A stretch of 44,255 bases of DNA from a virus. The position numbers were made by a program, and so were the translations under genes. Of the stretch, positions 1 through 44,255 are shown piece after piece. The stretch covers positions 1 to 44,255 of IMG/VR virus record IMGVR_UViG_3300009034_000077; one strand, 5' to 3'. Below the pieces are notes generated by a model that was not told the DNA's origin, did not search any database, and saw only the letters and a program-made list of their open reading frames with translations. Each line of letters starts with the position of its first letter. Position 1 is the first letter of the stretch.

Positions 1-145
1 CCTTACGGGGGTCAGGCATTAAATTGGTCATGTCATATTCTTGCGCCCGACATGAACCTTTAGAGCGCAGGTATGTTTCCGCCATACCGCCGCCAATATT
101 TATTTTTAGAGTCCCGTTTCGCTCAAGGCCAGCACGGGATAGCAT
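1..145 (-). CDS. Unknown small protein, 5' part of an ORF crossing the window ends
   Basis: I do not recognise this protein. ATG at 145-143 begins one base after the TAA of the upstream gene (147-149). All 48 codons to the window edge are open, with an early LKINIGGG stretch and later MTNLMPDPRK. If position 1 is joined to 44255 the frame continues 13 more codons (DETRVAPKLTQGG) and stops at 44217-44215, just before the next ATG, giving a 61-residue protein. Tight junctions on both sides suggest a real operon gene and a circular or circularly permuted molecule. If the molecule is not circular, this is simply a partial gene. Confidence 0.55.
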   Translation of the reverse strand, partial: MLSRAGLERNGTLKINIGGGMAETYLRSKGSCRAQEYDMTNLMPDPRK

Positions 146-146
146 T

Positions 147-452
147 TTAAGAGGGGTTGGGGAAATTTTTATTGAATATTTCATTTAGAGATTTTTGATA
201 TTCCATATCCACGTGTCGCGTATATGCTATAATACCAATGATTATAATTGATGCTAAAACAATCCCGCCTTTGATGAAACCTGATAATAACAAAAATAAT
301 CCAGCAATAATTAAAACAATCAACAGTTTATGTTGTTTTTGTTTCCCGACTTTGATCGCTTCCTGATTTTTTTGATAGAGCTTCGCAAATTCAGAATTTG
401 GACCATGTTTTTTGCTTAACATTTTCAAAAAAATATCCGAATTATTCATCAT
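147..452 (-). CDS. Small membrane protein with two predicted TM helices
   Basis: A 101-residue protein of unknown function. About 40 charged and polar residues precede two hydrophobic stretches (about residues 43-60 and 64-80) separated by KGG, a helical-hairpin pattern. A polar tail follows. It starts ATGATG with a weak purine-rich upstream site, so the second Met is an equally good start. A repeated operator-like sequence lies just upstream (471-501). The gene sits in the presumed lytic-side operon and is followed after one base by the next ATG. Confidence 0.6.
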   Translation of the reverse strand: MMNNSDIFLKMLSKKHGPNSEFAKLYQKNQEAIKVGKQKQHKLLIVLIIAGLFLLLSGFIKGGIVLASIIIIGIIAYTRHVDMEYQKSLNEIFNKNFPNPS

Positions 453-470
453 AATTTCTTTGAATTTTTA

Positions 471-501
471 TGTAAAACAACTGTTTTACAACTGTTTTAC
501 A
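471..501. promoter_or_regulatory. Operator-like tandem inverted repeats
   Basis: TGTAAAACA-AC-TGTTTTACA forms a near-perfect 20-bp palindrome at 471-490. The right arm (ACTGTTTTACA) is repeated 11 bp further on, so there are three half-sites spaced about one helical turn apart. They lie 19 bp upstream of the 147-452 start. This looks like a repressor or activator site, but which protein binds it is unknown. Confidence 0.5.
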
Positions 502-532
502 TACATTTTGAAAAAAATATATTACGAAAAAA

Positions 533-826
533 TTATGGAAGTTCATTAAGCCAGGCAATTGTTTTTTCGAGCTCGCCTGTGCCTTTATTTTTAAGTTTTT
601 TAACAAAAGGATAAAGATTCATATATAGGATGCTAGCTTCACTTAAAACATTGGAAAGAATGAGTTCATTATCACAACAAAATTCTTTGAGAGTTTTTAA
701 ATGGGAGGGTTCAACACGGGTATTAATAATTGGATCTTTGCTTTCTTTATTATTACCATTGTAAACATTTGTAACACCACCATCTTTATTGATGATGTAA
801 TTGAAGGGTAGGGACTGTTGTTTCAT
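533..826 (-). CDS. Hypothetical phage protein
   Basis: 97 residues from the second of two adjacent ATGs; GGAG at 832-835 fits this start better than the ATG at 829. The upstream small ORF ends TGATG, so the two are translationally coupled. The N-terminal half is polar (VTNVYNGNN); the C-terminal half looks helical (LKTLKEFCCDNELILSNVL). I recognise no domain. It lies in the early operon immediately after the helix-turn-helix gene. Confidence 0.6.
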   Translation of the reverse strand: MKQQSLPFNYIINKDGGVTNVYNGNNKESKDPIINTRVEPSHLKTLKEFCCDNELILSNVLSEASILYMNLYPFVKKLKNKGTGELEKTIAWLNELP

Positions 827-927
827 CATATCTCCAAACTGTTTAATTCGGATTTAATTTGTTCAGCGGTCCCACCTAACCATAAATCATGGTGGTCTGG
901 CTCGGCTATTTTTAAATTAAGTTGCAT
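826..927 (-). CDS. Small ORF (33 aa) between two early genes
   Basis: ATG at 927 lies inside the end of the helix-turn-helix gene, which stops at 917, and TGA at 828-826 overlaps the next start as TGATG. The peptide contains DHHDLWLGGTAEQIKSEL, which is protein-like, and the ORF fills the gap between the two genes exactly. Function unknown. The overlapping junctions are the main evidence that it is translated. Confidence 0.55.
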   Translation of the reverse strand: MQLNLKIAEPDHHDLWLGGTAEQIKSELNSLEI

Positions 928-1153
928 CCCGATTCTCATCGATCCACACATCGGTATATCCCCGGACTTCATTTGGAAGCCGCTCCTGCAGAATCTCGAA
1001 TATTCGCTGCCGAATCCACCTGGTGCGGCGGGTATGGGTTACATTGTATATGTTTTGCTGATGGATATTAAGCAGGTTTGCCAGCCTTTGTTGAGTGCCG
1101 ATGCCTGCTTTGATAAGAAAAATTTGTAAATGCTCTTTGATTGTTAATTCCAT
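917..1153 (-). CDS. Small helix-turn-helix protein, Cro-like
   Basis: 78 residues. Residues about 20-45 (QQRLANLLNIHQQNIYNV) have the spacing of a helix-turn-helix: a positioning helix, a turn after LLN, then a polar recognition helix. A basic segment (HTRRTRWIRQR) follows. It is divergent to the repressor gene at 1309 and lies downstream of a strong minus-strand promoter (1261-1290), the position of a Cro or lytic-side regulator. An operator copy (1161-1177) ends 8 bp before its start. The role is inferred from size, fold and position. Confidence 0.65.
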   Translation of the reverse strand: MELTIKEHLQIFLIKAGIGTQQRLANLLNIHQQNIYNVTHTRRTRWIRQRIFEILQERLPNEVRGYTDVWIDENRDAT

Positions 1154-1154
1154 T

Positions 1155-1183
1155 TTGACTTGTTTATTTTTTAAACATATGAT
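1155..1183 (+). promoter_or_regulatory. Sigma-70-type promoter reading toward the repressor gene
   Basis: TTGACT (1155-1160), a 17-bp spacer and TATGAT (1178-1183): each box matches 5 of 6 consensus positions with ideal spacing. The spacer is exactly the operator palindrome at 1161-1177. Transcription would start near 1190 and reach the 1309 gene after a leader of about 120 nt. Confidence 0.65.
1161..1177. promoter_or_regulatory. Operator O1, 17-bp palindrome TGTTTA-N5-TAAACA
   Basis: A perfect 6-5-6 inverted repeat that fills the -35/-10 spacer of the plus-strand promoter. A bound dimer would block that promoter. The arms are identical to those of O2 (1254-1270). Confidence 0.7.
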
Positions 1184-1253
1184 ATTAAGGGAGAGTTAAA
1201 AAAATATTTTTAGCCGATAATACTGTTTGATTCAAATTCAAATTGATCGCTTA

Positions 1254-1270
1254 TGTTTAAATGATAAACA
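1254..1270. promoter_or_regulatory. Operator O2, 17-bp palindrome TGTTTA-N5-TAAACA
   Basis: Second copy with the same arms as O1 and a different 5-bp centre (AATGA). It covers the -10 box of the minus-strand promoter. A related half-site (TGTTTG at 1224-1229) lies between the two copies and might be a weak third site. Confidence 0.7.
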
Positions 1271-1290
1271 CGTGTTGTTAATATTGTCAA
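1261..1290 (-). promoter_or_regulatory. Sigma-70-type promoter reading toward the Cro-like gene
   Basis: On the minus strand, TTGACA (1290-1285), an 18-bp spacer and TATCAT (1266-1261). The -35 is perfect and the -10 matches 5 of 6. It faces the plus-strand promoter, so the two transcripts would overlap over about 1190-1254. The spacer also contains the perfect palindrome AACACGTGTT (1267-1276). In a circular genome it would drive the early genes and the sugar cassette. Confidence 0.65.
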
Positions 1291-1308
1291 GAAAAAAATC
1301 TATAACAT

Positions 1309-1815
1309 ATGAAAAAAATTGAGTCAGACATTCCGGTAAAATTAATTTGTCAAAAATTACGGCAACTTAGGAAAAGTCTCGGCTTTTCCAACCCGCGTCA
1401 ATTTGCTAGAGAGATGGACATAAATTATACGACATATAAAAATTATGAGGAAATCAGGGTTCCCCCGTCCGAATTTTTGTTTCTACTTAAACGGAAATAT
1501 CCATATGAAGTGAATCTCGATGTGCTTTTTATATCAGAGGAATCTCAAATTAAAAAAGATCAGGACATAATCAATATCAATAAATCCTGGCATCCTATCA
1601 AAAATTTTAAATATCGCGCTGACTTTAAAACGAACATAGGCGATATAATAAAAAAAGTAATTCTCATCATGGAATCGGATGTCATTGTCATCAAGAATGC
1701 CTTAATACAAAATATCGATGCATTTTATAATGCGATTTATTGGGCTAAAGGAAAATTTCCACCAGAGGAAGAGAAAAAAGAAGAAAAAATATTAAAAAAA
1801 AACCGTGCCAAATAA
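1309..1815 (+). CDS. XRE-family transcriptional repressor (CI-like)
   Basis: 168 residues. Residues about 12-65 form an XRE/Cro-CI helix-turn-helix (KLRQLRKSLG ... FAREMDINYTTYKNYE). The C-terminal part is helical and ends in a Lys/Glu-rich tail; there is no visible Ser-Lys LexA-type peptidase domain, so RecA-stimulated self-cleavage is not supported. No clear Shine-Dalgarno precedes the ATG. The divergent partner, facing promoters and palindromic operators make a prophage-type repressor the best call. A regulator of another decision cannot be excluded. Confidence 0.7.
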   Translation: MKKIESDIPVKLICQKLRQLRKSLGFSNPRQFAREMDINYTTYKNYEEIRVPPSEFLFLLKRKYPYEVNLDVLFISEESQIKKDQDIININKSWHPIKNFKYRADFKTNIGDIIKKVILIMESDVIVIKNALIQNIDAFYNAIYWAKGKFPPEEEKKEEKILKKNRAK

Positions 1816-1945
1816 TTGAATGTAATTTTAAAACAAGGGAAATAATCGCTTTCTTTGATTATTTGACTGAAGAAGATTTAGGAAAAAATTTTTAACTTAT
1901 GATTTACTAAATTGGTCAATATTAAAATTTACCTTTTTTTGGTAA

Positions 1946-1989
1946 TTGACGATTAGATTTTTATCAAAATAATTTATTCTAATCGTCAA
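1946..1989. promoter_or_regulatory. 12-bp perfect inverted repeat ahead of the 1991 gene
   Basis: TTGACGATTAGA (1946-1957) and TCTAATCGTCAA (1978-1989) are exact inverted copies 20 bp apart, ending one base before ATG 1991. That gene has no Shine-Dalgarno, so the arms could be paired operators or a hairpin that hides the start. A third copy with one mismatch (TCTAATCGTCAG) is at 3367-3378, upstream of the holin gene. Confidence 0.5.
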
Positions 1990-1990
1990 A

Positions 1991-2410
1991 ATGAAAACAA
2001 TTGATATATTCCGAGCAGGTATAAATACTATCCTGGCTTCCATCAAGTCAACACAAAGAGATATTGCAATCAAATTTAATTCTACATATGAACCGAATAA
2101 TGCAGCTTCTGATTTTAATAATTTTTTACATGATCGCAGAAATTATTCGTTAAAAAGACAAACAAAATTGGCTAAATTATTAAGTTACACATATAAAGAA
2201 GTTATAGAAATTGGAGAAAATATCATGAAAGGAAAGGAAAGCGAGCCACAATTTACCTTTGAAAATGGTACAATTTATTCAGTTACTATCTTATCAAAAA
2301 TGACAAGAGAAATTTTATCATCTAATATAAAAGAATTGGAATTTGCCCGAATGCATTTAGTTAAAAATATTGTCCAATATTGGCAATTTTTCAAAAATAA
2401 ACAAAAATAA
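1991..2410 (+). CDS. Possible DNA-binding regulator, unknown family
   Basis: 139 residues. Residues about 15-70 (IKSTQRDIAIKFNSTY ... LKRQTKLAKLLSYTYKEVIEI) have helix-turn-helix-like spacing, and the rest is helical with a basic end. It is co-directional with the repressor and follows it by 175 bp. The start lacks a ribosome-binding site and abuts the inverted repeat. A regulator role is inferred from composition and context; no family is recognised. Confidence 0.5.
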   Translation: MKTIDIFRAGINTILASIKSTQRDIAIKFNSTYEPNNAASDFNNFLHDRRNYSLKRQTKLAKLLSYTYKEVIEIGENIMKGKESEPQFTFENGTIYSVTILSKMTREILSSNIKELEFARMHLVKNIVQYWQFFKNKQK

Positions 2411-2439
2411 AAAAGGGTGAATTATAAATATAATTAAGC

Positions 2440-2503
2440 GTGCCCCAGGAGTCCCTACCACGGAATTGAAGAAATTATTTCTTCATTCCGTAACCTGGGG
2501 CAC
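2440..2503 (+). terminator. Long two-step hairpin, probable terminator
   Basis: Outer stem GTGCCCCAGG / CCTGGGGCAC (2440-2449 with 2494-2503). Inner stem CGGAAT plus GAAGAAAT pairs with ATTTCTTC plus ATTCCG (2461-2490) with one bulged T. An 11-nt one-sided bulge separates the stems. The following TATTTTC is a poor U-tract, so it could also be a stable RNA structure or processing site. It lies 29 bp after the 1991-2410 gene. Confidence 0.55.
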
Positions 2504-2573
2504 TATTTTCATCTATGGGAATAAAAAATTTCAATAATTTTGGAACACAATATTATGGAGGTATAATTATATC

Positions 2574-2717
2574 ATGGAATTTTTAATTTATGTTGTATTT
2601 ATGACAATGAGTATGGCGATACCGATGATTATTATGTTTTTGTTCCCTAATAAAATTCTCGGTTTTTTGGGTCAATGTATTGGTATTTACTTGGATTATA
2701 TAGAAAGATGGGAATAA
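2574..2717 (+). CDS. Tiny membrane protein (47 aa)
   Basis: ATG at 2574 follows a good GGAGG (2558-2562). The product is nearly all hydrophobic for its first about 35 residues (MEFLIYVVFM, then a Met-rich stretch) and ends DYIERWE. Function unknown. Its position beside the lysogeny-side genes would suit a superinfection-exclusion peptide, but that is only a positional guess. Confidence 0.5.
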   Translation: MEFLIYVVFMTMSMAIPMIIMFLFPNKILGFLGQCIGIYLDYIERWE

Positions 2718-2758
2718 AAATTTTTTAAAAATGATTTTATAGGATTGGAGATTAATTT

Positions 2759-2893
2759 TTGAAAGTAATTTCTTATATATTGGGATTTTTATTTATTTTT
2801 TTGATCCTTTATATCTTAATGGTTACAGCTCAATATTTTGGCTTTTTTCTAAAAGCTCCTGACTTTTTAATTCTTTGGTTTAAATTTTTTTAA
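2759..2893 (+). CDS. Tiny membrane protein (44 aa), TTG start
   Basis: TTG at 2759 is preceded at 8 nt by GGAG (2747-2750). The product has one long hydrophobic segment (about residues 3-24), an AQYFGFF stretch and a Phe-rich end. It stops 3 bp before the convergent holin gene. Function unknown. The non-ATG start lowers confidence. Confidence 0.4.
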   Translation: MKVISYILGFLFIFLILYILMVTAQYFGFFLKAPDFLILWFKFF

Positions 2894-2896
2894 TAT

Positions 2897-3355
2897 TTAT
2901 TCTCCTGTAATCAAAGAAGTTAATTTATTTTTAATTCCCTTTTTCTCCGCTGTTCTGCCGATTGACCAAGTTGCTACTATTCCACCCCATGCTACCCAAA
3001 ATTCAGTCGGAAGATTGAATGCAGTTATTGGCATTTCTTTCCAATATTGAATTATGGGCATCAAACAATAATTGATAAAAATCATAATAAGTCCAAAATA
3101 AACAACAGATGGGCGAGCCCGCTTTGTGAAATTATCTCCCTGTTGAAGTTCAGCTACAAGAATTCGCTCCTTGGCTTCAAGTTGTTTTCGCATAGTTGCT
3201 TCAATCTCTGAATCCCGTTGCTGCAGGAGGGATTTAAGTTCAATTTCAGCTTGCATCCGATCTTGATCAGTTGTAACAAATTTCTTTACTGTATTGCCTA
3301 TTCCTTCAATTGTTTTACCAAGACTAGAACTAAAAATATCCGACATAAAGGACAT
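2897..3355 (-). CDS. Holin, GTA 3-TM holin type
   Basis: 152 residues from ATG 3355 (AGAGAGG upstream). The N-terminal half is a charged coiled coil (about 25-75). It is followed by QQGDNFTKRARPSVVY and two or three membrane segments (about 85-105 and 115-135), ending GRTAEKKG. That pattern matches the phage family named Holin of 3TMs for gene-transfer release. It would permeabilise the inner membrane at lysis. It is the last gene of the virion operon. No endolysin is recognisable beside it. Confidence 0.7.
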   Translation of the reverse strand: MSFMSDIFSSSLGKTIEGIGNTVKKFVTTDQDRMQAEIELKSLLQQRDSEIEATMRKQLEAKERILVAELQQGDNFTKRARPSVVYFGLIMIFINYCLMPIIQYWKEMPITAFNLPTEFWVAWGGIVATWSIGRTAEKKGIKNKLTSLITGE

Positions 3356-3388
3356 CAATACACCTCTCTAATCGTCAGTCGTATCAAT

Positions 3389-3544
3389 TCAAGAATTTTC
3401 ATACTCAGAAAATTTAGGTTCTGAATCAACAGAATTTTCCTCAAGTCTTTCAAGCGTTCTCCGATCAATAAAAATCTGTGGTTTCCAACGAGGTAATTTA
3501 TCAATTTCAATTTTTATTGATTTCTCAAACAATATTTTTTTCAT
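3389..3544 (-). CDS. Hypothetical protein in lysis region
   Basis: 51 residues if started at ATG 3544 (MKKILFEKSIKIEID). A longer frame begins at 3589, but the shorter form overlaps the upstream gene by only 20 nt. Composition is charged, with no signal peptide, lipobox or membrane segment, so nothing supports a spanin. Function unknown. Confidence 0.45.
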   Translation of the reverse strand: MKKILFEKSIKIEIDKLPRWKPQIFIDRRTLERLEENSVDSEPKFSEYENS

Positions 3545-3725
3545 CTTCACAGATCTTGCGCAGTTTCTCAACCAAACGTATAGATTCATTGAGCATAATC
3601 CATATATACCTTTTAGTCATTTCGGGATGTTTACAATATTGTGAATAAGCTAATCCAAGAGCAAATAGACTGTTACCAATCTGATGCTGGATTTCGTCCC
3701 TTATAATTTCTTTGTTCCCTACCAT
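3525..3725 (-). CDS. Small helical protein resembling a histidine-kinase dimerisation helix pair
   Basis: 66 residues. The stretch IQHQIGNSLFALGLAY ... ESIRLVEKL has the His-x3-Asn-x-Leu core and the second-helix ES-x-RL pattern of HisKA/DHp domains, but no ATPase domain follows. This is a weak resemblance seen by eye. It may be only an amphipathic helical hairpin. It lies between XhlA-like and holin genes, so a lysis-accessory role is the alternative. Confidence 0.45.
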   Translation of the reverse strand: MVGNKEIIRDEIQHQIGNSLFALGLAYSQYCKHPEMTKRYIWIMLNESIRLVEKLRKICEDEKNIV

Positions 3726-3740
3726 TTGTATTCACTTTGT

Positions 3741-3935
3741 TCATCCTGCTTTGATTAATAAGGCAATACCCACAATAGCCATTATGAGATTCAATGATAA
3801 TGTTACAAAAATTCCTATAACTGTTTTTTGCATATTATCCCATTTCTGCCAAAGTTCATGGACATTGTTTTCCAAATATTTTATTTCCTTTACAAGCCCA
3901 ATATGTTGTTTACAAACACTATTCGTTTCATTCAT
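3741..3935 (-). CDS. XhlA-like small membrane protein
   Basis: 64 residues: a charged N-terminal helix (about 10-35, LVKEIKYLENNVHELWQKW), then a single TM segment (about 40-60) and a short C-terminus. Length and order fit the haemolysin XhlA family, membrane-associated accessory proteins of phage lysis cassettes. It precedes the holin in the same transcript. Confidence 0.55.
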   Translation of the reverse strand: MNETNSVCKQHIGLVKEIKYLENNVHELWQKWDNMQKTVIGIFVTLSLNLIMAIVGIALLIKAG

Positions 3936-3954
3936 ATAGATTCCCTACCATTAT

Positions 3955-5523
3955 TTAATCTGCGATTCGCCACCATTTTTGTAAAATTGTTCTTTCGTGA
4001 AATTGTCGCTCTAATAACACGCATTTTTCGTTCGTCCATCCTGCACCGTCTGGACTTGATCCTTCTGCTATCGTCAATTCGCCGACGTCACCCTCAATAG
4101 CATCCCATCCGACCCAATAAGGGACTTCAATCGTAACGATATCGTGCCGGTAAGCATACAATGTAAGGTAACGATTTGCTATTGCAATAGCTGTCGATTC
4201 ATCTTGCACATCTGATAAGTTGAGGACTTTTTGCGGACGTGCACCATAATCATAATAGCTTGTTTCGCAATTTGGATTATTCGTTCGATCTTTGATTAAC
4301 TCAGCTTCGTAGTTGCCGGTGGACGGATTCAGGGTATAATAAACTTTGAGATTATTACAAATTAATTCATCTGGTGTTTTATCAATCCGAAGCGTGCGAT
4401 ATATCTGATCAAAGCGCTTCAAACGACCACTTGTTATTGCATATGGATCCAATAACATCACGCCAATTTTACCATTCCGCTGAAATCTGGCACATTGACA
4501 TTGCGATAATAATCGATCTATAATTGATATACTATCCACTTGACGATTAATAATTGATGCAAATTTCAATCCGCTTAATTTTGCATGCATGGTTTTAATA
4601 CTTTGTACATCAATATCATCAATTGTAAGATTAGTATTGTGCCATAATAAATGATATAAAACATCGGCTGGATGTTCAATTAAAGTACCTGCTGTACCAG
4701 TAATTTCGCCAGAACCGTCCTGAATTCCTTGGATTGAACAGGATAAAAGCTCATTGGATGTTTGATCTCCTGTGAAATCAAAATATGCAGCCACATTGCC
4801 CAGATTATCGGTACGATCTGGATAGAAAGTGTAATTCGCCGCACTGATAACACTGCCGTCCTTATCATATACATTTTCGGTCGTGGCTGTATAATCGGCA
4901 TCATCTGAAATCGGAATTCCTTCGCAGACCAAATATCTATGAAGAACAGTATTAATACATTTCAATGGCACACCGCCAGGCCAGTCGCCATATAGAATCG
5001 CTTGTGGCAAACCTGCGACTGATCCATTGCCGCCTTCGGTACGATGATTCGGCCATGTATCCGTATTAATCGTATTGGTCGGTATCGTTTTGGACATATT
5101 TTTCATAAAATCAATTAATCGAAAGGAATAATAATATTGGTCATGCCATGATTTTTGAAACTGTCCTTTGAAGATGATGCCATCTGAATTAATATCAGAC
5201 CAATCTAAGCCATCAGACCAAATATAAATGGTGCCGATACTTCCGTCCAATCGGCGACCAAATTCCATATCTTGCAGTCGATCTTTATTTGCAATCGTGA
5301 TTTGCACATCGCTGAGGGAATATGTGTTACTATTGAAATTATAGCTATTCCCAATAATAAAGGGATTTGTAATCAAACCTTCGAATAATTTTGCATCGCC
5401 ATTGCTATTTGGCACAGATATATTGCGCATAGCATAACGTTTTATAAAGCCATCAAAATCCAATTCGACAAGCATATATACTTCTTTTGCTTTTGTTAAA
5501 GCTGCGGTAATTGTGCTGGCCAT
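3955..5523 (-). CDS. Tail hub / baseplate protein (Tal-like)
   Basis: 522 residues. It lies directly after the large tail protein and at the end of the tail module, the place of a hub or tail-tip protein. The N-terminus (MASTITAALTKAKEVYMLVELDFDG, residues 1-25) with later repeated beta-strand-like segments and the ASIINRQVDSISIIDRLLSQ region looks like the hub families that follow the Dit protein. No peptidoglycan hydrolase motif is seen. The call rests on order and general character, not a firm family match. Confidence 0.55.
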   Translation of the reverse strand: MASTITAALTKAKEVYMLVELDFDGFIKRYAMRNISVPNSNGDAKLFEGLITNPFIIGNSYNFNSNTYSLSDVQITIANKDRLQDMEFGRRLDGSIGTIYIWSDGLDWSDINSDGIIFKGQFQKSWHDQYYYSFRLIDFMKNMSKTIPTNTINTDTWPNHRTEGGNGSVAGLPQAILYGDWPGGVPLKCINTVLHRYLVCEGIPISDDADYTATTENVYDKDGSVISAANYTFYPDRTDNLGNVAAYFDFTGDQTSNELLSCSIQGIQDGSGEITGTAGTLIEHPADVLYHLLWHNTNLTIDDIDVQSIKTMHAKLSGLKFASIINRQVDSISIIDRLLSQCQCARFQRNGKIGVMLLDPYAITSGRLKRFDQIYRTLRIDKTPDELICNNLKVYYTLNPSTGNYEAELIKDRTNNPNCETSYYDYGARPQKVLNLSDVQDESTAIAIANRYLTLYAYRHDIVTIEVPYWVGWDAIEGDVGELTIAEGSSPDGAGWTNEKCVLLERQFHERTILQKWWRIAD

Positions 5524-5526
5524 ATT

Positions 5527-8500
5527 TTAAAGAATTTCCTCAAACGTTAACGTTACGTCAAAATAATCCAAATATCTTTGCTTTTGCTGCAAATCGCCGA
5601 TATGCTTTACCAGATAACAGTCCGTCAAATCGCTATGGTCAGGTATCAGCACGATGTTTTTACCTTCCACATAATCGATTACGGCAGCCAATTCCTCTTG
5701 CGTGTCACTCGTTGCTTGCCAGTTAAGATTGAAAATCCGTTTACGGTTAGCGCCCTTGATGGGAATCATGCCGCCATGTGGCGTTCGTAGCATGTCGATG
5801 TCATAGACATGACTTTTGCCATAACCAACAGAAAAGTCATCACTGAGTGTGATAGCCTGGCCGACAACCATGGATCCGATTTGATAATAATCATCTGCGG
5901 TATGCTGCGCTGGAATGGCAATACGCATGAAGCGATAGATACCACCTGTAAATGTTTTTGCCATGTTGGATTGAAATATTACGAAGGTATCGGTAGCTGC
6001 AATGTTTATGCTGGCTGTGGTTTCAAGAAAAATATAGTCCCCCGCATTATCACGGATTTGCCACGTAACGCCGTTGTCCGTGCCGGACGTCATGCGGAGA
6101 TACATGCCTGCAAGCGCATGGTCTTTGTAATTTGCGAGCAAGGACGTATCTTGAATCGCATTGCCTGAAACCGCATCTACCGTGCCGGTATCCACGTCAA
6201 AAGATATGGATTCATCTACGGAGGGGGATCCCCAGGAGTCGGTTGCATTCATTTGGAATGAACACGTGCGGATATTGCAACCGAATAAGCCGATGCCGGT
6301 CGCTTGAAAAACTTCATTGGCGCCTAGATCAATAACGATGTTACAAGCAATATTATCTTGTTCAGAGCGCCAAGGCTTAGAAGGACTATCTTCAATAAGA
6401 TTTTTCATGGTGTAGGAATAATCCGGCGTAAAAGACCATTTGTCTGGATTGGATGTTTCGCCACTGCCACCATGCCAGCTAACGCCGACATTGCAGATGA
6501 GTTTTTGTTCCTGCACTTTTATGGCACACGGACAGGCATTGGCAGAATAAGCCTCCCAAATGCCGCGACGGACAATTTCAATGGTACTATCCGTTGTATT
6601 GCTGTATGCCGCAATTATAGTTGAATGGTCCGTAATAATCGCCCGCGGCTGTTCATATGCATCTGATCCATGAGATGATGCAACAGCTGCCGTTGTATAA
6701 TTCCAAGTCTCGCCATCATCATCGGAATAAGTGTATACAATATCATTGTCGTCACTTTTCTCGGCCAAGCAGTAAATACGACCATTAATATCTTTAGTAA
6801 GATTTGGCCAGATATATTCGTCACCAGCAACGGGTTGGTCAAATTCCATAACCAAGATGGCACTGCCCCAAGTGGTTCCCCCATCTTCTGAAATTTTGCA
6901 TTTAATTTCATCATCGCCCGCACTATCCTCATCTGTTTGATAAGCACAAATAATATTGCCATTCCTTGTCTGAATCAATGTACCTGCATTAGCGGTTGCA
7001 TTAACTATGACATCATTACACCATGTCAATCCACCATCTATTGATTTTTGGATATTGACTGGATTATCTCCATAAGCTAATATTAAATTACCATTATACA
7101 GCTCGATGATTGATGTCGGCCAATTTGGATATGAAGTTGTATTGGTCGTCCATGTAAGACCATAATCGTCACTGTAACTTATCCTATATTGATTAATGCC
7201 TGTAGCCCAATGATACAATAAAATGCGTCCATTGGACAGAGATATCGGCCAAAAGATGCTGTGAGCCTCATAGCCAGTTATATCAATTCCGCTTTCCCAT
7301 GTGAGGCCGTTATCGATAGACCGTGAACATTTCAGTTTCTGGGAATCGGTATTATCGAGATAAAATAATAAAATTGTTCCATCCTTTGCTTTTACAATTA
7401 AATAATCTTTAGCTCCACTGGGTTGATGCACATCACTGATTGCCGCCGTTTTATTTAACCAATTGGCTTGGTTCGGATCATCTCTTCCAAGATATGTCGT
7501 GCCACCATCGTGTGACCATTTAAATGTAGCATTTCCGACATCACCCGCATCAATCAGCTCTACACGGAAATCTCGCGTTGCAAAAGCAACAGTGAGTGTA
7601 AATGCTGTGCCAATATTCACTTGATACGTAAAAGCACTTATCGTCAATGTACCTGTAGATTGTGCAAAGTCAGTTACGGATTTGGATTCAGATTTTACTA
7701 TTTCAAGATCTGAAATAACACCATCCCAGGCCGCACCGCCACCACCGCCTTCATAACCAATCACCCAATAGAGATATCGAAAATCTTTTTTTGAAGTATG
7801 CAAAGCAACGGTGAGCGTATCCACAAGTGAAGTCATTGCTTCATCGTCATAAATATAGCAATACACTGTACCATACGTTCCGGCGTCATCATCTCTGGTA
7901 ATCTTCAGATAGTATTGTGTATTGACTATAACAGCAGAGGACGTATCAGTGTAAAGTGTGCCGCCGTCGCATTCTTCAAGAACAAAATAATCTGATCCAC
8001 CACTTTCCATCCAATAAACTGCAAAATAATCCCCGCTTGCTGTATCAATATCATTGAGTGAATCAGTCGTATTGGCTAAAGCCCATACACCGCATCGATC
8101 TCCATTTGCGCCATTTGCTGTACATTTAATATCGACATGAAACTCGAAATCGCCATCGAAATGATCAGCAGTTTTATCAATGGACAATCTAGCATCTTCG
8201 TCATTGTCAAGATCCGTCACAGTCACTGTATTTGCATCTGTCAATGCAATTCTGGCAGCCGCATCTGTTTCTGAAAAATCGCCAGTATCTTGTAAAAAGT
8301 CAGTGATAGCTACAGAACCACCGATAAAATAATCGTCTCCAAAAGCGAATAATACGGAATCGATGACAGTCGTTCCATCTGCCGCACCGTCGGTCGTCGC
8401 AGTTCCAGAATAAGAAAAATCCGTAATATCACCATTTGCAGATAAAAGCCGAAAATCGCCAGTATTGTCACTATCCGGCACGGGCTGGCCTATATATTCT

Positions 8501-8571
8501 CCTTCTTGTTCGGTGGCTGAAGAGAAATCATCCGCATCAAGGATATTTTCCGCGATTAATTTAACACTCAT
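5527..8571 (-). CDS. Large tail protein with sialidase-type Asp-box propeller and Dit-like C-terminus
   Basis: 1014 residues. Residues about 140-295 look like a concanavalin-type beta-sandwich. Residues about 350-670 carry Asp boxes of the pattern S-x-D-x-G-x-T-W: SIDNGLTW (418), SDDYGLTW (466), SIDGGLTW (510), SEDGGTTW (561), SDDDGETW (616), plus a weaker SHDGGTTY (353). This is the signature of sialidase/BNR six-bladed propellers. The C-terminus (GANRKRIFNLNW ... DVTLTFEEIL) resembles distal tail proteins. I do not see the N-terminal Arg-Ile-Pro sialidase motif, so glycan binding is safer than hydrolysis. It follows the tape measure gene with an ATGA overlap. Confidence 0.7.
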   Translation of the reverse strand: MSVKLIAENILDADDFSSATEQEGEYIGQPVPDSDNTGDFRLLSANGDITDFSYSGTATTDGAADGTTVIDSVLFAFGDDYFIGGSVAITDFLQDTGDFSETDAAARIALTDANTVTVTDLDNDEDARLSIDKTADHFDGDFEFHVDIKCTANGANGDRCGVWALANTTDSLNDIDTASGDYFAVYWMESGGSDYFVLEECDGGTLYTDTSSAVIVNTQYYLKITRDDDAGTYGTVYCYIYDDEAMTSLVDTLTVALHTSKKDFRYLYWVIGYEGGGGGAAWDGVISDLEIVKSESKSVTDFAQSTGTLTISAFTYQVNIGTAFTLTVAFATRDFRVELIDAGDVGNATFKWSHDGGTTYLGRDDPNQANWLNKTAAISDVHQPSGAKDYLIVKAKDGTILLFYLDNTDSQKLKCSRSIDNGLTWESGIDITGYEAHSIFWPISLSNGRILLYHWATGINQYRISYSDDYGLTWTTNTTSYPNWPTSIIELYNGNLILAYGDNPVNIQKSIDGGLTWCNDVIVNATANAGTLIQTRNGNIICAYQTDEDSAGDDEIKCKISEDGGTTWGSAILVMEFDQPVAGDEYIWPNLTKDINGRIYCLAEKSDDNDIVYTYSDDDGETWNYTTAAVASSHGSDAYEQPRAIITDHSTIIAAYSNTTDSTIEIVRRGIWEAYSANACPCAIKVQEQKLICNVGVSWHGGSGETSNPDKWSFTPDYSYTMKNLIEDSPSKPWRSEQDNIACNIVIDLGANEVFQATGIGLFGCNIRTCSFQMNATDSWGSPSVDESISFDVDTGTVDAVSGNAIQDTSLLANYKDHALAGMYLRMTSGTDNGVTWQIRDNAGDYIFLETTASINIAATDTFVIFQSNMAKTFTGGIYRFMRIAIPAQHTADDYYQIGSMVVGQAITLSDDFSVGYGKSHVYDIDMLRTPHGGMIPIKGANRKRIFNLNWQATSDTQEELAAVIDYVEGKNIVLIPDHSDLTDCYLVKHIGDLQQKQRYLDYFDVTLTFEEIL

Positions 8572-11081
8572 ATATCAATTCCCACCGTTGCCATATCCTG
8601 TTGCTCATATATGATACCTACACGATAGCGGGTACTATCAAGAAGCAAATCGGATAACCAGGAACGCACATCATTTGTCGTGACAATGCCATGTATATGT
8701 AAATGCACATCATTGCCACGTCCCAAATTTCGAACATTCCTGGGATCATTTCGTGATAAAATTTCCTCGCCGGTTTGGGCAATGACGGGACGTTCATCTT
8801 GACGCAGCTTTCCAACGAATAAGCCACGATGGGCTTCTGGTACAAGACCGCCTTGATGGAAAAGACTACCTATGGCTTTGCCAAGACCGCCACCCAAACC
8901 ACCAAATAGACCGCCACCCAAACCACCAAATAGACCACCGCCACCGCCACTAAATAGACTACCAATTGAACCAAATAGACCACCGCCACCGCCACTAAAT
9001 AGACCGCCAAAGCTACTCAACTGTTTAATTAAAGCTTTTATAAATGCCTCGGCTATTTTGGGGATCGACTTAATAATTTCTTCTATGATATCTGGAATGG
9101 CTTCAATGATTGCTTCTATAATTTCTGGTAAAGCTTCAATAACCGCATCAATGATGTTCGGAATTCTTGATATAAAATGTTTGATAATGTCGGGTAATCG
9201 GTCCACGATAGCTTGAATTATTTTTGGTATGCTATCTACAATTTTTTGAATAATAACCGGAATCATTTCAATGATTTCTTCTGTGATTTTTGGTACTTCA
9301 TCAATGATTGTATCTATGATGATCGGTATGCTTTCGACAAAAGCATCAATGAGATCTGGAATCGCGCGATAAAACGCGCGTACCAATTCAGGTCCGAGCT
9401 TCAATAGTTTTGGCCATAATTTTTTCCATATCTCACCAATTCCGATAACCGCATTGTAAACCGAGTCGATCAATCCATCTAATGATTTCACCAAATCTTT
9501 GGCAAAATTTCCGATTGCATTGAATAAACCAGATATGGCATCAATAACACGTCCAGGTAATTCAATGAGTGCCTGGATGGCATTGGCAATCTGAATGATT
9601 AATTCACCCCACATCACAGCTATGCCCGCAGCGCTAGCTAACATACTACCACCGCCAGCCGAGACTTTTGAAAAAAAGACATCGCCGGAACCGGATACAA
9701 TTTTTTTCCATTGTTCACCGCTTCCTTGGAGCATTTGAGCAAAAGCTTGAAATTGTTTGAACATACTCAAATCGCTCTTTTTGCCAACAGGCTCAATAGG
9801 CTTTAGAGGTGGTGGAACAATCGGAGGCACTTTGCTTAAATTTTCGAGTTCAGCAATAAGAGTCCGCACAGTTGTTTCAACCGTTTTATTTTGATTTGCA
9901 AAATTCTTTAATTCTTCTCTCGCAGGTATAATACCTCTCACAACGCCATAAGAAGCACCTTCCAATTTCTCAAGTTTTTCCGCGAGTTCTTCTGCATTCA
10001 TCGCTGCCAATTCGGTAAATTTAATATTCCCTTGAAAAACCTGATTGAATCCTTCATAACTATTAGCAAGTGTATTTATTAAATGAAGTAAACTCCCCAG
10101 AATGATTGTTCCTTTTCTCCCGCCCATCAGGGCGCCTAAAATACCTATTGTTTGTACCCAAGATGGTAATTTTTTAAAACCATCCCACATAAATTTTAGC
10201 TCGCTCCATATTATTCGAAGTATCTTTTGTGTACTATCAACAAATTTAGCTGTTCCCATTAGTATTCGTTTGCCTAAATTAATAATTGAATCAGCAACAT
10301 TTTTTGCCCATTTTTCCAAATTGCCGGATTTTCTCATTTTATTTAATGTATCATTTAATTTATTAATGGCAGGCAAAACAAATGTAGCAATGTTAAATTT
10401 CACTGTGCTTGTAAATAATCCAAATTTTTCCTTGACATCATCTACAATATTTCCAAACGCTTCTAAACCGCCTGCTTTTGTGGCGCGTATAGCGGCAGCT
10501 TGACCTTTAACTTGACTTTCGATTTCTCGTAAAACTCCTACAAAACCTTCTGATTCAAACGTTGTTCTTTCAACTGTAATACCAGCTCGTCTTAATTCAC
10601 CAGTTAAACCCATGGCGGCTTTACCAAGCATATTTGCAGCCATACGCATATCGCCACCCATAAGGGCGGCTATATCAGTCATTACGGATGCAGCGCGAGG
10701 TAAAACATCAGTTCCGATTTGTTTATATGTGAGCAAAAATTTCATGCCCATCATAATACTTTCATCACCAAATGTGGTCATTTTTTGCAAGGCGCTAGCA
10801 GTATCAAATAATGTGGCTTCAAATTCTTTAGTATGAACTCCCATTGATTTCATGGCTTGAACTAAACCAGCTTCAGCTTTTTCTTGTGTAGCTGATAGTT
10901 GTTCAAATTCGCCAATGACGCGAGTAATACCCCAACCGATAAATGCGCCGACTGCAACTCGTTTCAATGAAACTAAAGAACGTGATAATTTTTTTGTTCT
11001 GTTATAGGCACCGCCTATTCCTTTAACAAAATCTTGAGATTTTAATCCAAGTCTGACAAATAATGACGCTATTTCAGCCAT
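8568..11081 (-). CDS. Tape measure protein
   Basis: 837 residues, placed after the G/GT pair as in most siphophages. The N-terminal half is helical (LFVRLGLKSQDFVKGIGG ... MGMKFLLTYKQIG), followed by hydrophobic segments. About ten consecutive 11-residue repeats of the type IPxIIxxIIxx occur at about 555-665, then a Gly/Phe/Leu-rich stretch (GGGGGLFG copies). At about 1.5 angstroms per residue this predicts a tail near 125 nm. It scaffolds the tail tube and leaves with the DNA. ATG 11081 overlaps the T-frame stop by 8 nt. Confidence 0.85.
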   Translation of the reverse strand: MAEIASLFVRLGLKSQDFVKGIGGAYNRTKKLSRSLVSLKRVAVGAFIGWGITRVIGEFEQLSATQEKAEAGLVQAMKSMGVHTKEFEATLFDTASALQKMTTFGDESIMMGMKFLLTYKQIGTDVLPRAASVMTDIAALMGGDMRMAANMLGKAAMGLTGELRRAGITVERTTFESEGFVGVLREIESQVKGQAAAIRATKAGGLEAFGNIVDDVKEKFGLFTSTVKFNIATFVLPAINKLNDTLNKMRKSGNLEKWAKNVADSIINLGKRILMGTAKFVDSTQKILRIIWSELKFMWDGFKKLPSWVQTIGILGALMGGRKGTIILGSLLHLINTLANSYEGFNQVFQGNIKFTELAAMNAEELAEKLEKLEGASYGVVRGIIPAREELKNFANQNKTVETTVRTLIAELENLSKVPPIVPPPLKPIEPVGKKSDLSMFKQFQAFAQMLQGSGEQWKKIVSGSGDVFFSKVSAGGGSMLASAAGIAVMWGELIIQIANAIQALIELPGRVIDAISGLFNAIGNFAKDLVKSLDGLIDSVYNAVIGIGEIWKKLWPKLLKLGPELVRAFYRAIPDLIDAFVESIPIIIDTIIDEVPKITEEIIEMIPVIIQKIVDSIPKIIQAIVDRLPDIIKHFISRIPNIIDAVIEALPEIIEAIIEAIPDIIEEIIKSIPKIAEAFIKALIKQLSSFGGLFSGGGGGLFGSIGSLFSGGGGGLFGGLGGGLFGGLGGGLGKAIGSLFHQGGLVPEAHRGLFVGKLRQDERPVIAQTGEEILSRNDPRNVRNLGRGNDVHLHIHGIVTTNDVRSWLSDLLLDSTRYRVGIIYEQQDMATVGIDI

Positions 11082-11292
11082 GAATCTTTTTGCCTCGTTT
11101 TCTAGTTTTTAAACGTTCCAATGTTTCATTATGATGAACTTTATTTTGCATTTCTTCTGATTTAATTTTAAAATAAACCATCCATTCTGTAAGTTCTTGA
11201 CTGCTCATACGTTCCAATAATTCAGCTACTGGACACCCGAAAAGTTCGGCAAGCTCGAAATAAAGCCGCCTTTCCGGATGTCCAAATCTTAG
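11074..11292 (-). CDS. Tail assembly chaperone T extension, read by -1 frameshift from G
   Basis: The frame entered by a -1 slip at 11298-11292 continues for 72 codons (KK-LRFGHPERRLYFELAEL ... MSSQELTEWMVYF) to TGA 11076-11074. Residues such as YFELAELFGCP and SSQELTEWM match the minor tail protein T / tail assembly chaperone family. The product is a G-T fusion of about 189 residues. In lambda the equivalent gpGT binds the tape measure protein and recruits tail tube subunits. This frame has no start signal of its own. Confidence 0.8.
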   Translation of the reverse strand, partial: LRFGHPERRLYFELAELFGCPVAELLERMSSQELTEWMVYFKIKSEEMQNKVHHNETLERLKTRKRGKKIHG

Positions 11293-11642
11293 TTTTTTTC
11301 CATATCCTGTGCAACTTGTTCAGATAGGCCAGATAAATCCATGGCAATCCGCGCAATGTTTTCAAGTGCCGAACCATTTTTATTATTCAAAGCATCCTTA
11401 TCTGCCTCAGAAAATAATAATTCACCGGTTTCGGGATCATAACAACATTCAATCAATAAATCTCCGTACATTTTATCAATAAATTCGATTTTACCATCAG
11501 GACTCATCACACTTTTAATAATTGATGCTCGCTGTTTGCCCGTAAGACTGCGTACTTCTACGGTTGCGTCCCATTGCGAAATGTACACTTGTTTCTTTTC
11601 AAGATCATCCGCCTGTAAAATTTTATCTTTTAATACACTCAT
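11289..11642 (-). CDS. Tail assembly chaperone G
   Basis: 117 residues (VYISQWDATVEVRSLTGKQR ... LLIECCYDPETGELLF ... IARIAMDLSGLS), typical of chaperones placed between the tail tube and tape measure genes. The last sense codons are GAA AAA AAC before TAA, which is the slippery site for the GT fusion. It acts in the cytoplasm during tail assembly and is not expected in the virion. Confidence 0.75.
   Translation of the reverse strand: MSVLKDKILQADDLEKKQVYISQWDATVEVRSLTGKQRASIIKSVMSPDGKIEFIDKMYGDLLIECCYDPETGELLFSEADKDALNNKNGSALENIARIAMDLSGLSEQVAQDMEKN
11292..11298 (-). promoter_or_regulatory. Programmed -1 frameshift heptamer A AAA AAC
   Basis: On the minus strand the zero-frame codons are GAA AAA AAC TAA. 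The heptamer A AAA AAC has the X-XXY-YYZ form needed for simultaneous slippage of P- and A-site tRNAs and sits directly before the zero-frame stop. After the slip the next codon is CTA and a 72-codon T domain follows. I did not identify a clear downstream pseudoknot. Confidence 0.8.
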
Positions 11643-11673
11643 AACAAATTTTCTCCCTTAATATTATTTGTAA

Positions 11674-12099
11674 TTATGTTGAAGTAGTTGACCGCGCCAA
11701 AACTCCATCTCCTTGAAAACTCACCGAAGTAACCATAAGAGATCCTACATCACCACCAATCGGATAACTTTCAAGCAATACATCCCCATGAAAACGCGGA
11801 TTGACTGCGGTTGTCGCTGAGCTTTGTTTTTTGATCGAGATATATTTTGCTGTCGAACCGATATATCCAAATAAAGTCGCATCCACTTTACTGGCTGCAA
11901 AATCCTGATTGAATTCAACGCTTACATTGAAATCTTTCAATCCTGCAATGCGACGACGTCCACTCGAACTCATCGCAGTCTTGTCCAACATTTCAGCACT
12001 ATAATTAATAGTGACTGATCGTACATGATCGCTGAGATCCACCGGTGCCGCAGTCGTACCGACTTTCACACTTGCGTCTTTAAAAACTAATTCACCCAT
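11674..12099 (-). CDS. Major tail tube protein
   Basis: 141 residues, two genes before the tape measure. It contains VTINYSAEMLDKTAMSSSGR and AGLKDFNVSVEF, with alternating beta-strands typical of tail tube proteins. The upstream neighbour shares the same core, so the two are paralogues. Being shorter and next to the chaperone genes, this is the better candidate for the main tube subunit. Confidence 0.65.
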   Translation of the reverse strand: MGELVFKDASVKVGTTAAPVDLSDHVRSVTINYSAEMLDKTAMSSSGRRRIAGLKDFNVSVEFNQDFAASKVDATLFGYIGSTAKYISIKKQSSATTAVNPRFHGDVLLESYPIGGDVGSLMVTSVSFQGDGVLARSTTST

Positions 12100-12118
12100 T
12101 TTTCAAACCTCCATTATT

Positions 12119-12856
12119 TTATAATAGTCCTAAAAATAATTTCCCATTAATGCTTTCATCATTGTTTGTCGTTGAGATATTTACTCGATACCAATTGTCT
12201 ACCGTTGAAGCTGCCGTTGTATGCCATTGTCCTACTCGCCCACCCGTATCAGTGATTGATGTCAATACCAATTGCGTCGTAGGGCTAGCAAAGCCTGACG
12301 AATTGTCCGACTGAATGGCAAATCTTAAAACGGCACCGCTACTCGAAACACTCAATATATGTAAAGCAGCATGAAGCTTTTGTGTAGATGTCCCTGTGCC
12401 TAAGTTATGCGGCGTTGCGGTAAGTTCCGTCGATAATGCAGTCCCATTTTCCGCAATCACACCTCTTACAAGATCGCCACCCTCGCCATAAGCCGTAAAA
12501 TTAAACCCTAACAATTCACCCACGGTTCCCCCTGGAGCATATTCGCCTGCGACACCATCATGAGAAAATGCACGACTACCAGCACTTGATTTATTCGGAC
12601 AAAGCGTCAAAACCTCGGCAGAACTACCGACCCGATTAAACATAATTTGATCCGGATCGCTTGATGATGCCTCTAAAAATCCACTTTCCGTGAACTCAAT
12701 ATTCCGAAGTCCGGCTTTCCGCTTACGGCCTGAAGAACAAAAAGTTGTCCGATCCAACATTTCAGCGCTATATGTCAATGTCACGGCATTAGAATGGCCC
12801 GTGAAATCATAGCCACCATAAAAAATATTTGCATGTTTTAAAACTAATTCTGCCAT
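12119..12856 (-). CDS. Tail tube-like protein with extra C-terminal domain
   Basis: 245 residues from ATG 12856 (AAGGAG 8 nt upstream; the longer GTG start at 12865 is less likely). Residues about 20-55 (VTLTYSAEMLDRTTFCSSGR) match the next gene closely, showing a tandem duplication. Residues about 130-245 form an added beta-rich domain (STQKLHAALHILSVSSSG ... YRVNIS). It may be a second tube or tail-terminator-adjacent subunit. The exact role is unknown. Confidence 0.6.
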   Translation of the reverse strand: MAELVLKHANIFYGGYDFTGHSNAVTLTYSAEMLDRTTFCSSGRKRKAGLRNIEFTESGFLEASSSDPDQIMFNRVGSSAEVLTLCPNKSSAGSRAFSHDGVAGEYAPGGTVGELLGFNFTAYGEGGDLVRGVIAENGTALSTELTATPHNLGTGTSTQKLHAALHILSVSSSGAVLRFAIQSDNSSGFASPTTQLVLTSITDTGGRVGQWHTTAASTVDNWYRVNISTTNNDESINGKLFLGLL

Positions 12857-12877
12857 GTTCTGCACTCCTTAATTTAA

Positions 12878-13288
12878 TCATGTACTATGCCATATGATAT
12901 AATCTTGAGCGATATGATATGTAATTTCCTTTGTTTCTGGATTGACATCCGTATAATCAACTTCATTTTCAAAAAATATACGCTGGACAGGAACACCGCC
13001 AACACCGCCCATTGTACCGTTATAATCTTGCAATGAAGCTTTCACCTGTTTTGCAATGGCCCTCACATTCGAATAAGTTTCCGACCATGTTGATATCTGC
13101 CATCGTGGACTTTGGATATTCGGGTCATTATTCATCGCATGATGTCCAACATTGCTGATTTGAAAAAAAATCACATATGGCAATGATCCACATTGGGCTG
13201 CCACCCCTGGGTATATACGCGTACTCACCAATGCCGTGAGATCGGATGTGCCACTTAATTGCGAATATAAAGCCTCACCGAGTTCCAA
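12878..13288 (-). CDS. Tail completion protein, DUF3168-like
   Basis: 136 residues, probably started at TTG 13288 inside the end of the upstream gene. Features such as LYSQLSGTSDLTALVSTRIYP near the N-terminus and LPYVIFFQIS match the DUF3168 tail completion family, which closes the head-proximal end of the tail. Order (gp10-like, then this, then tube) agrees. I see no better ATG. Confidence 0.7.
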   Translation of the reverse strand: MELGEALYSQLSGTSDLTALVSTRIYPGVAAQCGSLPYVIFFQISNVGHHAMNNDPNIQSPRWQISTWSETYSNVRAIAKQVKASLQDYNGTMGGVGGVPVQRIFFENEVDYTDVNPETKEITYHIAQDYIIWHST

Positions 13289-13733
13289 TCTTTTTTGTTT
13301 CCCTTTTTATTGTTTTCTGCAATCCGCGTTTTATAATAGATACAACGTGCATACGATTACTATCTATTGCTGGCCTAAAAAATGGATCTGCTGGCATTTG
13401 ACCACCACGCGCTCCAAACTCGACTAAATGTGCATGGGGCGCAATGCGATAATCAATGGCGGCAAATGCAGAAGGAACCTCTTTTGATTTTCCTTTGAAT
13501 GTTTTTGCTATAATTGCTCGTCTTAATGATCCAGGCTCAACCCACATAGCCCCCCCACCGCGACCATATTTTTTCCAATGACCTTTTTTTGCAATCGGTG
13601 CTCGACTTTTTGCATCGTCCCTGATTACTTTTGCTGCATGGAGTACTCTATTTTCAAGATCTTTATCGGATAATATTCCAATCAAGCGTTTGAATTTTAC
13701 CTCTAATTTATTAAGACCTGTTAATTCTAACAA
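13275..13733 (-). CDS. HK97 gp10-like head-tail/tail completion protein
   Basis: About 152 residues if started at TTG 13733, which follows GGAGG; the frame also has ATG 13754. LNKLEVKFKRL, AKVIRDDAKSRAPI, GSLRRAI and APHAHLVEFGARG (Pro-His-x-x-x-V-E-F-G) followed by PADPFFRPA are hallmarks of the HK97 gp10 family, which joins the tail to the head. It overlaps both neighbours, as is usual in this module. Confidence 0.75.
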   Translation of the reverse strand: MLELTGLNKLEVKFKRLIGILSDKDLENRVLHAAKVIRDDAKSRAPIAKKGHWKKYGRGGGAMWVEPGSLRRAIIAKTFKGKSKEVPSAFAAIDYRIAPHAHLVEFGARGGQMPADPFFRPAIDSNRMHVVSIIKRGLQKTIKRETKKIGTR

Positions 13734-14068
13734 TTCGTAATGTCCTCCACACACATCAATTGCAACATGATATTCCGCTCGCTCGGATTGATCGCTGATT
13801 GAATATCAAAATAACGATCATCATATTTAATTCTACAATTGGGATTGATTTTTGTGCCATCTGCCAATAATCGATGTCGCATCGTAATCCTGTGCGTCAC
13901 ACCCGCCTGGATTTGTTGTGCTGTAAAATATTCTTTACCTCGCATCGGTTCTATGCTTGCCCAACAACTCATATTATCCACCCATGTCACCGACACTTCG
14001 CCATAGCTATTTCGGGATGTCTTTTTTTTCTGTATCGTAACCCTATGTCGTAATTGTCCAGCTCGCAT
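13727..14068 (-). CDS. Head closure / head-tail joining protein
   Basis: 113 residues: MRAGQLRHRVTIQKKK, DNMSCWASIEPMRGKEYF, then THRITMRHR. This is the pattern of the head-tail joining (SPP1 gp16-like) family that plugs the connector after DNA packaging. It sits between the connector protein and the gp10-like gene. Confidence 0.8.
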   Translation of the reverse strand: MRAGQLRHRVTIQKKKTSRNSYGEVSVTWVDNMSCWASIEPMRGKEYFTAQQIQAGVTHRITMRHRLLADGTKINPNCRIKYDDRYFDIQSAINPSERNIMLQLMCVEDITNC

Positions 14069-14075
14069 ATACTTC

Positions 14076-14681
14076 CTAAAATCGATATTCCCGATATGGC
14101 GCCAACAATGTTTTGACGGCCCATGGTGTTTCTTCTATTTTCATCGGTGTCACTGTCACACTTTCACGATTTTCATAATAATGACCTATGAGCATTTTCA
14201 CCGCTTGTTTAATCGTCCCCGGAATTGTGGCTGCCGTCGAATATCCACAATTGAATTCAATCGCGATCGGATTATTATTATGAAGTGTCACCGTTGGCCA
14301 ATCATCATTATAATCTAAAACAAGCCTGCCTGGTTCGCTTACCGTATCTGCCGCCCATGCAGTGGATGAAAGCGTAGTGCTACCGCTTATGCTATCCGTA
14401 TAAACAAGACCTGTGCTTGGAATTGAACGCAATGGGGGATAAGGGATTTCAATCGTATCATAATCATCCTTACCGCTCGGCCATGCATCATAATATACTG
14501 TCCACGTTTGAGGCATCAGTTTACGGCCTGTGATATTTTCCACATGTTGACGCGCTGCCGTAATCAATCCTTCCAAAAATTCATCCTCGTTGGTTTGCCC
14601 CAATTCCAGCCGCAATTGACTTTTCACATCTTCAAGCGTTATAGGTTCCCCGGTCGCCGATGTAACGACAACTGTCTTCAT
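14076..14681 (-). CDS. Head-tail connector (gp6/gp15-like adaptor)
   Basis: 201 residues: ITLEDVKSQLRLELGQTNEDE, then LITAARQHVENITGRKLMPQTW, and a C-terminal helix (IKQAVKMLIGHYYENRE). This is the phage connector family in which a ring of subunits extends the portal. It stands directly before the head-closure gene, as expected. Confidence 0.8.
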   Translation of the reverse strand: MKTVVVTSATGEPITLEDVKSQLRLELGQTNEDEFLEGLITAARQHVENITGRKLMPQTWTVYYDAWPSGKDDYDTIEIPYPPLRSIPSTGLVYTDSISGSTTLSSTAWAADTVSEPGRLVLDYNDDWPTVTLHNNNPIAIEFNCGYSTAATIPGTIKQAVKMLIGHYYENRESVTVTPMKIEETPWAVKTLLAPYREYRF

Positions 14682-14683
14682 AA

Positions 14684-15052
14684 TTATTTATCCTTCACAC
14701 GGATACGATCCAAATCAAATTCCCGTACCATATTCGTGGAACGTCCTGATACGGATATCGTTACTTTTGCCGTAATATGATACCAACCGGATATAAGCGT
14801 TGTACTATAGCCCAAATATCCATAGATCGTATTGCCAGATTCAGTCGATGCCGTGATCAATGTCGTGGTTGCATCCGTGCCATCTTCATGATGTGCCGAC
14901 ATTGTAGAAGACACCACGGATGATCCATATGGCATCGACCCATCATTAGCGGTTGATGCACTAGCCGCATTGAGTTTTAGTGCAACCGGCACAAATGAAT
15001 CCCCTGGCTGAATACAAATATAATCCGATCCTTGAAAATCATCAGCAGGCAT
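14684..15052 (-). CDS. Small beta-rich structural protein
   Basis: 122 residues. The pattern PGDSFVPVALKL ... GTDATTTLI ... SGWYHITAKVTIS looks like an Ig-like or BppU-type beta-sandwich, rich in Ser/Thr. No firm family. It lies among minor structural genes between the adhesin-like proteins and the connector, so a decoration or fibre-base role is plausible but unproved. Confidence 0.5.
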   Translation of the reverse strand: MPADDFQGSDYICIQPGDSFVPVALKLNAASASTANDGSMPYGSSVVSSTMSAHHEDGTDATTTLITASTESGNTIYGYLGYSTTLISGWYHITAKVTISVSGRSTNMVREFDLDRIRVKDK

Positions 15053-15066
15053 TTATATTTTCCTCT

Positions 15067-15471
15067 TTAACTACTCGTTGGATCTGCGAGGCGTATGTTG
15101 AAACTCGGAATATTCACCGTATCCGCAGTCGTTAAATTCCGTGAATTACAAGTTGTCACGAATAATTGAGCGCCCGTTGATGTTCCGCTCAATATACAGA
15201 CATGAGCTGCCGCCCCGCTCGATCCTCCCACCGTCACGCTATTATGCGATGATGTTGGAACGGTCCACCCATTAGTTGTTGATGCAGGAGCCCCAACAAT
15301 AACGCCGGTACCACTACTTGAACGTGCAAGTGCATAACCAGTCGGTTTCCATTGCCATGCTTGTGGTGCTGATGTAGGTTCTGTCGCACATACCGAAATT
15401 AAGTCAAATTGTGATGTCAAATTATTGAGCATCTGCTTAAAAGTCTCTGAGCTACACATCATTGCTGCCAT
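15067..15471 (-). CDS. Hypothetical structural protein
   Basis: 134 residues, Ser/Thr/Ala-rich with many short beta-strand-like segments (AAHVCILSGTSTGAQLFV). Good ribosome-binding site (GGAGG) upstream. Placement within the virion operon suggests a minor capsid or fibre protein. I recognise no domain. Confidence 0.5.
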   Translation of the reverse strand: MAAMMCSSETFKQMLNNLTSQFDLISVCATEPTSAPQAWQWKPTGYALARSSSGTGVIVGAPASTTNGWTVPTSSHNSVTVGGSSGAAAHVCILSGTSTGAQLFVTTCNSRNLTTADTVNIPSFNIRLADPTSS

Positions 15472-15637
15472 TTGTTTTTTCCTCCGTAAAAATATCCATG
15501 ATATTATTCATTACTTTTTTGAAATTTGGTTTAATTCCCAATCCACATTGGCCACCGATAACACCGTCGTGTACAGTCAATGTGATATTTTGACCTTCTC
15601 TTTTTTTCATTTCTTTTGTTTCATCGTTTTTATTCAT
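15452..15637 (-). CDS. Hypothetical small protein
   Basis: 61 residues from ATG 15637, preceded by GAGGAAC. The longer frame to 15706 runs into the previous gene and is less likely. The start overlaps the stop of the LamG-type protein (ATGAATAA). The N-terminus is Lys/Glu-rich, then ITLTVHDGVIGGQCGLGIKP. Function unknown. Confidence 0.5.
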   Translation of the reverse strand: MNKNDETKEMKKREGQNITLTVHDGVIGGQCGLGIKPNFKKVMNNIMDIFTEEKTNGSNDV

Positions 15638-17291
15638 AGTTCCTCGCCACAAAATGATGAGTTTGATTCTTCGCGGTATATATATGAGTTTGATTCTTCG
15701 CAACATACGTATAAAGTGCTATCAGTTCTTCTTCTGTCAAGATTGGCCGCCCAACAATCAATGAACATACCGCATTTAACACAATCAATTGATATGCCGT
15801 TGCCAAATCCGGAATATCGTTTATGAGGTCCTGGACGGCGCTATCAACATCAAGCAATCGTTCTCTTGCGATATTGAGTTTGCCAGCAAGCGCATCATGC
15901 ACTGCATTTTTGACTACTAAAACAATCCCAGGGAGCGTTGTCACTTCCGAATAGAAATCGTGATATGCACTTTGTGCCGTTAATTTTTGTAGAAGCTGTA
16001 AGATTTCCGTCAAAACTTTTTGTTCATGTATTGCCGATTGTGGCCGTAATAACATTGCTATTGAAAAATTGGCTTTTTTGGCCAGCTCACCATGCAATGC
16101 ATTTTGAATAACCAAAGTGATGATTCCGGGCAATGTAAGTGTGAGTATTGTTGCGAACTGCTCGTGCAATGCGTTTTGGATGGCAAGCGTGCTTTCTTTG
16201 GTTAAATCGGTGACGCTTGCCAATTGTTCATGGATGGCGCTTTGAATGGATAGGCTTTTAAGTGCCAGGATCGTGACGATATTGGCCAATTGATCATGAA
16301 CGGCACTCTTTGGATCGACGATACGATCCCGTTGGAGCTCGACTATTTCCCCAAGCTCATCCAATACCGAATTGAGGGGATTTAATAATAGATTCAATTG
16401 TGGCGTTGGCATGCCGCTTAGGTTAGATTGGACGGTTCCAAGTGTGCTTAATGTGATTTCAGCTTCTAGGAAATGATAAACTGGCTTTGAGATTGGATCG
16501 AATAGGGCATGTGGCCTGCTATAGAAAAGATTAGCTTGTTCTGCTGTTATGGCATTAGTAAAAAAATAACAATGATCTATTTGTCCTTGATGTGGTTTTT
16601 GGGCGCCAGCTCCTGAATGACTTTTCCCAATCCAAGGAACTAATCCCACTGTCGTATCTGTGTTCTCTGGTCCAAGATCTCCGCTATTAGGATCTGCTAT
16701 ACCGTTGATGTACACATACAGGTCATCAGTGCCATTAGCATTGAATGTGGCTACTATATGATGTTTTACATCTGCCTGTTTAATACCATCTTCACATTCT
16801 ACCCTATACGCTTCGTTATTAACTCCAATGTGAAATGTTATAGTATCATTTCTTGCCACACCAATTTCATCACCAAAAATTATAATAGCTTCATGCCACC
16901 AGCCAGCGCCAGTTTCATTTGCTACATCGAATATTGTCTCGTCTTCTGTACTTGATCCCCAGACTGTACTTGTTACAATAGAAAAGGATTTAACATTTTC
17001 GATATATTCCTCTATAGTTTCAGAAAATTCCACATAATCAGAGTCATCTCCCGAAAAATGCAATCCATTTAGCCATCTCGGTGATCCATTTATTGCACCA
17101 TAAAGCCTATCTGAACCAAAATTATATGTTTTATTTCCACTTCTTTCCCAAAAGGGCATTGCAATTATAAGATTCTTCGGATCAATCCCATAAATCTTTT
17201 CACAATTATCCAGAACTGCTTGTCGTACCAAAGACACAGGTCCCCACATCCTCGGCTTAACTTTCCATCGATTTAGGCTCTTGATAAGCAT
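15630..17291 (-). CDS. LamG/ConA-like lectin-domain structural protein with helical repeats
   Basis: 553 residues. Residues about 65-270 form a LamG-like jellyroll (LYGAINGSPRWLNGLHFSG, DVKHHIVATFNANG, DDLYVYINGIADP, GQIDHCYFFT). Residues about 300-510 hold imperfect repeats of about 30 residues built on [SN]AxHExLA (SAIHEQLAS, NALHEQFAT, NALHGELAK, SAIHEQ). The end carries a duplicated motif, VAKNQTH then TAKNQTH, encoded by a direct DNA repeat (15657-15674 and 15684-15701). Such proteins are common phage structural or adhesion components. Carbohydrate binding is inferred from the fold. Confidence 0.65.
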   Translation of the reverse strand: MLIKSLNRWKVKPRMWGPVSLVRQAVLDNCEKIYGIDPKNLIIAMPFWERSGNKTYNFGSDRLYGAINGSPRWLNGLHFSGDDSDYVEFSETIEEYIENVKSFSIVTSTVWGSSTEDETIFDVANETGAGWWHEAIIIFGDEIGVARNDTITFHIGVNNEAYRVECEDGIKQADVKHHIVATFNANGTDDLYVYINGIADPNSGDLGPENTDTTVGLVPWIGKSHSGAGAQKPHQGQIDHCYFFTNAITAEQANLFYSRPHALFDPISKPVYHFLEAEITLSTLGTVQSNLSGMPTPQLNLLLNPLNSVLDELGEIVELQRDRIVDPKSAVHDQLANIVTILALKSLSIQSAIHEQLASVTDLTKESTLAIQNALHEQFATILTLTLPGIITLVIQNALHGELAKKANFSIAMLLRPQSAIHEQKVLTEILQLLQKLTAQSAYHDFYSEVTTLPGIVLVVKNAVHDALAGKLNIARERLLDVDSAVQDLINDIPDLATAYQLIVLNAVCSLIVGRPILTEEELIALYTYVAKNQTHIYTAKNQTHHFVARNYE

Positions 17292-17749
17292 TATGCCACT
17301 TTTTCAGTAAATGTCCCGATTCTCAAATAATTGCTACTCGCTGCAAATGCCGCTCCGGTTTTATTGATAATCGCCTGTATATATTTATAAGGCCCAATTG
17401 TTATCATCTCCACCGAGGCCCGATGTTTTGGCGTTGTTTCCTGTACTGAAAAATTACCAACGAATAACGTCGCAGGCGGCAAATCCGCCGAACTGCTATG
17501 CGTTCCGGCATCCACATAATTCGTCCCATCCATTGCCGGAATCAAATATAATTCCACACTCGGATTCGTTTGTGCAGATAAATCAACACTTGCCAATTCC
17601 AATTCACAACCGGCATGGAAATGCTTATTGGATGTATTATCAAGAATTTGAGACGTACAAACACATAATATATTATTGCCCAAACTATTTAATTGTGTGT
17701 TTCCATACAGCGTCAATGATGGACTTGTACTATATACTGCGGTACTCAT
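17291..17749 (-). CDS. Hypothetical structural protein
   Basis: 152 residues, polar and beta-rich (VELYLIPAMDGTNYVDAG, RIGTFTEKVA). Start and stop overlap both neighbours, so it is cotranslated with the LamG-type protein. The motif PSVELYLIP with DGTNY recurs in phage structural proteins, but I cannot assign a role. Confidence 0.55.
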   Translation of the reverse strand: MSTAVYSTSPSLTLYGNTQLNSLGNNILCVCTSQILDNTSNKHFHAGCELELASVDLSAQTNPSVELYLIPAMDGTNYVDAGTHSSSADLPPATLFVGNFSVQETTPKHRASVEMITIGPYKYIQAIINKTGAAFAASSNYLRIGTFTEKVA

Positions 17750-18114
17750 TATACTACATCTCCTTCATACCCAATAAAATCGAGTGTTATCTGTTTTTCA
17801 GCTTGAATAACTGCCTTCTCCGTGGTGAATGCGGCTTCAATCTCTTCAAGCCGTTGAGTATTGGTTAAATCTTTAGAAGAAAAACGTACGCCAAGTCGTC
17901 TTTCCAATATTGTTCCAGCTTTCAAGGCTGATTCTTCTTCTGCTGATATATCCGGCAAAACCGAAGAAATTGCATTTGCTCCACCTTGTTCCCTAACCAC
18001 TGCCGCAGCCCATGTAATATTTGCTGAATTATCTCCGACTGGTATTGGAATGTGGAATACGCATTGTGCTACCTTTCTTTCAATGTCTTGTGTCAAAATA
18101 TGAAAATCGCTCAT
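17749..18114 (-). CDS. Hypothetical virion-operon protein
   Basis: 121 residues from ATG 18114, which follows GGGAGG at 18125-18130; the frame could extend to 18135. It has a helical C-terminal half (LEEIEAAFTTEKAVIQAEKQ). Function unknown. It overlaps the next start by one codon. Confidence 0.55.
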   Translation of the reverse strand: MSDFHILTQDIERKVAQCVFHIPIPVGDNSANITWAAAVVREQGGANAISSVLPDISAEEESALKAGTILERRLGVRFSSKDLTNTQRLEEIEAAFTTEKAVIQAEKQITLDFIGYEGDVV

Positions 18115-18144
18115 TTCAAAAATCCTCCCGCTCAAATAAAAAAA

Positions 18145-18249
18145 TTAAATGTTGTAATTAACCCGCCTCAGCCACGGGTAAAGGAGAAAAAACCCCATAG
18201 CCGAAGCACGCCCATTGTACTTATGCCCGCCTTTTAGATTGTTGTTCAT
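18145..18249 (-). CDS. Possible small ORF (34 aa)
   Basis: ATG at 18249 comes two bases after the stop of the beta-helix gene, and TAA is at 18147-18145. The product (KGGHKYNGRASAMGFFLLYP) is basic with a short hydrophobic patch. The upstream ribosome-binding site is weak. It is reported because it fills a 115-bp gap with tight spacing. Confidence 0.35.
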   Translation of the reverse strand: MNNNLKGGHKYNGRASAMGFFLLYPWLRRVNYNI

Positions 18250-18251
18250 TA

Positions 18252-19490
18252 TTAACCTACGAAAACCTTAAGCCAACCATCTGTCTTATGATAAGCAAAT
18301 ATTCCACGTTCATTTTGTGCCACGGCTTGATTCAAACCAGCACTATCAAATGTAATTGTTTCTGCGGCATCTGCGATATTAATTAGTGTTATAATTGTAC
18401 CATCAAGAAAATATGTATTAGTTGGATTGAAATTCCGTGCCGCACCCCCTGGATCACGGATAAATACAGTTCCGTCATCTGCTTCAAAAGTCTCATTATC
18501 AGACATTGTGCCACGATTTACTTTATGTAATGGTACGCCTTTTAATATACCTGGTTCAGCGAGAGAACCTACAAGATGCTGATTTATATCAACATTATAC
18601 ATTTCAACTGTACCATTATATGTCGCAGAAGCAGATTTAACAGTACCGGTATGAGATAAGTTGATTCTTCCTCCATAAATAATAACTGTTTCATCATCAC
18701 CAATTGCTCTACATCCATACATAACTCCAGAACCGGATGTTGCCGTTAGATCAAAGTAGCAATTATTTAAGACTAATAAACCTGATTCGGGACTAGTTAT
18801 CGCATATGCTTCGGCACCGTATACATGCGTTCCTATATCACCAATACTCATATACACGTGACAATTATTCGCATACAATTCTGCTCCATTGTGGCCAACA
18901 ACAAACATTTTGCGTACATGGCTAGCATGGTATAAGATATTAAAATAACAGTCATAAGCAAATATTTTCGCATTATCCAGCGCAACAAATCCGTCAAAAT
19001 TAGTGTCTGTTATACAATTATAAACATAGCACCTATTTTCATTACCATCCGTTTCCACGTGTATAGAACTAGATTTTGTATAGAAATAGCAGTTATCAAC
19101 ATAAAAAGTGATATTTCCGGTTGTATCGGGTAATCCAATACTCCAAGCACAACTTTTTCCTTCCCCTTCGTAGGTAACACCATCAATACCTAAGTTACTA
19201 ATTAAACATCCATTTCCTGGTTGAATACCTCTGCTTGAACTATCGCCAGTAATAATTGTGCTTTTACGGCCCATCCCTTGTATAGATATGTAATCCGCAA
19301 GCACTACTTTTTCTTTATAGGTACCAGGTGGAACAATTACAGTATAAGGATTCGTGGCACTTTCATCTTGTATAGAATCAACAACTGATTGGATTGTTTG
19401 ATTCTTTTTCACATATTTTATATTTTTATTAATGCCCTGAACATTAATATTTCTGAAGCTATTAGAAAGTATACCCTCTAAATTGGACAT
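18252..19490 (-). CDS. Parallel beta-helix (pectate-lyase-like) structural protein
   Basis: 412 residues. IQSVVDSIQD, TVIVPPGTYKEKVVLADYIS and IQGMGRKSTIITGD near the N-terminus match pectin-lyase-fold proteins; the following rungs (FYVDNCYF, CYVYNCI, IFAYDCYF, LYANNCHV, LVLNNCYF) recur every 20-40 residues. The C-terminal about 80 residues form a separate trimerisation-like beta domain. Candidate tailspike, fibre or capsid decoration adhesin that binds or cleaves surface glycans. No catalytic residues can be assigned by eye. Confidence 0.7.
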   Translation of the reverse strand: MSNLEGILSNSFRNINVQGINKNIKYVKKNQTIQSVVDSIQDESATNPYTVIVPPGTYKEKVVLADYISIQGMGRKSTIITGDSSSRGIQPGNGCLISNLGIDGVTYEGEGKSCAWSIGLPDTTGNITFYVDNCYFYTKSSSIHVETDGNENRCYVYNCITDTNFDGFVALDNAKIFAYDCYFNILYHASHVRKMFVVGHNGAELYANNCHVYMSIGDIGTHVYGAEAYAITSPESGLLVLNNCYFDLTATSGSGVMYGCRAIGDDETVIIYGGRINLSHTGTVKSASATYNGTVEMYNVDINQHLVGSLAEPGILKGVPLHKVNRGTMSDNETFEADDGTVFIRDPGGAARNFNPTNTYFLDGTIITLINIADAAETITFDSAGLNQAVAQNERGIFAYHKTDGWLKVFVG

Positions 19491-19505
19491 TTTTGTCTCC
19501 TAATA

Positions 19506-19793
19506 TTATTGCGAAACTCTTAAATGTACTTTCCCGCTTGTATAAGTCGAACCTATCCCGATTCGATAATACACGTCATCTTCTGGTTCAAGACCTTCCA
19601 GTTCTTCATCGGCAGTGAATGTATCGACATCCATGGTCGTGCCAGTATCACCAAATTTACGTTGTAAATAAACTGTAGCAACCCACGCAGCCGTAGAAGA
19701 TATGGATACGTTAAATCTGTTTCGGATTAATCCCCACGTTGACCAGGCTGTGGCTGCTGTGCTTGTTACCGTTATTGCTTGTGGTCCTCCCAT
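19506..19793 (-). CDS. Small structural protein
   Basis: 95 residues with a strong GGAGG upstream. The AITVTSTAATAWSTWG, VYLQRKF and YYRIGIGS segments are beta-strand-like, typical of a small jellyroll or decoration protein. No specific family is recognised. It sits between the 58-aa ORF and the beta-helix protein. Confidence 0.5.
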   Translation of the reverse strand: MGGPQAITVTSTAATAWSTWGLIRNRFNVSISSTAAWVATVYLQRKFGDTGTTMDVDTFTADEELEGLEPEDDVYYRIGIGSTYTSGKVHLRVSQ

Positions 19794-19811
19794 AATTTTA
19801 TTACCTCCAAA

Positions 19812-19988
19812 TCATCGCCCTTTTGCGGTCGGCAAAATCGCCATCTCTCGTTGTGGCTTTCGCATTGTGGATTCAACTTCCATGGATTCATTAATATATT
19901 CGGCCCATCCATGCTTCACCAATATCGCCGCACACTTTTCCGAAAGCCATCGATAACATCCAGTTTCTTTGATTCTCACCTTGATCAT
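19812..19988 (-). CDS. Small hypothetical protein (58 aa)
   Basis: ATG 19988 overlaps the preceding stop as ATGA, and TGA is at 19814-19812. The product begins MIKVRIKETGCYRWLSEKCA and is basic toward the end. In many phages a short gene beginning KVRxxxTG occurs beside capsid genes, but no function is known to me. Confidence 0.6.
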   Translation of the reverse strand: MIKVRIKETGCYRWLSEKCAAILVKHGWAEYINESMEVESTMRKPQREMAILPTAKGR

Positions 19989-20842
19989 TGCGGTTTCTTT
20001 TCCACACCAGTCATTTGCTCATTGGCTACATTGACCCAACATTTTTCGATATAGTTCATGTTTTCCAATGCGCCCAGGATTTGCATATGTTGATCCCTAA
20101 ATGATTGTGTTTGCTGTCCCAATTGTCCTGCCCGATCTCGGAGCTCCACCCGCCGCGATTGCATTTTTGTACGGAAAGGTGCCACGTTTTCAAACGGATA
20201 AAGCCACATGGCTTTGAGCAGATCCGACTTTTCAGGAAGGATTAATTTGATTCCACGTCCTTCGGCAAATCCGCAGAAATATTCGACGCTTGGCCTTTCG
20301 AAACTGTACTCGCAATCCTGCGCCATATCTACACCAAAGATATAAATCGTCTTAAATCCTTCCAATATCGCCAGCGCAATTTCCCATGAAATCGAATTCG
20401 TGAAATATCGTCGGAAGTTCGCCAGGATATAATCCACGGGAAACGGCAGACTCGCCGGTACATCTTTTTCTTTTTGTTGCATATAAATCGGAAACCGCGT
20501 CTGTTTGGTCAACCATTCATGATGTGAATGATCCCGATTAATGGTTTGATCGTAACTGTGCCGATGATGAATTTGAAACCATCTCGTTGCCTTCTCTACA
20601 ATCGCTGGGAATGCAACATATAATTGATTTAGCCCCCATACTTCCGTATCCGGATCATCCCATACAAATTGAACATCCCGCATAGTGGACGGTGCAAATC
20701 CACAAATTGCCACCTTATTGCGCTTTCGTGGAATGTTTGTGCCTGTCACAAATCCCATTTCAGGCATAATAATTTCCGATGGTTCTAATTGTTCTTTTTG
20801 TTCACCGTTACTTTTGGACGCAATCGTCTTCTTCTTAGCCAT
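19985..20842 (-). CDS. Putative glycosyltransferase-fold protein, DUF115/GT42-like
   Basis: 285 residues. After a polar 40-residue lead, KVAICGFAPSTMRD (44-56) resembles the GxGPSL nucleotide-sugar loop of DUF115 (Maf) and GT42 sialyltransferases. Then WGLNQLY (69-75), and TNSISWEIALAILEGFKTIY (148-167) with IYIFGVDMA (166-174) resemble their second conserved block. The C-terminus is helical. The gene lies in the capsid module. I recall similar uncharacterised proteins in other phages, so it need not depend on the sugar cassette. Catalysis is inference; an inactive structural relative is possible. Confidence 0.5.
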   Translation of the reverse strand: MAKKKTIASKSNGEQKEQLEPSEIIMPEMGFVTGTNIPRKRNKVAICGFAPSTMRDVQFVWDDPDTEVWGLNQLYVAFPAIVEKATRWFQIHHRHSYDQTINRDHSHHEWLTKQTRFPIYMQQKEKDVPASLPFPVDYILANFRRYFTNSISWEIALAILEGFKTIYIFGVDMAQDCEYSFERPSVEYFCGFAEGRGIKLILPEKSDLLKAMWLYPFENVAPFRTKMQSRRVELRDRAGQLGQQTQSFRDQHMQILGALENMNYIEKCWVNVANEQMTGVEKKPQ

Positions 20843-20880
20843 AAAATTTGTTCTCCTTTATTTTTTAACTATTTTTTGAC

Positions 20881-21432
20881 TTACGTTGCCGTTCCAGGCG
20901 TTATAAAAGCAAACGCCCCACTTGATGGATGCGATCCCATGACGCGCCATTTGACTGTTGATTGACCGACTAATGTTACTGGTACGCCAATGGCTTTGAT
21001 TGCCGTAGTGGCCACCACAGTCAATACAGTATCGCTTGTACCAAATGTTACTGATGCTTTTGTGGTGCCGCGAATAATGGTACTTTTTGTCGAATGACAG
21101 ATGAAATCAATACGTGCACCTTTTACCGGATCAATCGTACGGATACCGGAACCATGACACACAACTGCGCCATTACCATAATTCGTAATCGCTGCGGCGC
21201 CGGTATGTCCCGTTGAAGATGTATAATTTTGAACCGTTAAATAAGCACCTTCGGCAAGATTCAAATGAGCACCTGCCTCCACATTCATAGTGGAGCCGCT
21301 TTCCATTTCAAGCTCAGCATCAACTTTCAAGTTTAATTTGCAACCACTTGAAAAGGTCAACAGTTGTCCAGAAGACGACGGTCGTTCCCGTGTAATGGTT
21401 GCAGGTATATGTCCAGTAGAACTACTTGGCAT
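20881..21432 (-). CDS. Repetitive beta-strand structural protein
   Basis: 183 residues, Ser/Thr/Gly-rich, with short repeated strands (KLNLKVDAELEMESGSTMNV, then AGAHLNLAEGAYLTVQNY) suggesting a beta-solenoid. It follows the gene after the capsid protein. Probable minor capsid or decoration protein. No family recognised. Confidence 0.5.
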   Translation of the reverse strand: MPSSSTGHIPATITRERPSSSGQLLTFSSGCKLNLKVDAELEMESGSTMNVEAGAHLNLAEGAYLTVQNYTSSTGHTGAAAITNYGNGAVVCHGSGIRTIDPVKGARIDFICHSTKSTIIRGTTKASVTFGTSDTVLTVVATTAIKAIGVPVTLVGQSTVKWRVMGSHPSSGAFAFITPGTAT

Positions 21433-21512
21433 TTTTCAACCCTCCATTTTATTATATTGTTTGACGGGACCTCCTTGAATCATGAGGATCGAAGGCCCCG
21501 CCGATTATCAAT

Positions 21513-22031
21513 TTACCCAGTGGTCGCAGTCGTTGCAGTTGCACTAATGCAAACCTGCTGAGCTCCAAGCCGTGTGGAATCCCACAAGGTACTCCCAGCT
21601 CGTGTTGAGCTTTTCCACATGTCGGAAGATCCCATCACACGCGCACCGTATTGAATGGCTATGACACCGCCCCAATCTCCTGTAGATGTACCGCAGAGAA
21701 TTGGTCTGAGATATTGCTGTGTACTCAATGGTTTATAGACATCCGTGACAAGCAATTTATAATCCGTATTTGCAGTCGTCCAATTGCTTGCGCCAGTACT
21801 ACTAGAACCCGCTAAATTATTAAATGTTCCACCGGTCGCGCTGGATGCCTGGATTTTCATGTAAGCCTTGTCCGTAGATGCACCCATCACGGTTTTGCCT
21901 GCAAGGGCAATAAAGCAACATCCCTCAAAGCCTGCTATCGGAACGACGCGACCGTAAAGAGCTGTGCTTTTTTTGGCCATACCGGAGCTGTCAAAAACTC
22001 GATGTATTCTTATATTTTTTGCGAGATGCAT
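21513..22031 (-). CDS. Probable capsid decoration / minor structural protein
   Basis: 172 residues, started at ATG 22031 with GGAGG upstream. Located immediately after the major capsid gene. Segments such as CCFIALAGKTVMGASTDKAY, GASNWTTANTDYKLLVTDVY and YLRPILCGTSTGD occur in proteins that follow capsid genes in other phages. Decoration is inferred from position. Confidence 0.55.
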   Translation of the reverse strand: MHLAKNIRIHRVFDSSGMAKKSTALYGRVVPIAGFEGCCFIALAGKTVMGASTDKAYMKIQASSATGGTFNNLAGSSSTGASNWTTANTDYKLLVTDVYKPLSTQQYLRPILCGTSTGDWGGVIAIQYGARVMGSSDMWKSSTRAGSTLWDSTRLGAQQVCISATATTATTG

Positions 22032-22064
22032 AATATATATTCCTCCATTTCAATATTTTATTTT

Positions 22065-23426
22065 TTATGAAGATAATTTTACTCTTGTGAAAGCTTTTTC
22101 ATGAACTGGCGCTCCATCGACTTCTTGCCGCCCGATGTAACCGATCTGATTCGTTTCAGCATAGAGCTCGTTTAAAACCTGCACAGAATAGGTCAATGCA
22201 TCGACAATCCAGTAATAGGTAAAGTCGCCAAAAATGCCAACCTTTAATCCAGCTGTCCATGTGTTACTCATATATTCCGATTGATGCACAGGATAACCCA
22301 GCAATAAATCAGGCCGATTCACGGTTGTTCGTGGTTCCCAAATATAGCGACCTTCACCATCTTTAAGTTTCCGAATTTTGGTGATACCGTTGCGGTGGAA
22401 TATCCATCGACAATTGGTTAAATATTGCTCTTCCATATTGCCAACCACTTCCATAAGACCATCAAATTTGACGCTCGTGGTTGTGTTTCCAGTACTCACA
22501 TCGCGTGAAGCACTGAGGCCGACATCCGATGCTGTCATGACGCCAAGCGGTTCATCTACACCGCTACCGGTAATGAATGCTTTCTCTTCGGTAATTCCGA
22601 ATTTATAAGCAAGGCGCTCGCGGACAAGTGCTTCGATATTTATTGCAGATATCCGTGCTAATGTCCGAGACACTTTGATACGTTTAGCACATGGATGCGG
22701 AAAAAGAGCTCGCTTCTTGAAATCCATAGTACTATCTTCGCTACCGGTTTTGATCTCAGCCGTCCAGTTCGCATCTGCCGGATCATCTTCTAGCTCGGGA
22801 AACGCGATGCTGGCTGCTTTTCCAATTGGAATGATCGTTGAAAAAGGTCTCAAAAAGACCCTGCGATCTTTATCCTGAATCAAGCGTGCCATAAACTGTT
22901 CAGGCGCAACGGTATATCCACCAGCCTTGTCATCGTCTGCCTGTAATGCTCTCAATTGTTCAAATGATAATGCCCTGGCACCTTCTCTAAGATAAAAATT
23001 GAAAAGCGCCATATGATCTCCAACGGAACCACCATCCTTGACAGGAATTTTGGCAGCTTCGATCCATCGTTTTTCATATCGGGTTATAATTTCATTGCCC
23101 CGATATTCAATCGGTTCTGATTTTTCTTTTTTCTGTCTTTTCTCATCATCCTGTGTCGGCTCTGGTTTTGTCGGTTTCCTCTGGGATTGCTTGAGCATCT
23201 CATTTCGTTTCTCAAGTTCCTTTTGACGGGAAAGTCGGTCCTGCTCGGCTTGCTGCGCTTTTTCAATGTCGTCAGATATCTCATTGAATCGCTTATCGAG
23301 CTTGTCCCAGGTTTCTTGCTCCTCTGCCGTAAAATCACGTTTTTCGGTGAGTGCTTTATCGTTTAATCCACGTTGCTCTTTGTCGATTTTGACTCTTTCG
23401 TCAATGAGCTTTTGTATATCACTCAT
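22065..23426 (-). CDS. Major capsid protein, HK97 family
   Basis: 453 residues from ATG 23426 (GGAGG upstream). Residues about 1-110 form a charged coiled-coil delta/scaffold domain (RQKELEKRNEML), normally removed by the prohead protease. The shell domain contains GGYTVAPEQFMARLIQ, ITEEKAFITGSGVDEPLGV and GYPVHQSEYM, hallmarks of the HK97 fold. It assembles the icosahedral shell. The preceding protease gene supports the call. Confidence 0.9.
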   Translation of the reverse strand: MSDIQKLIDERVKIDKEQRGLNDKALTEKRDFTAEEQETWDKLDKRFNEISDDIEKAQQAEQDRLSRQKELEKRNEMLKQSQRKPTKPEPTQDDEKRQKKEKSEPIEYRGNEIITRYEKRWIEAAKIPVKDGGSVGDHMALFNFYLREGARALSFEQLRALQADDDKAGGYTVAPEQFMARLIQDKDRRVFLRPFSTIIPIGKAASIAFPELEDDPADANWTAEIKTGSEDSTMDFKKRALFPHPCAKRIKVSRTLARISAINIEALVRERLAYKFGITEEKAFITGSGVDEPLGVMTASDVGLSASRDVSTGNTTTSVKFDGLMEVVGNMEEQYLTNCRWIFHRNGITKIRKLKDGEGRYIWEPRTTVNRPDLLLGYPVHQSEYMSNTWTAGLKVGIFGDFTYYWIVDALTYSVQVLNELYAETNQIGYIGRQEVDGAPVHEKAFTRVKLSS

Positions 23427-23430
23427 GATA

Positions 23431-24597
23431 TTAACCTCCATTTCTCACGTTTAAATGTCGTTGATATAATTCTTGTTTCCTTTGCATTGCTGTCATATGT
23501 GCATCAGCACTATTGACATCATCATGCTCCGATGTGTCGTCTCCTGGATTGATCTCAATCTCAGATTCCGAAATATTGTGTATAGCCCTCCATGCTTCCA
23601 ATGAGCGAAGAGCAACTGTTGTGTCTGGATAAGCCGGAAATGTCACGACGCTCACGTCTGGCACTTCCGAAATATTGGAAATAGTTCGAATCGTTTTGCC
23701 ATCATCCGTTTCTTCCCAGGCGTCCCCGTTTGAAGCAACTTTAAATCCAAAACTCATTCCCTGTATATCTCCGCGTTCAATACTTATCTGTAAATCTCGC
23801 GCAAATTGTGTATCGGGCGGGGAGATATTGACAGCAAGTCCTTCATTAGTTTCTTTGAGTTGAAGCGTTTTTGCGCTTTTGCGTCCAAGAACAAAATCGC
23901 TGTTATGGTTAAATAATGCTCGCGTATCGGATTTCTTGAGTGCTTCCTTAAAAGCGCCCTGTTCAATCCGCTCGACGAAACCGCCCAAATTTTCTGAAAA
24001 TTTATCAAAGACCGCCGCTAAACCGACAATTTGTCGATTGCCATCATTATCTTTCGTGGCTCTCAATTCATGCATTGGCATATAACGCCGTTCGATATTT
24101 AATTTTTGGTTGCTTGCCTCATCAATCATCTCCATGAGTCGTCCCGCAGTATCAAATACATCTGTCACATTTTGCTGAGCTGCACGACTTCGGATTGCTC
24201 TTAATGCGCTCCTGTACACTTTTCCATTTTTACCGAATGGATATTTGTAATATTGTTTAGTGTCGCTTTCCGCTTCTGAATCAATAGCGAGGTGCCATTT
24301 TGCATACTCCGACCAATTATCATCTCCGAGGATTTTATTTCCAGCATTAGCAGGGAATGACCACCGTGATGTCTTATCTACTTTACCGGCATTAATTAAT
24401 TTTCTTGCATTGGAATATCCTTTGCTATTTAATTTTACGGCCATTGCTTTTACCTCTCTTTTTTGTTTCCATAATGATTGACAGATTGCATACCGTTGAT
24501 CATTGTCCGGATAATCTTCATTCATGATCGGATTCGCCATGCATCGATCCATGAATTTATTTTTTGTTTCTCCCTTATTCGGTTTTGGTAACGGCAT
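23431..24597 (-). CDS. Prohead (capsid maturation) protease
   Basis: 388 residues from ATG 24597. An N-terminal extension (MPLPKPNKGETKNKFMDRCM, then helical and basic segments to about 160) precedes an HK97-type U35 protease domain. LRATKDNDGNRQIVGLAAVF (178-197), LFNHN with His231, GMSFGF with Ser282, and the SEVPDVSVVTFPAYPDT end are typical. It cleaves the capsid delta domain during maturation. The longer frame to 24651 would cross a terminator hairpin, so I reject it. Confidence 0.85.
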   Translation of the reverse strand: MPLPKPNKGETKNKFMDRCMANPIMNEDYPDNDQRYAICQSLWKQKREVKAMAVKLNSKGYSNARKLINAGKVDKTSRWSFPANAGNKILGDDNWSEYAKWHLAIDSEAESDTKQYYKYPFGKNGKVYRSALRAIRSRAAQQNVTDVFDTAGRLMEMIDEASNQKLNIERRYMPMHELRATKDNDGNRQIVGLAAVFDKFSENLGGFVERIEQGAFKEALKKSDTRALFNHNSDFVLGRKSAKTLQLKETNEGLAVNISPPDTQFARDLQISIERGDIQGMSFGFKVASNGDAWEETDDGKTIRTISNISEVPDVSVVTFPAYPDTTVALRSLEAWRAIHNISESEIEINPGDDTSEHDDVNSADAHMTAMQRKQELYQRHLNVRNGG

Positions 24598-24627
24598 TAA
24601 TTTTTTCTCTATTGGGGCAATAAAAAA

Positions 24628-24669
24628 GGGCGACAATAGGTGGTACGGCACCGTACTGTCGCCCTTTTT
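24628..24669. terminator. Bidirectional intrinsic terminator between portal and protease genes
   Basis: GGGCGACA (24628-24635) pairs with TGTCGCCC (24657-24664). An inner GTACGG / CCGTAC stem and a one-sided 7-nt bulge make a compact hairpin, flanked by A6 on one side and T5 on the other, so it works on both strands. It lies in the 132-bp gap after the portal gene. An imperfect hairpin (CCTTAGATA / TATCTTTAGG, about 24684-24706) precedes it on the minus strand. Confidence 0.7.
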
Positions 24670-24729
24670 ATTCTTGCGTTTCCCTTAGATATGCCTATCT
24701 TTAGGAAAACCCCAAATTGTCAAATAACT

Positions 24730-26709
24730 TTAAAAAGCCGATGTGAAACAATCACATCCCGCATGTAGCGGTGGATGCTTTTTCATTCCTCTGATTTTCA
24801 TTGGGCCATTATCTGCTCCGCTCGGCTCCCAATTCCCTTCGCCTACAAAATAATCCCCTGATGTAATCTTTCGTCCTTCCAAAGCCTGACAGTAAGGACA
24901 TGTCTTCGGACCTCTTGTGCGCCAAATGCTATATCCTACGGCTGCAAAAAATACGGTATTGGCAACGGCATTTGAAAGCTGCACAGTTTCACGTGTCGCA
25001 ATTTTATCAGCCCGCCGCTCCTGCCATTCATCCGCTCGTTGTATGATGACTGTTTCAAGTTCATCAAGCATCGAATCACGAATTAATGCTTGAAGCTGTC
25101 CCATCGAAGATAAAACATATCGTGTTGTATACGTATCAAGATAGTCTTCAGCAAATTGCTCCAATTCCAATGTCATGCCGATTTCGGCTCCAATTTCTTC
25201 CGCCGCCATTGCCTGTATTTCTGCCACATAAGACCGCATAATCGGACCCATCGCTTTTTGGATATCTTTTGGAAGATCTCCATAAAATTCATTTATCCAA
25301 TCATCAAGATTTTTTAAATCGCGTTGTTTCAGATATTTTTTGGTTGCCCGCCTAACGGCAATACCTTCTTTATTGATAATTCGTTGCGCTGCATCCACAA
25401 ACAATGGATAATATGTTCTTGCAACGCGGTCGCGACCGACGGGTGGTTTGATAGCTCGTTTTTCAACAAATCTTTGTTGGTCTTCATCAAACACTGCTAC
25501 TGAATCATTTAAACTTGCAATCTGATCCGCAGGAGCCATATTGAGTGGCACAAGATACATATCCCCACCATCAACCGGATTTTGATTTTCCATTTCCCGG
25601 ACGTCATTTGCACTCCACCATCCCCATTGTCTACCGGTTGCATATGCTTTGCTACGGCTTTCAATGTCTCCCCGAAGTAAACCGTCTACCAAATGTTCAA
25701 AAAAATATGTGTTCAATTCTTGTTCCGTTAGCAATTGCATCGAATAAGCCTGCTCAAAACGGACAAGCCATGGCCTGATCGTATAAATGACAAATTCAAG
25801 CCCCTGATGTTCAATATTGCTAAATGTGCTTTTTTCCAAATCTTTTAGCATATGCGGCGGTATATTAAAAATTCTGGCAACTTCTGTGACTTGGAATTTA
25901 CGGCTTTCCAATGCTTGTGCATCTTCTGGTGAAACCCCGAACTCCTTGAGTTTCATTCCTTCTTCAAGGATTGCCACACGATGCGCATTCGATAAACCTT
26001 CATGCCGTTTTTCCCAGGATTCCCGTAATCGATCATAAGCTTCGGGTGATAGTGATTCAGGATGTTCAAGGGCGATGGGAGGCTTGGCACCATTTCCAAA
26101 AAAACGCGCCCCGAATTCTTCCAATGCCAATGATAACCCAATCGCTTCACGGCCAGTATTTATTGGTTTATATCCGATGAGACCATTTTTACTAAATCCT
26201 GTAATACGCAAAATATTTTTGGCATCAAATATTTTTGTGCTACCATCAGGAAGCCTATAAACATAAGTAAGTTTCCCATCAAATCTTTTAACGTCCATAT
26301 TCCCGGGTAGCAATGGCCACACTGCTTTAATAGTTCCATTCTGATCTCGCTCGATTTCCGAATATGTAGTTCCCCACATCCCAACATGACCTGCAATTGT
26401 CTCACGATATACCATGCTCGTCATTTCAGGATTGGGCTTAATGTGGAGTATCGAGTACAATGGATGTTCGGTTGCCCTTTTTTTCCCGCGAGGACTCAAC
26501 CTTTCATACAAATGAAGCGGTAATGAAGCAATCGTCTCAGCCAATATGCGTATCGCTGCCCACACTGCCGTCGCATTGAGCATATTCTCTTCTGAAACAG
26601 TAATGCCGGTATATGATTCATTGCCGTAACCCCAAAATCCATATAATGCCCAATTTATAGCTTGTGACGGGTGGGCTCGCTTTTCAAAGAGCTCACTCAG
26701 TATTCCCAT
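24730..26709 (-). CDS. Portal protein fused to a Mu gpF-like head morphogenesis domain
   Basis: 659 residues. Residues 1 to about 410 are an HK97-type portal (NWALYGFWGYGNESYTGITV, VWAAIRILAETIASLPLHLY, LKDLEKSTFSNIEHQGLEFV). Residues about 430-659 are a separate helical domain ending with CPYCQALEGRKITSGDYF and HPPLHAGCDCF, the Cys/His pattern of the Mu F / SPP1 gp7 minor head family. Most phages encode these as two proteins. The portal is the DNA-entry dodecamer; the added domain would project inside the head. Confidence 0.85.
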   Translation of the reverse strand: MGILSELFEKRAHPSQAINWALYGFWGYGNESYTGITVSEENMLNATAVWAAIRILAETIASLPLHLYERLSPRGKKRATEHPLYSILHIKPNPEMTSMVYRETIAGHVGMWGTTYSEIERDQNGTIKAVWPLLPGNMDVKRFDGKLTYVYRLPDGSTKIFDAKNILRITGFSKNGLIGYKPINTGREAIGLSLALEEFGARFFGNGAKPPIALEHPESLSPEAYDRLRESWEKRHEGLSNAHRVAILEEGMKLKEFGVSPEDAQALESRKFQVTEVARIFNIPPHMLKDLEKSTFSNIEHQGLEFVIYTIRPWLVRFEQAYSMQLLTEQELNTYFFEHLVDGLLRGDIESRSKAYATGRQWGWWSANDVREMENQNPVDGGDMYLVPLNMAPADQIASLNDSVAVFDEDQQRFVEKRAIKPPVGRDRVARTYYPLFVDAAQRIINKEGIAVRRATKKYLKQRDLKNLDDWINEFYGDLPKDIQKAMGPIMRSYVAEIQAMAAEEIGAEIGMTLELEQFAEDYLDTYTTRYVLSSMGQLQALIRDSMLDELETVIIQRADEWQERRADKIATRETVQLSNAVANTVFFAAVGYSIWRTRGPKTCPYCQALEGRKITSGDYFVGEGNWEPSGADNGPMKIRGMKKHPPLHAGCDCFTSAF

Positions 26710-26891
26710 TATTTACGTTTTCCTTTTTTTGCTTTGGGTATGCTCAGAAAAATACCAAGAGAAAAAATAATGATGCCCACCACAAATAACGATAGCCACG
26801 GTTTGTAAAGCCATAGTCCAAAACCAATTGTGAAAATTCCGAATATTGTTAAAACATCAACAATATCTGTCGCCTTAAATAACTTTTTCAT
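26709..26891 (-). CDS. Small membrane protein, two TM segments
   Basis: 60 residues: two hydrophobic segments (about 10-28 and 31-50) and a basic tail (KAKKGKRK). It overlaps the terminase by a few bases and the portal start by one. A short membrane ORF at this position is unusual. Function unknown. Confidence 0.55.
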   Translation of the reverse strand: MKKLFKATDIVDVLTIFGIFTIGFGLWLYKPWLSLFVVGIIIFSLGIFLSIPKAKKGKRK

Positions 26892-28450
26892 AATATTTTC
26901 AATTCAGACGTTTCATAAATACTTTTTCTTTTCCTATGGTGTAAAATAGCACGGCCCAAAGCCATAATGAGCGCTACTACGCCATCAATACGCTGTGTCG
27001 CTTTCTCCTTATCGGGTTTGACATTTTCGGCAGCATCTATTTTCACCACAAAATTATCGGCACACCATCGCAATACTGGATTGTTATTATGCGCAATCGC
27101 CTTCGCCATAATCATTTTGTGACATTCTTTGCTTGGGGGGCTCATGGATTTAAAACCTTGCCGATGTTCAACCATGGTAATTCCATCTTCCTCTTGTAAT
27201 TTTGTGGCAAGCTGCACGGCCCCCCACGGATCGTATGCGACTTCTTTGAGATTATAAATATTAGCCGCATTCTGGATATCTTTCCTGATAAATTCGTAAT
27301 CCACGACATTGCCGGGCGTCGCGGTGATATAACCAGCACGTCGCCACATCAAATATGGCACTCTATCCGCTTTTGTTTTCTCGCGTATGGTATCTTCCGG
27401 AATATAAAATTTTAGAATAATTTTCCATTTTTCATCTTTTTCTTCCGGTGGAAAAACAAATCCAAGGGCCGTCAAGTCCGTGGTCGATGAAAGGTCAAGT
27501 CCTCCATAGCAACGTCTTTTAACAAGTGTATTCGGATCGAATTTTACTTTCCCACAAGCATCCCACTTATCCATCGGAAAATATCGATTGACTTGACCTA
27601 CCCATTGATTCAATCGAAATCGTTTGAAATTATTCTGTCGTGCCGGATTATTTTTGACCTGATTGTAATGATCCCTTAATTTCTTCATCTTGAAAATATG
27701 TCCAAGCGACGGATTTGCTTTTGGCCATATCTTCTCGTCGATCCAATCATCTTTTTGATCTGCCGCATAAATGATTGGCAAAAAAGTAGGATCTTCGATA
27801 ATTCCTTCTTTGACTTGTCTTGCGTATTCGTGCACTTCCCACCCAATGCTATGAACGTCGTGTATTCCTGCCGTAGTAATGATGAAAATTAATTGCTGTG
27901 CTCTGGCAGTATCCGTTCCTTCTGTGAGTATGTCATATAATTCACGGGTCTTGTGCGCATGTAATTCATCTACAATAACCCCCGATGGATTTAGGCCATG
28001 TTTCGTAAATGTTTCTTTTGAAAGAGCAATGTAGACACCATTTGTTTTATGAACGACAATACGCTTACGGGAATCAACAATTTTACATCGTTTTGTGAGC
28101 GTTTTGTCTTGCCGCACCATTTGGGCGGCTACATCATATACAATCGATGCCTGGTCCCTATCACCGGCGGCGCCATAAACTTCAGCGCTCATCTCGCCAT
28201 CTGCTAAGAGCAAATAAAGAGCTACGGCGGCGGCGGTTTCACTCTTACCGTTTTTTTTCCCGACCTCGACGTAGCAGTATCGATATTGCCTTGTGCCATC
28301 TGCTTTTACGGTGCCAAAGAGCGGACGGATAATTTCATTTTCCTGCCATGGCAAAAGTGTAAATGGGACTCCTGCCCATAACCCTTTTGTGTGTTTGAGT
28401 CGCTTAATAAACTTGACTGCTTTATCTGCTTTTGCTTCGTCATAGGGCAT
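26888..28450 (-). CDS. terL: Terminase large subunit
   Basis: 520 residues. Walker A-like GKKNGKS (64-70) after a YCYVEV strand, Walker B VIVDELH (158-164, Asp161-Glu162), then the nuclease lobe with GGLDLSSTTDLTALG (Asp319) and a C-terminal RIDGVVALIMALGRA. It packages and cuts phage DNA. It is preceded by the small subunit with a 6-bp gap and belongs to the Terminase_1 / HK97-like group. Confidence 0.9.
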   Translation of the reverse strand: MPYDEAKADKAVKFIKRLKHTKGLWAGVPFTLLPWQENEIIRPLFGTVKADGTRQYRYCYVEVGKKNGKSETAAAVALYLLLADGEMSAEVYGAAGDRDQASIVYDVAAQMVRQDKTLTKRCKIVDSRKRIVVHKTNGVYIALSKETFTKHGLNPSGVIVDELHAHKTRELYDILTEGTDTARAQQLIFIITTAGIHDVHSIGWEVHEYARQVKEGIIEDPTFLPIIYAADQKDDWIDEKIWPKANPSLGHIFKMKKLRDHYNQVKNNPARQNNFKRFRLNQWVGQVNRYFPMDKWDACGKVKFDPNTLVKRRCYGGLDLSSTTDLTALGFVFPPEEKDEKWKIILKFYIPEDTIREKTKADRVPYLMWRRAGYITATPGNVVDYEFIRKDIQNAANIYNLKEVAYDPWGAVQLATKLQEEDGITMVEHRQGFKSMSPPSKECHKMIMAKAIAHNNNPVLRWCADNFVVKIDAAENVKPDKEKATQRIDGVVALIMALGRAILHHRKRKSIYETSELKIL

Positions 28451-28456
28451 AAACCA

Positions 28457-28912
28457 TCAATCCAAAATTCCCGCCCATTCGTCCTCATCACTTTCTGGCT
28501 TAATTGAAATCCGGGCCCGGGAAGTCGGTGTCATGCCGAGTTCCGAGCAGAATTTTCTCAATTGATCCATTGCACGATTGGCAATAGAAAGGGCAGGACT
28601 TATTTGCACGGAACCGTTTGGAGTCTTATTAAAGAAACCAGTTTTCTGGATCCACTTCTCCGCCTGGACCCACCTATCATAAGCCTGACATGCCGCTGCA
28701 AAGGTGGCCCCGTCAATTTTCGTAAGCAATCCAATTCGCTCAAGTTCCGGTGCTAACAATTTCCATTGTTTTTTCGCTTCTTTACCAAGATGTTTCGGAC
28801 ATTTCGGGGCAATCGGTGTTGGCTTTGGTTCGTTCCGATTGATTCGATCTTTGTTTTTTTCACCTTCCAGAAGCTTCAGGTGGGTCGGTTTTGGCTTTCG
28901 GCCTACTGGCAT
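28457..28912 (-). CDS. terS: Terminase small subunit, P27 family
   Basis: 151 residues starting MPVGRKPKPTHLKLLEGEKN with NRNEPKPTPIAPKCPKHLG, which is the P27-family N-terminus, then a helical core (LERIGLLTKIDGATFAAACQ) and an SELGMTPTSRARI end. It recognises phage DNA and stimulates the large subunit. It overlaps the zinc protein gene by 10 nt. Confidence 0.88.
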   Translation of the reverse strand: MPVGRKPKPTHLKLLEGEKNKDRINRNEPKPTPIAPKCPKHLGKEAKKQWKLLAPELERIGLLTKIDGATFAAACQAYDRWVQAEKWIQKTGFFNKTPNGSVQISPALSIANRAMDQLRKFCSELGMTPTSRARISIKPESDEDEWAGILD

Positions 28913-29223
28913 GTTGCTGTTACTCCATTTTTAATATGACAGAACGGACATTGCATATCGTGCAATAACCAATCACTTAATCGTGCCACTGTATTACAAT
29001 GTGGACACGTCACAGATTGATCCCGTTTGAGAATATAATATTGTAATGATCGATATGATTCGTAGTATGCAATATATTGCGAGATTGTCGGCTTGAGCGC
29101 GTTTTCTCCGAAATTTGCAACTTTCCGTAAATATGGTACGTCAATATATTTGCGTGGCAATCCCCAAGCCTGTTCGTCAGCGTATGTTGTGTATTTATTT
29201 AAATTATCTACAATATATAGCAT
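28903..29223 (-). CDS. Small zinc-ribbon protein, first gene of the virion operon
   Basis: 106 residues. A C-terminal zinc ribbon is visible: CPHC (about 81-84) and CPFC (about 98-101). The N-terminal part is rich in Tyr (TISQYIAYYESYRSLQYYIL). It is the first gene after the promoter at 29265-29294 and directly precedes the small terminase. In other phages this slot often holds an HNH endonuclease or packaging cofactor; I see no HNH motif here. Function unknown. Confidence 0.6.
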   Translation of the reverse strand: MLYIVDNLNKYTTYADEQAWGLPRKYIDVPYLRKVANFGENALKPTISQYIAYYESYRSLQYYILKRDQSVTCPHCNTVARLSDWLLHDMQCPFCHIKNGVTATCQ

Positions 29224-29246
29224 TCTGACATTTAGTTAATATCAAA

Positions 29247-29263
29247 GTTGACTATTTGTCAAC
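29247..29263. promoter_or_regulatory. Operator, perfect palindrome GTTGAC-N5-GTCAAC
   Basis: A 17-bp 6-5-6 inverted repeat that overlaps the expected transcription start of the virion operon promoter. It has the same 6-5-6 geometry as the switch operators at 1161 and 1254 but a different sequence, so a different regulator is likely. Confidence 0.65.
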
Positions 29264-29264
29264 A

Positions 29265-29294
29265 ATTATCAAGGACAAGTTGCCAACCTGTCAA
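29265..29294 (-). promoter_or_regulatory. Promoter of the virion operon
   Basis: On the minus strand TTGACA (29294-29289), an 18-bp spacer, and GATAAT (29270-29265): perfect -35, 5 of 6 at -10. The start would fall near 29258, inside the operator at 29247-29263, about 35 bp before the first gene. A repressor or cooperative dimer pair would shut the operon. Confidence 0.65.
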
Positions 29295-29295
29295 C
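29279..29295. promoter_or_regulatory. Second operator copy over the -35 box
   Basis: GTTGCC-N5-GTCAAC matches the downstream operator at 11 of 12 arm positions. It covers the -35 hexamer. The copies are 32 bp apart centre to centre, about three helical turns, so they lie on the same DNA face. Confidence 0.55.
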
Positions 29296-29438
29296 TAAAT
29301 TCCTGAAATTATTTACAATATTTTTTTAAAAAACCTTGAAAATCGCTAAAAATAGCCAAACTTATTTAACTGAGCGTAAAAAAAATAAATAATCTATGAA
29401 AACTCGTCAATATTACCCTAAATTGATGTATTCTAGAT

Positions 29439-29467
29439 TTGCAATCAAAGTTATCATGATATATTTT
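29439..29467 (+). promoter_or_regulatory. Weak candidate promoter for the rightward small-gene operon
   Basis: TTGCAA (29439-29444), 17-bp spacer, TATTTT (29462-29467), each 4 of 6. The rest of the 29224-29533 intergenic stretch holds the leftward promoter, its operators and AT-rich sequence, with no other ORF I trust. Confidence 0.25.
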
Positions 29468-29500
29468 GTAATCAACATGGCGCATTAAGCGCTCTCAAAT

Positions 29501-29529
29501 CACCGCCCCACGGGGCACAGAAAGGAGAA
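29501..29529 (+). repeat. Repeated leader: hairpin GCCCCACGGGGC plus Shine-Dalgarno, copy 1
   Basis: A 29-nt segment identical to 30455-30483. It begins with a small GC hairpin and ends with AGAAAGGAGAA, whose AAGGAG serves ATG 29534. A shorter version (ACAGAAAGGAGA) also precedes the genes at 29844 and 30098. Confidence 0.75.
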
Positions 29530-29533
29530 GCTG

Positions 29534-29812
29534 ATGGAAATATTATTATTTACGGACAATCAGGGAAATGAACATTTTTTGACCACAAATTCCCCGGCAT
29601 CACATTACGGTATCCCGGCATATCGTATTGAGGATGAGGATTGCGCTTTTGGCACAGATTATGGCCCCGCAGAATTTATACGATTTGCGGGGTTGCCCTT
29701 GTTGGCTGGTGGCGTGGTGGCATTTTGGGCGCGCATGCAGGGGCGGTCTAAACACGAAATGGAAGTTGCGCGACAGTTTTGCGCACAAAATCCAGATGGA
29801 CCACAAATTTAG
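29534..29812 (+). CDS. Hypothetical small early protein
   Basis: 92 residues with an excellent AAGGAG site in the repeated leader. The mid-part is hydrophobic (FAGLPLLAGGVVAFWARMQG). It ends PQI with the codon context CCACAAATTTAG, which is shared with the end of the 30489-30923 gene. First gene of the rightward operon. No family recognised. Confidence 0.55.
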   Translation: MEILLFTDNQGNEHFLTTNSPASHYGIPAYRIEDEDCAFGTDYGPAEFIRFAGLPLLAGGVVAFWARMQGRSKHEMEVARQFCAQNPDGPQI

Positions 29813-29843
29813 AAAAAAAATAGGCACAGAAAGGAGATAAGTT

Positions 29844-30101
29844 ATGGAATGTCAAACTTGTGGTCGAGCAATCGATCCTAACATCGGTGAGTGTCGATGG
29901 TCTGATTGCTCAGAAAACCTCATTACCTGTGCTATATGTGGTGCAAAAATGAGCGTCCACGACCAGGTGTGCACCACCTATTGGGGACGTGGGAGGTGGA
30001 GAAGAGTTTTGCGCGGAGCTCTCACCTCTGAGGGGGCAGGATTTACAGGTGAGTGCCTGTGTCCTGCTTGCTTTGAAAAGAGACAGAAAGGAGAAAAATG
30101 A
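29844..30101 (+). CDS. Small Cys-rich zinc-binding protein
   Basis: 85 residues with four Cys pairs: CQTC (3-6), CRWSDC (about 17-22), CAICG (about 29-32) and CLCPAC near the end. This suggests one or two zinc ribbons. Shine-Dalgarno AAGGAG precedes. Its ATGA overlap with the next gene implies coupling. The function, perhaps nucleic-acid binding or host-protein binding, is unknown. Confidence 0.6.
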   Translation: MECQTCGRAIDPNIGECRWSDCSENLITCAICGAKMSVHDQVCTTYWGRGRWRRVLRGALTSEGAGFTGECLCPACFEKRQKGEK

Positions 30102-30439
30102 TGGAAAAAATAAGAAAAAAAATAGGCACGGAGTGGTTTGTCCTCTGTGCCGAAACCGACGACTCCCAGCTTTGGGAGTCTATCGGGAGTTTTAGATTTT
30201 TTTCAAGAGTGTCAGAAAAGACTACAATTTTTTCTGACTGGCAAGATCTTTACAGGGGGGCCTCTAAGCTTTCCTGGCAAGGGGAACAGCTTCGCGAGCT
30301 CATAGCAATTCGCGAAGCAAAAAGAGAAGGAATTGCGCCGGAAGAATGGTTGACAAAAGTCCGGCGCAGGACAGAAGATCAGCTCCGGAAAAATCCAGAG
30401 TCGGTTTTTTTGGCTTATAGCGTCTTGCGCGACATGTAA
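30098..30439 (+). CDS. Hypothetical early protein
   Basis: 113 residues, charged, with a helical C-terminal half (LRELIAIREAKREGIAPEEW). It starts in an ATGATG with AAGGAG upstream. The 17-nt string at 30112-30128 (G, eight A, TAGGCAC core) repeats the one at 29811-29827, a trace of local duplication. Function unknown. Confidence 0.5.
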   Translation: MMEKIRKKIGTEWFVLCAETDDSQLWESIGSFRFFSRVSEKTTIFSDWQDLYRGASKLSWQGEQLRELIAIREAKREGIAPEEWLTKVRRRTEDQLRKNPESVFLAYSVLRDM

Positions 30440-30454
30440 GCCAGCCAGTCACCG

Positions 30455-30483
30455 CACCGCCCCACGGGGCACAGAAAGGAGAA
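30455..30483 (+). repeat. Repeated leader: hairpin plus Shine-Dalgarno, copy 2
   Basis: Identical over 29 nt to 29501-29529. AAGGAG at 30476-30481 serves ATG 30489. The hairpin GCCCCACGGGGC ends about 10 nt before it and could modulate translation or mark an RNA-processing site. Confidence 0.75.
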
Positions 30484-30488
30484 TGATT

Positions 30489-30923
30489 ATGGAAGCAATA
30501 CACACAATCACAATTACGGAGAAGGAAAAAATCCAAGAGTTTTTCCAGCTCGACCTAGATGCTCTTGAAACCCTGAAAACTCTGAAACATCCCACACTGG
30601 AGATCCACCTACACGCAGAAATGGATGCGCCTCATAATATTATTGCAGTAGGATATCAATTCGGGGAAGCGGGTCAGCTCGCAAATCAGCCCGAAGAGGA
30701 GGACGATTTGCGGGGAGTTTTCGAGTTTTTTTCAGGAAGAGATCTGCCTGCCTGTACGTTGGTGGGCATAGATGGTATTGAAATCCGGGCATATCCGGAT
30801 CGGATGTCATCCGGTTATAGAACATATGTGAGAAAGGCTCTCTGGAAAGAGGTACAAACGAAAGAAACGAATTTCGAAAAGGAGGGAGACTATTTAGGCG
30901 CCTGGAATATACCACAAATTTAG
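30489..30923 (+). CDS. Hypothetical early protein
   Basis: 144 residues from ATG 30489; the upstream ATG 30483 is too close to the Shine-Dalgarno. N-terminus helical (ITEKEKIQEFFQLDLDAL), then a basic C-terminal region (RMSSGYRTYVRKALWKE). It ends PQI like the 29534 gene. I recognise no domain. Confidence 0.5.
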   Translation: MEAIHTITITEKEKIQEFFQLDLDALETLKTLKHPTLEIHLHAEMDAPHNIIAVGYQFGEAGQLANQPEEEDDLRGVFEFFSGRDLPACTLVGIDGIEIRAYPDRMSSGYRTYVRKALWKEVQTKETNFEKEGDYLGAWNIPQI

Positions 30924-30946
30924 CAAATATGAAGGAGGAGCATGAC

Positions 30947-31177
30947 ATGCAAAAATATTATATAATGCCCAAGGATGCGCTTGGGCAAAGGATGGTAATT
31001 GATGGAAGACAAGGGCGTCCCATCAACATAGACGGAGTCCAAGAAATTGAATTGCCCAACGGAGATTATTTGACCGTAATTTCTAAGGGCAAAAAGTATC
31101 CAGCTCATAAAATTGCCCTGGCAGTTGCTCTTGGGCAAATTAAAAAAGATGATGTGAGAGGACAAGAAAGGAGGTAA
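30947..31177 (+). CDS. Hypothetical small protein
   Basis: 76 residues from ATG 30947; the earlier in-frame ATG 30929 lies upstream of the GGAGGAG site. Basic and beta-like (VIDGRQGRPINIDGVQEIEL), ending DVRGQERR. Followed after 4 bp by the next gene. Function unknown. Confidence 0.5.
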   Translation: MQKYYIMPKDALGQRMVIDGRQGRPINIDGVQEIELPNGDYLTVISKGKKYPAHKIALAVALGQIKKDDVRGQERR

Positions 31178-31181
31178 CACC

Positions 31182-31493
31182 ATGAACTTTTGCAACGCAT
31201 GTGGTCGCCCATTAGAGGGCGGTCATGAAATAGGAAGAGCTATGTTGTGCCGGACTTGTGAGCCGGACATTAGTGCAGAGGTTAAGAGATTGCATGAGCT
31301 TAGGAAGCCGGTTAATGCCATGGCCATAGCCAGGCAATATTTCCGGGATCATCACAGTTCAGGGGCATACACTCTGCGTGATATTCCTGCGGATCTCAAA
31401 AGCCGAGCTCAGCATCGCGCCCTCGATGAAAAAATTACATTTCGCGAATTGATTTTTAAAGCATTGGTGTATTATTTGGAGAATAAATCATGA
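31182..31493 (+). CDS. Zinc-finger protein with C-terminal ribbon-helix-helix-like region
   Basis: 103 residues. CNACG (4-8) and CRTCEPD (about 23-29) make a zinc knuckle. The C-terminal 40 residues (TLRDIPADLKSRAQHRALDE, then ITFRELIFKALVYYLENK) have the strand-helix-helix pattern of CopG/Arc-type DNA-binding proteins. Candidate regulator of the rightward or virion operons. Strong AAGGAGG upstream. Confidence 0.6.
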   Translation: MNFCNACGRPLEGGHEIGRAMLCRTCEPDISAEVKRLHELRKPVNAMAIARQYFRDHHSSGAYTLRDIPADLKSRAQHRALDEKITFRELIFKALVYYLENKS

Positions 31494-31639
31494 ACTGGAA
31501 AAAGTATGTATTATTTAGATATTGGCAATTACGGGAGAAAAAATGTCCCCCTAGACTCTCTTATCGATGTGGACTAAAAATGAAAAATCCATCAACATTT
31601 TTAAGTCAAATTTATAAAGAAACTAGGTTTTATGGATAG
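31490..31639 (+). CDS. Small basic ORF (49 aa)
   Basis: ATG 31490 overlaps the previous stop as ATGA and TAG is at 31637-31639. The product is very basic (MNWKKYVLFRYWQLREKKCP). Coupled start and tight spacing support translation. Function unknown. Confidence 0.45.
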   Translation: MNWKKYVLFRYWQLREKKCPPRLSYRCGLKMKNPSTFLSQIYKETRFYG

Positions 31640-31661
31640 CAAATGGAAGGAGGGTTGAATC

Positions 31662-32057
31662 ATGAAAATGGAAAAAGTTTTAGCTAGTGCTTGCCTGTGT
31701 GGAATTCCATGCCGTTGGCATGGTAAAAAATGTTATAAATGTCATGCCATTCGCACAATTGAAGATTCCGTTGAAATCATTCCCGTTTGTCCCGAAATGC
31801 TCGGGGGCTTGCCATGTCCACGGCCCCCCGTTAAAACGAAAAAAGGACGTGTGTATCAAACCGATCATAGCAGAATGTTCTATGGCCCCGACGTTACAGA
31901 TCGTTTTGAAAAGGGAGCTCAGAAAGTATTAAACATTGCCCGGGAAAATAATATCAATAAAGCATATCTTTTCAAATTATCGCCGAGTTGTGCCCCCAAT
32001 GGTATCACGGGACGCTTATTGCGGCAGCATGGTATTGATGTGATCCCTACATGGTGA
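31662..32057 (+). CDS. DUF523 / TudS-type 2-thiouracil desulfurase family protein
   Basis: 131 residues. SACLCG (Cys11), VCPEMLGGLPCPRPP (Cys43, Glu45), DVTDRFEKGA and SPSC (Cys110) match DUF523. Characterised members (TudS) carry a [4Fe-4S] cluster on three Cys residues and desulfurate 2-thiouracil. It is slightly shorter than typical family members. Start has a good GGAGG. Its last 42 nt overlap, convergently, the ParB/PAPS gene. A role in nucleoside salvage in the phage is inference. Confidence 0.8.
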   Translation: MKMEKVLASACLCGIPCRWHGKKCYKCHAIRTIEDSVEIIPVCPEMLGGLPCPRPPVKTKKGRVYQTDHSRMFYGPDVTDRFEKGAQKVLNIARENNINKAYLFKLSPSCAPNGITGRLLRQHGIDVIPTW

Positions 32058-33323
32058 TTTGTCCATATCTTGATTTAAAATTCCCTTCAATAAATTTTTT
32101 CGGCCTTTTGTATGTTTACCCCAACAAAAAGCTCCAAAGATCTTTTCCAATGTAATCAATTCGTGCCAAACATCCGAGTAATTGGCACGGATCGCTGCAT
32201 ATGCAATCGGTTTTTGTCCCGGGCATATACGACATGCTGTGCGCTGCAATCCATATCCATAACCTTCCCATATGGGGGCACCGACATCATTTATAATTTT
32301 TTCACAGCCGCCTTTTTTTGTAAAATATAATGGTTGGAAAAACAAATATTTTTCCATGCGATCAATTTTTTTAAATCGGCTTTTTTCAATTTTGCCCGAT
32401 TGTCCAGCCCGCTCTTGTGCCCGCCCGCCACGGATAATGACGATCTCTTTTTCATTATGTTCCATAAAATAATCATTTGACGTTTTATGTAAAATATCGT
32501 GACAATATGGTCCCACAAAATTAGGCCATTGACCCTTTTCCAAAAAAGCATCAATCATTCCCTTTTGGGATCTCAGAATTGTCAATTTGGTATCAATTGC
32601 TTCTGCAAATTGTCTTAGGAATAATGGAAATCCCACGAAATCAGCGCCCATCTCACAAAAACAAAGTTGTATTTCATGATCAGGGAAAAAATGTTTTGCC
32701 CATATGGCAGTGGCTGATGAATCCTTGCCGCCCGAAAATTCAATTAAAAATTTTTTGCCCTCCAATATTTGCCGTTCATTTTTGTGCGGTGCCAATTCAT
32801 TTAATGTAGAAATATCTTCCAGCTGATGGCCGAGTGCGATCCTTGCTTGTTTCTTTTTTTCCTTGGCTTGATTTTGCATTAATAAGTTATCAATGTCGTT
32901 ACCGTCAAAGCCAGTACCTATCAACAATTCTTCTCCACTTGCCGCCAAATCAGACAATACTTGTGCGAGTTGTTCTTCATTATATCCACCTAGTTCCACG
33001 AGTCGATTATCTGCCAAACTGTATGCCTCGCGTTCTTGATTGTTCTTAAATTGGTATTCCCGCACCGGTACAAGCCATGAATCTTTTTCGACGATAATCC
33101 CTTTTGGTGGTTTGGAGCCCGAAGTTTTCATTTGTTGCAAAGCATCCAACCGACCATGGCCAGCAACGAGCTTACCATTTTTCCCATCTATGATTAACGG
33201 TGCTACAAAACCAAAACGATCAATACTTTGATGGAGAGCTCCAAGATCATGATCTTTCGGATTCCGCTCCCAGCGTTTAATCTTCTCAAGTGGCATGTAT
33301 TCGATTTTAGATTTCATATTCAC
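32016..33323 (-). CDS. ParB-like nuclease domain fused to PAPS-reductase-type PP-loop domain
   Basis: 435 residues. Residues about 5-110 are a ParB/Srx-like domain (MPLEKIKRWERNPKDHD, GHGRLDAL at 55-62, DNRLVELGG). After a linker, residues about 190-400 form an adenine-nucleotide alpha-hydrolase domain with PP-loop SGGKDSS (197-203) and a Cys cluster (ACRICPG). Such domain pairs occur in phages and in DNA-modification loci, and the PP-loop enzymes usually adenylate or reduce a substrate. The substrate here is unknown. It is the last gene of the leftward cassette. Confidence 0.75.
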   Translation of the reverse strand: MNMKSKIEYMPLEKIKRWERNPKDHDLGALHQSIDRFGFVAPLIIDGKNGKLVAGHGRLDALQQMKTSGSKPPKGIIVEKDSWLVPVREYQFKNNQEREAYSLADNRLVELGGYNEEQLAQVLSDLAASGEELLIGTGFDGNDIDNLLMQNQAKEKKKQARIALGHQLEDISTLNELAPHKNERQILEGKKFLIEFSGGKDSSATAIWAKHFFPDHEIQLCFCEMGADFVGFPLFLRQFAEAIDTKLTILRSQKGMIDAFLEKGQWPNFVGPYCHDILHKTSNDYFMEHNEKEIVIIRGGRAQERAGQSGKIEKSRFKKIDRMEKYLFFQPLYFTKKGGCEKIINDVGAPIWEGYGYGLQRTACRICPGQKPIAYAAIRANYSDVWHELITLEKIFGAFCWGKHTKGRKNLLKGILNQDMDKSPCRDHINTMLPQ

Positions 33324-34218
33324 ACCATTCCATCATTTTTATAAACTTACCACGCTCAGGTTCTTCAATATCATTCATGATATTCGGATATATTTTTTGT
33401 TGAAATGATTCAATAGAATCAATATGTTTTCTCGTATTTTCTGTGATTTCCAAATTAAAATCATACCTGATATCTTCAATATCAGCTTCAGGATCGTCTA
33501 TAAAATATTCATAAAAAGTAATTTCTCCATTCCGGTTTTTATTCATCAAAAAAGTCATTCCGGAATCTACTAAATGTCGCCAAACACAGGCAGCTCGCGT
33601 TATTGCGTTCCATTTCGGCCATCGCTTGACATCTTCTCCATCAAGATACCAGGGAGTTTTAACTCCATTATCTATTGCCCAATCTATCATATAATTATTA
33701 CACCATTCATCCGTATACCAATCCCTTCCGATTGCTGAATTGACAACATCGTTACCATTGCGGATGATATGGATAAATCGACATCCTGGGAATATTCCTT
33801 GCGCCAATGGCATCAAAGCCTGGAATTCATTACTTTTGATTACAAAAAGTGGTCGTCTCAATTTCAAAAAAGCAATAGCATCATCTCTCCGATCTAAATA
33901 TTTTCGGGCGGCTATGACTTCATTTTCCATGTAATAATCACGCCAATACGTCCAATCTTCTGGATTATTATTTAAATGACGTCCCTGTACAATGGGCAAA
34001 AAATAATCCTCAAACAGGATGGAACGAAACCATATTGGATCAATGCTATCATATAACCATTTCATAATCGCAGGTTCAAAAAGATAATATACAGGTGACA
34101 TGCTACCTATGACCTTGCCCAGAATTGATGTACCGGAGCGGCCAACGCCCGTAATAATTAATACCCGATCTGTCAAAATTTCAGTGGCATCATTGCTTGT
34201 TGGTATTGTGTATTTCAT
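33307..34218 (-). CDS. Sulfotransferase family protein
   Basis: 303 residues from ATG 34218 (purine-rich site upstream; the frame can extend to 34275, inside the previous gene). ITGVGRSGTSILGK (22-35) is the 5'-phosphosulfate-binding loop; FIHIIRNGNDVVNSAIGRDW supplies the 3'-phosphate-binding Arg and Ser. It would transfer sulfate from PAPS to a hydroxyl of a sugar, lipid or protein. Beside sugar genes, a glycan substrate is likely. No membrane segment, so it is cytoplasmic. Confidence 0.75.
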   Translation of the reverse strand: MKYTIPTSNDATEILTDRVLIITGVGRSGTSILGKVIGSMSPVYYLFEPAIMKWLYDSIDPIWFRSILFEDYFLPIVQGRHLNNNPEDWTYWRDYYMENEVIAARKYLDRRDDAIAFLKLRRPLFVIKSNEFQALMPLAQGIFPGCRFIHIIRNGNDVVNSAIGRDWYTDEWCNNYMIDWAIDNGVKTPWYLDGEDVKRWPKWNAITRAACVWRHLVDSGMTFLMNKNRNGEITFYEYFIDDPEADIEDIRYDFNLEITENTRKHIDSIESFQQKIYPNIMNDIEEPERGKFIKMMEWCEYEI

Positions 34219-34249
34219 GTTTTCTTCTCTGGGCCTAAAAATAAATCCA

Positions 34250-34702
34250 CTAATCTCCGAATGCGGCAACGCCACTTTTTAATCTTCCATTAACCCAAAT
34301 CATTGTAGGTGCCCGACCTGATTTTTTAATAAATTTTAACCATTCATCATATGTACATGTCATTGAACCACATGCACTTATTTTATTATCAACCAACCAT
34401 TTGGCTAATTCATTTGGCATCTTAAAAACCGGCGACATTGGTGATCCTTCTGATGTCGTTTCCCATAATTGATATCCATCTCCATTGGGAGGTTGTTGGA
34501 ATGAAACAATGGGACAACCATAATCCGCAATTGCAAATTCCATAAGATGCGCATAATATCGACATAAATTGCATCGTTCACCACGATTTAATTTTTCAAA
34601 ATATCGGTCCATATTACTGCAAAGACTGAATGTGAAACCAGGCCATATTTCACCTAATGGCCAATCAAAATCTAATGGTACTCTTTTGATTTCTCTTCCC
34701 AT
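34250..34702 (-). CDS. Conserved phage hypothetical protein (MGREI-RVPLDFDWPL type)
   Basis: 150 residues starting MGREIKRVPLDFDWPLGEIW, a start I recognise from uncharacterised proteins of unrelated phages. Later it has a possible metal-binding CNLCRYYAH and GYQLWETTSEGSPMSPVFK. It overlaps the sulfotransferase frame and shows that phage-type genes are interleaved within the sugar cassette. Function unknown. Confidence 0.65.
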   Translation of the reverse strand: MGREIKRVPLDFDWPLGEIWPGFTFSLCSNMDRYFEKLNRGERCNLCRYYAHLMEFAIADYGCPIVSFQQPPNGDGYQLWETTSEGSPMSPVFKMPNELAKWLVDNKISACGSMTCTYDEWLKFIKKSGRAPTMIWVNGRLKSGVAAFGD

Positions 34703-34750
34703 TTTTTATATTCCTCCTTTATCATGTTAATTTTTTCCATATTACAAAAA

Positions 34751-35836
34751 TTATTTTATTTTTTCTTTTAATCTCCACGGCTTTTCCGGATGCGTTCCTG
34801 CTTTTAGTATTTTCCTGTTGACATGTTTATCAACGATTGACCAAAAGCGACTTTGAGTCATGTTAAAATATTCACAATATACATCCACATGCTCATGCGG
34901 GAAAATACCGTCAAGCTCACGCGCCAATTCCACACCGCGTTCCCGCGTCATCCTACCATATCGGATTTCAATAGAAGCATCCGCACTACATCGGCCAAAG
35001 CCATGCTTTATAAAGCATAAATAGGTATGTAAATGTTGTAATAAATCCTCATTTTGTGCGTAGTCTGTGAACGTTCCAATATTAGGCCCATCGTGGACTT
35101 TCATTCCGCATCGTTGCTTTGCAAAAATTGCATGCTTTTCAGGGTCCCAATCCTCGTATAGCGAAAACCATGTCACATATAGATATCTTAAATCTTCTTC
35201 TGATGGGACTTCCCACCAAGGTCCATATTTTGCCATATCTGATTGTCCCTCATAATAAATATCGACTAAAAATTCCTGGGACATTTTTTGCAATTTTGCT
35301 GTATCACTCCGGCCACCGTATTCAATTTCTCCCTGCTCCGCAAAACAAATCAATTGGATATTTATATCTTTGGCAAGTTTGCAAATAGCTGTACTGATAC
35401 CTGTCACAAAAGGCTGCTTTGGCATGCCACGTACAATAAAGCTATCCCGCGCAAACTGTCTATAATTTCCCGGATTCGGTGTAATGAGGATATTGTCAAA
35501 TCCAGTCGCAATGAAATTATTCCAATTTTCCCACCCAAGACGGGTTGGCATTGGATGTGCAAACGTAACGGTCAGGGGATGCATGCCGAGTTTTTCCTTG
35601 AATTGCATTGCGATGTAAGAAGAGTCCTTACCTCCGGATACAGGTATGATACAATCAAAAGATCCGTCTGATCGCCTGTATTTATCACATATGGCCTCCA
35701 ATACAGCCCATCGTTTTGGCCAATCAACACTTGTCTGTTTTAGAGTATGCCACTGACAAGCATTGCACACGCCATCCTCATTAAACTCAATCCGTGGCCG
35801 TGTATTCGGCATTAAACAGTTTTTGCACCAAAACAT
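34751..35836 (-). CDS. N-acetyl sugar amidotransferase (PseA/WbpG-like)
   Basis: 361 residues. N-terminal zinc ribbon CKNC (4-7) and CNAC (24-27), then PP-loop SGGKDSS (67-73), matching the N-acetyl sugar amidotransferase family that turns an acetamido group into an acetamidino group on nonulosonates or related sugars (PseA, WbpG). ATG 35836 overlaps the NeuB-like stop by 25 nt. Some family members use HisH/HisF-like ammonia-supplying partners, and none is present here. The sugar substrate is inferred from the neighbours. Confidence 0.8.
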   Translation of the reverse strand: MFWCKNCLMPNTRPRIEFNEDGVCNACQWHTLKQTSVDWPKRWAVLEAICDKYRRSDGSFDCIIPVSGGKDSSYIAMQFKEKLGMHPLTVTFAHPMPTRLGWENWNNFIATGFDNILITPNPGNYRQFARDSFIVRGMPKQPFVTGISTAICKLAKDINIQLICFAEQGEIEYGGRSDTAKLQKMSQEFLVDIYYEGQSDMAKYGPWWEVPSEEDLRYLYVTWFSLYEDWDPEKHAIFAKQRCGMKVHDGPNIGTFTDYAQNEDLLQHLHTYLCFIKHGFGRCSADASIEIRYGRMTRERGVELARELDGIFPHEHVDVYCEYFNMTQSRFWSIVDKHVNRKILKAGTHPEKPWRLKEKIK

Positions 35837-36687
35837 TTCATTTCCTCCCTTATTCTATCCCGCACTTCTATTTCTCGTGGCACAGGTCTTTTAATGCCAT
35901 CCCCCATTGCGTGTTCAACATTGCAAATCATGTTAACCATTGTGATTAATTCATTTAGTTCATACGATGCTTTGTGATCAGGCCCTTCCTGATCACGATC
36001 CATGGTAATGTGTACTTCAATCACAGAGGCTCCCATTGCAACTGCGGCAACGGGAATTTCGACGAGACCGCTATGGTCAGAATATCCCACGGGCAAATCA
36101 AACTCAAATTGTAACGATTCAATGCATCCCAAATTCACTTCACTGACTAATGTTGGATATGCAGTGACGCAATGCAATATTGTTGCATTTATTTTTGGAG
36201 GCACTCGTGCAATTGCTATATCCATTTGATTGCCAGCGTAGTAGCTAACATCTTTTGTCGTTTCAAGTGCATTTAATGTAGATAATGCTTTTTTAACTTC
36301 ACCTGAATTGCACATTCCAGTAGATAAAATAACATGCTCAGGATTTATTGATTTAATTTTCTCCAAATATGGATAATTCGTCACCATACCACTTGGAATT
36401 TTCCACCGTTTCAGTCTCAATTTTTCATTCAAAAAATCAATGCTTTCAAAATCAAATGCCGAGCACATCCATTCGAGATCATGACCCCAAGCATAACTTT
36501 GCAAATATGCCAATTGATTTTTAGTCAATCGCAAATGCTCAATTTCAGGGAATCGGTCTTTTGACCATGCTTGAAATTTCACGGCATCGACTTTTGCTTG
36601 AGCTGCAATTTCAATAAGCCGTTTTGCTTCGTCACAATTGCTATTGTGATTCACGCCAACTTCACTAATAATAAATGTTTTATTCAT
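35812..36687 (-). CDS. Nonulosonate synthase (NeuB/LegI/PseI family), SAF domain absent
   Basis: 291 residues from ATG 36687 (a TTG at 36702 is also in frame). FIISEVGVNHNSNCDEAKRL, AVKFQAW, HCVTAYPT (172-179), GYSDHSG (201-207), EVHIT (224-228) and GPDHKAS (235-241) are the TIM-barrel hallmarks of enzymes that condense phosphoenolpyruvate with a 2-acetamido-hexose. Typical members are about 335-350 residues because of a C-terminal SAF domain. This one stops at 291, just after KRPVPREIEV. Which nonulosonate it makes cannot be fixed from sequence alone. Confidence 0.85.
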   Translation of the reverse strand: MNKTFIISEVGVNHNSNCDEAKRLIEIAAQAKVDAVKFQAWSKDRFPEIEHLRLTKNQLAYLQSYAWGHDLEWMCSAFDFESIDFLNEKLRLKRWKIPSGMVTNYPYLEKIKSINPEHVILSTGMCNSGEVKKALSTLNALETTKDVSYYAGNQMDIAIARVPPKINATILHCVTAYPTLVSEVNLGCIESLQFEFDLPVGYSDHSGLVEIPVAAVAMGASVIEVHITMDRDQEGPDHKASYELNELITMVNMICNVEHAMGDGIKRPVPREIEVRDRIREEMKCFGAKTV

Positions 36688-37120
36688 TTTTATAGCTCGC
36701 AATCTGTTTCTCTATTGGCTCAAAGTTACTAATATATGCATCTGGCAATAAATCAATTGCATATGCTATATTATAACCTGGTAATATCACTGCTATTTTT
36801 GGCGCATGATCAACTAAAAATTGCCGACAATTGCCACAGGGGGAAACGATATCTATTTTCAAATCACCATTTTTAAAGGTCGCTGTGACGGCTCCAATCA
36901 TGATGAAATTTTTCTCTCCTTTTGACATCGCTTCCCCCATAGCAATTCTTTCAGCACATACTGAATAGTTACAACCTCGAATATTGACCGCAGAATATAC
37001 ATTACCATTTTCACACATCACAGCGCTACCAATTGTATGCTTTGTAATATGATAGCATCGTTTTAATGTTTCTCCTGCTACATGTACTAAATCTTTCAAT
37101 CTTATTTCATCATGATTCAT
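36680..37120 (-). CDS. Cytidine deaminase
   Basis: 146 residues from ATG 37120 (AAGGAG 9 nt upstream). CAE (55-57) within NYSVCAERIA, and SPCGNCRQ with Cys95 and Cys98, are the zinc ligands and catalytic Glu of the cytidine/deoxycytidine deaminase family. It converts cytidine to uridine. Its place between the dehydratase and the NeuB-like gene, in an operon that also spends CTP on CMP-sugar, suggests pyrimidine-pool adjustment; that link is inference. Confidence 0.85.
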   Translation of the reverse strand: MNHDEIRLKDLVHVAGETLKRCYHITKHTIGSAVMCENGNVYSAVNIRGCNYSVCAERIAMGEAMSKGEKNFIMIGAVTATFKNGDLKIDIVSPCGNCRQFLVDHAPKIAVILPGYNIAYAIDLLPDAYISNFEPIEKQIASYKNE

Positions 37121-37965
37121 GTCGAAAAACTCCTTACACAATTGCTATCTGACCGTAAAATAGTACCATCTGGCAAAATGATTTCCTCATGCAATTTCTC
37201 GCCTGGGCGCTTTCCAACAATCTCAAGTTCAGCCTCTGGATAAATCTGCTTTGCCAAATCATCAATTCGCATTGACATCATTTTTGGTGTAAAGACTTCC
37301 CCGCCCTTCATGCGATGAATGCAATCAATGATATAATCTGTCACATCTTCAAGCGTGATAAAAAATCGTGTCATATTTCGATCCGTGAGAGGTATTTGCT
37401 TTGCTTTTTCTGTTTTGAGTTGTCTAAAATATTCCACGACGCTACCATTTGAATTCCAAAAGTTACCGGACCGTACCACTGAGAAACGGGTACCATCCTT
37501 GCCCGAATAGACGTTAGCAGCGACAAATAAAAAATCGGCACAGAGTTTCGCTGCGCCATATAAATTGATGGGATTAACGGCCTTGTCAGTCGATACGGCA
37601 AGAACGCGTTTGACGTCACGTTCAAGAGATGCGCTGATCACATTTTCGGCCCCGTAAATATTCGTTTTTACCACTTCCGAAGGATTGTATTGACATTTGT
37701 CCACATGTTTGAGGGCTGCACAATGAATCACAATATCCACATTTTTAAATGCTTGATATAATCGGTCCTTATCCCGGACATCACCGATGAAGTAGCGGAC
37801 TTTTCTGTCTGGGTCCAGCAAAAATCGCTCCATCTCAACTTGCTTGTGTTCATTGCGACTAAAAACGATTACTTTTTTGGGATTGTGTTTGGTAATCAAC
37901 TTCTCGGTGAGCTTGTTACCCAAAGAGCCAGTGCCGCCAGTCACCAATATTGTTTGATTATTCAT
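37117..37965 (-). CDS. NAD-dependent nucleotide-sugar 4,6-dehydratase (PseB-like)
   Basis: 282 residues from ATG 37965 (GGAAAG upstream). Rossmann TGGTGSLG (9-16), then VSTDKAVNPINLYGAAK with Thr126-Asp127-Lys128 and Tyr136-x3-Lys140, the PseB/FlaA1-type signature, and GKRPGEKLHEE near the end. It would turn UDP-GlcNAc into a 4-keto-6-deoxy sugar, the first pathway step. Whether it is C5-inverting (PseB) or retaining decides between pseudaminic- and legionaminic-type products and cannot be read by eye. Confidence 0.85.
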   Translation of the reverse strand: MNNQTILVTGGTGSLGNKLTEKLITKHNPKKVIVFSRNEHKQVEMERFLLDPDRKVRYFIGDVRDKDRLYQAFKNVDIVIHCAALKHVDKCQYNPSEVVKTNIYGAENVISASLERDVKRVLAVSTDKAVNPINLYGAAKLCADFLFVAANVYSGKDGTRFSVVRSGNFWNSNGSVVEYFRQLKTEKAKQIPLTDRNMTRFFITLEDVTDYIIDCIHRMKGGEVFTPKMMSMRIDDLAKQIYPEAELEIVGKRPGEKLHEEIILPDGTILRSDSNCVRSFST

Positions 37966-38092
37966 TTTTTTTCTTTCCAATCTTTCCCACAACTCCGATA
38001 ATAAATAAAGCGATTATCGCAACGATTACGGCTTCCCCGAATCGCAAAAAATATTCAATCGGGATGCCGAAAAATGTCAAACCTTCGAACAT
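37958..38092 (-). CDS. Tiny single-TM membrane protein (44 aa)
   Basis: ATG 38092 follows AAGGA, and the TAA (37960-37958) overlaps the dehydratase start by 8 nt. One hydrophobic segment (about residues 20-36, AVIVAIIALFIIGVV) is followed by a basic tail (GKIGKKKNE). Short, good ribosome-binding site, tight junction. Function unknown. Confidence 0.55.
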   Translation of the reverse strand: MFEGLTFFGIPIEYFLRFGEAVIVAIIALFIIGVVGKIGKKKNE

Positions 38093-38150
38093 AATTCCTT
38101 AACCGATATATGCCATTCAAGTATGATTTTAAGGGTTCTGATGTCCCGCC

Positions 38151-38369
38151 TTAAATTAATGCTTTTTTAACAGCATCAAGCAAACACTGGACACACAATT
38201 CGATATCATCATCGTGCCACTTAATAATTTTAGCTATGAGTTCAAGCCTTATAGTTTTCTCTTGATAACTTATATAAATGTTTTTATGGAATCCTCTTTT
38301 ATAGAATTTTTCTATAATTTTTTCTTTGTTCACTGCTTTTCCACATATTTCACAAGATTTTTTAATCAT
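38151..38369 (-). CDS. Small zinc-finger protein
   Basis: 72 residues with CEICGK (6-11) and CVQC (about 59-62), a four-Cys zinc site. The start is 3 bp from the aminotransferase stop. Phage-type small protein inside the sugar operon. Its function, possibly host-factor or RNA binding, is unknown. Confidence 0.6.
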   Translation of the reverse strand: MIKKSCEICGKAVNKEKIIEKFYKRGFHKNIYISYQEKTIRLELIAKIIKWHDDDIELCVQCLLDAVKKALI

Positions 38370-38372
38370 AAT

Positions 38373-39470
38373 TTAGATCATCTTCTTTATTTTTTTACAC
38401 ACATACATAATATCTTTTTCAGTATTCAACGTAGATCTCGGCAGACATAATCCATGATTGTAGATATACCGTGCATTCGGATAAACATTTCTATTTTGGT
38501 ATGGTTTACTATCCGTCAATGGCCGAAATATTCGCCTTGTCGGTATCCAATGCTTATAAAGCTCTGCCTGCAACGATGATATATCTATATCTGGCGGAAA
38601 CAAACATACCGTAAACCACCATGACGGCTCCGAATCGGGTGTTGCTTCTTGGAATTTCACCAATCCAGCAAGTTCGTTGCGATAAATTTCATTAAATCGC
38701 CGTTGCTTGGCAAGAAAAGATTCAAGATTTTTAAGTTGTGCGAGTCCCAATGACGCATTCAGTGATGGCATTTTATAGTTGTAACCAATCGCATTATGCG
38801 TTCCGTCGTGATTTTTTGCCTGGACTGATAAATTTCTGATTTTATCAAGACTTTTTAGCCATCGACTGACAACAAGGCCACCACCCCCAGTCGTCATTAT
38901 TTTATTTCCATTGAATGAAAAACATCCTAAATCGCCCAATGTACCGGTATGCTTCCCCTTAAACTTCGCCCCCAAGCTCTCAGCAGCGTCCTCAATGCGA
39001 ATTCTCGGAAAATATGACATATCACATGGGTTGCCATATAAATGTACGCATATAAACGCCATAGTGCGCGGAGTGATAGCTTCTATTGCTTTTTGAGAAT
39101 CAATATTCCATGTTATGGGATCTATATCCACGAATATTGGCTTTGCGCCTATATAAGACACCGCATTTGCCGTCGCCACAAATGTCGTGACGGGCAATAT
39201 AACTTCATCCCCAGGTCCTACATCACACGCCAACAAAGCAAGATGTAGGGCCGATGTCCCAGAATTCACCGCCACGGCATCGGATACACCTAAATATTTT
39301 GCCATAGCTTGTTCGAATTCGTCTGTTATTGGACCAGCAGAAGAAACATAGCCCGTATCAAGGACATTGTTTATCAATTTCTTCGCATGTTTTATATTTG
39401 CAAAATCAAGATGGATTCTTCTTAATCGCATTTTTTCAAATTCTTCTTCTAATTCTTCTTTGGAAAGCAT
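38373..39470 (-). CDS. DegT/DnrJ/EryC1 aminotransferase (LegC/PseC-like)
   Basis: About 365 residues from ATG 39470; a TTG at 39485 is also in frame. SGTSALHLALLA, EDAAESLGAKF and CFSFNGNKIMTTGGGG (catalytic PLP Lys in NGNK, about residue 190) are diagnostic. It transfers an amino group from glutamate to the 4-keto sugar. The NGNKIxTTGGGG form is the one I associate with LegC-type enzymes. It lies between the NeuC-like epimerase and the dehydratase. Confidence 0.85.
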   Translation of the reverse strand: MLSKEELEEEFEKMRLRRIHLDFANIKHAKKLINNVLDTGYVSSAGPITDEFEQAMAKYLGVSDAVAVNSGTSALHLALLACDVGPGDEVILPVTTFVATANAVSYIGAKPIFVDIDPITWNIDSQKAIEAITPRTMAFICVHLYGNPCDMSYFPRIRIEDAAESLGAKFKGKHTGTLGDLGCFSFNGNKIMTTGGGGLVVSRWLKSLDKIRNLSVQAKNHDGTHNAIGYNYKMPSLNASLGLAQLKNLESFLAKQRRFNEIYRNELAGLVKFQEATPDSEPSWWFTVCLFPPDIDISSLQAELYKHWIPTRRIFRPLTDSKPYQNRNVYPNARYIYNHGLCLPRSTLNTEKDIMYVCKKIKKMI

Positions 39471-39471
39471 T

Positions 39472-40572
39472 TTATTTTTTATCAAAATAATATTTAATCT
39501 CTTTTATAATGCAGCCAGAGACATTCCCACCTCGATAAGGCATTCCTTTAATATTTTTCAGAGATTTTTGAAATTCTTCACTATATAAAACATCCAACGC
39601 AGCTTCAATACTTTGGGGAGTCCCTGGACAATCTAATATAGAATCAGCTTTTAACCGACCATCCTGTCTCATCCCAACATTGATGGTAGCGGTTCCGAGC
39701 GCTGGCGCTTCGTATATTCCGCAAGATGAATTTCCCACAATGGCAATGGACTCATTGAGCAATTCTAAAAATTCAGAACGTCTAATCGATGGCAAATAAA
39801 TTACAGTATCATTAGTTCGCGCTATATCTTCTAAGCATTGATTAATATACATCCCGCCACAATCAGCATTTGATCCGATCGCATAAATTTTTTCAAATGG
39901 TTCATAAAGTAAAACATTGGTTAAATAATGAAATTTGCGTTTGCTAGCTTCATAATCGACCGTTTCGGGATGAAACAATAAAATAATTTGCTTTTTATTT
40001 TTTGGATAAATCGGTTTTGGCAAATCTTGTAAACATAAACATCCAACATCAAATACTGTGTCTGAATCTTTGCCTAATTGAATCACTTTTTGCCGATATT
40101 GTTCATGTGCTGTAAAATGCAACTGACTCATGTGCGTAATCGAATGCCGATAAGCATCATCTAAAGAACCTTCTGTTGTTTCACCGCCATGAATGTGTGC
40201 AATTGGAATATGCATATTATATGCGGCAATGGTAGCTGCTAAAATTTCATAACGATCACCTGAAACGATAATCATATCTGGTTTAAGACGCTCATACAGT
40301 TCAGAAAATGAAATTAAAACAAGTCCCATAGATTTACAGGTTCCTATTACTGTATCAGATGAAATCAACGTCTCTATTTTTTCAAAAGGCGAATAACAAT
40401 GCGATTCGGTTTTTATAATTTCATTTTTTGTCATACCGAATTCAGGTGATAGATGAGATCCCGTGATAATAACTTTAAAATCAAAAGCAACATCAAATCC
40501 AATTGCTTTTGCTAAGGATTCAAGCAATCCCCATTCTGCGCGGGACCCTGTGACTATTGCGATTTTATTCAT
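39472..40572 (-). CDS. Hydrolysing UDP-sugar 2-epimerase (NeuC/LegG family)
   Basis: 366 residues. VSGDRYEILAATIAAYN, HIHGGETTEGSLDDAYRHSI and IVGNSSCGIYEAP match NeuC/LegG enzymes, which epimerise C2 and release UDP to give ManNAc or the 2,4-diacetamido-mannose precursor for the NeuB-type synthase. Using NeuC/LegG rather than PseG points toward a legionaminic- or neuraminic-type sugar. ATGA overlap with the upstream SDR. Confidence 0.88.
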   Translation of the reverse strand: MNKIAIVTGSRAEWGLLESLAKAIGFDVAFDFKVIITGSHLSPEFGMTKNEIIKTESHCYSPFEKIETLISSDTVIGTCKSMGLVLISFSELYERLKPDMIIVSGDRYEILAATIAAYNMHIPIAHIHGGETTEGSLDDAYRHSITHMSQLHFTAHEQYRQKVIQLGKDSDTVFDVGCLCLQDLPKPIYPKNKKQIILLFHPETVDYEASKRKFHYLTNVLLYEPFEKIYAIGSNADCGGMYINQCLEDIARTNDTVIYLPSIRRSEFLELLNESIAIVGNSSCGIYEAPALGTATINVGMRQDGRLKADSILDCPGTPQSIEAALDVLYSEEFQKSLKNIKGMPYRGGNVSGCIIKEIKYYFDKK

Positions 40573-41234
40573 ATCTTTGCCGTTATCCCCCCATCTACAA
40601 GCAGATTACATCCTGTTACATATCGAGCAGCATCGGACGCCAAAAATAAAACAGGTCCTACAATATCTTCTGGCAAGGCCATATGCCCAAGCGGCACTTT
40701 CTGACAATATTTCTCAATGAATTCTTTTGGCTGATTATCAACAACACCGCCAGGACTCACACAGACAGCCCTAATACCGTATTTGCCATATGTGCATGCA
40801 ATCCATTGGGTACCAGCAATCACGCCACCTTTTACGATTGCATATTTGAAGGGCATTATCATATCAGTATTGTCATATAAAGATTGATCAGGCCCCCGGA
40901 TTCCATAAATTGATGCAATATTGATAATGACACCACCACCACCATGTATTGCCATATGTGCTGCGATTGTTTCTGCACATGACATATAGCTGAATAAATG
41001 CTCCATATAATCTTTTGGATACGCTGTATTAACAAAGATGTCGATGTGTTTCATAATATTAATCACTTGATGTAAAGAACCAGGGGAGTGTGCATCAAGA
41101 TATAAATCGCCACCGGAGATGTCTCCATTGACAACGTTGCTACCAGCATCAATAAAACCTTGTATAATTGCCCTGCCAATTAAACCGGAACCACCGGCAA
41201 TGAGGACCGATTTGTTTTCTAAGTCATCATACAT
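40569..41234 (-). CDS. Short-chain dehydrogenase/reductase (PtmA-like position)
   Basis: 221 residues. Cofactor motif AGGSGLIGR (13-21), active-site Tyr-x3-Lys in FKYAIVKGG, and the C-terminal VLFLASDAARYVTGCNLLVDGG typical of classical SDRs. Similar SDRs sit beside cytidylyltransferases in flagellin nonulosonate loci (PtmA in Campylobacter), but its substrate there and here is not certain. It overlaps the acetyltransferase stop by 16 nt. Confidence 0.75.
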   Translation of the reverse strand: MYDDLENKSVLIAGGSGLIGRAIIQGFIDAGSNVVNGDISGGDLYLDAHSPGSLHQVINIMKHIDIFVNTAYPKDYMEHLFSYMSCAETIAAHMAIHGGGGVIINIASIYGIRGPDQSLYDNTDMIMPFKYAIVKGGVIAGTQWIACTYGKYGIRAVCVSPGGVVDNQPKEFIEKYCQKVPLGHMALPEDIVGPVLFLASDAARYVTGCNLLVDGGITAKI

Positions 41235-41629
41235 TTTCCATTCACGCCTTTAACCGTCGCAGGGATACCGTAATATATCGCATTGGCAGGCACATCCTTA
41301 TTTATAAAGCTCAGGGCCCCAATAATTGCATTTTCGCCAATCGTTATGCCTGGCATGATGACTGAATGTGCTCCAATTTTGCAATTTTTCTTCAAAATTA
41401 CGGGTCCAGCCTTATTATCAATTGTCGATTCGGTATAAATGGAAGTATGACTTCCAATTTGCACATTATTTTCAATCACGATTCCATTTTTTGCATTGAG
41501 ATAACAGAACGACCCGATATCAACATTTCTTCCTATAACTAACATATCGGCATGGTCGACTTTCCAATGCCAATGCGTTAATTCGCCGCTTTTTATTATT
41601 GGTTTTATCCATTTTTTGAATCTTCCCAT
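41219..41629 (-). CDS. Hexapeptide-repeat (left-handed beta-helix) acetyltransferase
   Basis: 136 residues from ATG 41629 (GGAG upstream). Repeated [IV]-G-x4 rungs (VIGRNVDIGSFCYLNAKNG, IENNVQIGSHTSIYTES, KIGAHSVIMPGITIGENAII) and a YYGIPATVKG C-terminus identify a trimeric LbH acyltransferase. It probably uses acetyl-CoA to acetylate the 4-amino sugar or the finished nonulosonate. It lacks the N-terminal domain of PglD/NeuD enzymes. Confidence 0.75.
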   Translation of the reverse strand: MGRFKKWIKPIIKSGELTHWHWKVDHADMLVIGRNVDIGSFCYLNAKNGIVIENNVQIGSHTSIYTESTIDNKAGPVILKKNCKIGAHSVIMPGITIGENAIIGALSFINKDVPANAIYYGIPATVKGVNGKCMMT

Positions 41630-41707
41630 AGCGATAGTACGCTCCAATCAATATTTCGGTCCCGTACTACCGCTTTTATTATTTTAAATTAATTAACCTA
41701 AAAAAGG

Positions 41708-41857
41708 TTATTGACATTTTTTGATATAATTAAATATCATATAAGATACTAGTATTACTAAACTTAACGAACTCAAAAATAAAATAATTTCAATTCCATA
41801 AAATGATAATAAATATAATAACCGTCGAAACCATCGACTATTAGTTATTTTGCCCAT
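41708..41857 (-). CDS. Small membrane protein (49 aa) overlapping the cytidylyltransferase end
   Basis: ATG 41857 lies inside the end of the NeuA-like gene in another frame (17-nt overlap); TAA is at 41710-41708. A basic N-terminus (SRWFRR) is followed by one long or two short hydrophobic segments (about 13-44). Positive-inside arrangement suggests insertion in the inner membrane. The remaining gap 41630-41707 is AT-rich with no further gene. Confidence 0.5.
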   Translation of the reverse strand: MGKITNSRWFRRLLYLLSFYGIEIILFLSSLSLVILVSYMIFNYIKKCQ

Positions 41858-42572
41858 AAAAATTATTCCAAAGATATTCAACAATTTGAAAATCTAATTT
41901 TGCATCAATATCGCAAAACGTTTCATCTGGCATCACATATAATTCAGTTTTTTCAGTAATTGGCGACTTATTTTTTTTGTTTGACAACCAACTATTTTCA
42001 TATACGTAAATTGAACAATTGAGATCGTAAGTATACGGCACATCCTGTCGTCGATAAGTATCTTTTGGAGATTGCTTGCATAATCTCACTTTGCCATTAA
42101 CCATTTCCACCATGTTAAAATATGGACTCCGACGGGATTTAACCACAGATACGACAGTATGCGGCATCTTGCGTTTGAACAAGTTGGCGCATGCTTCGAT
42201 ATCTTCTGTTGTCCGCAGGGGATTTGTGGCATCCAAATCAATGATGATTGAATATTTCTTTTTGGTTTTCTTTTCGGCTTCCATTAATGCGTCTCTGATA
42301 GCATCCAATTTGGGGGTAGTTTTAGCTGCTAGTTCCTTTGGCCGTTTGTGTGCGACATAAAAAGCAATTTTCCCATACTCCGGTTTTATTTGTTCTAAAA
42401 TTGCTGCATCGTCGGATGATAATATAATATCGCCTTTTCCCCATTGCATAGCTTGATCAATAGTCCATGCAATTAATGGTTTCCCGCGAAATGTTTTTAA
42501 ATGCTTCCCTGGCAAACCCTTGCTTCTACCTCTCGCGCAGATTGTGATTAGGATATTATCACTTTTCATCAT
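41841..42572 (-). CDS. CMP-nonulosonate cytidylyltransferase (NeuA/LegF/PtmB family)
   Basis: 243 residues. CARGRSKGLPGKHLKTF (12-28) is the CTP-binding motif, followed by LIAWTIDQA, SSDDAAIL, IIIDLDATNPLRTTEDIEAC and DIDAKLDFQIVEYL near the end, where the Asp pair binds metal. It activates the sugar as a CMP-glycoside, the last cytoplasmic step before a transferase. It starts with ATGATG after the GAAGGGA site. Confidence 0.88.
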   Translation of the reverse strand: MMKSDNILITICARGRSKGLPGKHLKTFRGKPLIAWTIDQAMQWGKGDIILSSDDAAILEQIKPEYGKIAFYVAHKRPKELAAKTTPKLDAIRDALMEAEKKTKKKYSIIIDLDATNPLRTTEDIEACANLFKRKMPHTVVSVVKSRRSPYFNMVEMVNGKVRLCKQSPKDTYRRQDVPYTYDLNCSIYVYENSWLSNKKNKSPITEKTELYVMPDETFCDIDAKLDFQIVEYLWNNFYGQNN

Positions 42573-42876
42573 TATTCCCTTCTGGATTATTGTTGCAAAC
42601 CGGCAATATCAATCTATTTCCATAATGTTCAACACGGATATTATTATTATGGTTTATATCTAGTTCTAAATTATCTTTTTTATATTTAAAGATGAATTCT
42701 TCCATGATCGTAGTCTGTTTTATTTGCGTCTCAATTACTTTTTGACGCCAGATTTCCCTTTCCTCACTATCCCTTGCGTACATCAAACATTCTTTGTAAC
42801 TGGAAAGCTCAAAACCAATAGTAATCCATTCGCCAACATCTTCAGCGTCCATTTTAATTTTAAGAATTTCTACCAT
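42559..42876 (-). CDS. Hypothetical protein
   Basis: 105 residues, helical and charged (RDSEEREIWRQKVIETQIKQ), with good AAAGGAGAGG upstream. It overlaps the cytidylyltransferase start by 14 nt. The middle Trp/Ile-rich part (GEWITIGFELSSYKECL) is not a domain I know. Likely phage-type cargo in the sugar operon. Confidence 0.55.
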   Translation of the reverse strand: MVEILKIKMDAEDVGEWITIGFELSSYKECLMYARDSEEREIWRQKVIETQIKQTTIMEEFIFKYKKDNLELDINHNNNIRVEHYGNRLILPVCNNNPEGNNDEK

Positions 42877-42944
42877 TTTTCCTCTCCTTTTCCAGTTGTG
42901 AAAATTCTTTCATCTGACTATATGTTAATTTCGGTTTGAAAGCA

Positions 42945-43313
42945 TCAGGATAAGTGCATATCAGATATTACTTTTTTAATTTTTTCCTTCCCTTCCTCCA
43001 TTGCTGCAATAAAGGCATCAATGTGGTCTTCATTCAAAAAAAGTATTTCATGAAAAACCTCAACTCTACCAATAAGGAGCATTTTTATTGGTGTGATAAT
43101 TCGTTCCCAAATCTGACCGTACCAAGTATTTGCATAATATGATGCCCATTGGAGATTTGCAGACATTCGCATCATGAGAATTCCCAACTCGTCGGTTTCT
43201 AACTCCAATCGCACATCATGTTCATTATCCGTGCAGTCGCATGCCACTCGGTAAAAAATAGAATCATCGAATTCATGCGTTTTCATGACTCGATAGTTAA
43301 TTGGATTGTTCAT
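42945..43313 (-). CDS. Hypothetical protein
   Basis: 122 residues from ATG 43313, preceded by GGAAGGA; a TTG at 43334 is in frame but upstream of that site. The N-terminal half is strand-like (DSIFYRVACDCTDNEHDVRL), the C-terminal half helical (DAFIAAMEEGKEKIKKVISD). Similar layouts occur in uncharacterised phage early genes. Function unknown. Confidence 0.55.
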   Translation of the reverse strand: MNNPINYRVMKTHEFDDSIFYRVACDCTDNEHDVRLELETDELGILMMRMSANLQWASYYANTWYGQIWERIITPIKMLLIGRVEVFHEILFLNEDHIDAFIAAMEEGKEKIKKVISDMHLS

Positions 43314-44214
43314 ATTGGTCTTCCTTCCATTCAATCACTTTCCGAAACATATCGCTTGCGTCGTGGATATTGTTCATCATGCGATTGTCATTGATGTTAT
43401 TAAAAAAATATTGTAATTGTTTGAGATATATGTCACTTGCTACCATATTTGACGTTTTATCATAGTGATGAATATCCCCGTATAAATTTATGATATAGCT
43501 ACGTTGCTGATCCGTACTGAGCTCAAACCAGCGCAATTGCAATTTGCTGAATAAATCAAGATGGATATTACTCGTTATTCCATATTCATGCTCAATAATA
43601 ATATCTGCATAATCTTCTGCATCGTATGTAACGTCACTTTTTTTGCCAAATATACCAGTTATTCGCTCAATATTCCCACATAGAAATGTAGCAAGATCTA
43701 TCTCATGGGATAAATCCAATATGGCACCACCACCTTGATTCTTATAAGTTGAATAGGTGCTGTAATATCGCCATTCGGGTAAATATGAACGACATACGAA
43801 TTGAGCATGGTATATTCTTTCGGTAGCAATTTTTTTTATCAAATCCGTAATGGCTGGTATGTGTCTGAGTGGATAAGCAATATACGTGGTGAGATGCTTA
43901 CAGGTCAATAATAAATCATTCAATAATTCCAAATTATGACCTATTGGCTTTTCGATGAATAGTTTAATTCCGCGCCGTGCACATTGTAGGGCAGTTTGCA
44001 TATGCAAATAAGTTGGATTGGTGATGAAAGCTACATCCGGCTTGATTTTGTCAACTTCTTGCCAGTTATGAATTTCCGTGACATTATCAAAAGATTCGTA
44101 TCGTGCATGACCCTGACCACTACGATAAGCATAAATATCGAAATCGAAATGCTTTTGTAGTAATTTTAAATGACGTTTACCTATTTGACCTAAACCAAAA
44201 AATATGATTTTCAT
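43297..44214 (-). CDS. Gfo/Idh/MocA-family oxidoreductase
   Basis: 305 residues. Rossmann FGLGQIGKRHL (6-16), then FITNPTYLHMQTAL and the hallmark FIEKPIGHNLE, with a C-terminal GGGAILDLSHEIDLATFL active-site strand. It would oxidise or reduce a nucleotide-sugar ring hydroxyl or keto group using NAD(P). First gene of the cassette. Its ATG comes immediately after the stop of the ORF that may cross the window ends. Genes of this family often accompany NeuA/LegF genes; the precise reaction is unknown. Confidence 0.8.
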   Translation of the reverse strand: MKIIFFGLGQIGKRHLKLLQKHFDFDIYAYRSGQGHARYESFDNVTEIHNWQEVDKIKPDVAFITNPTYLHMQTALQCARRGIKLFIEKPIGHNLELLNDLLLTCKHLTTYIAYPLRHIPAITDLIKKIATERIYHAQFVCRSYLPEWRYYSTYSTYKNQGGGAILDLSHEIDLATFLCGNIERITGIFGKKSDVTYDAEDYADIIIEHEYGITSNIHLDLFSKLQLRWFELSTDQQRSYIINLYGDIHHYDKTSNMVASDIYLKQLQYFFNNINDNRMMNNIHDASDMFRKVIEWKEDQYEQSN

Positions 44215-44255
44215 TTAACCCCCCTGTGTTAGTTTTGGGGCGACTCGCGTTTCAT
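44215..44255 (-). CDS. 3' end of the small ORF that crosses the window ends (if circular)
   Basis: In the frame carried over from position 1, codons here read ETRVAPKLTQGG and stop at TAA 44217-44215, adjacent to ATG 44214. If the window is linear there is no supported gene here; the only ATG (44255) opens an 8-codon ORF. Confidence 0.45.
   Translation of the reverse strand, partial: ETRVAPKLTQGG

Follow-up and report, generated by a model that had tools for sequence, protein, structure and literature searches.

The closest described systems are the Campylobacter-type legionaminic acid (leg/ptm) clusters, an example of which, on the Sphingomonadaceae plasmid CP099622 (locus L017), contains legB, legC, neuC, neuB, an acetyltransferase, a nucleotidyltransferase, a cytidylyltransferase, an oxidoreductase and a Gfo/Idh gene, together with the pseudaminic acid pathway (PseB-C-H-G-I-F) and the 8-epilegionaminic/acinetaminic acid modules of Acinetobacter baumannii, where epimers of legionaminic acid come from Leg-related enzyme sets (PMC5595891). 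As for phages, those that modify host-made nonulosonates are already known (EpaA/EpaB and the prophage acetyltransferases of A. baumannii; PMC12053666, PMC6586298), as are glycosylated phage virions, the precedent being mycobacteriophages whose capsid and tail proteins are decorated with sugars (Freeman et al. 2023, cited by PMC12619734), and neuB has been listed among virome genes (PMC3877843). Our literature search found no paper describing a phage whose virion operon encodes an entire nonulosonate pathway, and searching for phages together with nonulosonic acid and auxiliary metabolic genes returned nothing.

The window, i.e., the whole 44,255-nucleotide stretch of viral DNA analyzed (the record itself being a 44,256-base linear fragment), holds a leftward run of 16 reading frames (44214-32016), most of them overlapping or nearly abutting, in which profile searches recovered every enzyme family that a sequence-only reading had named when proposing a near-complete nonulosonate (NulO) pathway in a phage. 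The terminase, portal and capsid genes that it had placed in the same window were likewise recognized by PHROGs, as were the protease and tape-measure genes. The features, starting from the first gene of the cassette, are as follows:

43297-44214, minus strand: Gfo/Idh/MocA oxidoreductase, PtmF-like, cassette gene 1 (PF01408, 9.8e-13; PF22725)
42945-43334, minus strand: small orphan gene, 129 aa (no Pfam match; no relative in the loci searched)
42559-42876, minus strand: small orphan gene, 105 aa (no Pfam match; no relative in the loci searched)
41841-42572, minus strand: CMP-nonulosonate synthetase, NeuA/PseF/LegF-type (PF02348, 5.2e-17)
41219-41647, minus strand: hexapeptide acetyltransferase, short, NeuD/PglD-like, in the LegH position (PF00132, 2.5e-15)
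40569-41234, minus strand: short-chain dehydrogenase (SDR), PtmA-like (PF13561, 2.9e-21)
39472-40572, minus strand: hydrolysing nucleotide-sugar 2-epimerase, NeuC/LegG (TIGR03568, 355.8 bits, cut-off 235.9)
38373-39485, minus strand: PLP sugar aminotransferase, LegC-like (PF01041, 1.2e-91)
38151-38369, minus strand: small orphan gene, 72 aa, Cys-rich (no Pfam match)
37117-37992, minus strand: UDP-GlcNAc 4,6-dehydratase, PseB-type (inverting family), short C-terminus (TIGR03589, 379 bits)
36680-37141, minus strand: cytidine deaminase-like gene, window only (PF00383, 1e-10)
35812-36702, minus strand: NeuB-type nonulosonate synthase without SAF domain (PF03102, 1.3e-62)
34751-35836, minus strand: N-acetyl sugar amidotransferase, WbuX/PseA-like (TIGR03573, 304 bits, cut-off 203)
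34250-34702, minus strand: small gene, 150 aa (no Pfam match)
33307-34275, minus strand: sulfotransferase-like gene (PF13469, 8.5e-06, 26.6 bits vs. Pfam cut-off 27)
32016-33323, minus strand: ParB-like and PAPS-reductase-like fusion, closing the run (phrog_620, 2.9e-33; phrog_424, 1.7e-23)
26888-28450, minus strand: terminase large subunit (phrog_9, 2.5e-177)
24730-26709, minus strand: portal protein (phrog_12, 2.6e-123)
22065-23441, minus strand: major capsid protein, a possible acceptor (phrog_10, 1.1e-73)
19985-20842, minus strand: candidate CMP-nonulosonate transferase in the late structural operon (predicted GT42/Maf-like fold)

The candidate transferase gene lies outside the leftward run and inside the structural operon, and a rightward gene block stands between the cassette and the head genes of the window. 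The tie of the ParB/PAPS-reductase-like fusion to the NulO pathway is uncertain. The tail protein at 5527-8571, considered as a sialidase, gave only an Asp-box propeller match.

The core of a NulO pathway, that is, a NeuB-family condensing enzyme, a CMP-NulO synthetase and a 2-epimerase, is present, and the pathway, judging by the profile that each enzyme prefers, is a hybrid in which an inverting dehydratase of the PseB type precedes enzymes of the Leg/Neu type, the scores for PseB, LegC, NeuB, PseF and PtmA all lying below the curated cut-offs. Such profile comparisons, which the sequence-only reading had itself proposed, pointed to a PseB-type dehydratase in place of a LegB-type one: the enzyme scored 379 bits with the PseB model (cut-off 407.75, the C-terminal part of the model being unmatched) and just 72 bits with the LegB model TIGR04180 (cut-off 475), a preference also seen for the dehydratases of the related loci L100 and L101, and it matched the solved structure 2gn4 at 3.5e-89 with the DK/Y motif retained. 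Neither PseC nor PseI was a best model, as the aminotransferase (motifs IEDAAES and FNGNKI) scored 318 bits with LegC (TIGR04181, cut-off 420) vs. 201 with PseC, and the synthase 272 bits with NeuB vs. 147 with PseI. The 2-epimerase, which exceeds the cut-off of its LegG/NeuC model, has a GDP/UDP-diacetylbacillosamine 2-epimerase as its nearest solved relative (1.9e-66), and the amidotransferase, likewise above the cut-off of its WbuX/PseA model, shows CxxC pairs and an SGGKDS motif. The CMP synthetase scored best with PseF (86.5 bits, under the cut-off of 205.7); its closest solved structures are CMP-Neu5Ac synthetases, and the expected motifs are present. Scores under the cut-offs were also obtained for the acetyltransferase (TIGR03570, 69 bits) and the SDR (PRK09186, 158 bits; PtmA, 97 bits), and the sulfotransferase assignment is based mainly on the phage relatives L100, L101, G063 and G064, the gene being conserved in this group of phages.

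The window NeuB gave no match to the SAF domain model PF08666, while bacterial controls did, and has Met where Glu134 would be. This combination of a missing SAF domain and an altered Glu134 position is frequent among phage NeuBs but seldom seen in bacteria and, given the consistency of the change, looks like a functional subtype. Counting against an active pathway, Arg314 of the SAF domain is essential in the meningococcal NeuB (PMC6795526). As 40 whole bacterial genomes contained three clear NeuB frames of under about 305 codons, SAF-less NeuB is not exclusively viral; in a FastTree phylogeny, the SAF-less NeuBs split into several groups, the deep nodes being weakly supported. The idea that one of the small orphan genes encodes a detached SAF domain found no support (no Pfam match; the 72-aa product is Cys-rich).

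As the contig ends only 41 bases past the cassette, the evidence for linkage beyond that end comes from relatives, which had to be sought with alignment queries (scanning viral contigs with a single LegG, NeuB or WbuX sequence returned none). Four related viral contigs carry the cassette in phage DNA, which contradicts a junction with a bacterial chromosome within the cassette and supports the phage origin initially claimed. On G008, a 115-kb phage contig with replication-like genes and homologues of the window structural genes, the order and strand of the cassette are the same; in G063 and G064, the cassette stands between the terminase large subunit and the portal; and in L101, WbuX-LegC-PseB-NeuB-sulfotransferase directly precede the portal, protease and capsid. 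Phage genes flank the cassette on both sides in G008, G063 and G064, one side only being covered in the window. In eight enzyme trees, the sister of the window sequence is always that of G008 (support 0.87-0.99), indicating that the cassette travels with the phage, and in the Gfo/Idh/MocA tree, the G008 copy is nearest (support 0.91). Divergence is alike for cassette and structural proteins (median identity 42% and 45%, respectively). On these sequence comparisons, the cassette is phage-borne and inherited with its phage lineage. Relatives of the portal come from a wide range of hosts, with Clostridia contributing many of the best ones.

The 19985-20842 protein, which has a 58% identical counterpart in G008 and is also conserved in G063 and G064, represents a family that is a conserved neighbor of the capsid gene, and its predicted GT42/Maf-like fold makes it a candidate CMP-NulO transferase. 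For both of its AlphaFold models (mean pLDDT 61 and 68), the best Foldseek match was the GT42 sialyltransferase CstII (E of 1.8e-4 and 1.5e-4), and the Maf NulO transferase 5mu5 was matched at Z 9.3, with thiamine pyrophosphokinase and HPPK fold matches tying in Z with GT42 for the second model. By sequence profile, GT42 ranks first to eighth among 177,635 PDB sequences, but at E of 0.03-0.2; hhalign to CstII gave 34% probability over 40 columns, the stretch that corresponds to the catalytic His loop of CstII appears to be shorter, and no Pfam family, CST-I PF06002 included, was matched at E up to 1. NeuB is present in 16 of the 32 longer viral contigs found via this gene, a share that is biased (the family was first met in NeuB-carrying phages, and some contigs are related or near-duplicate) and that differs in both sampling and search method from the isolate-phage comparison, in which the window NeuB had matches in 3 of 50,697 phage records. 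A CMP-sugar synthetase is present in some of the other contigs found via this gene, and a Microcystis phage has a homologue of it and no NeuB match.

The presence of the same enzyme set within the particle-building block of relatives, along with the candidate transferase, suggests a coating of the phage's own particles (or the host). Both uses had been suggested at the outset, and the own particle is better supported, since the GT42/Maf-fold candidate is a conserved capsid-gene neighbor. The reading that we favor, and regard as evenly poised between right and wrong, is that the phage makes CMP-NulO late and puts the sugar on its own virion, likely via the 19985-20842 protein; what was observed in its favor is the gene content, its conservation and phage linkage, the late-operon position in relatives, and the predicted fold and co-occurrence of the candidate, from which the enzyme activities, product and acceptor are presumed. 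The PseB-type enzyme would dehydrate UDP-GlcNAc and invert C5, the LegC-like enzyme would add a 4-amino group for the hexapeptide enzyme to acetylate, the LegG enzyme would remove UDP and invert C2, the SAF-less NeuB would condense the hexose with PEP, the amidotransferase would convert an N-acyl to an acetamidino group, and the CMP synthetase would activate the product. Retention of the C5 inversion would give an amidinated acid of the 8-epilegionaminic type, and its loss a legionaminic-type acid. The part played by the PtmA/PtmF-like enzymes and the sulfotransferase may be to provide a precursor or to tailor the sugar. Late in infection, transfer to a capsid, decoration or tail protein would follow, most likely by the GT42/Maf-fold protein.

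That the sugar instead alters the host surface (capsule, LPS, flagellin or S-layer) with the help of transferases of the host or unseen ones of the phage, masking receptors or excluding other phages, seems unlikely to us, even though the bacterial locus L017 carries a like gene set beside polysaccharide export genes, the capsular nonulosonates of Acinetobacter are altered by prophages (PMC12053666) and the predicted fold of the 19985-20842 protein is similar to that of Maf as well, which transfers NulO to flagellin: in G063, G064 and L101, the cassette is part of the late head-gene operon, no integrase was noticed among the reading frames of the window, and neither polysaccharide export nor polymerase genes were seen within the cassette. 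The lysogeny and superinfection exclusion evoked by the sequence-only reading found no specific support in these same observations. It is rather improbable that the enzymes are degenerate leftovers of a dead pathway, as the short dehydratase and acetyltransferase and the SAF-less NeuB might imply; PseB, SDR, acetyltransferase and NeuB are indeed shorter than their cellular relatives, but all frames are open, family-typical motifs are kept, gene order is conserved across phages at mostly 40-57% identity, and the NeuB subtype recurs in many phages. A role of the sugar, or its CMP form, in phage DNA or nucleotide modification strikes us as very improbable, although the leftward run also contains the ParB/PAPS-reductase-like fusion and the cytidine deaminase, and DNA glycosylation by phages is known (references in PMC12619734). 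Neither of these two genes was found in the cassette-bearing relatives searched. To our knowledge, CMP-NulO donors serve glycans and proteins, and not DNA. An origin of the cassette as host DNA flanking a prophage, or as a chimeric assembly, which the linear record ending so close to the cassette could suggest, was rejected as relatives hold the cassette inside phage DNA, and the codon usage of cassette and structural genes is similar (r = 0.93).

Virion decoration with a phage-made NulO can be put more broadly: a widespread group of tailed phages would build NulO de novo and attach it to their own particles at assembly, using a new late-gene transferase family related to GT42/Maf and an SAF-independent NeuB class, the sugar possibly being a new hybrid-route NulO (8-epilegionaminic type, amidinated, perhaps sulfated), a statement that we find plausible, leaning slightly to the doubtful side. 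If true, the use of sialic-like sugars by phages (shielding, adsorption, immune recognition) would become directly testable, glycochemistry would gain transferases of a new family and a compact form of NeuB, and a roughly ten-gene carbohydrate pathway could be said to persist stably as a phage core trait.

Set against the leg/ptm clusters, the phage cassette shares a LegC-like aminotransferase, LegG, NeuB/LegI, the acetyltransferase, the CMP synthetase, the PtmA-like SDR and the PtmF-like Gfo/Idh, but has a PseB-type dehydratase for LegB and a SAF-less NeuB, is without the PtmE nucleotidyltransferase, adds the amidotransferase and sulfotransferase, and sits among phage genes. With the pseudaminic acid pathway it has in common an apparently PseB-type dehydratase of the inverting family and the best-scoring PseF model of the CMP synthetase, whereas its aminotransferase, epimerase and synthase are Leg/Neu-type, and PseG was not seen in the cassette. 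The candidate transferase is predicted to share its fold and a short motif region with GT42 CstII/Cst-I and the Maf flagellin transferase, but its family is without a significant sequence match to them or a Pfam model, and is found in virion operons. The glycans of mycobacteriophages differ, and the available excerpt of the source reports no de novo nonulosonate pathway for them. Finally, the A. baumannii epimer has been proposed to arise from CMP-Leg by added enzymes (PMC5595891), whereas the phage inversion would take place at the first dehydratase, and the A. baumannii prophage enzymes modify a sugar made by the host, whereas the window phage appears to encode a whole CMP-sugar pathway of its own.

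The window's record (linear, 44,256 bases) consists of a leftward late operon, a block of small rightward genes and a second leftward run, the last of which carries the cassette of nonulosonate (NulO, sialic-like) enzyme genes:

2897-3358: holin, gene-transfer-agent 3TM family (PF11351, 7.8e-21)
5527-8571: large tail-region protein with an Asp-box/BNR propeller (PF13088, 2.8e-13; a match to the repeat only, of a type also seen in sialidases)
28912 down to about 8568, leftward: late operon with terminase small and large subunits, portal, protease, major capsid and tape measure genes (PHROGs)
19985-20842, minus strand: candidate transferase, near the capsid gene (22065-23441)
29534-32057, rightward: block of small genes between the two leftward runs
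29534-31493: upstream repeat of the form CACAGAAAGGAGA, common to several of these small genes
31662-32057, rightward: 2-thiouracil desulfurase (DUF523) family gene, the last of the block; it overlaps the second leftward run where that run ends
44214-32016, leftward: 16 frames, most overlapping or a few bases apart
32016-33323, leftward: fused ParB-like and PAPS-reductase-like domains, with one viral relative (L014, 51% identity)

The pathway gene set that the sequence-only reading had described in the second leftward run was recovered by profiles, which matched a PtmF-like Gfo/Idh protein, CMP-sugar synthetase, hexapeptide acetyltransferase, PtmA-like SDR, NeuC/LegG epimerase, LegC-like aminotransferase, PseB-type dehydratase, cytidine deaminase, NeuB, WbuX amidotransferase, a sulfotransferase-like gene and the ParB/PAPS-reductase-like fusion, several of the enzyme scores lying below curated cut-offs. 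The motifs of each enzyme family are present, and the enzymes, placed in pathway order, would convert UDP-GlcNAc into a CMP-nonulosonate that bears a single amidino group.

As the contig ends 41 bases beyond the cassette, its right flank falls outside the record, and linkage is decided by the relatives, which are mostly uncultured contigs and fragments. These uphold the earlier claim that a phage carries the cassette, four of them having cassette genes among phage genes. The 115-kb G008 (IMGVR_UViG_3300009285_002342) has ten cassette enzymes at 26254-11242 in the window's order and strand, adjoined on one side by replication-protein-like genes (assigned by reading translations), and structural genes 27-68% identical to the window's; G063 (24.9 kb) and G064 (54.9 kb) run from terminase large subunit through cassette to portal on one strand, nearly in the window's order; and L101 (10.9 kb) passes from WbuX, LegC, PseB, NeuB and sulfotransferase directly into portal, protease and capsid. 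G008 was the window's sister in all eight enzyme trees (LegG, LegC, CMP synthetase, PtmF, PtmA, WbuX, PseB and NeuB; FastTree supports 0.87-0.99), which were built before G063 and G064 were found. Cassette proteins have a median identity of 42% and structural proteins one of 45%; the plain reading is common descent of cassette and phage backbone. Parts of the structural region were re-found in two fragments from one other metagenome (99.8% nucleotide identity over 7.4 kb; 97-100% protein identity), so the phage has been assembled more than once, though these fragments do not cover the cassette. Within its cassette, G064 has two extra genes (43780-46120) resembling E1 alpha/beta dehydrogenase subunits, beside a NeuD-like acetyltransferase. 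A related 40-kb phage (IMGVR 3300033145_001793) shares the head module, has integrase-like and repressor-like genes, and lacks NeuB.

The candidate transferase recurs in G008 (58% identity), G063 and G064. When the window's protein and a distant homologue were modelled with AlphaFold (modest pLDDT, 61 and 68), the GT42 sialyltransferase CstII was the top Foldseek match both times, and a structural aligner gave Z of about 10 for Cst-I/CstII and 9.3 for Maf, which makes the predicted superfamily credible; since thiamine pyrophosphokinase and HPPK equal GT42 in Z for the second model, fold alone does not establish function. GT42 enzymes took ranks 1-8 in a profile search, at weak E-values. Used as the sole query, the family picked out at least 142 viral contigs, and NeuB occurs in 16 of the 32 longer ones; this raw count has an unmatched base rate, concerns a family that was initially recognised in phages with NeuB, and includes some related or near-duplicate contigs. 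About a dozen other contigs, among 80 loci with the family, carry a CMP-sugar-synthetase-like gene; one isolate phage with the family gave no NeuB match. Association with NeuB and CMP synthetase is the better argument for the putative transferase role.

Gene content, linkage and conservation are observed; from them we infer activities, product and acceptor, and favour a reading in which cassette enzymes would make CMP-NulO late in infection, the sugar then being transferred to a virion protein. The main rival is that the sugar modifies the host surface. NeuB itself is common in viral contigs (at least 565 confirmed stretches in our scan) and has been listed in viromes before (PMC3877843); what is added here is the finding, alongside a transferase candidate, of a whole and conserved cassette within a virion operon.

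The window's NeuB stops where the SAF (the C-terminal antifreeze-like domain of canonical NeuB synthases) would start. In an alignment of 187 NeuB sequences, with SAF presence called by tail length (Pfam agrees on ten examples), Glu or Asp occupies what we take to be the meningococcal Glu134 position in 104 of 105 sequences with a SAF-length tail, and another residue does in 78 of the 82 tail-less ones, the window's included. In meningococcal NeuB, the SAF contributes Arg314, and the R314A mutant is inactive (PMC6795526). Across 40 bacterial genomes, only three of the clear NeuB frames were as short as the window's. Tail-less groups still stand at several places in the tree, and, one marine clade of 69 dominating the viral set, they do not represent 80 independent events. 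Several marine viral contigs (L106, L109, L111, L119, L130, L154 and others) carry PseB, aminotransferase, SAF-bearing NeuB and CMP synthetase plus a second, SAF-less NeuB; a marine cyanophage-like locus (MH319754.1 79482-96249; locus positions 5358-8816) has PtmA-like SDR, nucleotidyltransferase, LegC-like aminotransferase and SAF-less NeuB consecutively; and a 484-kb uncultured huge phage (L011, LR756508.1 314778-331521) has GT29 sialyltransferase-family proteins beside SAF-less NeuB:

L011 7247-7879: GT29 sialyltransferase-family protein (PF00777, 1.6e-26)
L011 10642-11322: GT29 sialyltransferase-family protein (PF00777, 2.2e-30)

The route itself is, judging by profile fit, a hybrid of a PseB-type dehydratase with Leg/Neu-type later enzymes: the window's dehydratase scores 379 bits with the PseB model vs 72 with LegB (those of L100 and L101, two related contigs, likewise fit PseB and not LegB), and Leg/Neu models fit its aminotransferase, epimerase and synthase better than Pse models do. 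Because C5 of the hexose becomes C8 of the NulO, known stereochemistry suggests that inverting C5 and then passing through LegC and LegG would end in an acid of the 8-epilegionaminic type; PseB-type enzymes may lose the inverted form, which makes a legionaminic product possible too. In the proposal for Acinetobacter, epimerisation comes after CMP-Leg (PMC5595891), whereas in the phage cassette the inversion would take place at the first dehydratase.
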